From Desulfobacteraceae bacterium 4572_89 (GTDB lineage: Bacteria; Desulfobacterota; Desulfobacteria; Desulfobacterales; Desulfobacteraceae), in assembly GCA_002085465.1 (NCBI GenBank), contig NBML01000001.1:1-35569 (forward strand): a DNA stretch of 35,569 bases. Direction: 5' to 3'. Of the stretch, positions 1 to 35,569 are shown piece by piece. The translations under genes and the position numbers were made by a program. The notes under the pieces were generated by a model, which saw only the letters and a program-made list of their open reading frames with translations, was not told the DNA's origin and made no database searches. Position 1 is the stretch's first letter. Each line of letters opens with the position of its first letter.

Positions 1-45
1 ACACCGTGCCTCGGTTCCATTTTGTTGAACACCCGTTTTAGATTA

Positions 46-240
46 TCAAGACTGCATATCTTGAGCCTGGTGTTTCTCTATGGAGCAGTACGAAACGGCT
101 CTGTCTTTTCTTTTATGGTATAAATATGTGAAAGGCACCTAAAAGCTCTTTAAGCGAGTATATGTCCACCTTTCCACTGGAGGCCAGATAGGAGGCGTAG
201 ATGTGCCTGTTATGGGGAGCTCCCCATAATCGCCAATGCC
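46..240 (-). pseudogene. Tyrosine recombinase (integrase) C-terminal remnant
   Basis: Read on the minus strand, about 235 down to 140 encodes a stretch containing RHIYASYLASSG, then VDIYSLKELLG. This matches the conserved C-terminal block of phage-type tyrosine recombinases (R-H-T-x-A-S-x-L ... T-x-K-E-L-L-G-H). The reading then needs a frame change: the next frame continues through TYLYHKRKDRAVS, resembling the family's RYSHL segment with the catalytic tyrosine, and stops at 46-48. The GH residues after LLG are missing. No upstream catalytic domain is recognisable, so this is a broken leftover. It lies on the 3' side of tRNA-Arg, the usual place for an integrase of a tRNA-targeting element. 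I see nothing else in 1-339. Confidence 0.6.
210..229. repeat. 20-bp perfect palindrome
   Basis: A perfect inverted repeat centred on GGGGAGCTCCCC with TTAT/ATAA flanks. It sits where the integrase remnant loses similarity to the family. It may be a recombination scar or chance; no function is assigned. Confidence 0.5.
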
Positions 241-339
241 ATGATGGTAATTTCACTCGAATTCTGTATAATCGGTTCTTACCTGTTAAATTTTTACTGC
301 ACTTAAAACACTTGGAAACCCCTATTTGACTCTTTTTGA

Positions 340-416
<77 letters not shown>

Positions 417-559
417 AACAAAAAGAATTTTTATCAAAAAAACTTTTAAATGTCCATAAAAAAATTGCCAGATGGTAATATTTTGTTAAATATATTGCTT
501 TTATAGAGATAAGGATAATGGTATACTAAATTTTTTATACCCAAGCTAAGGTTTATTGA

Positions 560-1531
560 ATGAAAAAAAAATCTGTTCAGAAAAATCCAAAGGTTCCCAA
601 GACTTCAAAAAGGCTGACCAAAAAAGATTTTCATGTTCCAACATCAAAGATAAAAACATCCAGTTCAAAGGCTCTTGTCAAATCAGATCCCATACAAAGC
701 TATTTAAATGAAATCAACCGGTACAAGCTGTTGAACCGGGATCAGGAGATTGAGCTGGGCAAAAGGATTCAGGAAGAGGGAGACCAGGAAGCCGCATATA
801 TAATGACCACCTCCAATCTCAGGCTTGTGGTGAAAATTGCCCTGGAATTCCAGCGGATCTGGATGCAGAACCTTCTGGATTTAATCCAGGAAGGCAATAT
901 CGGACTTGTCCAGGCGGTTAAAAAATTTAATCCCTATAAAAATGTTAAGTTTTCCTATTATGCTTCCTTCTGGATCAAGGCCTATATATTAAAATTTATC
1001 ATGGACAACTGGAGAATGGTAAAGATCGGTACCACCCAGGGACAGCGCAAGCTGTTTTTCAGACTGAAAAAGGAAAAGGCATTGCTGGTTGAGCAGGGAT
1101 TTGACCCCAAGCCCAAACTATTGTCCGAGCGGCTGGGGGTTTCTGAAAAAGAGGTGGTGGATATGGATCAGAGGCTTGCAAATTGGGATCTTTCCCTTGA
1201 TGAGCCCTTGAAAAATGATTCAAATACAGAAAGAATCGAATTTATCAATGTAGAATCTGACTCTTCCGAAGATAGAGTGGCTAAAAAAGAGATAGAAGAT
1301 ATTCTTCACACAAAGGTGAACGAGTTTAAAAAGACCATCAACCCAAGGGAACTGGATATATTTGAACGCAGAATCTTTTCAGACAATCCCCAGACCCTTC
1401 AGGAGATTGGAGAGGAGTATTCCATTTCCCGTGAACGGGTTCGCCAGATTGAAAATAATATTCTAAAAAAAATGAAAGCCTTTTTCAAAAAAGATATGCC
1501 TGATTTTGAAATGTATGATCACAACCAGTAG
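560..1531 (+). CDS. rpoH: RNA polymerase sigma factor, RpoH (sigma-32) type
   Basis: A 323-residue sigma-70-family protein. Region 1.2/2 runs from about residue 45 to 170, including SNLRLVVKIA, LIQEGNIGLVQAVKKF and the aromatic-rich FSYYASFWIKAYI that melts the -10 element. Immediately after is QRKLFFRL, which matches the RpoH box (QRKLFFNLR) that separates heat-shock sigma factors from RpoD. Region 4, with a helix-turn-helix (LQEIGEEYSISRERVRQIE), lies near 275-300. It should direct core polymerase to heat-shock-type promoters. About 40 lysine/serine-rich N-terminal residues exceed the E. coli RpoH length. The ATG follows a weak AAGG site. Family assignment is firm; the RpoH subtype rests on the box and the position. 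Confidence 0.85.
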   Translation: MKKKSVQKNPKVPKTSKRLTKKDFHVPTSKIKTSSSKALVKSDPIQSYLNEINRYKLLNRDQEIELGKRIQEEGDQEAAYIMTTSNLRLVVKIALEFQRIWMQNLLDLIQEGNIGLVQAVKKFNPYKNVKFSYYASFWIKAYILKFIMDNWRMVKIGTTQGQRKLFFRLKKEKALLVEQGFDPKPKLLSERLGVSEKEVVDMDQRLANWDLSLDEPLKNDSNTERIEFINVESDSSEDRVAKKEIEDILHTKVNEFKKTINPRELDIFERRIFSDNPQTLQEIGEEYSISRERVRQIENNILKKMKAFFKKDMPDFEMYDHNQ

Positions 1532-1571
1532 ACGCAAACCGGCTTGTTAGAGAATAAGGTTAATTAACTCC

Positions 1572-3350
1572 ATGAAAAAACAATGTATTTGTATTCTGCT
1601 CTTAATAATTTTGATTCTTTCTGGATGTGTCCAGGTTAAAAACATGGAAAGCCCCCAGGGATCGAAAGGCCCTGCACAGGATCATGATATTCCTGACGAT
1701 TCTCAACTGTCTGCTGCCTATTTTTACCTTGAATCCAGGACCCATTTTAAAAAAAATAAAATCCCCCAGGCAATTCTGTCCCTGGAAAAAGCCATTGAAA
1801 AAGATCCTGATTCTGCATTTTTAAAACGGGATTTGATCCAGTTATACCTGAAACAGAAAAATAAAGAAAAAGCACTGGTACTGGCTGAAAAACTGGTAGA
1901 ACAGTATCCAGAAGATGTTAACAATCTTTTACTCCTGGTTCGGTTTAAAAAAAAAGATGGGCAGGGAAAAAACCAGGAAAAAAAGTTATCCAGTCTCTTA
2001 AAAAAAATTCTAACCCTGGATCCCAAGAACAAAGAGACCTATCTTCGCCTTGGCAAAATTTACATGGACAATCAGAACCTGGACCAGGCCCTTGATCTTT
2101 TCACACAAATGGTTGAAGAATTTCCTGATTATTATGTGGCCCATTTTTATCTGGGAGAGGCCAATTTATTATTGAATAATCTTGATTCTGCAAGACAGGC
2201 GTTCTTGAAGACAATTGAACTGGAACCCGATCTTGTGGAGCCCAGATTCAGATTGATTGATATCCATAAAAAACTGGAAAAAAATACCAGCCAGGAAAAA
2301 ATTCTGGAATTCTACCAGGAAATCCTTGAGATTGAACCGGAAAATGACAGGGCAGTCCTTGAGATGGCCCTGCTTTATTATAAAAACAATCAAAAAGACA
2401 AGGCACAATATCTGTTTACAGAACTGGGCAGTGAGACCGAAGACAATTCCCGTCTTGCCATGGTAGCTGTGGATACCTTTATTACCAAAAAAAGATATGA
2501 AGATGCCGTAATTGTTTTTTCCCAGATGCTCAGGGCAGATCCTGACAATGCCAATCTGAATTTTTTCACGGGCATGGCCTACGAAGCTGTAAAAGATTTT
2601 AAAACAGCCATAAAACATTATCTCAAGGTAACCCCTGAAAACACCCAGTATAAAAAAACATTGCTGACCATAGCCTTTTTGTACCGTGATCTGGGCAAAA
2701 CTGACCAGGCAATCCAATTTCTTGAGCAACACCACGAAAAAGAACCAAAAGACATTGACATCATCTCATACCTTGCATCTTTTTATGAAGAAGCAACCCA
2801 ATATAATAAGGCCATGGATATCCTGGAAAAAGGCCTGGAAGATACCCCGGACAACACCAGCCTGCTTTTCAGGCTGGGAGCGATCCAGGACAAGGCAGAC
2901 CAGAAGGATAAATGTATCCAGACCATGAAAAAAATTATTCAAATAGATCCAGAAAATGCCAGTGCCCTGAACTACCTGGGCTATACCTATGCAGACATGG
3001 GCACCAACCTGGACCAGGCCCTGAATCTGATCTCCAGGGCCATGGAGCTGAAGCCCGAGGACGGCTATATCACCGATAGCATGGGGTGGGTCTATTACCA
3101 AAGAAAAGACTATGAAAAAGCTGTTCAATACCTTGAAAAAGCAGCCCGATTAAGCGACTTTGAAACTATAATCGCAAGCCATCTGGCAGATGCCTATGTA
3201 AAGGCCGGACAATTAACAAAGGCATTGGCCACCTATCAAAAAGCCCGGGAAAATGCAAAAAAAGATAAGCCAGGGCAGGAAGACTCAACTCTTATCCAGG
3301 AAATCATAAAAAAAATTAAAAATCTGGAAAAAAGAATAGATGAAGAATAA
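1572..3350 (+). CDS. TPR-repeat lipoprotein
   Basis: A 592-residue protein with a short basic N-terminus, hydrophobic core and lipobox LSGC (Cys19), so a predicted lipoprotein. From about residue 45 to 570 it is nearly all tetratricopeptide repeats; blocks of the type A-x-x-x-Y/L-x-x-A-L-E-x-D-P recur at roughly 34-residue spacing, for example LEKAIEKDP and FLKTIELEP. Such proteins act as scaffolds in envelope assembly; no enzymatic motif is visible. Its 3' end overlaps the next lipoprotein gene by 11 bp, so the two are probably translated together and may cooperate at the outer membrane. The partner cannot be named from sequence. Confidence 0.85.
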   Translation: MKKQCICILLLIILILSGCVQVKNMESPQGSKGPAQDHDIPDDSQLSAAYFYLESRTHFKKNKIPQAILSLEKAIEKDPDSAFLKRDLIQLYLKQKNKEKALVLAEKLVEQYPEDVNNLLLLVRFKKKDGQGKNQEKKLSSLLKKILTLDPKNKETYLRLGKIYMDNQNLDQALDLFTQMVEEFPDYYVAHFYLGEANLLLNNLDSARQAFLKTIELEPDLVEPRFRLIDIHKKLEKNTSQEKILEFYQEILEIEPENDRAVLEMALLYYKNNQKDKAQYLFTELGSETEDNSRLAMVAVDTFITKKRYEDAVIVFSQMLRADPDNANLNFFTGMAYEAVKDFKTAIKHYLKVTPENTQYKKTLLTIAFLYRDLGKTDQAIQFLEQHHEKEPKDIDIISYLASFYEEATQYNKAMDILEKGLEDTPDNTSLLFRLGAIQDKADQKDKCIQTMKKIIQIDPENASALNYLGYTYADMGTNLDQALNLISRAMELKPEDGYITDSMGWVYYQRKDYEKAVQYLEKAARLSDFETIIASHLADAYVKAGQLTKALATYQKARENAKKDKPGQEDSTLIQEIIKKIKNLEKRIDEE

Positions 3351-4113
3351 AATCCCGTGGATCAGTTTTCTTCCCCTTGTTTTAATCCTGTTCCAGTTTT
3401 TTACCGGATGTGCCATCCTGGGACCCATAACAGATCCTGCCATGAATGAAAAAGCAAGGCATTTGACCGCCTATGTCAAATCCCAGAACCAAGATATAAA
3501 ATCCAGCAAAGGCACAGGCTGGATAGAACTGGACACAAAGACTCAAAAAGAAAAGTTAAAAATTGCCTGGGCAGCATCAGGTCCCAACAAGCTCAGGATT
3601 ACCTTTCTGGTATCTGGGCACCCCGTTGAAACAATTGTGGCCACGGGTAAAAAGGTGACATTTATCTCCCATGCCGGCAGGCACAAACCCCATACCATTG
3701 CATCCAATAATCCAGACCTGAAAAAATTCATCCATGTTCCGGTAAAATTGTCAGAGATGATTGCCATTCTATTGGGACATATCCCTTTACAGGAATTTGA
3801 TCATGCAATGTTTGAATCCATGGAAACCCAGCCTTCCACAATTGTTCTGAAAAAAAACTGGAAATCCTCTGTCCAGAAAATACATATGAATAAAAATGGA
3901 CAGATTCAAAGAATTTTGAGCCTTGATTCAAAGGGAGCCCCTGCCTACGATATAACCTATCTTGATTATAGATTTCTGGGGTTGAATAATATTCCCGTTG
4001 CTCTGAAGATCCAGGACTCCCTTGGAAGGAAAATCCATATAACCCTTACCCGGTTTATTCCCAATCCCCCCTTAAAAGAATCCATATTCAAGTTGACAGA
4101 ATCAGGATCATGA
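3340..4113 (+). CDS. Outer-membrane lipoprotein, DUF4292/LolB-like
   Basis: A 257-residue protein with a signal peptide ending in lipobox FTGC (Cys24). The body is a beta-rich region of alternating hydrophobic strands, with GTGWIELDTK near 60, KLRITFLVSGHPVETIVATG near 90 and SLDSKGAPAYDITYLDY near 200. This resembles the LolA/LolB half-barrel fold and the DUF4292 family, proteins thought to carry lipids or lipoproteins. The start overlaps the end of the TPR lipoprotein gene, a pairing that suggests a shared envelope role. Assignment to DUF4292 rather than true LolB is by general resemblance and should be treated as family-level only. Confidence 0.6.
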   Translation: MKNKIPWISFLPLVLILFQFFTGCAILGPITDPAMNEKARHLTAYVKSQNQDIKSSKGTGWIELDTKTQKEKLKIAWAASGPNKLRITFLVSGHPVETIVATGKKVTFISHAGRHKPHTIASNNPDLKKFIHVPVKLSEMIAILLGHIPLQEFDHAMFESMETQPSTIVLKKNWKSSVQKIHMNKNGQIQRILSLDSKGAPAYDITYLDYRFLGLNNIPVALKIQDSLGRKIHITLTRFIPNPPLKESIFKLTESGS

Positions 4114-4168
4114 TAATTATCTATAAGGATTTAACCCTTAAGATTTCTCAAAGGAGATAATTAATATT

Positions 4169-5047
4169 ATGATTCATGAAAATGTAGATAAAGCAAAACA
4201 GGGTACAGCCTGCCCTTCCCAGGCAGGGCAGGCCCAGGACATGGCCCGGAAACAACAGGAACAGCAGGCAATGATCAAGGATTCCCTGGCAAAGATCAAA
4301 CATAAAATATTTATTTTAAGCGGAAAAGGCGGTGTGGGGAAAAGCAGCATTTCTGCAAACCTGGCAGCCAGTCTTTCAAAAAAAGGCTATAAAACAGGAC
4401 TAATGGATGTGGATGTCCACGGCCCTTCCATTGCCCAGATGCTGGGATTGACTGAAATGCTGGATATCAGCCCGGACCAGCAGATGCTCATGCCCAAACA
4501 GGTCAATGAAAACCTTAAGGTGGTATCTGTCCAGGCATTGATGCAGGATAAAGATCAGGCCATCATCTGGCGGGGACCTGCCAAAACCGGCATGATCCAG
4601 CAATTTGTCAGTAACGTGGACTGGGGCGAGCTTGATTTTTTGATTATTGATGCCCCCCCGGGTACAGGGGATGAACCCCTGACCGTTGTCCAGAACATCC
4701 CGGAAGCTCTGGGTGTGATTGTAACCACCCCCCAGGAAGTTGCTTTGGCAGATATCAGAAAATCCATATCCTTTTGCAAAACTGTAAAATTAAAGACTCT
4801 TGGTATTGTTGAAAACATGGCTGGATTTAAATGCCCCCACTGCAATGAACCCATTGATCTTTTCAGCAGCGGAGGCGGTGAAAAAACTGCCAAGGCCCAG
4901 GGCCTTACTTTTCTGGGATCTATTCCCTTTGATACCCAGGTTGTTGTCTCCGGCGACAAAGGGATTCCAATGATGTTTGAAGATAAGGAAACAGGATTCA
5001 CAAAGGCATTTGCAAAAATTGTAAACAATATTCTCAAGCAATTGTAA
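4169..5047 (+). CDS. mrp: Mrp/NBP35-family Fe-S cluster carrier ATPase
   Basis: A 292-residue cytoplasmic P-loop ATPase. A deviant Walker A (SGKGGVGKSS) is near residue 52, LMDVDVHGPSIAQMLGL near 77, IIDAPPGTGDEP near 160 and the CxxC pair CPHC near 223. In ApbC/Nbp35 the CPHC cysteines hold a bridging [4Fe-4S] cluster at the dimer interface, which is passed to apo-proteins. The first 45 residues form a polar, glutamine-rich leader with one Cys (Cys15). The start follows a strong AAAGGAG site. The next gene begins 24 bp later on the same strand. Multiple Mrp paralogues are usual in Desulfobacterota, so the client protein is unknown. Confidence 0.92.
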   Translation: MIHENVDKAKQGTACPSQAGQAQDMARKQQEQQAMIKDSLAKIKHKIFILSGKGGVGKSSISANLAASLSKKGYKTGLMDVDVHGPSIAQMLGLTEMLDISPDQQMLMPKQVNENLKVVSVQALMQDKDQAIIWRGPAKTGMIQQFVSNVDWGELDFLIIDAPPGTGDEPLTVVQNIPEALGVIVTTPQEVALADIRKSISFCKTVKLKTLGIVENMAGFKCPHCNEPIDLFSSGGGEKTAKAQGLTFLGSIPFDTQVVVSGDKGIPMMFEDKETGFTKAFAKIVNNILKQL

Positions 5048-5071
5048 CCGATCTTTTATGTACCCAGCATT

Positions 5072-5961
5072 TTGACTGATACCTTTAAAAAAGCCAGGGA
5101 ACTCAAAGATTTTTTAAACCTTCGGGAAAAAGAAAATCTCAGTACCCTGGCCTGTTTTTCCCATACAGCCCTGAGGCGCAGGCAGGAAGAACATCGTGAA
5201 AATGAATACAGACAAGCATTCAGCTCCGATGCAGACCGCATTCTTTATTCCCTTGCCTTTACCCGGTACATAGATAAAACCCAGGTTTTTTCCCTGATTA
5301 AAAACGATCATCTTACCCATAGAGTTCTCCATGTTCAGCTGGTATCCCGTGTAGCCAGAACCATTGGCAGATACCTGAAATTAAACCAGGACCTCATTGA
5401 AGCGGCAAGCCTTGGCCATGATATAGGCCATGCCCCCTTTGGACATGACGGAGAGCGGTTTTTATCAAAACTCACCAAGGCATCCGGGGCTGGATCTTTC
5501 CTCCATAACCTTCAAAGCATCCAATGCCTGGAAAAAATAGAAAAAAGCGGAAAAGGATGGAATTTAAGCCTCCAGACCCTGGATGCCATTCTCTGCCACA
5601 ATGGTGAGGTTCACTCAAAAAAATTGGTCCCCAGGAAAAATCGTACCTTCAAAGATTTTGATACCATGATCCAGGACATTAAGGACCAGGTTGTCTGGGA
5701 TGCAATTCCCATGACCATGGACATTTGTCATCCATTGAGGATATATTTAAATTTTTGTTTGAAAAATATCTGTCTGACCTTGAAAAAGACAGACATAACT
5801 CCGTGATTTTCAAAGAATTTTTAAATGGCATGGCCCATGAATACACAGGCACACACACACACCCGGAGATTGTCAGGGATTTTATTTCAGGCATGACAGA
5901 TTCCTATTTTATCCGCCAGGCACCAGATCATTTAAAACCTGAATATATTGACCATGTTTGA
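5072..5961 (+). pseudogene. dGTPase-type HD phosphohydrolase, broken by internal deletion and frameshift
   Basis: The first piece (TTG at 5072, frame ending 5806) matches deoxyguanosinetriphosphate triphosphohydrolase-like proteins: DADRILYSLAFTRYIDKTQVF, then the metal-binding histidine in THRVLH and the HD pair in LGHDIGHAPFGHDGE. At about 5710-5730 similarity jumps frame: VWDAIPMTM is followed in another frame by SSIEDIFKFLFEKYLSDLE and the normal C-terminus, ending at 5961. Family members carry roughly 90 more residues at this point, including the LEGCVVRxADTIAYIGRDIEDA block with the last metal-binding Asp. The gene has therefore lost about 270 bp and changed frame. Its 3' end overlaps the UPF0280 start. 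The size of the loss is from memory of the family. Confidence 0.75.
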
Positions 5962-6685
5962 GAACCGGACCACTTACCGCAGCCAGCACCAGAAAAAAGG
6001 ACTGGTCTCCTTTGAGATAACTATAAAAGAGACAAACCTGAATATCCAGGCCCGGAAAGATCTGTCAAAAAAGGCCATCCAGGAAGCCCTTAAATACAGA
6101 AATTTCATTGAGAACCATATCAATAAATTTCCAGCCTTTGCCACATCCCTTTCTCCCCTTTCCCAGGTTTACCTGGCACCGGCCATTATCACAGATATGA
6201 TTGATGCCGGAAAAAGAGCCAATGTAGGCCCCATGGCTGCCGTGGCAGGGGCAATGGCCCAGTATGTGGGTGAAGGTCTTCTAACCCTGTCCAAAGAGGT
6301 GGTAGTGGAAAACGGGGGAGACATTTTTATCAAATCAGATTCAGAAACCTTATTCAGTATTTATGCGGGAACCTCCCCCTTGAGCATGACCACGGGCATT
6401 TTGGTTGAAAAACGGGAAACCGGCTTTGGCATGTGCACCTCATCGGGCAGCCTGGGCCACTCAAAAAGCTTTGGCAGGGCTGATGCTGCAAGCGTGGTTG
6501 CTGACTCCTGTGCCCTTGCAGATGCTGCTGCCACAGCCCTTTGCAACATGGTGCAGAAATCCTCGGACATTGAAAAAGCCATCCATGCAGGAAAACAGAT
6601 CCAGGGTATCCAGGGCATTGTCATTATCAAGGGAAAACATATCGGACTCTGGGGAGATCTGAAACTGGTCAGACTCTCCCCCTGA
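5954..6685 (+). CDS. UPF0280 family (ApbE-like) protein
   Basis: About 243 residues. Typical UPF0280 landmarks are YLAPAIITDMIDAGKRANVGPMAAVAGAMAQ near 80, VVENGGDIFI near 122, and a Gly/Ser-rich block CTSSGSLGHSKSFGRADAA near 160, ending in IVIIKGKHIGLWGDLKL. The family is related to the ApbE FAD-transferase fold, but its reaction is unknown to me. ATG at 5954 is preferred: it overlaps the terminal TGA of the upstream gene remnant. An in-frame ATG two codons earlier (5948) is possible. It ends 12 bp from the convergent hutH. Confidence 0.8.
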   Translation: MFENRTTYRSQHQKKGLVSFEITIKETNLNIQARKDLSKKAIQEALKYRNFIENHINKFPAFATSLSPLSQVYLAPAIITDMIDAGKRANVGPMAAVAGAMAQYVGEGLLTLSKEVVVENGGDIFIKSDSETLFSIYAGTSPLSMTTGILVEKRETGFGMCTSSGSLGHSKSFGRADAASVVADSCALADAAATALCNMVQKSSDIEKAIHAGKQIQGIQGIVIIKGKHIGLWGDLKLVRLSP

Positions 6686-6697
6686 ATGACCGTTTAA

Positions 6698-8230
6698 TTA
6701 ATATAAGTCCCCTACCTTGCCCTCCACTGCCCTGGCAATGCTGCCGTCCCGGAGCAATGCCTTGACCCTGGCAATATCATTTGATAAAAGCCTATCTTCC
6801 GTCATATAATCTACCTTGCTTCTTATGACCTCATAGGCGGCCATGGTCCCCTCCCCGGCCTTGAGGTTGGTGAAAAGATCAATGGCCTGGGCTCCGCAGA
6901 GCAGTTCAATGGCAATGACCTGTTCGGTATTTTCCACAATATCCCGGCATTTTCTGGCAGCAAAGGCTCCCATGGAAACATGATCTTCCTTATTGGCTGA
7001 TGTGGGAATTGAATCCACAGATGCTGGATGGGCAAGAACCTTGTTCTCAGAAACCAGGGATGCAGCAGCATACTGGGCTATCATAAAACCTGAATTAAGC
7101 CCCCCGTCTTCCACCAGGAATGCGGGCAGCCCTGACAGCTGCGGATTTACAAGTCTTTCAATACGACGTTCAGAAATATTGGCCAGCTCTGAAATGGCAA
7201 TACCGAGAAAATCACATGCCAATGCCAGGGGCTGCCCATGAAAATTGCCGCCGGAGAGAAACTCTTCAGATTCCGGGAAAATCAAAGGATTTTCCGTGGA
7301 AGAATTCATTTCAACCCCTATTACGGTCTCTACATAATGAAAGGCATCCCAGGATGCGCCGTGCACCTGGGGAGAACACCTGAGGGTATAGGCATCCTGA
7401 ACCCTGGAGCAGTCGTGGTGGGAGGAGATAATTTCAGAATTTTCCGTTATATTGAGCATGTTTTTGGCTGCCTTGATCTGGCCCATGTGGGGCCGGGCAT
7501 TATGAATCCTGGGATCAAAGGCCGCCCTGGTACCCATGAGGGTCTCAAGAGTCATGCTGGCGGCTATATCCGCATGTTTGCAAAGATTTAAGGCATCATG
7601 GAGGGCCAGGCAGCCCAGGGCAATCATTAACTGAGTCCCATTGATCAGTGCAAGGCCTTCCCCGGCTGACAGCTCCAGGGGAGGTATGGATTTTTTTTCC
7701 AGGGCTTTTGCCCCTGACATTCTCTGTCCGTCAACAAAGGCTTCCCCTTCACCGATTAGCACCAGGGCCAGATGGGCCATGGGCACCAGGTCACCGCTTG
7801 CTCCCACAGATCCCTTTGCCGGAACCACAGGTATAATACCTGTGTTTAAAAGCTGGGCCAGTTTTTCAATGGTTTCAAGGCAAAGCCCTGAATTACCCCG
7901 GCAAAAATCATTGATGCGAAGGGCCATCATGGCCTTGACTACATCATCGGCCAGGTGCTCCCCCATTCCTGCTGCATGGCTTAAAAGAATTTTTTTCTGA
8001 AGTTTTCTGGTATCATCAAAGGAGATAGTCACATCGGAAAGTGCTCCGAATCCAGTGGTTACACCGTATATTCTTTTTCCTTGCTTTACCCATTTGTCAA
8101 CCAGTTTTCTTGCTTTATGTATGCGGGATTTTGATTCATTGGAAATAGCAACTCTGGCGCCATGCCTTGCAATGTTTACAAGGTCTTCCAATTGAAATTC
8201 ATCACCGTTTAAAACTATCTGATCTGTCAT
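6698..8230 (-). CDS. hutH: Histidine ammonia-lyase
   Basis: A 510-residue cytoplasmic lyase that removes ammonia from L-histidine to give urocanate. The MIO cofactor triad Ala144-Ser145-Gly146 is in KGSVGASGDLVPM. The catalytic tyrosine lies in YGVTTGFGAL. The family block GFMIAQYAAASLVSENK is followed by SVDSIPTSANKEDHVSMG, which marks HutH rather than plant PAL. The start follows AAAAGGGGAG. It lies directly downstream of hutC, probably in one transcript, and is divergent from hutI. The length is normal and nothing is missing, which makes it a useful in-window reference for the broken MIO gene near 35 kb. Confidence 0.96.
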   Translation of the reverse strand: MTDQIVLNGDEFQLEDLVNIARHGARVAISNESKSRIHKARKLVDKWVKQGKRIYGVTTGFGALSDVTISFDDTRKLQKKILLSHAAGMGEHLADDVVKAMMALRINDFCRGNSGLCLETIEKLAQLLNTGIIPVVPAKGSVGASGDLVPMAHLALVLIGEGEAFVDGQRMSGAKALEKKSIPPLELSAGEGLALINGTQLMIALGCLALHDALNLCKHADIAASMTLETLMGTRAAFDPRIHNARPHMGQIKAAKNMLNITENSEIISSHHDCSRVQDAYTLRCSPQVHGASWDAFHYVETVIGVEMNSSTENPLIFPESEEFLSGGNFHGQPLALACDFLGIAISELANISERRIERLVNPQLSGLPAFLVEDGGLNSGFMIAQYAAASLVSENKVLAHPASVDSIPTSANKEDHVSMGAFAARKCRDIVENTEQVIAIELLCGAQAIDLFTNLKAGEGTMAAYEVIRSKVDYMTEDRLLSNDIARVKALLRDGSIARAVEGKVGDLY

Positions 8231-8232
8231 TT

Positions 8233-8262
8233 GTACTCCCCTTTTGGGTGTAATCCCCTTTT
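8233..8262 (-). repeat. Duplicated Shine-Dalgarno-like repeat before hutH
   Basis: On the minus strand, AAAAGGGGATTAC and AAAAGGGGAGTAC occur 17 bp apart with one mismatch. The copy next to hutH supplies its ribosome-binding site. The other lies just upstream in the hutC-hutH gap. Confidence 0.5.
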
Positions 8263-8267
8263 TGATA

Positions 8268-8284
8268 AGACTTTGTCAAAGTCT
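8268..8284. repeat. Palindrome at the hutC/hutH junction
   Basis: The perfect inverted repeat AGACTTTG-T-CAAAGTCT overlaps the hutC stop codon. It lacks the T-run of an intrinsic terminator on the minus strand. It could be a weak hairpin between the two genes or a protein site; it does not resemble the upstream hut operator. Confidence 0.45.
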
Positions 8285-9002
8285 ATTCCCTGTTAAATTT
8301 TCCCTTTAGTTTATATCGTGAGCCCGGAGAAATAATCCTGCTGTATGTGGCAACTTTGTCAAATGACCAGGTGCGCCGCGTAAGAGAAATGCAGGGTTCT
8401 TCCGGTAAAATTCCCAGGTGCCGTTGAATAATCTTATTTACCTTTATGGCCTCAATGATATGTTCGGCCTCCTGAATGGGTGCCACTTCAAGAAGATAAT
8501 CACTGGGTGTGATGATCATGAAATCCTGTTCCAGATATAACGGAGCCACGGTGGGATTAATATATCGCTCTGAATACTGGACGCCTATTCCCCGATCCCT
8601 GTGCAGAATAATGGAGTGAAAAACAGAATCTCCTTCAGCAAGATCCATTTTTCCGGCAATGTCAACTGATACTCTCTCTTCCCTGAGCAAGAGGACCTCG
8701 CAGGAATGCTGACCGTTCCAGTTTTTAATCTCCCTGGCAATGCTCTTTATCTCAAGCAGGGATGCTTCGGGCTTTGGTTTTGCCACAAAAGTGCCAACTC
8801 CCTGCACCCTTATAATCCTGCTTTCTTCGGCCAGTTCTTTCAAGGCCCGATTGGCAGTCATTCTGGAAGCATTAAATATCCTGGCAAGCTGGGTTTCCGA
8901 AGGGATCTTATCACCGGGTTTTAATTTCCCTGACTCAATTTCCCTGACAACGCTTGTTTTTATTTTTTCATATAATGCAAAGGGCTGATCTGAATTTTCC
9001 AC
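8283..9002 (-). CDS. hutC: HutC-type GntR-family regulator of histidine utilisation
   Basis: A 239-residue regulator. A winged helix-turn-helix (GDKIPSETQLARIFNASRMTANRALKELA) occupies about residues 30-60, followed by a UTRA ligand domain (about 85-235) with SERYINPTVAPLYLEQDF and EPCISLTRRTWS, both typical of HutC. In known systems urocanate binds the UTRA domain and relieves repression. The start is GTG with an AGGA site 6 bp upstream. It is followed by hutH and divergent from hutI, with a palindromic operator in the shared upstream region, which implies autoregulation. Confidence 0.92.
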   Translation of the reverse strand: MENSDQPFALYEKIKTSVVREIESGKLKPGDKIPSETQLARIFNASRMTANRALKELAEESRIIRVQGVGTFVAKPKPEASLLEIKSIAREIKNWNGQHSCEVLLLREERVSVDIAGKMDLAEGDSVFHSIILHRDRGIGVQYSERYINPTVAPLYLEQDFMIITPSDYLLEVAPIQEAEHIIEAIKVNKIIQRHLGILPEEPCISLTRRTWSFDKVATYSRIISPGSRYKLKGKFNRE

Positions 9003-9011
9003 TGTTTATCC

Positions 9012-9039
9012 TGTTTTGTTTATCTTGTTTTGTTTATCT
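9012..9039. repeat. 14-bp tandem repeat upstream of hutC
   Basis: TGTTTTGTTTATCT occurs twice head-to-tail, with a partial third copy. It lies in the hutC 5' leader, just ahead of the GTG start. It may be slippage or a leader element. Confidence 0.6.
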
Positions 9040-9098
9040 TGTTTAAATGTCTGGTTAAATCAATTTAAATGGATTTTTAAAACCTTGACTTCACTTCT

Positions 9099-9118
9099 AT
9101 ACTTGTATAGACAAGTAT
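9099..9118. promoter_or_regulatory. Probable HutC operator in the hutC-hutI divergent promoter
   Basis: A near-perfect 20-bp inverted repeat, ATACTTGT-ATAG-ACAAGTAT, with 8-bp arms. It lies between the divergent hutC and hutI genes and has the TTGTnnnnACAA core common to HutC/GntR operators. A perfect -10 hexamer TATAAT follows at 9121-9126 for the hutI direction, so a bound repressor would block the promoter. Confidence 0.75.
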
Positions 9119-9200
9119 TATATAATCCAAGGAAAAATGTCAACACCCTCCTGGCAAAATACGAAAAGGCCGAATATGAAAAGGTCAAAAGGAAAATAAA

Positions 9201-10493
9201 ATGAATTCAAATAATCTCCAGACAAAAGCCGAATTTCCCGGAACCTGGGACCTTTTGTTTATAAATTGCAACCTGGCCACCATGGCCCAGGGAAACTATA
9301 ATATAATTAAAAACGCAGCCCTTGGGGTATCCCAGCAGAAAATTTCCTGGGTGGGAAAACAGGAAGACCTGCCAGATGATCCTGAAAAACTTTGCACAAG
9401 GGTCATGGACTGCAGAAACAAATGGATAGTGCCGGGATTTGTGGACTGCCATACCCATCTGGTATGGGGAGGCTCCAGATCCAGAGAATTTGAGATGCGG
9501 CTTGGGGGTGCCAGTTATGAAGAGATTGCCAAAATGGGTGGAGGAATATTCTCAACAGTATCTGCAACCCGGGATGCCACAGAAAATAAATTATTTATCC
9601 AGGCATCCAAAAGAATGAAAAACTTTCTCCAACAGGGAGTTACCTGTCTTGAAATCAAATCAGGCTATGGGCTGGACCTTGAAACGGAATTAAAAATGCT
9701 TTCAATTATTGATCAATTGAATCAAGCATTCCCCCAGCATATTGAACCAACATTTTTAGGGGCCCATGCCCTGCCCCCGGAATTCAAGGATAATCCAGAA
9801 GACTATGTAGATCTTGTCATCAACACCATGCTGCCCAGAACAAAAGAACAGGGTATTGCAACTGCAGTGGATGTTTTCTGCGAACACATTGCCTTTTCCA
9901 GGGCCCAGACAAAAAAAATCTTTGGGGCGGCAACAAAACTGGGGTTCAGGGTCAAACTCCATGCAGAACAATTATCTGATTCTGACGGATCTGCCCTGGC
10001 TGCTGAATTTAATGCGCTCTCCTGTGACCATCTGGAATTTCTTTCCCCTTCTGGTGCAAAAAAAATGGCCGAAAAGAAGGTCTGCGCTGTTCTTCTGCCA
10101 GGAGCCTTTTATTTTTTAAAGGAGACCCAGAAACCTCCCGTTCATATATTAAGGGAATTGGGAATTCCCATGGCAGTTTCAACGGATCTCAACCCCGGGT
10201 CCAGCCCCATACACTCAATGAACATGATAATGAACATGGCCTGCCTGCTCTTTGATTTCACCTGTGAAGAGGCCCTGGCAGGAGTCACCCTCAACGGTGC
10301 AAAGGCCCTTGGTCTGAACAAGAGAAAAGGCAGCCTTGAAGTTGGCAAAGATGCTGATCTTGCGGTATGGGATATAAATACCCCGGCAGATCTATGCTAT
10401 CTTGTGGGCAGCAATCCTCTGGATATGGTTGTGGTAGAAGGAAAAATTGAGTATAAATCCATGGAAAATAAACTGGGGTATAAACTGGAATAA
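9201..10493 (+). CDS. hutI: Imidazolonepropionase
   Basis: A 430-residue amidohydrolase that opens 4-imidazolone-5-propionate to N-formimino-L-glutamate, the third step of histidine degradation. Metal ligands are in VDCHTHLVWGG near residue 82, LGAHALPPEF near 190, KLHAEQLSDSDG near 255 and STDLNPGSSP near 330. The substrate-binding EFEMRLGGASYEEI also fits HutI. The length is slightly above the usual 400-415. The ATG follows AGGAAAA. It is divergent from hutC-hutH across the operator. The second enzyme, urocanase (HutU), is not in this window. Confidence 0.95.
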   Translation: MNSNNLQTKAEFPGTWDLLFINCNLATMAQGNYNIIKNAALGVSQQKISWVGKQEDLPDDPEKLCTRVMDCRNKWIVPGFVDCHTHLVWGGSRSREFEMRLGGASYEEIAKMGGGIFSTVSATRDATENKLFIQASKRMKNFLQQGVTCLEIKSGYGLDLETELKMLSIIDQLNQAFPQHIEPTFLGAHALPPEFKDNPEDYVDLVINTMLPRTKEQGIATAVDVFCEHIAFSRAQTKKIFGAATKLGFRVKLHAEQLSDSDGSALAAEFNALSCDHLEFLSPSGAKKMAEKKVCAVLLPGAFYFLKETQKPPVHILRELGIPMAVSTDLNPGSSPIHSMNMIMNMACLLFDFTCEEALAGVTLNGAKALGLNKRKGSLEVGKDADLAVWDINTPADLCYLVGSNPLDMVVVEGKIEYKSMENKLGYKLE

Positions 10494-10532
10494 ATTCACA
10501 ACCGGACTGACCCCCATTAAACATATATATCG

Positions 10533-10574
10533 GGAACCATATATATTGGATTTGTATATATTGGAACCATTTAT
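10533..10574. repeat. Direct repeats before the RdhA-like gene
   Basis: GGAACCAT followed by an AT-rich tail occurs at 10533 and 10563, exactly 30 bp apart, and TATATATTGGA also occurs twice here. Three helical turns between copies would suit a dimeric regulator on one DNA face. This is the only unusual feature in the 110-bp gap between hutI and the next gene. Confidence 0.4.
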
Positions 10575-10602
10575 ATCAAAATAGCTTATACAGGAGCCTG
10601 CT

Positions 10603-11967
10603 TTGATCTCTTTGCTGACAATAATCAACATTATTTTCCTCATGATATCCAGCCTTTTTTTTCTGGCACTGAGTCTTTCCTCTTTTTTTGAAAAAGAGAT
10701 CAGAGCCGCATGGATTTCCCTTGGTTTTCTATTCATCAATGGACTTATCTGGGGCTTTTTTATTGTTAACCCTGGATATTTAACCAAATTCAATCTACTC
10801 ATATTTTTTGGGACTATCCTGTTCGGGCTCATCTCCCTTGTAAAATTCTTCCCAAAAAAAAATCTGCAAAGGGATCTTTCCCAGGCCATTCAATATGACG
10901 AACGGGACAATATGTTTTCCAGAAACAATATCCAGCACCACCCTGAACTCATGGATATTTATTATAAACAGCATCCAAAAAATTTATCCATTGATAAACA
11001 GATCCACAGCAAACCTGAATTTGGAGATAAAAAACAGGTGTTTCATGATGATTATACCACACCCTGTTATCTGGCCGCCTTTGAATACCTTGAGCAGACT
11101 ATTCCCCTGTCCAATGGAATGATAGCCCCTGAAAAAAAGAAGGTGGACTTAAAAAAATTCATGGGTGCCTTGTCAGATATGATCTGTTTTTATGGGGCAT
11201 GCGATGTGGGATTTATCCCCTTGAAACCCCTTCATTATTACAGCCACAGGGGACGGCATGCCGACTCCTGGGGTGAAAAAACTGATCAGACCCATGAAAC
11301 AGCCATTGTCATTGTGGTGCCCATGCGTGTTCCCATGATTAAACAGGGACCCACAAGCTCTGTGATCCAGGAATCTGCCCAGAAATATGTGGAAGCTGCC
11401 AAAATCTCCAATATCGCTGCTGCCTATATCCGGCAGTTTGGATTCAGGGCCAGGGCACACAATGATGCCAATTATGAAACCCTTTGCGTTCCCCTGGCAG
11501 TGGAATCCGGACTGGGAGAACTGGGACGGATGGGACTTTTCATGCATAAAACCCATGGCCCCTGTGTAAGGCTTGCCATTGTCACCACAGATATGAAATT
11601 TCCCGCCTCCATTCCAGGACCAAACCTGCACATGGAAAATTTCTGCAGAATCTGCAAAAAATGTGCTGACAATTGTCCTTCAGGTTCAATAACCCATGGT
11701 GATGAACCAGAATCCCGGAACTTCAGGCATTGGTCCATTGACCAGGAAAAATGCTTTTCCTATTGGAAAACCATTGGATCTGACTGCGGGATGTGCATCT
11801 CGGTCTGCCCCTATACTAAACCTGATACCCTGATCCACAAATTGGTAAGGTTTTATATTTCCAGAAATCCTTTAAATCAACGGATCGCCTTGTTCATGGA
11901 TGACCTGTTCTACGGCAGAATAAAAAAAATCCCAAAAAAAAATCCTGACAAGTTGTTTCATTTTTAA
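10603..11967 (+). CDS. Membrane-anchored reductive-dehalogenase-like corrinoid/Fe-S protein
   Basis: A 454-residue protein. Three hydrophobic helices occupy about residues 4-27, 35-56 and 62-84, followed by the basic loop KFFPKKNLQR, which predicts a cytoplasmic C-terminal domain. The body has the RdhA/QueG-like corrinoid region, CVPLAVESGLGELGRMG near 295-311. Two [4Fe-4S] motifs follow: C348-x2-C351-x2-C354-x3-CP and C384-x10-C395-x2-C398-x3-CPYTKP. The second motif, with SIDQEKC and the tryptophan, closely follows reductive dehalogenases. Unlike respiratory RdhA there is no Tat signal, and no rdhB is beside it. The start is TTG after AGGAG. The substrate is unknown; dehalogenation is one possibility, not shown. 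Confidence 0.75.
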   Translation: MISLLTIINIIFLMISSLFFLALSLSSFFEKEIRAAWISLGFLFINGLIWGFFIVNPGYLTKFNLLIFFGTILFGLISLVKFFPKKNLQRDLSQAIQYDERDNMFSRNNIQHHPELMDIYYKQHPKNLSIDKQIHSKPEFGDKKQVFHDDYTTPCYLAAFEYLEQTIPLSNGMIAPEKKKVDLKKFMGALSDMICFYGACDVGFIPLKPLHYYSHRGRHADSWGEKTDQTHETAIVIVVPMRVPMIKQGPTSSVIQESAQKYVEAAKISNIAAAYIRQFGFRARAHNDANYETLCVPLAVESGLGELGRMGLFMHKTHGPCVRLAIVTTDMKFPASIPGPNLHMENFCRICKKCADNCPSGSITHGDEPESRNFRHWSIDQEKCFSYWKTIGSDCGMCISVCPYTKPDTLIHKLVRFYISRNPLNQRIALFMDDLFYGRIKKIPKKNPDKLFHF

Positions 11968-12047
11968 GCGTTTAAAATCCTTGCAACCCAAAAATTCTAA
12001 TGATATGGAAGCTTCAGTAAAATAACTTAATAAAAAAAGGAAACATT

Positions 12048-12239
12048 ATGTGTGAATCAAATGTATATTTAAAAGAAAATGATATTGAAAAACTGATCAT
12101 GGAAAACGTGGCAGCCATTACACCGGCAGACAAAGGAACCTTTGTCCTGAAAGGGCTTTTGGGCGAACGTATGGAAGTACAGGGAGTTATAGAAGATATC
12201 AATCTCATGGGGCATAAAATAATATTAAAAGCTCTGTAA
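12048..12239 (+). CDS. cooT: CooT-family nickel-binding protein
   Basis: A 63-residue protein beginning Met-Cys-Glu-Ser. The family's hallmark is Cys2, which with the N-terminus binds Ni(II) in the Rhodospirillum rubrum CooT dimer. The remaining sequence is a small beta fold, with ITPADKGTFVLKGLLGERMEVQGVIEDINLMGHKIIL. CooT is linked to nickel supply for carbon monoxide dehydrogenase; no CODH gene is in this window. The start has a good AAAGGAAA site. The stop overlaps the next start as TAATG, so it is translationally coupled to an M23-like peptidase. Confidence 0.88.
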   Translation: MCESNVYLKENDIEKLIMENVAAITPADKGTFVLKGLLGERMEVQGVIEDINLMGHKIILKAL

Positions 12240-12856
12240 TGATAAAATTTGGGCAATATCTTTCTGCCATTGCCAGTGTAAATGGTCTGGGTGACAATAT
12301 TGAATGGCTTTTTTATCCGGGCATGCTCCAGGACAGCTGGGAAAAATGGTGGGATGATTTTGCCCTGCGCCATGCATCCCATGAAGGAGTCGATATTTGT
12401 TTTTTCCGGACCAGTTCAGATAAGAGTTCGCTTGAAAATAAGGGTCTGGCTGAAAATAAAGATCTGGCAAAAACACTTGAACGTCTGGACAAAAATGCTG
12501 ATATTCCTGCCATGGACAAAGGAATTGTTCTAAATATTGCGGATGATTTTTTAGGGCAGACCCTTGTCCTGACCCAAGATGTCCTGGCCCGGGAAAAACT
12601 GGACGATTTTTCGCCTAAGCTGCTCTTTGTATATTCCCACCTGGAAATTAAAAAAGGAATTGTGCCGGGCTGCCGGGTTGAGAAGGGACAGATCATCGGC
12701 CAGGTGTTTAATTCAAACAGGAAACCATCAAAACTTTTCCCCCACCTGCACCTTTCGTGCATTGAACTGACGGGGAAAAACCCTTTGAAAAACCTTAACT
12801 GGGATCTTTTTTCAGACAGGAAAAGAGTTAATCTGATAAACCCTGTTTTCATTTAA
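12239..12856 (+). CDS. M23/LytM-fold metallopeptidase-like protein without signal peptide
   Basis: A 205-residue protein. Zinc-ligand pattern of M23 endopeptidases: HEGVD (H-x3-D) near residue 48, YSHLEI near 138, then the glycine-rich GCRVEKGQIIGQVF and the H-x-H motif PHLHLS near 175. These usually cleave peptidoglycan cross-links. No signal peptide or membrane segment is visible, which is odd for a wall hydrolase. The conserved N-terminal third (FYPGMLQDSWEKWWDDF) is not from M23 as I know it. It is coupled to cooT by a TAATG overlap, so a metal-handling rather than wall role is conceivable. Confidence 0.65.
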   Translation: MIKFGQYLSAIASVNGLGDNIEWLFYPGMLQDSWEKWWDDFALRHASHEGVDICFFRTSSDKSSLENKGLAENKDLAKTLERLDKNADIPAMDKGIVLNIADDFLGQTLVLTQDVLAREKLDDFSPKLLFVYSHLEIKKGIVPGCRVEKGQIIGQVFNSNRKPSKLFPHLHLSCIELTGKNPLKNLNWDLFSDRKRVNLINPVFI

Positions 12857-13052
12857 ACCAGTTATAATTTAATTTTTTTTATCATTTTTTAAAAATGTAT
12901 ATGATTTTTTTTACTGTCACTAATTTTTTTTTATTTGAGATTCAATATTCAAGGGTGCTGCATCCCAAAAGAAGAATTGAAAAAAAAGAAAATTTGATCT
13001 ATGATCACCAGAATTTGTAATTTTCACTATACTATTAATATGGAGAGGATGT

Positions 13053-13496
13053 ATGAAGACAATTAAATACCTTTTTTTGCTGATTATCCTGGGACTGCTT
13101 GGTACAATAATTTACCAGAATCTGGAATATTTCATGACCCCCTATGCCCTGACCATTGATTTAAAAGTGCCCAACTGGCAATGGACAGCTCCCGCACTTC
13201 CCAACCTGACATATTGGGGCATCTGTTTTGGCCTTGGTCTTTTGCTGACAGGTATTAAAGGACTTTTTACCGCTTTTCGCCTTGGAAGAGAAATAAAAAA
13301 TAAGAATTCCCTTATTGGCAGCCAGAGACAGGAAATCAGCGAGCTTCAGACAAAACTGGATGTGTTTGTCCATGACCCCTATATTAAAAATGGAAAAGAA
13401 AAATCTGGTGTTGAGAAATCAGAACCGGAAATACCGGTTGCCGAAGCGGAGGTGACGCCTGAAATTTCTGAAAAAGGTGATTCCAAAAAACTTTGA
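13053..13496 (+). CDS. LapA-domain (DUF1049) membrane protein
   Basis: A 147-residue inner-membrane protein with two transmembrane segments (about residues 4-22 and 52-72), a basic AFRLGREIKNKN stretch and a short coiled coil (residues 88-105, EISELQTKLD). This is the LapA/LapB-type architecture; in enterobacteria LapA partners LapB in lipopolysaccharide assembly. The acidic C-terminal tail is low-complexity. It precedes mutS by 25 bp. Family by layout and sequence feel; the exact role is uncertain. Confidence 0.7.
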   Translation: MKTIKYLFLLIILGLLGTIIYQNLEYFMTPYALTIDLKVPNWQWTAPALPNLTYWGICFGLGLLLTGIKGLFTAFRLGREIKNKNSLIGSQRQEISELQTKLDVFVHDPYIKNGKEKSGVEKSEPEIPVAEAEVTPEISEKGDSKKL

Positions 13497-13521
13497 ATAG
13501 AGATCTGGTACCAGACCGTCC

Positions 13522-16203
13522 ATGACCAAAAAGAAAAATACGCCCATGATGGAGCAGTACCTTTCCATCAAAGAGCAATACAAAGATGCCATACTTTTTT
13601 ACCGGATGGGGGATTTTTATGAAATGTTTCTTGGGGATGCCCAGAAAGCAGCCTCCATCCTTGAGATTGCCCTGACCTCCAGAAATAAGAATGACAGTTC
13701 TCCAATCCCCATGTGCGGGATACCTTTCCGGGCTGCAGACAATTATATTGCCAAACTCATAGAAAACGGCTGCAAGGTAGCTGTATGTGAGCAGGTGGAG
13801 GATGCGGCTCTTGCCAGGGGACTGGTTAAGAGGGAGGTGGTCAGGGTCATTACCCCGGGTATGATCCTAAACGAATCCCTTTTGGATAAAAAATCCAATA
13901 ATTTTCTGGTGGGAATCTCCAGGGTAAAGGCAGCAGCAGGGCTTGCCTGTCTTGATATTTCCACGGGCAGTTTTAAAACCTGCCAAATGGAAAGAACAGA
14001 AAATTCCATCCCTCCTGCTTTAATTGACGAAGTTTTAAAACTTGATCCCAGGGAGATTCTCCTGCCCTCCTTCTTTGAAAAAGATCCTGTTTACAAACAC
14101 ATCAGAAACAAGTTTTCCAACAGACAAATCACCTATCTGGACAAAAGCCATTTCCATGTGGAAGATGCAAGGGAAAGGCTGGTGAAAAAATTTAAAACCC
14201 GGAGCCTTGAAGGGTTTGGTGTTGAAGGTATGAACGCCTCCATCTCGGCAGCCGGCGCCATAATATCCTATGTTCAGAATACCCAGATGCAGGATACCCA
14301 GCACATTTTCCAGATCATCCCCTATGACCTGGACGACTTTTTAAAAATCGATGACCGGTCCTGTAAAAATCTTGAACTTTTGAACAATATCCAGACCCTG
14401 GATAAAAAAGGCACTTTGATTTTTGTGCTGGACAGGACCGTTACTGCCATGGGCGGACGGCTTATCAAAAACTGGATTCGGTATCCCCTGGTTGACCCGA
14501 AGAAAATTCAGCAGCGCCTGGACTGTGTGGAAGAGATCCTTACGGCATCCCATATCCATCAATTAATTATTACCCATTTAAAAGCCGTATATGATCTTGA
14601 ACGCCTTGGCAGCAAAATATCCATGGGCCAGGGAAATGCAAAGGATTTAATTTCCCTTAAAAACTCTTTAAAAAAACTGCCTGACCTTTTTACAAAGCTT
14701 GCCTTGTTTAAAAACCCAGCATTAAACGGCAGCCTTCTTGAGAATCAGGAGCAAATGATCACCGAACTTGCCTCCCTTGCCGTATTGATAGAAGCTTCCA
14801 TCCGAGAGGATGCAGCCCATGTGCTGAATGAAGGGGATATCATTAATGACGGTTACAGTCCTGAACTGGATGAACTTCTATCCATTACCAGGGATGGTAA
14901 ATCCTGGATTGCAAAAACAGAAGCCAGGGAAAAAGAAAAAACCAAATTATCTTCTCTAAAGATAAAATATAATAAGGTGTTTGGATATTTTATAGAAATC
15001 TCCAAGGCCCAGTCCAAAATGGTCCCCGAGGATTACATCCGGAAGCAGACCCTTGTAAATGCCGAGAGGTTTATTACCGACGAAATGAAACAGGTGGAGT
15101 CCAGAATTTTAAATGCCCAGGACAAACGCAATGCCCTTGAATATGAAATTTTCTGCTCTGTCAGGGATCAGGTGGTTGCCAAAGCAGTTTTTATCTTGAA
15201 AATGGCGGAATTCATCGCTCAAATCGATGTTCTCCAGGGACTTGCCATGGCAGCTTCGGAAAATGCCTATACAAAGCCTGAACTCAACAATGAGAATTTC
15301 ATTGATATTGAAGACGGCAGACATCCGGTTGTTGAAAAACTTATCCAGGGGGAACGCTATGTTCCCAATTCCATCAAACTGGACAATATTGAAAATCAGC
15401 AATTGCTTATCACAGGCCCGAACATGGCTGGTAAATCAACGGTCCTAAGACAGGTGGCCCTTACCGTTCTAATGGCCCAGATGGGCTCATTTGTTCCAGC
15501 CGGTAAAGCCTCCCTGGGCCTGACAGACAGGATTTTCACCCGGGTAGGTGCCCTGGACAATTTATCCTCGGGCCAGAGTACATTTATGGTGGAAATGGAA
15601 GAAACTGCCAATATCATTAACAATGCCACGGAAAACAGCCTGGTAATCCTGGATGAAATTGGACGGGGTACCAGTACCTATGATGGTATGAGCATTGCCT
15701 GGGCAGTGGCAGAATACCTCCATGATCTGAACGGTAAAGGGGTAAAGACATTGTTTGCCACCCATTACCATGAACTGATCCAGCTGGAGGATATAAAACC
15801 CCGCATTAAAAACTACAATATTGCGGTAAAGGAATTTAATGATAACATTGTCTTTTTACGACGTCTTGTAAAAGGCGGGACCAATAAAAGTTATGGAATT
15901 CAAGTGGCAAGACTGGCCGGAATTCCGGACAGAGTAATAGACTCCGCTAAAATGGTATTGTCCAGGATTGAAAAGAAAAACAATGGAGAACAACACCTCC
16001 ATGAACCATATGAATCAAAAAATCCAGGCAAACAAAAAAAAAGACCCAAAAAGAAAAAAGATAGAAATGACGGTCAGCTTGAACTGTTTTCAAATTCTGA
16101 ACAATTGCTTACGCAAATGCTGAAAAAAGCAGATATTTCAAATATGACTCCCCTGGATGCCCTTATTTTATTAAATGATATTAAAAAAAAGGCCTTGAAT
16201 TGA
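13522..16203 (+). CDS. mutS: DNA mismatch repair protein MutS
   Basis: An 893-residue MutS of normal length. The N-terminal mismatch-recognition motif is FYRMGDFYEMF (Phe-x-Glu type, near residue 27-37). The connector and lever domains follow, and the ATPase has Walker A GPNMAGKSTVLRQ near 632, LSSGQSTFMVEM, Walker B LVILDEIGRGTSTYDG and the ATHYHEL switch. The C-terminal tail has the lysine-rich stretch common before the beta-clamp/tetramer region. It is followed after 3 bp by an amidase gene. Confidence 0.97.
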   Translation: MTKKKNTPMMEQYLSIKEQYKDAILFYRMGDFYEMFLGDAQKAASILEIALTSRNKNDSSPIPMCGIPFRAADNYIAKLIENGCKVAVCEQVEDAALARGLVKREVVRVITPGMILNESLLDKKSNNFLVGISRVKAAAGLACLDISTGSFKTCQMERTENSIPPALIDEVLKLDPREILLPSFFEKDPVYKHIRNKFSNRQITYLDKSHFHVEDARERLVKKFKTRSLEGFGVEGMNASISAAGAIISYVQNTQMQDTQHIFQIIPYDLDDFLKIDDRSCKNLELLNNIQTLDKKGTLIFVLDRTVTAMGGRLIKNWIRYPLVDPKKIQQRLDCVEEILTASHIHQLIITHLKAVYDLERLGSKISMGQGNAKDLISLKNSLKKLPDLFTKLALFKNPALNGSLLENQEQMITELASLAVLIEASIREDAAHVLNEGDIINDGYSPELDELLSITRDGKSWIAKTEAREKEKTKLSSLKIKYNKVFGYFIEISKAQSKMVPEDYIRKQTLVNAERFITDEMKQVESRILNAQDKRNALEYEIFCSVRDQVVAKAVFILKMAEFIAQIDVLQGLAMAASENAYTKPELNNENFIDIEDGRHPVVEKLIQGERYVPNSIKLDNIENQQLLITGPNMAGKSTVLRQVALTVLMAQMGSFVPAGKASLGLTDRIFTRVGALDNLSSGQSTFMVEMEETANIINNATENSLVILDEIGRGTSTYDGMSIAWAVAEYLHDLNGKGVKTLFATHYHELIQLEDIKPRIKNYNIAVKEFNDNIVFLRRLVKGGTNKSYGIQVARLAGIPDRVIDSAKMVLSRIEKKNNGEQHLHEPYESKNPGKQKKRPKKKKDRNDGQLELFSNSEQLLTQMLKKADISNMTPLDALILLNDIKKKALN

Positions 16204-16206
16204 CAG

Positions 16207-17892
16207 ATGAAAAAACCTAGGCCACAATCTCAATTCACCTGCCTGATCCTGTTCATGGTTTTTTTCTTGAACATTGGTATATCAGTATTTCCAGTCACAG
16301 CCCAGGGCAGTTCAGCAAAACAAAAATATATGGCAGCTGATAATTGCTATAAAAAACTCAGGAATTCTACCCTGAAAAAACAGATGGCATCGGAATGGCT
16401 CAACTGCATCAGCAGATATGAAAATATTTACAAAACCCATCCAAAAAATTCCTGGGCCCCTGCAGGCATGTACAAGGCATCAGAACTCTATCTTAAATTA
16501 TATAAATTATCCGGCAAAAATGCCTACAGGTCCCAGGCCCTGGATCTTCTGGCCAGAATCAGAAACAAATATCCGTCCAGTGCCTATACCAACAGGGCAA
16601 AGACCCTCCTCAAATCCATCCCTGCTAATCCCAGGCCCTTAAAACCAAAATCCATAAACAAAGCTGTTAAACCCATTCGTTCCAAAAAATATGAAACCAG
16701 GAATGAAATCCTGATAAAAAAAGAGCAAAATGACGATACCCAGGTGACTGGATTACGATTCTGGTCCAATCCGGAATATACCAGAATCGTGGTCAATGCA
16801 TCCCGGGAACGTGACTATTCCCATCGCCTTCTAAAAAAAGATCCAACAATAAACAAGCCCTTTCAACGCCTGTATATTGATATTGAAAATGCAAGGCTGG
16901 GCCAGGGGGTTGCCGAACATACCCCCATCAACGATGATCTGTTAAAACAGGCTCGGGCCGGTCAATACCTGGCCCATACGGTCCGGGTGGTGGTGGATAT
17001 CAAATCCTTTGAAAATTATAAAATTTTTTCATTAAAAGATCCCTTTAGAATCATCATTGACGTATGGGGCAAAGGTTCCAACGGAGCCCTGGCCTCCAGG
17101 AACCAGCAGCCTGTTGCAAAAGGGACTGCCAAGGCGCCAATAAAAACCTCCAGGATCACCACGGACAATTTAAAATCATCAGATATTGCCAGACAACTTG
17201 CCCTTGGTGTAAGTAAGATAGTAATTGATCCCGGCCATGGCGGCCCGGACCCTGGTGCTCCAGGTTATTGCAAAGGGGTATGGGAAAAAGACATAGTACT
17301 AAAGCTGGCCAAAACCCTTGCTGAAAAGCTCAGGAAAAGGCTCAAGTGCACCGTTCTACTGACCCGTTCCACTGACAGAAAACTGACCCTGGAAGAACGG
17401 ACTGCCATTGCCAATACCCAGCGGGCAGATCTTTTTATTTCCCTGCATTGCAATGCAGCCAAGAACAAAAAACTTGCAGGTTTTGAAACCTATATATTGA
17501 ACCTGGCAACGGATGACCAGGCTATTGCTGTGGCAGCCCGGGAAAATGCAACTTCCAAAAAAAATATTTCTGACCTTGAATACATTTTAAGCGATTTAAT
17601 GAAACATGCCAAAATTGAAGAATCCACCAGGCTTGCCAATGATGTTCACAAAAACATCATAAAAGGCATGAAAAAAAAATATTCAAAAATAAAGGATCTA
17701 GGTGTCAAGCAGGCACCCTTTTATGTTCTTCTGGGTGCCAGAATGCCCTCCATTCTGATTGAAACGTCCTTTATAAGCAATAAAACAGAATGCAAAAGAC
17801 TGCAGACCCAGTCCTATCGAAATGATATATGCAATTCAATTACCAATGGGATTGAAAAATATATTAACGCAACTAACCCAAGACAATTATAA
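16207..17892 (+). CDS. amiC: N-acetylmuramoyl-L-alanine amidase (AMIN + Amidase_3)
   Basis: A 561-residue exported wall hydrolase that cuts the MurNAc-L-Ala bond during cell separation. Signal peptide at 1-35, cleavage near VTA-QG. A helical, TPR-like segment occupies about 40-145. The AMIN domain, which directs septal localisation, runs about 180-290 and ends DPFRIIIDVWG. The catalytic domain, about 335-555, has zinc ligands in DPGHGG, EKDIVLKLA and SLHCNA, and the catalytic glutamate in SILIETSFISN. It is separated from mutS by 3 bp. The start is ATG at 16207 right after the mutS stop. Confidence 0.92.
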   Translation: MKKPRPQSQFTCLILFMVFFLNIGISVFPVTAQGSSAKQKYMAADNCYKKLRNSTLKKQMASEWLNCISRYENIYKTHPKNSWAPAGMYKASELYLKLYKLSGKNAYRSQALDLLARIRNKYPSSAYTNRAKTLLKSIPANPRPLKPKSINKAVKPIRSKKYETRNEILIKKEQNDDTQVTGLRFWSNPEYTRIVVNASRERDYSHRLLKKDPTINKPFQRLYIDIENARLGQGVAEHTPINDDLLKQARAGQYLAHTVRVVVDIKSFENYKIFSLKDPFRIIIDVWGKGSNGALASRNQQPVAKGTAKAPIKTSRITTDNLKSSDIARQLALGVSKIVIDPGHGGPDPGAPGYCKGVWEKDIVLKLAKTLAEKLRKRLKCTVLLTRSTDRKLTLEERTAIANTQRADLFISLHCNAAKNKKLAGFETYILNLATDDQAIAVAARENATSKKNISDLEYILSDLMKHAKIEESTRLANDVHKNIIKGMKKKYSKIKDLGVKQAPFYVLLGARMPSILIETSFISNKTECKRLQTQSYRNDICNSITNGIEKYINATNPRQL

Positions 17893-17912
17893 CTGAAAAA
17901 AAGGAGATACCC

Positions 17913-18701
17913 ATGTCTTTTGAAAACATTATTCTTGAGGTGGAAAACAATATTGCAACTATTTTTTTTAACCGGCCCAAGGCATTAAATGCCCTTAACA
18001 ATGCCCTTTTTGACGAACTGGACACTGCCCTTGATATGGTAAGGGCAAATATGGATATCCGGGTGCTTATCCTGACAGGTAAAGGGGATAAAGCCTTTGT
18101 GGCAGGTGCCGATATTGCCGAATTGGTAAAAATGAATCCTTTGCAAGCCAAATTTTTCTCCAGAAAAGGCCAGAAAGTATTTTCAAAAATTGAAGACCTT
18201 CCCATCCCTGCCATTGCAGCTGTAAACGGTTTTGCCCTGGGGGGAGGAAGTGAAGCAGCCCTGGCCTGTGATTTCATATATGCCTCGGAAAGAGCCATAT
18301 TTGGACTGCCTGAAATCAATTTAGGCCTGATCCCGGGATTTGGTGGCACCCAGCGCCTTGCCAGAATTGTGGGAAATAACAGGGCCAAGGAATTAATATT
18401 TACCGGTAAAAACATAAAAGCTGACAAAGCCCTTGAATATGGAATTGTTAATAAAGTCTGCGCTCATGAAAACCTGATGGAAGAAGTTTTAAAGACAGCA
18501 GGTCTTATAACTTCCAAGGGCAAAGTAGCCTTAAGGGCTGCCAAAGAGGTTATCCAGAATGGAACCGCAACAAACCTGGAAATTGGCTGCAGGATTGAAA
18601 ATGACGGTTTTGCCATGGCCATGACCAGTGAAGATGCCAAAGAAGGCACTTCTGCCTTTCTGGAAAAACGGAAGCCCTTGTTCAAAGGAGAAATCAAATA
18701 G
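17913..18701 (+). CDS. Enoyl-CoA hydratase (crotonase family)
   Basis: A 262-residue crotonase. The oxyanion-hole segment is AFVAGADIAEL near 66. The two general-base glutamates are in FALGGGSEAALACDF and PEINLGLIPGFGGTQRLAR, so a functional hydratase active site is expected: trans-2-enoyl-CoA to 3-hydroxyacyl-CoA. The start follows AAAGGAGA. It is paired with a downstream ACT protein (30 bp). In anaerobes it could serve beta-oxidation or butyryl/crotonyl-CoA metabolism; the chain length is not readable. Confidence 0.93.
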   Translation: MSFENIILEVENNIATIFFNRPKALNALNNALFDELDTALDMVRANMDIRVLILTGKGDKAFVAGADIAELVKMNPLQAKFFSRKGQKVFSKIEDLPIPAIAAVNGFALGGGSEAALACDFIYASERAIFGLPEINLGLIPGFGGTQRLARIVGNNRAKELIFTGKNIKADKALEYGIVNKVCAHENLMEEVLKTAGLITSKGKVALRAAKEVIQNGTATNLEIGCRIENDGFAMAMTSEDAKEGTSAFLEKRKPLFKGEIK

Positions 18702-18730
18702 CAACTCTTAAATTTTAGAGGAGAACAATA

Positions 18731-19162
18731 ATGTTAGCTGAACAAATATCCATATTCGTTGAGAATAAAGAAGGCCGACTTGCTGAGGTCACTGCAATTC
18801 TCAGAGATGCCAGGGTAAATATCAGGGCTTTGTCCCTTGCGGATACAACAGATTTTGGAGTATTACGGCTCATTGTCAATGACAGCGACAAAGCAGAATC
18901 TGCATTAAAAAAAGAAGGATTTACTGTGGGAAAGACCCAGGTGCTTGCCGTTGAAGTCAGCGATGAACCCGGTGGACTGAATAAGGTTCTTGATCCTTTA
19001 AGCGAACAGGATGTCAATGTTGAATATATGTATGCCTGTGCAAATTCCCAGGGCAGCAATGCCATCATGATCTTCAGGTTTAATGATCATGAAAAAGCAC
19101 TGAAAATCCTTGCTGAGAATTCAATAAAGGTGGTCTCCAGGCAGGAGATATCCAATCTTTGA
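18731..19162 (+). CDS. Tandem ACT-domain protein
   Basis: A 143-residue protein made of two ACT modules (about 5-65 and 72-140), each with the beta-alpha-beta pattern: ENKEGRLAEVTAILRDARVNIRAL, then DEPGGLNKVLDPLSEQDVNVEYMY. Stand-alone ACT proteins bind amino acids and regulate partners. In anaerobes this type often sits beside phenylacetate- or indoleacetate-CoA ligases, though none adjoins here. The start follows AGGAGAA. It ends 50 bp from the convergent ParA gene. Confidence 0.85.
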   Translation: MLAEQISIFVENKEGRLAEVTAILRDARVNIRALSLADTTDFGVLRLIVNDSDKAESALKKEGFTVGKTQVLAVEVSDEPGGLNKVLDPLSEQDVNVEYMYACANSQGSNAIMIFRFNDHEKALKILAENSIKVVSRQEISNL

Positions 19163-19211
19163 AAAAATAGCAGTAGCATAGATTGGCCTGATTTAGATTA
19201 TACCAATTAGA

Positions 19212-20255
19212 TCAAATCAGGGCAGTATCATTCATGCTCACTTTTCTTACAAGCTCTCTGTAATCTGCCGAAGCAGTGGAACCCGGTGCAAACTCAAAAA
19301 TTGATTTACCAAAGGAAGGTGCTTCCGCCAGGGTTTCACTGTAACGGATGGGTGGGCAGACATAGTCCGGGTATATTTTTTTTATTTTGGAATACAGAAG
19401 CTGGGGTCCTTTTATCCGGGTATCCAGAAAAGTGGGTACAATATATTTTAAACTGATTTCTTTTCTATATTTCTGTATGGAACCAAGGCTTTTCAGAAAT
19501 TCTGAAAGCCCATGCAGGGGCATGACTTCCAGGGCCACCGGCACCAACACTTCAGTAGCATAAAACAATACATTTACGATGAGCTGGTCCCACCCAGGCG
19601 ATGTGTCGATTAGTATAAAATCATACCTGCGCTCAAGGGGTTCCATGGCCTCAGCCAAAGTCCATTCCGCGCCAAAACTTTTCCTGTCAATAATCCGTTT
19701 CATCCCGGCAAGGGATTTGCCCCCACTGAGAAGCCAAAGATTTTTTCTGGCCTTGACAATACATTCATCCTGGGCCAGTTCCTTGGTCAAGAGTTCAGTT
19801 AAACCTGCCTTGGGTTTTTTCCCCAGAATATAGGAGGACTGCCCCTGGGTATCTGTATCCACAAGCAGCACCTTGTATCCGGCAAGTGCAAGGCCTGCCC
19901 CAAGGTTGACCGAGGTAGTTGTTTTTCCCACCCCTCCTTTACTGAGGGTCACACAAATTTTTCTGGCCCCTTCTCCCTGGGCTTCTTTTTCACCAGAGGT
20001 GTCTTCAGCCATTGGATCAACCAGCCGACCCTGTGGCCTGTCAATCTTGGGCGTATCAACTGGCTGCTTTCCCAGTTGTTTTTCCTTTGATGGCCCTGGA
20101 GGCTGATCCGCTAACTGGTCCATGTGTACTGGAAATTTATACTTACAGGATCTACAGGTTGCAGAAACGTTTTTTCCAGAATCAATATGGGATTTGAGTA
20201 TGTCTGGATTTACTTTATGCTTTCTGGCACATTTCGGACAGACAATAATCACCAC
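19212..20255 (-). CDS. ParA/MinD-type ATPase with N-terminal zinc ribbon
   Basis: A 347-residue fusion. Residues 5-45 form an MJ0042-type zinc ribbon (CPKC ... CRSC). A proline/charge-rich linker (50-95) leads to a ParA ATPase: Walker A LSKGGVGKTTTS near 107, LLVDTDTQGQ near 133, and the switch IDTSPGWDQL near 215. These ATPases position DNA, chemoreceptors or pili. The start is GTG, overlapping the upstream stop (TAGTG) with a GGAGG site. It is the last gene of a three-gene set with a PilZ protein, which suggests c-di-GMP-linked placement of a polar machine (inference). No parB or parS is visible, so chromosome partition is unlikely. Confidence 0.85.
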   Translation of the reverse strand: MVIIVCPKCARKHKVNPDILKSHIDSGKNVSATCRSCKYKFPVHMDQLADQPPGPSKEKQLGKQPVDTPKIDRPQGRLVDPMAEDTSGEKEAQGEGARKICVTLSKGGVGKTTTSVNLGAGLALAGYKVLLVDTDTQGQSSYILGKKPKAGLTELLTKELAQDECIVKARKNLWLLSGGKSLAGMKRIIDRKSFGAEWTLAEAMEPLERRYDFILIDTSPGWDQLIVNVLFYATEVLVPVALEVMPLHGLSEFLKSLGSIQKYRKEISLKYIVPTFLDTRIKGPQLLYSKIKKIYPDYVCPPIRYSETLAEAPSFGKSIFEFAPGSTASADYRELVRKVSMNDTALI

Positions 20256-20560
20256 TATCCCTCCTTTTTCAATTCCTCAAGAATAGCATCTACTGCAATA
20301 CTGGCAATTCTCTCCATGGAAATATCCTTATCTGTTCTCTGGGAAAGTCTTACCTTTATTTTGGCCCTGCTCTCCCAGATTTCAACAGAGACATTGTCCT
20401 TTGAAATTTTCCAGGATTTTTCCTTATTCCGGGCTGATTCTTTTTCCAGTTCTTCTTCATCGCTGCGATAAATAAGACAATCCAGTTCCCTGGTTCTGCT
20501 GGCAATCTCTTCATCATTGCCTGCAAGAATGTGGTCCATAATATCTTTTTTTTTACTCAT
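20255..20560 (-). CDS. Small conserved-looking protein of unknown function
   Basis: A 101-residue charged, soluble protein rich in Glu and Lys, with a helical N-terminus and a C-terminal segment ERIASIAVDAILEELKK likely forming an amphipathic helix. I do not recognise a family. It lies between the PilZ gene (5 bp gap) and ParA (1 bp overlap), so it is probably a co-translated partner of the ParA ATPase. Confidence 0.65.
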   Translation of the reverse strand: MSKKKDIMDHILAGNDEEIASRTRELDCLIYRSDEEELEKESARNKEKSWKISKDNVSVEIWESRAKIKVRLSQRTDKDISMERIASIAVDAILEELKKEG

Positions 20561-20565
20561 TTTTT

Positions 20566-21012
20566 CTATTCTCGGGCCTTGGTTATTTTTCTATCATTTC
20601 TTTTTAGAGCTCCCGACTTCATCTGGGAAAGGATATCTTTCAGAGTTTTCTTTTCCCTGTTCCCCAGGTTAATCCATTGTATGCCATATTGCAAAGATCC
20701 TTGCTCTGTGGATGAACAATGAATAACCTTGCCGGTCAAATTGTTTAGCCTGGCCTTATCTGCCAGTTTTAATTCACAATTGGTCAGGATTTCACCGTGT
20801 TGAAAACCAAGCCGGCTTTCTATACTGAAACCAATTCCCTTTTGACTGATATCTGATACAAAATATTTTTGTTTCCTGATAATTACCTGTATAAATTCTT
20901 TGTCAGATACAGGTATGCGAAATAATTGACGAACCTGTTGCGCAGATTCTTTTTCCGCACCAAATTCCTTTCCCTCAGAAATGGGCTGAAACCCAATTGA
21001 CTCATTTTTCAT
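20566..21012 (-). CDS. PilZ-domain c-di-GMP binding protein
   Basis: A 148-residue protein with both halves of the PilZ signature: R28-x3-R32 and D54-x-S56-x2-G59 (DISQKGIGF). A beta barrel follows (GEILTNCELKLADK ... GKVIHCSSTEQGSLQYGIQW). It should bind cyclic di-GMP. It is first in the set with the unknown protein and ParA-zinc-ribbon ATPase. A short spacer with the atp terminator separates it from atpE. Confidence 0.82.
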   Translation of the reverse strand: MKNESIGFQPISEGKEFGAEKESAQQVRQLFRIPVSDKEFIQVIIRKQKYFVSDISQKGIGFSIESRLGFQHGEILTNCELKLADKARLNNLTGKVIHCSSTEQGSLQYGIQWINLGNREKKTLKDILSQMKSGALKRNDRKITKARE

Positions 21013-21129
21013 TGGCTACCTCCCAAACCGGACAATTTTATTTGTACCTGACTTATAATAATCACCACATAACCTTTTAAAACATACCAGTCCCCAAAAG
21101 GTCAGGCAAGAAAAATCATACAAAAACAA

Positions 21130-21169
21130 AAAAAAGGGTGCAGAACCTTTCAGCCTTGCACCCTTTTTT
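21130..21169 (-). terminator. Intrinsic terminator after atpE
   Basis: A hairpin GGGTGCA / TGCACCC with a 14-nt loop, flanked by A- and T-runs on both sides. It can work in either direction and closes the atp genes on the minus strand. Confidence 0.85.
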
Positions 21170-21197
21170 ATAGTCTTATTTGGCCTGATGATATATC

Positions 21198-21467
21198 TTA
21201 ATGGCCGCCCATTGCTGCTACAGCACCTTTAAGAGCAGGATGAGCATACATAAGAATAAGAGCAACAACCAATGCATAAATACAGAGAGATTCGATCATT
21301 GCAAGACCAATCAGCATGTTCACCTGGATTTTACCGGCTGCTTCAGGGTTTCTTGAAATACCGCTCATTGCACCGGAAAGACCCAAACCCTGGCCAATGC
21401 CACAACCAAATGCTGCGATACCAATTGCAAGGCCTGCTGCCCATACACTACCAACTAGAAATTCCAT
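21198..21467 (-). CDS. atpE: ATP synthase Fo subunit c, sodium-type signature
   Basis: An 89-residue, two-helix proteolipid. The polar loop is SRNPEA. The ion carboxylate is Glu59 in [10 protein letters not shown]. Gln26 (GIGQG) in helix 1, Ser60 and Tyr64 match the positions of Gln32, Glu65, Ser66 and Tyr70 in the sodium-translocating Ilyobacter/Propionigenium c ring; the Gln-Glu spacing of 33 is the same. Thr67 of that set is Leu here. This suggests Na+ coupling, though proton use is not excluded. Last of four atp genes; subunits b and F1 are elsewhere. Confidence 0.93.
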
Positions 21468-21577
21468 GTTTTTACTCCTTATTACAATTAATTAATATAA
21501 ATAATAACGGGGCTTCTTCCAAGTTCCCGTAAAAAGACTTGCTTGTGACCTTCAGGTTGCTTGTGACCTTCAGATCA

Positions 21578-22267
21578 TTAATGAGCTTCCTCAATTGCAC
21601 CGGCAATATACATGGTGGATAAGAGGAAAAACACAAAGGCCTGAACCAGAGCAACAAATGTTCCCAGGGCCATTATTGGCAAAGGTGCCAGAAACATGCC
21701 GCCAAGGGTCAGCAGGATTCCCACCACTAGTTCGTGGCCCATCATGTTTCCGAAAAGACGAAAGGTCAGGGACAATACCCTTGCACTATGGCCAATGAGT
21801 TCAATGGGAAGGAACAGGGGGATCATGGCTGGAACAGGCCCCAGGAAATGTTTGATATATTTGATTCCATGGCGCTGGATACCAATGACGTGGCTCCATG
21901 AAACTGCTATAAGCGCACAGGCCAGTGTTGTATTGATGCTGGCAGTGGGAGGATAAAATCCCGGAACCAGCCCCATGAGATTTCCCAGAAGAACAAATAA
22001 GAATATGGTTAATACCAGGGGAAAGGATTTACGTCCCTCATCCCCTGTAATGGTAACCATGAACTCCTCAAGGCCTGAAATCAGCACTTCAAAGACATTC
22101 TGTGCTGTCTTTGGGACCATGGAAACACTTTTTCCGGCAAGCCAGCCGAAAAAAATCAAAACAATCATGCTAAGCCACATATAGGTAACATGGGGATTTT
22201 TACCAGCCCATTCTTCCAGACCAAACATGCCAAAAACTGAAGTGAGAATTAAATATGGATGTTCCAC
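21578..22267 (-). CDS. atpB: ATP synthase Fo subunit a
   Basis: A 229-residue polytopic membrane protein forming the ion channel. The essential arginine lies in the conserved block IGHSARVLSLTFRLFGNMMGHELV. Further conserved segments are VPGFYPPTASINTTLACAL and LVQAFVFFLLSTMYIAGAIEEAH at the C-terminus. The start is GTG, one base after the atpI stop (TAAGGTG), with GGAGG 9 bp upstream. Confidence 0.95.
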   Translation of the reverse strand: MEHPYLILTSVFGMFGLEEWAGKNPHVTYMWLSMIVLIFFGWLAGKSVSMVPKTAQNVFEVLISGLEEFMVTITGDEGRKSFPLVLTIFLFVLLGNLMGLVPGFYPPTASINTTLACALIAVSWSHVIGIQRHGIKYIKHFLGPVPAMIPLFLPIELIGHSARVLSLTFRLFGNMMGHELVVGILLTLGGMFLAPLPIMALGTFVALVQAFVFFLLSTMYIAGAIEEAH

Positions 22268-22268
22268 C

Positions 22269-22670
22269 TTATACCGCCTCCTTGAAAAATAATCTCGTTA
22301 ACTCAAGCATGGTCGCCAGAAACATGCTTGCAACAACCACGGAAAGCCCCGCCAGAAGCCCCAGTGGATGAACAATATGTTTTGAAATAAGCAGAAAGAT
22401 AAGTCCACCACTTATTCCAAATCGAATATAATACTTTACCAGGACATTCCCCACAAGGGAACTGCCCTTTTCTGATACCACCTCGGGACAGAAATTGTTT
22501 ACAATGGTTTTTTTCAAAAGATAAAAATTTATTGACACAATCAATCCACCCAGCAAAACCCCTAAATAGACTTTTGCCGGCGCTGTCATCAGTGATATCA
22601 GGCCTGCCACCACCAGCAGTATCCAATTGGTTCTAGTGACAAAAATTACAATCTTTTGAATATCCTGCAT
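22269..22670 (-). CDS. atpI: ATP synthase subunit I
   Basis: A 133-residue membrane protein with four predicted helices, matching AtpI-type chaperones that help build the c ring. Its start overlaps the atpZ stop (TAATG), and atpB starts one base after its stop. The order Z-I-B-E fits a split ATP synthase locus. Sequence similarity in this family is low, so context carries much of the call. Confidence 0.85.
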   Translation of the reverse strand: MQDIQKIVIFVTRTNWILLVVAGLISLMTAPAKVYLGVLLGGLIVSINFYLLKKTIVNNFCPEVVSEKGSSLVGNVLVKYYIRFGISGGLIFLLISKHIVHPLGLLAGLSVVVASMFLATMLELTRLFFKEAV

Positions 22671-22894
22671 TAAAACTTCTGCCCTTTTTTCCCTGCCCTG
22701 ATAATATTTGTAAATCCTGCGGCAATGCCAAAGGCCAGCCCCACAAACATCAGAACAGGATCTGTCTCAAATTTTTTATCAAGCCAAAGCCCAATTCCCA
22801 GACCTAAAAAAATCGAAAGTGCCACTGACATTCCCAGACTGGCAAAATATCCCAGTTCTCTAACGGTTTTGCCTGTTTCCTTTTTCATTCCCAT
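22670..22894 (-). CDS. atpZ: AtpZ/AtpI-like membrane protein
   Basis: A 74-residue protein with two helices; LGLGIGLWLDKKFETDPVLMFVGLAFGIAAGF is the characteristic AtpZ core. It heads the Fo gene set, overlapping atpI by one base. AtpZ with AtpI is proposed to move Mg2+/Ca2+ or assist Fo assembly. Confidence 0.85.
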   Translation of the reverse strand: MGMKKETGKTVRELGYFASLGMSVALSIFLGLGIGLWLDKKFETDPVLMFVGLAFGIAAGFTNIIRAGKKGQKF

Positions 22895-22987
22895 GCCTTT
22901 TTTTGAACGGTCTCCAGCTTTACAAAGATCAATTTATACTGAGAGCAAGTAACATATGCTCAAACCTAAGTCAATGCGAAAAAAGCA

Positions 22988-24037
22988 TTAAATTATATCT
23001 AAAAAACCTTTGGTGCTATCTCCCATGACCTCACCAATAATCCTTGCATTCATGCCTTTTTTTCCCAGCTGGACAACAAAGGCCTCAGCATCCTGTTTTT
23101 TCAGAGAAATCAGAAGCCCCCCGGAAGTCTGGGGATCAAATATTAGATCCAATAGTGCTCTGTCCATTGCCCGATCTACCTGGATAAGGTCCTTGAAAAA
23201 TGCTCTGTTTTTATGGGCCCCTGCCGGAACCATTCCCATGGAAGCAAACATCAATACATCTTCCAATAAAGGGACTTTGTCAGAATAAAGGGTTACATGT
23301 TTTAAAGATCCCTTTGCCATCTCCAGTATATGGCCGCCAAGGCCGAAACCTGTTACATCAGTACAGGCATGGACCTCAAAATCCTTCATGATCCGGGCTG
23401 CTGACCTGTTAAGCATGGACATGACAGCAACTGATTCCCGGATATTATTTTCCCCTGCCAGTTTTGCCTTGATGGCCGTTGACATGATTCCTGTTCCAAT
23501 GGGTTTGGTCAAAATAATGGCATCTCCCACCTGGGCCCGGCAATTGGTCAACACCTTTTCCGGGTGTACTATTCCTGTAACGGAAAGTCCGTATTTAAAT
23601 TCAGCGTCATCCACTGAATGCCCCCCCACAAGTATGGCACCGGACTCATTTATTTTATCCTGCCCACCTTTTAATGTCTGGGCAAGGATCTCTTCATCAA
23701 GATCACAGCTGGGAAAACAGACAATATTCATAGCCGTTAAAGGCTCTCCACCCATGGCATAGACATCACTCAGGGAATTAGCCGCAGCAATTTGACCAAA
23801 CTCATAGGGATCATCTGTGACCGGGGTCAGAAAATCCAGGGTCTGAATTAACGCTGTCTGGGAATTCAGCCGGAAAACCCCGGCATCATCCGGAGTATCA
23901 AGCCCCACAATCAAATCTGCATGGGATTTTACATCAAGACCGGAAACAATTCGATCCAGTGTCCCTGGATCCAGTTTGGCCGCTCACCCCGAGGCCTTTA
24001 CTTTCTGGGTTAAAAAAACTTTTTCCAATTTTTCCAT
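22988..24037 (-). CDS. selD: Selenide, water dikinase SelD, a selenoprotein (UGA = Sec18)
   Basis: Makes selenophosphate from selenide and ATP. The true start is ATG at 24037 with a GAGGA site. The frame crosses an in-frame TGA at 23984-23986 in the context KASG-U-AAKL, where SelD proteins carry the catalytic Cys or Sec. With it the protein has 349 residues, the normal SelD length; without it the protein would wrongly begin at MIVGLDTPDD. Further landmarks are QTLDFLTPVTDDPYEFGQIAAANSLSDVYAMGG, ILVGGHSVDD, CTDVTGFGLGGH and DPQTSGGLL. A hairpin lies 12 nt after the UGA. It lies 24 bp downstream of pgeF. The host must also have selA, selB and selC. Confidence 0.94.
23953..23986 (-). promoter_or_regulatory. 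Candidate bacterial SECIS element in selD
   Basis: Starting with the UGA codon on the minus strand, 12 nt are followed by a 7-bp stem GATCCAG / CTGGATC (23971-23953) with a 5-nt loop GGACA. Placement inside the coding region at this distance, and a G-rich apical loop, match known SelB-binding hairpins such as that of fdhF. Confidence 0.75.
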
Positions 24038-24061
24038 TATATTATCCTCAACATATTGTTC

Positions 24062-24862
24062 TCAACCTTTAGCAATCTTATTCAGGGCCAGAACACAGGC
24101 AAACCTGCCGGTTGTCTTTTCCTGGCGAAAAGAAAAAAATTTATCAGTATTACATTTGGTACATATATTCATTATCTCAATATTTTCTTTTCCCACGCCT
24201 TTTTCCATCAACTGGTCCCGGGAAATTTTCCAGAAATCAAAAAAAGGCCTGTCCTGCTCCTTATATTCCCACAGGGCCCTGGGTATTTCATCCTGAAAAT
24301 TAATAAACTCAGCACAACAAGGCCCCAGGGAAGGGGAGATCCCTGCCAGGATATACTCTGGCCGACATTGAAACTTTTTTATCATCACATCAATGCAATT
24401 GCTGATAATGTTTTCCACACTGCCTTGCCACCCGCAATGGACATTGGCAATCACCTTTTTTTCAGGATCAAATAATAAAATCGCCTGACAGTCTGCCACC
24501 TGGATTACCATGGATATTCCTGCCATGTCTGTTACAATTCCATCGGCAGAAACAGGATTTTCCCTGTTTTCTTTATCAGAAAAAAAAGTTGGCAGACAAC
24601 TGTCCCCATGCTTTTTTATTACAAGGATCTCTTTCCCATGGACCTGGTTCAGGAAAACAGCCTGTTTTGTTCCCATTTGAGCAAGGATACGTTTCCTGTT
24701 TTCACTTACGCTGGAAAGATCATCTCCAGAATTATTACCGATATTCAGGGAATCAAAGCTGCCCTTACTGACACCTCCTGACCTTGTAAACACACCGTGA
24801 ACCAGATCAGGGTATTTCTGGAAAAGTTTAAATTGAAGATATTTTATTTCATACAGCCCCAT
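24062..24862 (-). CDS. pgeF: Peptidoglycan editing factor PgeF / YfiH (multicopper-oxidase-like, DUF152)
   Basis: About 266 residues from the ATG at 24862; an in-frame ATG 63 bp upstream would add a leader not seen in the family. Landmarks are VHGVFTRSGGVSKGSFDSLNIG, FLNQVHGKEI, ADGIVTDMAGISMVIQVADCQAILLFD, NVHCGWQGSVENII and ISPSLGPCCAEF. The conserved His and Cys residues form the metal site of this family, first called laccase or polyphenol oxidase and later linked to removal of wrongly built peptidoglycan precursors. It lies immediately upstream of selD. Confidence 0.88.
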   Translation of the reverse strand: MGLYEIKYLQFKLFQKYPDLVHGVFTRSGGVSKGSFDSLNIGNNSGDDLSSVSENRKRILAQMGTKQAVFLNQVHGKEILVIKKHGDSCLPTFFSDKENRENPVSADGIVTDMAGISMVIQVADCQAILLFDPEKKVIANVHCGWQGSVENIISNCIDVMIKKFQCRPEYILAGISPSLGPCCAEFINFQDEIPRALWEYKEQDRPFFDFWKISRDQLMEKGVGKENIEIMNICTKCNTDKFFSFRQEKTTGRFACVLALNKIAKG

Positions 24863-24961
24863 AATACAGCCTGCAAATTCTTTCAATGATCTTTGTGGTG
24901 GAAATATCCGGCTCCAGGGATACATATATCCAAGTAAAAGGCTCTGTGCAAGAAATTTATG

Positions 24962-25138
24962 GACTTACGATAACTTCCAGTGGAAGGGGGATTGCCCTAT
25001 GGGAGTGTTATGGATCTTTACTTACAAGCTCTTTATGAAAGGAGCGTAAAGACCTGCAACTGTTTGAGCGCAGCGAGTTTTGCCGGTTAGTGGATTGAAT
25101 AATAAAGATTGTTGCAATGTCCATCCAGTGGACGTAAG
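24962..25138. repeat. Candidate small repeat or non-autonomous element in a 480-bp gene-free gap
   Basis: The gap 24863-25342 holds no gene. Within it, CTTACG near 24964 and CGTAAG near 25132 face each other as short inverted ends. Each is followed inward by a TCCAGTGGA-type palindrome (near 24974 and 25123). Between them lies an imperfect hairpin (25052-25087; ACC-GCAA arms around GAGCGCAGCGAG). From 25190 onward the gap is very AT-rich and acts as the response-regulator upstream region. A mobile or repetitive origin is a guess. Confidence 0.35.
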
Positions 25139-25342
25139 GTGATCACCCTGGAACGGGTTATGGTAAATATCCAGAGCCTGCTTATTACCTTGACTTTTCA
25201 AGCTATTTTAGGTATCTTTTTATAATTAGGAAAAAAAATAAAACTAATTAATTTTTCTGTGTAAATATTAAAGATAGCCAAATAATAATAAGTAATTATT
25301 TTATTTTCTTATTATATATAAATTTATTAAGGAGAGACCCAG

Positions 25343-25900
25343 ATGACACAAATCAACTCTTTTCTCAAGGGCAAGCACATACTGGCCGTGGATGATGAAT
25401 TGGATGTGATTGAAACCATAGCGGAAATCCTTGAACCGGCAAAAATTGATTCAGCCCATGACTATGAAACTGCATCGGAAAAAATCCTTCAAATAAAATA
25501 TGACCTTGCCATACTTGATATCATGGGAGTTAATGGAATTAAGCTTCTGGAGGAATGTGTAAAGCAGAATATCCCGGCTGTGATGCTCACGGCCAATTCC
25601 CTGAATCCGGAATCCCTGATGGAGTCCATTAAAAAAGGTGCTATTTCCTATTTGTCCAAGGAACATTTAAGCGAATTGGATGTCCTGATCAATGAGCTTT
25701 TAAGTGCCAGGAATAAAGGGAAGCCCACATGGAAACTCTTATTTGAAAAGCTGGGCAGTCATTTTAACCTTCGCTTTGGCAACAATTGGAAGGAAAACGA
25801 CCAGGCATTCTGGGACGATTTTGAAAAAAACTGGGAGATCTCCAAGGGAATCCAGGAAAGACTGCTCCATGACCAGAACATTGTGGACAAGGGAATTTAA
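25343..25900 (+). CDS. Orphan response regulator, REC domain with short C-terminal extension
   Basis: A 185-residue protein. The receiver domain, residues 11-125, has the acidic pair D17-D18, the phospho-acceptor D59 (LAILDIMG), T83 and K106 (SYLSKEHL), so it should be phosphorylated. The last 60 residues (KPTWKLLFEKLG ... NNWKENDQAFWDDFEKNW) have no DNA-binding motif that I recognise. No histidine kinase adjoins. ATG with an AAGGAGAG site. It is convergent with dctM. Confidence 0.87.
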   Translation: MTQINSFLKGKHILAVDDELDVIETIAEILEPAKIDSAHDYETASEKILQIKYDLAILDIMGVNGIKLLEECVKQNIPAVMLTANSLNPESLMESIKKGAISYLSKEHLSELDVLINELLSARNKGKPTWKLLFEKLGSHFNLRFGNNWKENDQAFWDDFEKNWEISKGIQERLLHDQNIVDKGI

Positions 25901-25985
25901 ACTTCTTCCCTTATTTTTATGTCCTTGTTGTTCGGGATCTCCCAGTCTGAAAAACAATATCTCAGTAATTCTTCCCTATAACCGA

Positions 25986-27278
25986 TCAATGATATCCAAA
26001 CAGTTTGGGCAGAAACAGCACAAGACCTGGACAATAGGTCAAAAAGAAAAGAACCCCGATCTGGATGGCCAGAAAGGGCATTACCGCCCGGGACACATAA
26101 ATAATATCCCGCTTGGCCAGGGCCCCGGTGATAAAAAGGCTTACCCCCATTGGGGGTGTACAGTATCCTATGGCAAGGTTAACAGTCATGATCAGACCGA
26201 AATGCATGGGATCCACGTTAAAAGGTCCCAAAAGGGGTAGGAAAACCGGTCCAAGAATCAATGTGGCTGAAATAATATCCATGAACATGCCGATGATAAG
26301 CAGCAGGATATTCATGGCCAGTAAAAAGACAATAGGTGACTGGATGCTGGCCACCACCACTTCAGCCACACGGTTGGGTATATTCTCAAAGGTGAGGTAT
26401 CTGCCGAAACAGGTGGCAGATGCCACTATCAGCAGCAGGGTTGCAGAGGTTACAGCAGAACTTATGGTAACTGATTTAATATCTGCAAAATCCATGGATT
26501 TATAAATAAAATACTCGACAAAAAATGCATACACGCTTGCCACGACAGCAGCCTCGTTGGCTGTAAACATCCCTGAAAAGATACCGCCAAAGATGATCAC
26601 AATGAGCATTACCGCCCATATCCCCTCTTTAAGAATCTTAAACAGCTGTATGAAGTTCGGGACTGGGAGCCGCTGAATATCATCTCTTTTTCGATAGAGG
26701 ACAAAAGAATAGATACATACACATAAAATGATTAAAATCCCGGGAACAAATCCGGTTATAAACAAGCCTTCCAGGGATTCATTGCTGATCATTGAATAAA
26801 AAATCATACTGATACTGGGGGGAATAATAACACCCAGGTTGGGGGATGTTGTCATCAGTCCAAGGGTATAATCCTCATCATACCCGTTTTTAATCAGGGC
26901 CGGGATCATGAAGCCGCCAAGGGCCACCACCGTGGCAACGGTGGAGCCGGAAATAGCGCCAAACAGTCCACAGCCTATGACGCCGGCCATGCCCAGTCCT
27001 CCAGGCAGCCAGCTGACAAGGGCATTGGCCATATTCATCAGTTTCTCGACCATCTTTCCCTTGGCCATGATATTCCCGCAGAGAATAAAAAACAGGACTA
27101 CCACGAGGGAAAATTTGTCAAGACTTCGAAAAAGAGTCTGGGCCAGCAAAGCCAGGGGCATATCCTGGAAAACCACAAACCCGATGGTGGAAGTGAAAAA
27201 AAGACAAAGAAAGACCGGAACATAGGAGCTCATAAACCCCAGGAGAATACATAGAATAATCAGATCACTCATCTGCAT
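25986..27278 (-). CDS. dctM: TRAP transporter large membrane subunit DctM
   Basis: A 430-residue protein with about 12 membrane helices. Typical DctM segments are LPGGLGMAGVIGCGLFGAISGSTVATVVALG near 90-120, TTSPNLGVIIPPSISMIFY near 155 and IGYCTPPMGVSLFITGALA near 380. It forms the Na+-driven transport channel with DctQ. It is the last gene of a minus-strand series with dctP, dctQ, a CoA ligase and a beta-keto-acid cleavage enzyme, so the cargo is probably a carboxylate or amino acid handled by those enzymes. Confidence 0.94.
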   Translation of the reverse strand: MQMSDLIILCILLGFMSSYVPVFLCLFFTSTIGFVVFQDMPLALLAQTLFRSLDKFSLVVVLFFILCGNIMAKGKMVEKLMNMANALVSWLPGGLGMAGVIGCGLFGAISGSTVATVVALGGFMIPALIKNGYDEDYTLGLMTTSPNLGVIIPPSISMIFYSMISNESLEGLFITGFVPGILIILCVCIYSFVLYRKRDDIQRLPVPNFIQLFKILKEGIWAVMLIVIIFGGIFSGMFTANEAAVVASVYAFFVEYFIYKSMDFADIKSVTISSAVTSATLLLIVASATCFGRYLTFENIPNRVAEVVVASIQSPIVFLLAMNILLLIIGMFMDIISATLILGPVFLPLLGPFNVDPMHFGLIMTVNLAIGYCTPPMGVSLFITGALAKRDIIYVSRAVMPFLAIQIGVLFFLTYCPGLVLFLPKLFGYH

Positions 27279-27296
27279 GGAAAGAAGGCCCCTTTT

Positions 27297-27779
27297 TTAT
27301 CTGGTTTTAAAGTCTTGAATCATCACTTGAATCGTTCTGATACCCACCATCACACCCATGAGTGGCATGATGGCATATATAATCACAAGCGGTATCTGCA
27401 TGATAATTGTTTTTTGATTAGTAAGGTATTGCAGGTAGGTCATTTTGTACCCGTAATATACCATCATCCAGGCAAAGATGAGCATGAGAATACTGGTATA
27501 AAAGGTCAGGCCTGATTTAAGCTTTGGAAAAATCTGGACAACAGCATCAATACGGATCATGGCCCGTTGTTTAACTGCGACACTGGCTCCCACAAAGGTT
27601 GAGTAAATAATAACGATGCGGACCAGTTCCTCACTCCAGGCAAGGGTATAATTAAATCCGTACCGCAACACTACATTGGCAAACAGTGATAAAAGCGCTG
27701 CAATGACAATGATAAAAAGCGTCCACTCTTCAATCTGGGTTGTTATTGTATCCAGTTTTTTAAGTATTTTTCCAAGCAT
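27297..27779 (-). CDS. dctQ: TRAP transporter small membrane subunit DctQ
   Basis: About 160 residues and four helices, with the family pattern WTLFIIVIAALLSLFANVVLRYG and LAWSEELVRIVIIYSTFVGASVAVKQRAMIRID. The ATG at 27779 (MLGKIL) is preferred; a TTG six codons upstream at 27797 is also open. It lies 18 bp ahead of dctM. A strong hairpin separates it from dctP. Confidence 0.9.
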   Translation of the reverse strand: MLGKILKKLDTITTQIEEWTLFIIVIAALLSLFANVVLRYGFNYTLAWSEELVRIVIIYSTFVGASVAVKQRAMIRIDAVVQIFPKLKSGLTFYTSILMLIFAWMMVYYGYKMTYLQYLTNQKTIIMQIPLVIIYAIMPLMGVMVGIRTIQVMIQDFKTR

Positions 27780-27859
27780 AAACCAAGTCCCATTCAAAAT
27801 TAAATATTAAAGTGTGATCAACACCCATGCCCTGGCAGGCCCTATAAAAATGAAAGTTG

Positions 27860-27916
27860 TGAGTTTTGAGTTGTGAGAAAAAAATGCAACATTCTTTTCC
27901 CACGACTCAATACTCA
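27860..27916 (-). other. Intercistronic hairpin between dctP and dctQ
   Basis: Long imperfect inverted arms: TGAGTTTTGAGTTGTGAG with AAAA, against TTTTCCCACGACTCAATACTCA, pairing about 18 of 22 positions around a short loop. Placed just after the binding-protein gene, it could cause partial termination or protect the 3' end, giving more DctP than membrane subunits. Confidence 0.6.
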
Positions 27917-27947
27917 AGCCTCATTACTTTTTATATAACCAGTTTAT

Positions 27948-29024
27948 CTATTTCAAAAAATCTTGAACTTCTTTTAAGAAATTATCTGGCTGATATTTAT
28001 CACCGGGATATATCTTGTTAATTTCAGGCGCATATTTTTCATAGGTTCCCTGGCTCTGGTTTTTAAGGGTTGTCATATCCGCATCAGAAAGTTGAAAAAA
28101 TTCCACTCCGGCAGCTTTTGCCTTTTCAATATTGGTATTTTCTTCGGTCAAAGATTTAACCCTGGAGGCAGCACAGACATCGTGAACACTTGAGACAAAG
28201 GCATCTCTCAGATCAGCAGGAAGTTTTGCAAGCCATGCCTTATTAAAAATCCAGATAAAAAGACCCTGGGCATAATTAATCTGGGTAAAATACTTGGCAA
28301 CTTCAAATTTCTTGGTCACATTACATACGGTAAGGGTATGGTCAAGGCCTGTGATAACACCCTGTTTTAATGCAACAGGCACATCAGGCCACGGCATGGA
28401 AACAGGGTTAAATCCCCAGTTTCTATAGCTGAGCTGATTCACAGCTGCTTCTGCAATCCTGAATTTAACCTTTTTGGCATCTTCAATATTTCTGACCGGA
28501 ACGGTTGTTGCCCAGCCATAGTTTCCGTATCCCGTAATATCAAGTCCCGTGATTCCCTGATGATCCATGGCCATGAGAAAATGATTAAACAATTTTTTGT
28601 TGTTGATAAATTTTTCCAGTTTATCAAAGGAATTTACAAGAAAGGGAAGATTAACAACTCCAAACCTTGGCCCAAGGTTTGTGGATGCAACAGAGGACAC
28701 GCCCATTCCCTGAACAGCGCCCATTTGAACCATATTCAGGACTTCAACCTCTCCTCCCAGCATGGAATATGGCTTAAAATCCACATAAATTTTCCCGTTT
28801 GTTCTCTTCCAGACTTCATCGCGGATTTCAAAACCTGCCAGGGTCCCCATCAGGCCAGGGGTGGACACATTGGAAACAATGCATTTGTACTTGGCACCCT
28901 TGGGATCAAAATCAGGTTTCCATTTGTCAAGGGAGGGTTTTTTCTTTGCGAGAACAGGAGAAGTAAACATAAAGGCTCCAACCATTAAAACAAGCAGTAA
29001 TAATAAAAGTGTCCGAAGTTTCAT
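27948..29024 (-). CDS. dctP: TRAP transporter periplasmic substrate-binding protein DctP
   Basis: A 358-residue protein. The signal peptide is at 1-26, with cleavage near VLA-KK. The mature DctP fold contains FEIRDEVWKRTNGKIYVDFKP, NMVQMGAVQGMGVS, KVKFRIAEAAVNQLSYRNWGFNPVSMPWPDVPVALKQGVITGLDH. The arginine in FRIAEA matches the TRAP carboxylate-binding arginine. The start has AAAGGAA. The ligand is unknown; gene context favours an aromatic or beta-amino/keto acid. Confidence 0.92.
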   Translation of the reverse strand: MKLRTLLLLLLVLMVGAFMFTSPVLAKKKPSLDKWKPDFDPKGAKYKCIVSNVSTPGLMGTLAGFEIRDEVWKRTNGKIYVDFKPYSMLGGEVEVLNMVQMGAVQGMGVSSVASTNLGPRFGVVNLPFLVNSFDKLEKFINNKKLFNHFLMAMDHQGITGLDITGYGNYGWATTVPVRNIEDAKKVKFRIAEAAVNQLSYRNWGFNPVSMPWPDVPVALKQGVITGLDHTLTVCNVTKKFEVAKYFTQINYAQGLFIWIFNKAWLAKLPADLRDAFVSSVHDVCAASRVKSLTEENTNIEKAKAAGVEFFQLSDADMTTLKNQSQGTYEKYAPEINKIYPGDKYQPDNFLKEVQDFLK

Positions 29025-29134
29025 ACTTAAGTTCCTTTCCTTAAAAAATTATTATCATCTGCAGTGCCAGTAAAATTACCCTGACACTGGTTTCGACTTT
29101 TGAAAATTCATAAAATAAAGGCTGTTTCAATTGT

Positions 29135-30715
29135 TCAAACCAATGGTTTAAATGCCTCTTTCCTGCCCGTATACTGCTCCCGCAACTGGGGTTTCATCAG
29201 TTTTCCCGTTGGGTTGCGCGGCACCTGGTCAAAGGAAATTTTCCGGGGCACCTTGTACAGGGAAAGCTTTGATTTTGCAAATTCAATAACATCTTCTTCT
29301 GTTAATTTTCTGCCCTCTTTTACCTGAACCACGGCCAGAACAATCTCCACCAGCCGGTCATCTGGATATCCAATACATGCAACATCATCAATATCAGGAT
29401 GATCCATGAGCGCATCTTCAATTTCCACTGGAAAAATATTTTCACCGCCGCTGGTGATCATATCCTTCATGCGGTCCACTATATAAAAATACCCGTCTTT
29501 ATCTTTCTTTAATAAATCTCCCGTATAAAGCCAACCATTTTTTAGGGTTTCTTTGGTTTTTTCAGGATTTGAATAATACTCCCTCATCATACGCGGGGTT
29601 TTAAATACTAATTCTCCCACCTGATCTGGGCTCAGTTCTTTTCCCAGGGGGTCCACAATTTTTGCTTCAACACCAAAGGTGGGTTTTCCAATGGACCCAG
29701 GCTTGAGGAGGACATCTTCCGGATACAGATTAAAAGTCCCGCCGCCGCCGCCTTCGGTGATACCATAAATATTGGAAACAGAACAAGGCAATTTATCAAC
29801 CAGAAGCTTCATGATATCAAAGGGAACCGGCTGGGCCCCTATTTCCATATATTTCCAGGACGACAGATCATAGGTACTAAGATCTATGTCACCTTTTTCC
29901 ATGGCATTTAAAATTGCAATGCCAATGGGAACCACAAAAAGCATATCTGTGCATCTTTCAGCAGCAATGGCTTCAATTATCCATCTGGGATCTCTGAAAT
30001 CCCTGATAATGGTTCCGCAGGCTCCTGTGGCATAAAAGGGCGCCCATAAAAACATGGTGCCGGAATGATACAGAGGCAGGAAAATAAGATAATTGTCATC
30101 TTTTTGTACAAAATAAGTCATGCCATTGCCAATGGCTGTGCTGTTCAATGAAAAGTGAGTATGCAGAACAGGCTTTGGTTTTCCTGTGGTGCCCGAGGTA
30201 AACATCATGGCAAGGGAGTGGTCCCGGTCAACTTCAACAAGGCTGTCAGAGGTATCTGCATAATCGCAAATTGTCCTGAAATCAATATACTCATCAGGGA
30301 CATTTTCGCCAACACAGATATAGTGTTTAATGGTGGAAAGCTGATCCTGTACAGGCTGAACCACACCAAGGAATTCAGAACCAAAAATAAACACATCCGG
30401 ATTGCATACATCTGCCGCATACAGGATATCTGTGCTTTCAAATCTGAAATTCAAGGGCACGACCACAGCTCCCAGACGAATAATGGCATAATAGGTGATC
30501 ATCCATTCCAGGGAATTGTTCTGAAGATGCATGACAAAATCCCCATGTTTGACCTTTAATTCCTTTGCCAGATAATTTGCAGTCCGATTGATTTCGTCAT
30601 TGAATTCCTGCCATGTAAAGGAACGCCTGGCCCCGGTTGCCGGGATCCTTTCGATTAAGCAAACCTTATCAGGAATATGTCTTGCATGGATTGAAGCATA
30701 ACCAGAGTAGTTCAA
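29135..30715 (-). CDS. Acyl-CoA synthetase (AMP-forming)
   Basis: A 526-residue ANL-superfamily ligase. The AMP-binding P-loop is MMFTSGTTGKPKPVLHTH near 170, the A5 motif NIYGITEGGGGG near 310, WLYTGDLLKKDKDGYFYIVDRMKDMI near 395 and the catalytic lysine in NPTGKLMKPQ near 510. It activates a carboxylic acid to its CoA thioester via acyl-AMP. The start is TTG with a GGAGGAGAT site. It lies between dctP and the BKACE gene, so it may activate an imported acid or a free aromatic acid leaking from the pathway. Specificity cannot be read. Confidence 0.9.
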   Translation of the reverse strand: MNYSGYASIHARHIPDKVCLIERIPATGARRSFTWQEFNDEINRTANYLAKELKVKHGDFVMHLQNNSLEWMITYYAIIRLGAVVVPLNFRFESTDILYAADVCNPDVFIFGSEFLGVVQPVQDQLSTIKHYICVGENVPDEYIDFRTICDYADTSDSLVEVDRDHSLAMMFTSGTTGKPKPVLHTHFSLNSTAIGNGMTYFVQKDDNYLIFLPLYHSGTMFLWAPFYATGACGTIIRDFRDPRWIIEAIAAERCTDMLFVVPIGIAILNAMEKGDIDLSTYDLSSWKYMEIGAQPVPFDIMKLLVDKLPCSVSNIYGITEGGGGGTFNLYPEDVLLKPGSIGKPTFGVEAKIVDPLGKELSPDQVGELVFKTPRMMREYYSNPEKTKETLKNGWLYTGDLLKKDKDGYFYIVDRMKDMITSGGENIFPVEIEDALMDHPDIDDVACIGYPDDRLVEIVLAVVQVKEGRKLTEEDVIEFAKSKLSLYKVPRKISFDQVPRNPTGKLMKPQLREQYTGRKEAFKPLV

Positions 30716-30804
30716 CGATCTCCTCCTTATTATTTTATTATTTATACCCTATAAAACCCTTCTCCCTGTTGATTTTTTTACAGACACCAGGCTGCACTCT
30801 GGAG

Positions 30805-31740
30805 TCAAAAATTTACTTTGTCAAGCCCTTTAAGGCCAAGGATCTCTCTTGCTTCATCAGATGTGGCAGGCAAAAGGCTCATCTCCTTTGCCACGTTTTT
30901 AATCATGGTAACCTGGTCAGCACTGGCCTTGGCCATGACACCCTTGCCAGCATAAATGGAATCCTCAAGACCCACCCTGACATTCTGGGCACCCATGGCA
31001 ATTGCCGTGGTTGTTATGGGGATCTGGAACCTGCCCCCTGCTGCCACGGACCAGGTAAAATTTTCTTCTCCTAAAACTTCTTTGGCTTCATCATGGATAA
31101 GCACCAGGTGTTTCACAGAGGGTGTCATCCACCCCACCATGGGACCAAAAACAAATTGAAGGTGAACCGGTGTTTTCACAAGATTTTCTTCCATGAGCCA
31201 TTTTACATAGGAGACATGGCCCAGTTCATATATTTCAAATTCCGGTTTGGTATCTATTTCCAGAAATGTCTTGGCATAGATGATGTCATCATTAAATGTA
31301 GGGCGAAAGGTTACATTTTTACAAAGTTCCAGATACTCTTTTTCCCATTCATTTTTAAATTCTTTAAAACGTCCGGCAATCTGGAAAATACCGAAATTAA
31401 AGGGTGCAGGATCAAAGGAACACATTTCCGGTTCCAATTTTTTAATGGGTATGAGTTTTTCTTCTGTGGTCTGGTTCATTCCTCCGCCGGTTGTGGGCAG
31501 AAGAACAAGGTTGCACCGTTCCTTGATTTTGGTATGAACCTCCATGAATAGATCCGGGTCAGACACTGGCATGCCGTTCTCGGGATTCCGCACATGTATA
31601 TGGGCTATGGCTGCTCCGGCTTCCCATGCACGTACAGCATCCTCCACAATCTCATCCGGGGTTATGGGAAGATAATCACTCATGGTGGGGATATGTACGG
31701 AGCCTGTAATGGCTGCTGTAATAATGATTTTATTATCCAT
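30805..31740 (-). CDS. Beta-keto acid cleavage enzyme (BKACE, DUF849/Kce family)
   Basis: A 311-residue TIM-barrel zinc enzyme. Zinc histidines are in AHIHVRNPENG near 45-55 (the usual HVRDP is HVRNP here), and the zinc glutamate is in VRVGLEDSIYAGKG near 260. Known members, including 3-keto-5-aminohexanoate cleavage enzyme, react a beta-keto acid with acetyl-CoA to give acetoacetate and a new acyl-CoA. The start has AGGAG. Neighbouring aminotransferase and aromatic aminomutase genes suggest an aryl-beta-keto acid substrate (inference). Confidence 0.92.
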   Translation of the reverse strand: MDNKIIITAAITGSVHIPTMSDYLPITPDEIVEDAVRAWEAGAAIAHIHVRNPENGMPVSDPDLFMEVHTKIKERCNLVLLPTTGGGMNQTTEEKLIPIKKLEPEMCSFDPAPFNFGIFQIAGRFKEFKNEWEKEYLELCKNVTFRPTFNDDIIYAKTFLEIDTKPEFEIYELGHVSYVKWLMEENLVKTPVHLQFVFGPMVGWMTPSVKHLVLIHDEAKEVLGEENFTWSVAAGGRFQIPITTTAIAMGAQNVRVGLEDSIYAGKGVMAKASADQVTMIKNVAKEMSLLPATSDEAREILGLKGLDKVNF

Positions 31741-31803
31741 TATGGTATTCTCCTGTTAAAAAATTCATTCCTCATAAAAAATCCGACAGTTGTACTGGAA
31801 TTT

Positions 31804-32286
31804 TTATACCCTGTATTCTTCTTCCAGATCAAGCACAAACATCTTCTTGTCCTTGACATTATCAATGACAAAAGAGGATTTGATAATCTGTATCCCTTCT
31901 ATCTGGGTAAGTTTCATATTCATGAACTCACCATAAGCCTTAATATCCTTTGCAATAACCTTGAGCATAAAATCATTGGCACCGGCAATCTGGTAACATT
32001 CCACTATCTCATCAATCTCAAGAAACCGCTCTTTAATGCAGGCCACGGAAGACAGGCTGCTCAAACTTAATGAAATACTCACCAGGGCCATTATGGAAAA
32101 CCCTATTTTTTCAGGGTCCACCACAGCCGTAAAATGGGAAATCACCCCTGCATTTTCCAGACGTTTCACCCTCTCATGGGTTGCAGGAGCTGATATACCC
32201 ACAATTTTTGACAGCTTGGAATTTGTTGTTTTTCCGTTTTCCTGAAGCGTTTTTAAAATCATTTTATCGATTCTATCCAGAACCAT
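31804..32286 (-). CDS. Lrp/AsnC-family transcriptional regulator
   Basis: A 160-residue protein with an N-terminal helix-turn-helix (LDRIDKMILKTLQENGKTTNSKLSKIVGISAPATHERVKRLENAGVI) and a C-terminal RAM ligand domain (about 65-155). These respond to amino acids. Its place inside a putative amino-acid degradation operon makes it the likely local sensor. AT-rich inverted repeats upstream of the aminomutase are possible targets. The ATG has an AAAGGG site. Confidence 0.93.
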   Translation of the reverse strand: MVLDRIDKMILKTLQENGKTTNSKLSKIVGISAPATHERVKRLENAGVISHFTAVVDPEKIGFSIMALVSISLSLSSLSSVACIKERFLEIDEIVECYQIAGANDFMLKVIAKDIKAYGEFMNMKLTQIEGIQIIKSSFVIDNVKDKKMFVLDLEEEYRV

Positions 32287-32357
32287 TTATGCCCTTTTTA
32301 AACAGATTAAATTCAATTTTAAATATAATAAGTACTCACCATCATGGATAGCAAAAA

Positions 32358-33491
32358 TTATAAAAGTAAATGGTTATATTTTTCTTCAATCAATGGCAAC
32401 AACTCTTTTAAGGTCTGGTCTATTTTATCCACAACCCAGTCGATTTCATCCCGGGTCATCACCGTTGAAAGGATGAACAAGCCCCGGGGAATGGTAAACA
32501 CTCCTTTATTCAGCAAAGAGAGATGCAGGAGAGTATGCAGCTCCTCTTCAGATTCCAGAACCTGCTCTGCACGGTTAATGGGCTGGTTGTAAAAATGCAG
32601 ATTCAGCAGGGACCCGATCTGGTTAGACTGGATATTTAATCCATTTGCCTTGAAGCTTTTCAAAAGCCCTGCCTGGAACTGATTTCCCAACTGGTTGATG
32701 GCACTCACTGCAGCGTCGTCAAATTTGGATAGTGCTGCAAAGCCAGCCTGCATAACTGTTTCATATCCATTAAATGTACCGGAATGGTACAAGGGGGTTT
32801 TTGTATTTTCATGGCAGAAAATATTCATTATCTCTTTTTTCCCGCCAAAAATACCAATGGGAAGACCGCCCCCCACAACTTTACCAACGGTTGTAATATC
32901 CGGTACCACATTAAACAGTTTCTGGCATCCGCCTGTATCCACCCGAAAGGAAAAAATTTCATCAAATATCAATAAAACATCATGGGCCTGAGTTATTTTC
33001 CGGGCCCTTTGAAGATATCCCTCTTCAGGAAGTACGATCCCCCCTGCCCCCAGAAAGGGCTCCATAATAACGGCAGCAAGTTCGGAAGCATTCTCCTGGA
33101 CTACTTTTTCAAGGGCATCCCCATCGTTAAAGGGCACCTCTATCATATCCTGGGTCATGCCAGCGGGAATTCCAGCTGTAATCACATTTTTTTTGGTGGA
33201 GGCTGCCACGCAGTCATGGGTGCCGTGGAAGCCTCCTGTCATTTTCAAAATCTTGTCCCGCCCGGTAAATGCCCTTGCCGTTCTCATGGCAAAAAGGGTG
33301 GCTTCGGTTCCTGAGTTCAGAAACCTTACCCTGTCAAACCCCGGCACCCGTTCACAGAGTAACTTTGCGAGATTATACTGCCCATCTGTGGGGGTTGAAT
33401 ACTGGGAACCCTTTTCAATGCCTTCCTGAACCGCCTTTACCACATCCGGATCTCCATGGCCGTGGACAAGGGCACCATAGGCATTGGTCAC
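32358..33491 (-). CDS. Class-III aminotransferase (GSA-aminomutase-like), 5' end damaged
   Basis: 377 residues from GTG at 33491. PLP lysine K204 in TTVGKVVGGG, FDEIF with D177, and GTFNGYETVMQAG place it near glutamate-1-semialdehyde aminomutase and the beta-phenylalanine aminotransferases of Variovorax and Mesorhizobium. The frame stays open upstream and encodes clear family sequence (YPIHISHGKGAHVYTHEGHR, then LFDVT) back to about 33590. No ATG, GTG or TTG precedes it, and TGA at 33597-33599 blocks the frame. The start used here therefore cuts conserved sequence and lacks a ribosome site. It probably transfers the amino group of a beta-amino acid if intact. Confidence 0.75.
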   Translation of the reverse strand: MTNAYGALVHGHGDPDVVKAVQEGIEKGSQYSTPTDGQYNLAKLLCERVPGFDRVRFLNSGTEATLFAMRTARAFTGRDKILKMTGGFHGTHDCVAASTKKNVITAGIPAGMTQDMIEVPFNDGDALEKVVQENASELAAVIMEPFLGAGGIVLPEEGYLQRARKITQAHDVLLIFDEIFSFRVDTGGCQKLFNVVPDITTVGKVVGGGLPIGIFGGKKEIMNIFCHENTKTPLYHSGTFNGYETVMQAGFAALSKFDDAAVSAINQLGNQFQAGLLKSFKANGLNIQSNQIGSLLNLHFYNQPINRAEQVLESEEELHTLLHLSLLNKGVFTIPRGLFILSTVMTRDEIDWVVDKIDQTLKELLPLIEEKYNHLLL

Positions 33492-33576
33492 ATCAAAAAG
33501 CCTGTGGCCTTCATGGGTATAGACATGAGCACCCTTTCCATGGGAAATGTGAATGGGATAAGTTTTTCTAAGTTTT

Positions 33577-35017
33577 TTATTCCTTTGTATGAACGATCAA
33601 AAGTTCGCCCAGGGCATCTTCAACCCTTTTCACAAACTCTCCAGATTCGATCCTGGCCTTAAGTTCTTCCATGTGGTCAATATAGACCATGTCATAACCC
33701 ATGTAGGGAATGGTTTCCCTTACTGCATCATACATGATTTTACCGGCAGGACTCAATTTTTCAATACCACGGAGGTCTGCTGCCTGGGCAGCCGCCCATG
33801 AGACCCATGCGAACCCCGGTATCTTCCTTACAAAGGAATGGAGGCAGGCCGGTACTGTGGGCAGAATCCATAAATCTGTCAATTCTCCGGTCACTGACAA
33901 CCCCCAGGTTCACCATGGAAATACCCAGGCAATCCATTACAAAGGATATGGGCTGGCCATGGAAATGACCGTTATGGATAAAGGTATTATATTCGGTAAA
34001 GATCAAGGGATTGTCATTGCTGGAATTAAGTTCCCGCAACAGGACTTCCCGGGCATGTTGTACTGCTTCCTTGGTGGGGCCGACAAATTGAGGGGTACAC
34101 CGGATGGAATAAGCATCTTCCACAGGTATATCTGCCACTTTAATCCCTTCATGCCTTTTCAGTACTGACTGGAGTTCCAGGGAAAGTTCCTGCTCATCAA
34201 TTGCCATCTTGGAACCTTCCAGAAGTTTGGTCAGGTTCGTAGCAGTGGCATACTGTCCAGGATGATATTTTTGTTCATGGACCCTTAGATCAAAGGGGTT
34301 GGTCCTGCCCATGAGGGTCTCAATGGCAAAAGCCGCAATAATATCTGAATTTTTCAATGTATTTGTGGCTTCGTCAATAACTGTACAGGCAAGTCCAACC
34401 ATACCGGAAGTGCCGTTAATCAGGGACAAACCTTCTTTTGCATTAAGATACATGAGCTCAACCCCGGCCTTTTCCATGGCTTCTTTACCCGGCATTACCT
34501 CGTTGTTTACCCTTGCCTTCCATTCTCCAAAGGCAACGCTGGCAATACACCCAAGGGGTCCAAGATCACCACTTGTGCCCAGGGATCCTTTTCTGGGAAC
34601 CAGGGGAAAAACATGCTTATTGATCATGTCCACATAGATCCTGAGATTTTTTTCCTTAATTCCTGAATAGCCCCTACAAAGGGAATTAGCCCTTGCGATC
34701 ATAAACTTCCTAACAAGGGTATCTTCAAAGGGTTTGCCCACCTGGGTGGTAATGCTTCTGACAAGGTTTTTCTGGAAATCATTGTCCCTGTCCTTGGGCA
34801 GGAGATGATCCACAAGTCCGCCGCAACTGGTATTCACGCCATAGATGCACCTTTCTTCATTGGCCCATTCATCCACAAGTTTTCTACAGTCCCGGATTTT
34901 CGGCCAGTTTTTTTCATCTATCTCAACTTCCATGGATAGATTATTTCCTGCTTCCATCAACTCTTCAATGGTCATTGAATATCCATCAAGAATAAGTTTA
35001 TTTCCCTTTATCGGCAT
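33577..35017 (-). pseudogene. MIO-type aromatic aminomutase (PaPAM/AdmH-like), internal deletion and frameshift
   Basis: The first piece (35017-33761 frame) starts after AGGAGG and carries the catalytic tyrosine Y59 in YGVNTSCGG and the MIO triad T148-S149-G150. A Thr-Ser-Gly triad, together with LNSSNDNP and HNGHFHGQ, is typical of the Pantoea AdmH phenylalanine aminomutase/EncP group rather than HutH. At about 33780-33795 the frame changes: GVRMGLMGG is followed, in another frame, by AAAQAADLRG and a normal C-terminus ending at 33577. Compared with hutH in this window, about 60 residues are missing. As sequenced, no full enzyme can be made. Confidence 0.85.
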
Positions 35018-35146
35018 GATTACCTCCTAATTAATAGAATTAAATTCAAATGTGGTGCATGGGAAATTTAGGTTGCCCGCTCAAATAGAGATCTCAACTA
35101 GAGATATTGACCGAACATAAACCAGAATTTAAATTTTCCATTCATA

Positions 35147-35175
35147 CAAAAAAATCAAATTTGAATTTTTTTGTC
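35147..35175. promoter_or_regulatory. AT-rich inverted repeat, possible Lrp-type site
   Basis: ACAAAAAAA and TTTTTTTGT arms surround CAAATTTG, nearly symmetric with one bulged base. It is about 130 bp upstream of the aminomutase start. Lrp-family proteins favour such AT-rich palindromes, and an Lrp gene is in the operon. Chance in AT-rich DNA is also possible. Confidence 0.35.
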
Positions 35176-35408
35176 AAGCACTATTTTTAATTTTATAAAG
35201 GAAAATCTGAATTTTATAGAACTATTGAAACCAAAATCAGGAATATTTATTTATTTTATAAACTTTTTTCATGGTCATGCCTTATAAAACCATATCAAAT
35301 TTTTTTAAAATATTTCCTTGGATTTTGTATAATTATTGTAAAATTTTCAGTCAATCCCATAAATGCTGTCTTGGTGTTGCACGATCCTTTGTAAGGGTAA
35401 TAAAACAA

Positions 35409-35444
35409 AAATGGCCTGGTAATCGTTAGATCACCAGGCCATTT
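35409..35444 (-). terminator. Intrinsic terminator after the beta-barrel gene
   Basis: A perfect 12-bp stem AAATGGCCTGGT / ACCAGGCCATTT with a 12-nt loop, followed on the minus strand by TTTTGTTTTA. It separates the partial gene at the window end from the aminomutase operon. Confidence 0.9.
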
Positions 35445-35492
35445 ATAAGGATTCAGGTAGTAAAAAAGTTGTACTTCTAATTTTATATCAAA

Positions 35493-35569
35493 TTAGAAGT
35501 TAATCTGCCATTTAACACCATAGTAAGTAAGTTCGCCCTGGGCAGCTTCATCATAGTCAAATTGACCAA
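35493..35569 (-). CDS. Outer-membrane beta-barrel protein, C-terminus only
   Basis: Only the last 25 residues lie in the window, ending YYGVKWQINF. Alternating hydrophobic residues and a terminal phenylalanine are the signal recognised by the BAM outer-membrane insertion machinery, so a porin-like barrel is likely. The stop codon region (35473-35500) forms an 11-bp inverted repeat, and a strong terminator follows. The family cannot be named from this fragment. Confidence 0.65.
   Translation of the reverse strand, partial: GQFDYDEAAQGELTYYGVKWQINF

Follow-up and report, generated by a model that had tools for sequence, protein, structure and literature searches.

Anaerobic phenylalanine degradation in Thauera and Aromatoleum proceeds via phenylpyruvate, phenylacetyl-CoA and phenylglyoxylate, that is, by alpha-deamination and decarboxylations and without a beta-amino acid (available text of PMC5109826 and PMC9765128). 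How compounds of the phenylalanine type reach benzoyl-CoA in sulfate reducers is understood only in part. The step from phenylglyoxylate to benzoyl-CoA is called unclear in D. multivorans, and PadB and PadEFGHI of the denitrifiers are not required there, as likewise shown for Desulfobacula toluolica Tol2 (PMC5109826, in the part available). For Tol2, the same text states that an indolepyruvate:ferredoxin oxidoreductase had been postulated for phenylpyruvate degradation, reports phenylalanine/phenylacetate-specific ior/ato proteins and describes the TRAP system DctM9Q9P9 as 'supposedly phenylalanine/phenylacetate importing'.

Benzoylacetate is also converted to benzoyl-CoA in the acetophenone pathway of Aromatoleum (Apc, benzoylacetate-CoA ligase, thiolase), where it derives from acetophenone and is processed by CoA ligation and an unknown thiolase, with no beta-keto acid cleavage enzyme (BKACE) in the available account (PMC4729919). 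In Paraburkholderia, the beta-keto acid formed from beta-phenylalanine decarboxylates to acetophenone (PMC6150868), whereas in the locus described here a BKACE would capture it. The BKACE family includes Paracoccus BKACE15 (8RIO) and TAL, which also works in anaerobic aromatic breakdown, in the phloroglucinol pathway (PMC10470551).

An operon of Desulfobacteraceae and its counterpart in Tol2

The window is the whole stretch of DNA analyzed, 35,569 nucleotides of contig NBML01000001.1 from Desulfobacteraceae bacterium 4572_89. The preliminary description had reported eight minus-strand genes between 25986 and 35017, and we found all of them there, on that strand and with the families proposed:

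33577..35017, minus: MIO-type aromatic 2,3-aminomutase/ammonia-lyase homologue (MIO; PF00221), broken; about 540 aa in relatives
33761-35017 and an other-frame tail 33577-33900 (piece to about 33792), minus: open frames of the MIO pieces
32358..33567, minus: class-III aminotransferase (AT), beta-phenylalanine transaminase/GSAM-like group (PF00202); open frame 32358-33491, without the N-terminal part
31804..32286, minus: Lrp/AsnC-family regulator (family match)
30805..31740, minus: BKACE (DUF849; PF05853, 291 bits)
29135..30715, minus: AMP-forming acyl/aryl-CoA ligase (LIG; family match)
27948..29024, minus: TRAP solute-binding protein DctP (family match)
27297..27797, minus: TRAP small permease DctQ (family match)
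25986..27278, minus: TRAP large permease DctM (family match)
25343..25900, plus: response regulator, convergent neighbour (family match)
35172..35177, minus: TTGACA, candidate -35 box of the operon promoter (upstream alignment of relatives)
35409..35444, minus: hairpin of terminator type followed by a T-rich tail, probably where the preceding gene ends (hairpin scan)

The first two genes are both broken in the window copy. Compared with five relatives, MIO has an internal gap of 182 bp near 33790, and a further 130-146 bp are gone where MIO meets AT, so that AT has lost its start. Both genes are intact in most relatives. The full eight-gene set is intact in Tol2, where the same operon is the Pal/Pat/DctM9Q9P9 locus (L088). 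As far as listed, the source names there are 'Pal: predicted phenylalanine ammonia' for MIO and 'Pat: predicted pheny' for AT, a lyase and a phenylalanine-type transaminase, and BKACE is left as an uncharacterized DUF849 protein. The combination, presented earlier as unfamiliar, is thus already known as a locus in Tol2, but it is read differently there. As a phenylalanine route, the combination of MIO, AT and BKACE was not found in our literature search, which covered accessible text and had the 2013 Tol2 genome paper outside its range.

We consider it probable that Desulfobacteraceae use this operon, under amino-acid control, to catabolize phenylalanine, leading from L-phenylalanine via beta-phenylalanine and benzoylacetate to benzoyl-CoA and acetoacetate. 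Its reactions, substrates and regulation are predicted from the gene content, conservation, residues and genome association observed. The MIO enzyme would shift the amino group of L-phenylalanine to yield beta-phenylalanine, which the class-III transaminase would convert to benzoylacetate (3-oxo-3-phenylpropanoate). BKACE would then cleave benzoylacetate with acetyl-CoA to benzoyl-CoA and acetoacetate, ahead of decarboxylation to acetophenone, and benzoyl-CoA would be passed on to ring degradation by the Bam pathway. The ligase and the TRAP transporter may serve aromatic-acid uptake and activation, and probably also the salvage of cinnamate released by MIO. Such a route would have the same start and end compounds as that of Thauera and Aromatoleum. 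That it forms a complete oxygen-free beta-route from phenylalanine to benzoyl-CoA and acetoacetate, dispensing with ATP-dependent CoA ligation, phenylpyruvate and decarboxylation, is a view towards which we lean slightly.

MIO, AT and BKACE stay together across genomes

We retrieved 41 close loci (L001-L041), mostly from Desulfobacula, Desulfotignum and kin, with the MIO protein (80-93% identical). AT came next after MIO in all 38 loci whose sequence reaches its position, and BKACE followed in 34 of the 35 reaching that far, with or without Lrp between it and AT, the sole exception being a Halieaceae MAG (L036). Orthologous loci in which aminomutase, class-III aminotransferase and BKACE do not co-occur had been named beforehand as counterevidence; apart from L036, co-occurrence held in the informative loci. 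Lrp lay directly after AT in 32/35 informative loci (missing in L025, L027 and L039) and LIG after BKACE in 29 of 30 with room for it. The TRAP type was variable, another system being present in 4/27 loci with room, and MIO-AT-BKACE was constant. A response regulator of the same family occurred at 22 of the 41 loci. Because the order is conserved across L001-L041, the gene set is not due to chance. At E<=1e-8, neither AT nor BKACE was matched in any of eight distant MIO loci (L042-L049, 36-40% identity).

The association was also seen at the genome level. Among 86 genomes, the family of a Desulfospira genome (G017), MIO was present in 43 and BKACE in 48, with both in 42 and neither in 37 (Fisher p 1.4e-16, a value that ignores kinship). 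All seven genomes with only one of the two have truncated contigs: in the six with BKACE only, the contig ends inside MIO in four, starts at AT in one and ends in Lrp in one, and in the single genome with MIO only (G084, locus L038) it ends inside MIO. Order-wide, 39/389 genomes had a MIO match at E<=1e-130, all within the family set, with a profile made from this clade itself that distant cases could escape.

Active-site residues of the three enzymes

AdmH (PaPAM) works in antibiotic biosynthesis, namely that of andrimid. It was the best PDB match of MIO (486 bits, compared to 359 for tyrosine aminomutase and 273 for HAL). The MIO-forming triad motif GTSGDL was found in 40/42 MIO proteins, the other two lacking that region on truncated contigs, and the catalytic Tyr loop YGVNT in 39/42, the misses being truncated or shortened. 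MIO has the same residues as AdmH at nearly all active-site positions compared, a choice of positions that we partly presume: the TSG triad is identical, as are the Tyr, Arg, Met and Phe positions, and the position of tyrosine aminomutase His 93 is Val or Ile. This AdmH-like pattern, without the tyrosine-specific His, does not discriminate a mutase from a lyase. In five intact relatives, TIGR04475 (phenylalanine 2,3-aminomutase) was the best model, ahead by 163-192 bits, with scores of 663-671 bits in four Desulfobacteraceae-type MIO proteins and 649 in that of L036, compared to a cut-off of 800 bits. Mutases and lyases of the MIO type are difficult to distinguish; MIO is nearest to the beta-phenylalanine aminomutase model and, since it stays below the curated cut-off, mutase activity is unproved. 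The AdmH-type assignment made earlier stands in its best match and pocket residues but not at the model cut-off, and, unlike AdmH, the MIO gene lies in a catabolic setting.

AT aligns an Arg with R41 and R398 of the Variovorax beta-phenylalanine aminotransferase (4ao9), which we take to be carboxylate-binding arginines, in 39/39 and 37/39 proteins, respectively; the two without the R398 equivalent are one frame-split and one truncated AT. Neither arginine was present in the three GSAM alignments compared, and the pattern suggests a beta-phenylalanine aminotransferase. Besides GSAM, the best PDB hits were the beta-phenylalanine transaminases 4ao9, 2yku and Sphaerobacter StoTA (6K8H), of the same fold class. 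The top match, 6K8H, is active on beta-phenylalanine and has R36 as carboxylate arginine (PMC10589169, available part). This is in good agreement with the resemblance to beta-phenylalanine aminotransferases proposed earlier. AT exceeded no NCBIfam cut-off among the models listed, the best being GSAM models, and glutamate-1-semialdehyde aminomutase (hemL) was rejected (intact Tol2 AT, 350 bits; TIGR00713 cut-off, 527).

BKACE exceeded the PF05853 gathering score of 24.8 by far (291 bits) and carries the metal-site His-x-His and Glu as well as the catalytic Glu and Arg (H47, H49, E169, R255, E259 and D260). The residues aligned with the catalytic and presumed metal-site residues of BKACE15 are conserved, as is the overall length; the catalytic residues of BKACE15 are E171 and R254 (PMC11961710, available part). 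However, two stretches are altered compared to BKACE15, DPAPFN for NMGTMN and GPMVGWM for GLMGGIG. Both are kept in nearly the whole clade, DPAPFN being lost in the intact BKACE of L003. Furthermore, this BKACE falls short of each of the four BKACE cut-offs in NCBIfam, and a 3,5-dioxohexanoate-specific enzyme (NF053538) was rejected at 341-350 bits (cut-off, 430). Benzoylacetate is among the substrates in a BKACE survey (PMC4922564, Table 7), a precedent by which it may be the substrate here.

Association with benzoyl-CoA degradation

BamA matches at E<=1e-100 were found in 34/43 genomes with MIO and in 6/43 without it (p 1.3e-9), and BamA was over the model cut-off in 24 of the 31 cluster genomes searched, a set that does not include the window's own genome. 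Among 49 cluster-bearing genomes, 12 had no match at E<=1e-100, three of which have BamA fragments (99-213 bits). In L039, a thiolase, 6-hydroxycyclohexenecarbonyl-CoA dehydrogenase (482 bits; cut-off, 339) and BamA (476 bits; cut-off, 464) are followed by TRAP, MIO, AT and BKACE. Lrp and the ligase are missing from this locus, and the best ligase match in its 1.9-Mb assembly is 41% identical. The aminomutase-transaminase-BKACE-aroyl-CoA core of the preliminary description is therefore supported, by the conserved order, the residues of the three enzymes, the BamA association and the bam neighbourhood of L039, except that its first step is unproved as a mutase reaction.

Acetoacetate recycling by an AtoD-type transferase was rejected, TIGR02429 matching at E<=1e-40 in only 4/86 genomes and being absent from Tol2; this rarity counts against the beta-route. 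In Tol2, CoA-transferases (PF01144) gave six matches, spread over three places, one of which adjoins an indolepyruvate:ferredoxin oxidoreductase at some 72 kb from the operon. The latter place is probably the published iorA2B2-atoAD locus, and it speaks neither for nor against the route.

The ligase and the TRAP transporter form a separable module

The operon TRAP matches Tol2 DctM9Q9P9. In D. multivorans, LIG-DctPQM and the neighbouring response regulator are syntenic without MIO, AT or BKACE: the ligase is a 73% orthologue of that of Tol2, the Tol2 DctM orthologue is 90% identical to a protein fitting the published DctM4, and a 60% homologue of the response regulator adjoins the TRAP genes. 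These genes lie near thiolase, 3-hydroxyacyl-CoA dehydrogenase and 2-hydroxyacyl-CoA dehydratase-type genes, and the TRAP orthologue is formed on phenylacetate and phenylpyruvate (PMC5109826, available part). Because the synteny persists without MIO, AT and BKACE, ligase and TRAP appear to be a separable aromatic-acid module, not clearly part of the chain in which they had been placed. Ligase and DctP gave only generic matches in the PDB. As the ligase substrate we propose an aromatic acid, for instance cinnamate, phenylacetate or benzoylacetate.

Alternative readings

One MIO enzyme might feed two branches that both matter, beta-phenylalanine via AT and BKACE, and cinnamate via ligase, cinnamoyl-CoA and beta-oxidation to benzoyl-CoA. 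The place of LIG after BKACE in 29/30 loci would suit this, as would the thiolase, dehydrogenase and dehydratase-type genes near the D. multivorans module, which are expected for phenyllactate/cinnamate breakdown. We nevertheless hold it unlikely, as the cluster itself contains no beta-oxidation gene and in L039 MIO-AT-BKACE adjoins bam genes although the locus lacks a ligase. It is very doubtful that the source naming is correct, with Pal a phenylalanine ammonia-lyase and Pat an alpha-phenylalanine aminotransferase giving separate entries to cinnamate and phenylpyruvate, and BKACE otherwise used. Both names fit a lyase and an alpha-transaminase, and the specific ior/ato proteins of Tol2 (PMC5109826, available part) point to a phenylpyruvate route, against the beta-route. 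However, AT has the residues of a beta-amino-acid transaminase and such an enzyme as its best PDB match, and BKACE is kept with MIO and AT in 34/35 loci, also in L039 without ligase and Lrp.

The same chemistry might act on tyrosine or another aromatic amino acid to give 4-hydroxybenzoyl-CoA or another acyl-CoA, and 4-hydroxybenzoyl-CoA also leads into the benzoyl-CoA path. The residues only suggest the ring substituent, and the AT and BKACE substrates are predictions; yet the Val/Ile at the His 93 position and the association with BamA, which belongs to the benzoyl-CoA path, make this quite improbable. Uptake and degradation of external beta-phenylalanine or beta-tyrosine, with MIO running backwards or on the other enantiomer, would account for the TRAP genes, MIO aminomutases being reversible. 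An aminomutase has been considered for (R)-beta-phenylalanine (PMC6150868, available part), but the TRAP orthologue of D. multivorans is formed on phenylacetate/phenylpyruvate within a module that lacks MIO and AT (PMC5109826), and the TRAP type differs in 4/27 loci while MIO-AT-BKACE is constant, so that we find this reading barely credible.

If the phenylalanine beta-route is true, an AdmH-type aminomutase and a BKACE acting on an aryl beta-keto acid would have a catabolic use widespread in Desulfobacteraceae. Aminomutases and beta-amino acids would belong to anaerobic carbon turnover, beyond antibiotic biosynthesis, BKACE would gain another role in anaerobic aromatic metabolism, and the reading of Pal and Pat in Tol2 would change. 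For sulfate reducers, the operon would offer a different answer, testable in a cultured, genome-sequenced strain.

Regulatory signals and the histidine genes of the window

The Lrp/AsnC regulator likely senses the amino acid or a product. A promoter scan of the region was near chance (28 compared to 21.8 in shuffles, sd 4.9), and terminator-like sites were not above shuffles (10 compared to 10.6, sd 3.5). The seven bases CTTGACA, containing TTGACA, are identical in the window and 15 aligned relatives.

Among 120 MIO homologues listed, JGI names include histidine ammonia-lyase (11) and aminomutase (3). Histidine ammonia-lyase was rejected for MIO, which scores 451-463 bits at a hutH cut-off of 539, as was a role in histidine utilisation, the window having a separate true hutH at 6698-8230 (706 bits). 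By eye, hutC- and hutI-like ORFs accompany this hutH.

Conservation of the operon genes among relatives

The preliminary description had placed eight genes in one row on the minus strand (25986-35017), and all were found there. In the window, Pfam assigned the 418-aa piece of the aminomutase/ammonia-lyase homologue (MIO) to PF00221 (421 bits), the class-III aminotransferase (AT) to PF00202 (180 bits) and the beta-keto acid cleavage enzyme (BKACE) to PF05853 (291 bits); the remaining members are an Lrp regulator, an AMP-binding ligase and the TRAP genes DctP, DctQ and DctM. The first two genes, MIO and AT, are broken and the other six are open. Compared with five aligned relatives, the window MIO lacks 182 bp, and 130-146 bp, including the AT start, are absent across the MIO-AT junction. 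Either decay or an assembly fault could have caused these gaps. Both fall in neighboring genes at 33560-33800, the rest of the operon being open. In most relatives MIO is about 540 aa long and AT measures 444-454 aa; a few are likewise split or cut, such as the AT of locus L002 and the MIO of L037.

The MIO protein, searched against genome contigs, matched 49 loci, 41 at 80-93% identity (close) and 8 at 36-40% (distant). The close loci were titled Desulfobacula, Desulfotignum, Desulfospira, Desulfobacteraceae or Desulfobacterales (35), Delta- or Proteobacteria (five) and Halieaceae (one). We scored their neighboring genes with the window proteins as queries. AT followed MIO in all 38 close loci extending that far (three stop inside MIO), with an EamA transporter gene in between in L039. 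BKACE followed in 34 of 35 (six stop earlier), the exception being L036. Lrp followed AT in 32/35 loci (missing from L025, L027 and L039), and the ligase followed BKACE in 29 of the 30 with room, L039 having none there; in L035, whose contig stops in BKACE, the ligase lies upstream of MIO instead. Orthologous TRAP genes followed the ligase in 23/27 loci with room, and another TRAP system did so in four (L009, L011, L032 and L033). The attached TRAP varies across these four and L039 (6570-9780): a second, non-orthologous system (DctM about 28% identical) replaces the operon TRAP or stands beside MIO. Neither AT nor BKACE was found at E ≤ 1e-8 in any of the 8 distant loci.

In L036, the locus titled Halieaceae, MIO-AT-Lrp (531-6511) is followed by a PaaK-like ligase in BKACE's place (197 bits against a PaaK model, short of its cut-off). 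This ligase possibly represents an Aromatoleum-style solution through benzoylacetyl-CoA and a thiolase, comparable to the route in PMC4729919; a binning error is a possible alternative. The locus also codes for a 329-aa protein without Pfam match at E ≤ 1e-5, likewise at BKACE's place, and the contig of this MAG carries denitrification-type NirJ and cytochrome d1 genes.

We then counted MIO (E ≤ 1e-150) and BKACE (E ≤ 1e-120) in the 86 genomes of the family of a Desulfospira genome (G017). In raw counts that ignore kinship, 43 had MIO, 48 BKACE, 42 both and 37 neither. In the sole MIO-only genome (G084, locus L038) the contig stops inside MIO. All six BKACE-only genomes were inspected: four contigs stop inside MIO (G061, G062, G066 and G071), one starts at AT (G067) and one stops in Lrp (G085). 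Since all one-only cases are contig ends, no genome demonstrably has MIO or BKACE without its partner. Co-occurrence in orthologous loci, proposed beforehand as a check, was borne out for AT and, except in L036, for BKACE. Order-wide, 39 of 389 genomes had an MIO match at E ≤ 1e-130, and every one of them belongs to the family set.

Sequence relationships of the core enzymes

The reading of MIO as an AdmH-type aminomutase held in part. Among PDB matches AdmH (486 bits) ranked above tyrosine aminomutase (359) and HAL (273), and MIO has the AdmH residues at nearly all positions compared, with Val or Ile at the site of His 93 in the tyrosine aminomutase chain; the MIO motifs are kept in the proteins covering them. 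However, the best NCBIfam model, TIGR04475, scored 649-671 bits and missed its cut-off of 800. A second, true MIO lyase is encoded in the window by hutH (706 bits, over cut-off), within a histidine utilization region (6698-10493) where a GntR/HutC-like regulator and an imidazolonepropionase-like ORF were noted by eye.

The best PDB match of AT was 6K8H (298 bits), followed by two GSAMs and the Variovorax beta-phenylalanine aminotransferase 4ao9 (260 bits). PMC10589169 describes 6K8H as StoTA, an enzyme that accepts beta-phenylalanine and whose R36 is proposed as the residue binding the carboxyl group of the substrate. The R36 position is Arg in 39/39 ATs and that aligned with R398 of 4ao9 in 37/39; in the three GSAM alignments listed, both positions hold a residue other than Arg. 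In these matches and residues AT resembles beta-phenylalanine aminotransferases, as had been claimed.

The residues aligned with H49, H51, E171, R254, E258 and D259 of BKACE15, the Paracoccus enzyme (8RIO), are kept in the operon BKACE; they include the metal ligands. E171 and R254 have been discussed as catalytic base (PMC11961710). BKACE15 differs from the operon clade at two stretches, DPAPFN and GPMVGWM in the latter, each present in 33/35 BKACEs; the misses are truncated proteins, except in L003. We infer that both stretches line the substrate pocket. The L003 BKACE (10960-11895) is intact and reads FNAATYN at the otherwise kept DPAPFN stretch. Table 7 of PMC4922564 lists benzoylacetate as a BKACE substrate, apparently in group G3.

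The ligase and TRAP genes in D. toluolica and D. multivorans

All eight operon genes are intact in D. toluolica Tol2 (genome G072, locus L088), which provides a link to PHENYLALANINE. There, the source name of MIO begins "Pal: predicted phenylalanine ammonia", that of AT "Pat: predicted pheny" and that of BKACE "Conserved uncharacterized protein, DUF849". The D. toluolica DctM shares 90% identity with a protein encoded at 2.78 Mb in genome G097. Its neighbors there, homologs of DctQ (74%), DctP (80%), the ligase (73%) and the response regulator (60%), keep the gene order, except that two histidine kinases separate TRAP from regulator. Because position, identities and neighbors agree with PMC5109826, G097 is very probably D. 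multivorans and the operon TRAP DctM9Q9P9. No MIO, AT or BKACE match was found in the 40 kb taken from G097, nor any MIO match in this genome in the order-wide search, which argues that ligase, TRAP and regulator form a module of their own for aromatic acids. The proposed membership of ligase and TRAP in the operon stands as to their place in the row with the core genes, but in G097 they occur apart from these.

The phenylacetate/phenylpyruvate cluster of G097 (L124-L125) contains 2-hydroxyacyl-CoA dehydratase- and activase-type genes, a 3-hydroxyacyl-CoA dehydrogenase and a thiolase. Its published reading in D. multivorans is phenylglyoxylate (PMC5109826); the genes would also fit conversion of phenyllactyl-CoA to cinnamoyl-CoA and, by beta-oxidation, to benzoyl-CoA.

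Link to the benzoyl-CoA path and proposed route

TIGR03200, the model of the benzoyl-CoA ring-opening enzyme BamA, scored over cut-off in 24/31 cluster-bearing genomes; four others had partial matches (99-350 bits) and three weak ones (67-73 bits). Among 14 control genomes, none was over cut-off and 11 had weak matches. In the 86-genome set, BamA (E ≤ 1e-100) was present in 34/43 MIO-positive versus 6/43 MIO-negative genomes. In L039, a thiolase, TIGR03201 (482 bits, cut-off 339) and TIGR03200 (476 bits, cut-off 464) lie just upstream of TRAP, MIO, AT and BKACE, and no ligase match above 41% identity was found at E ≤ 1e-100 in this 1.9-Mb, likely incomplete assembly. With these bam-type neighbors and no such ligase, L039 gives the strongest support for regarding MIO-AT-BKACE as the core, whose product would enter the benzoyl-CoA path.

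In the proposed route, MIO would convert L-Phe to beta-Phe, AT would transfer the amino group to a 2-oxo acid, giving benzoylacetate, and BKACE would convert benzoylacetate and acetyl-CoA to benzoyl-CoA and acetoacetate. The product of AdmH is (S)-beta-Phe. PMC6150868 describes (S)-selective transamination of beta-Phe and loss of the beta-keto acid as acetophenone; the stereochemistry of the MIO and AT steps would thus fit, and a BKACE adjoining AT would avoid the acetophenone loss. The ior/ato proteins of Tol2 are reported to be phenylalanine/phenylacetate-specific (PMC5109826), which favors a phenylpyruvate route, either alongside the beta-amino-acid route or instead of it. AtoD-type acetoacetate:CoA transferase was rare (4/86 genomes). 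A search of mainly open-access literature found no description of the MIO/AT/BKACE combination.

The Lrp gene within the operon suggests amino-acid sensing. The sequence CTTGACA lies about 155 bp upstream of the window MIO and is identical in 15/15 relatives aligned. Elsewhere in the window, a selD-like gene (22988-24061, minus strand) has an in-frame TGA in its full frame (ASG*AAK), as in selenocysteine-containing selenophosphate synthases.
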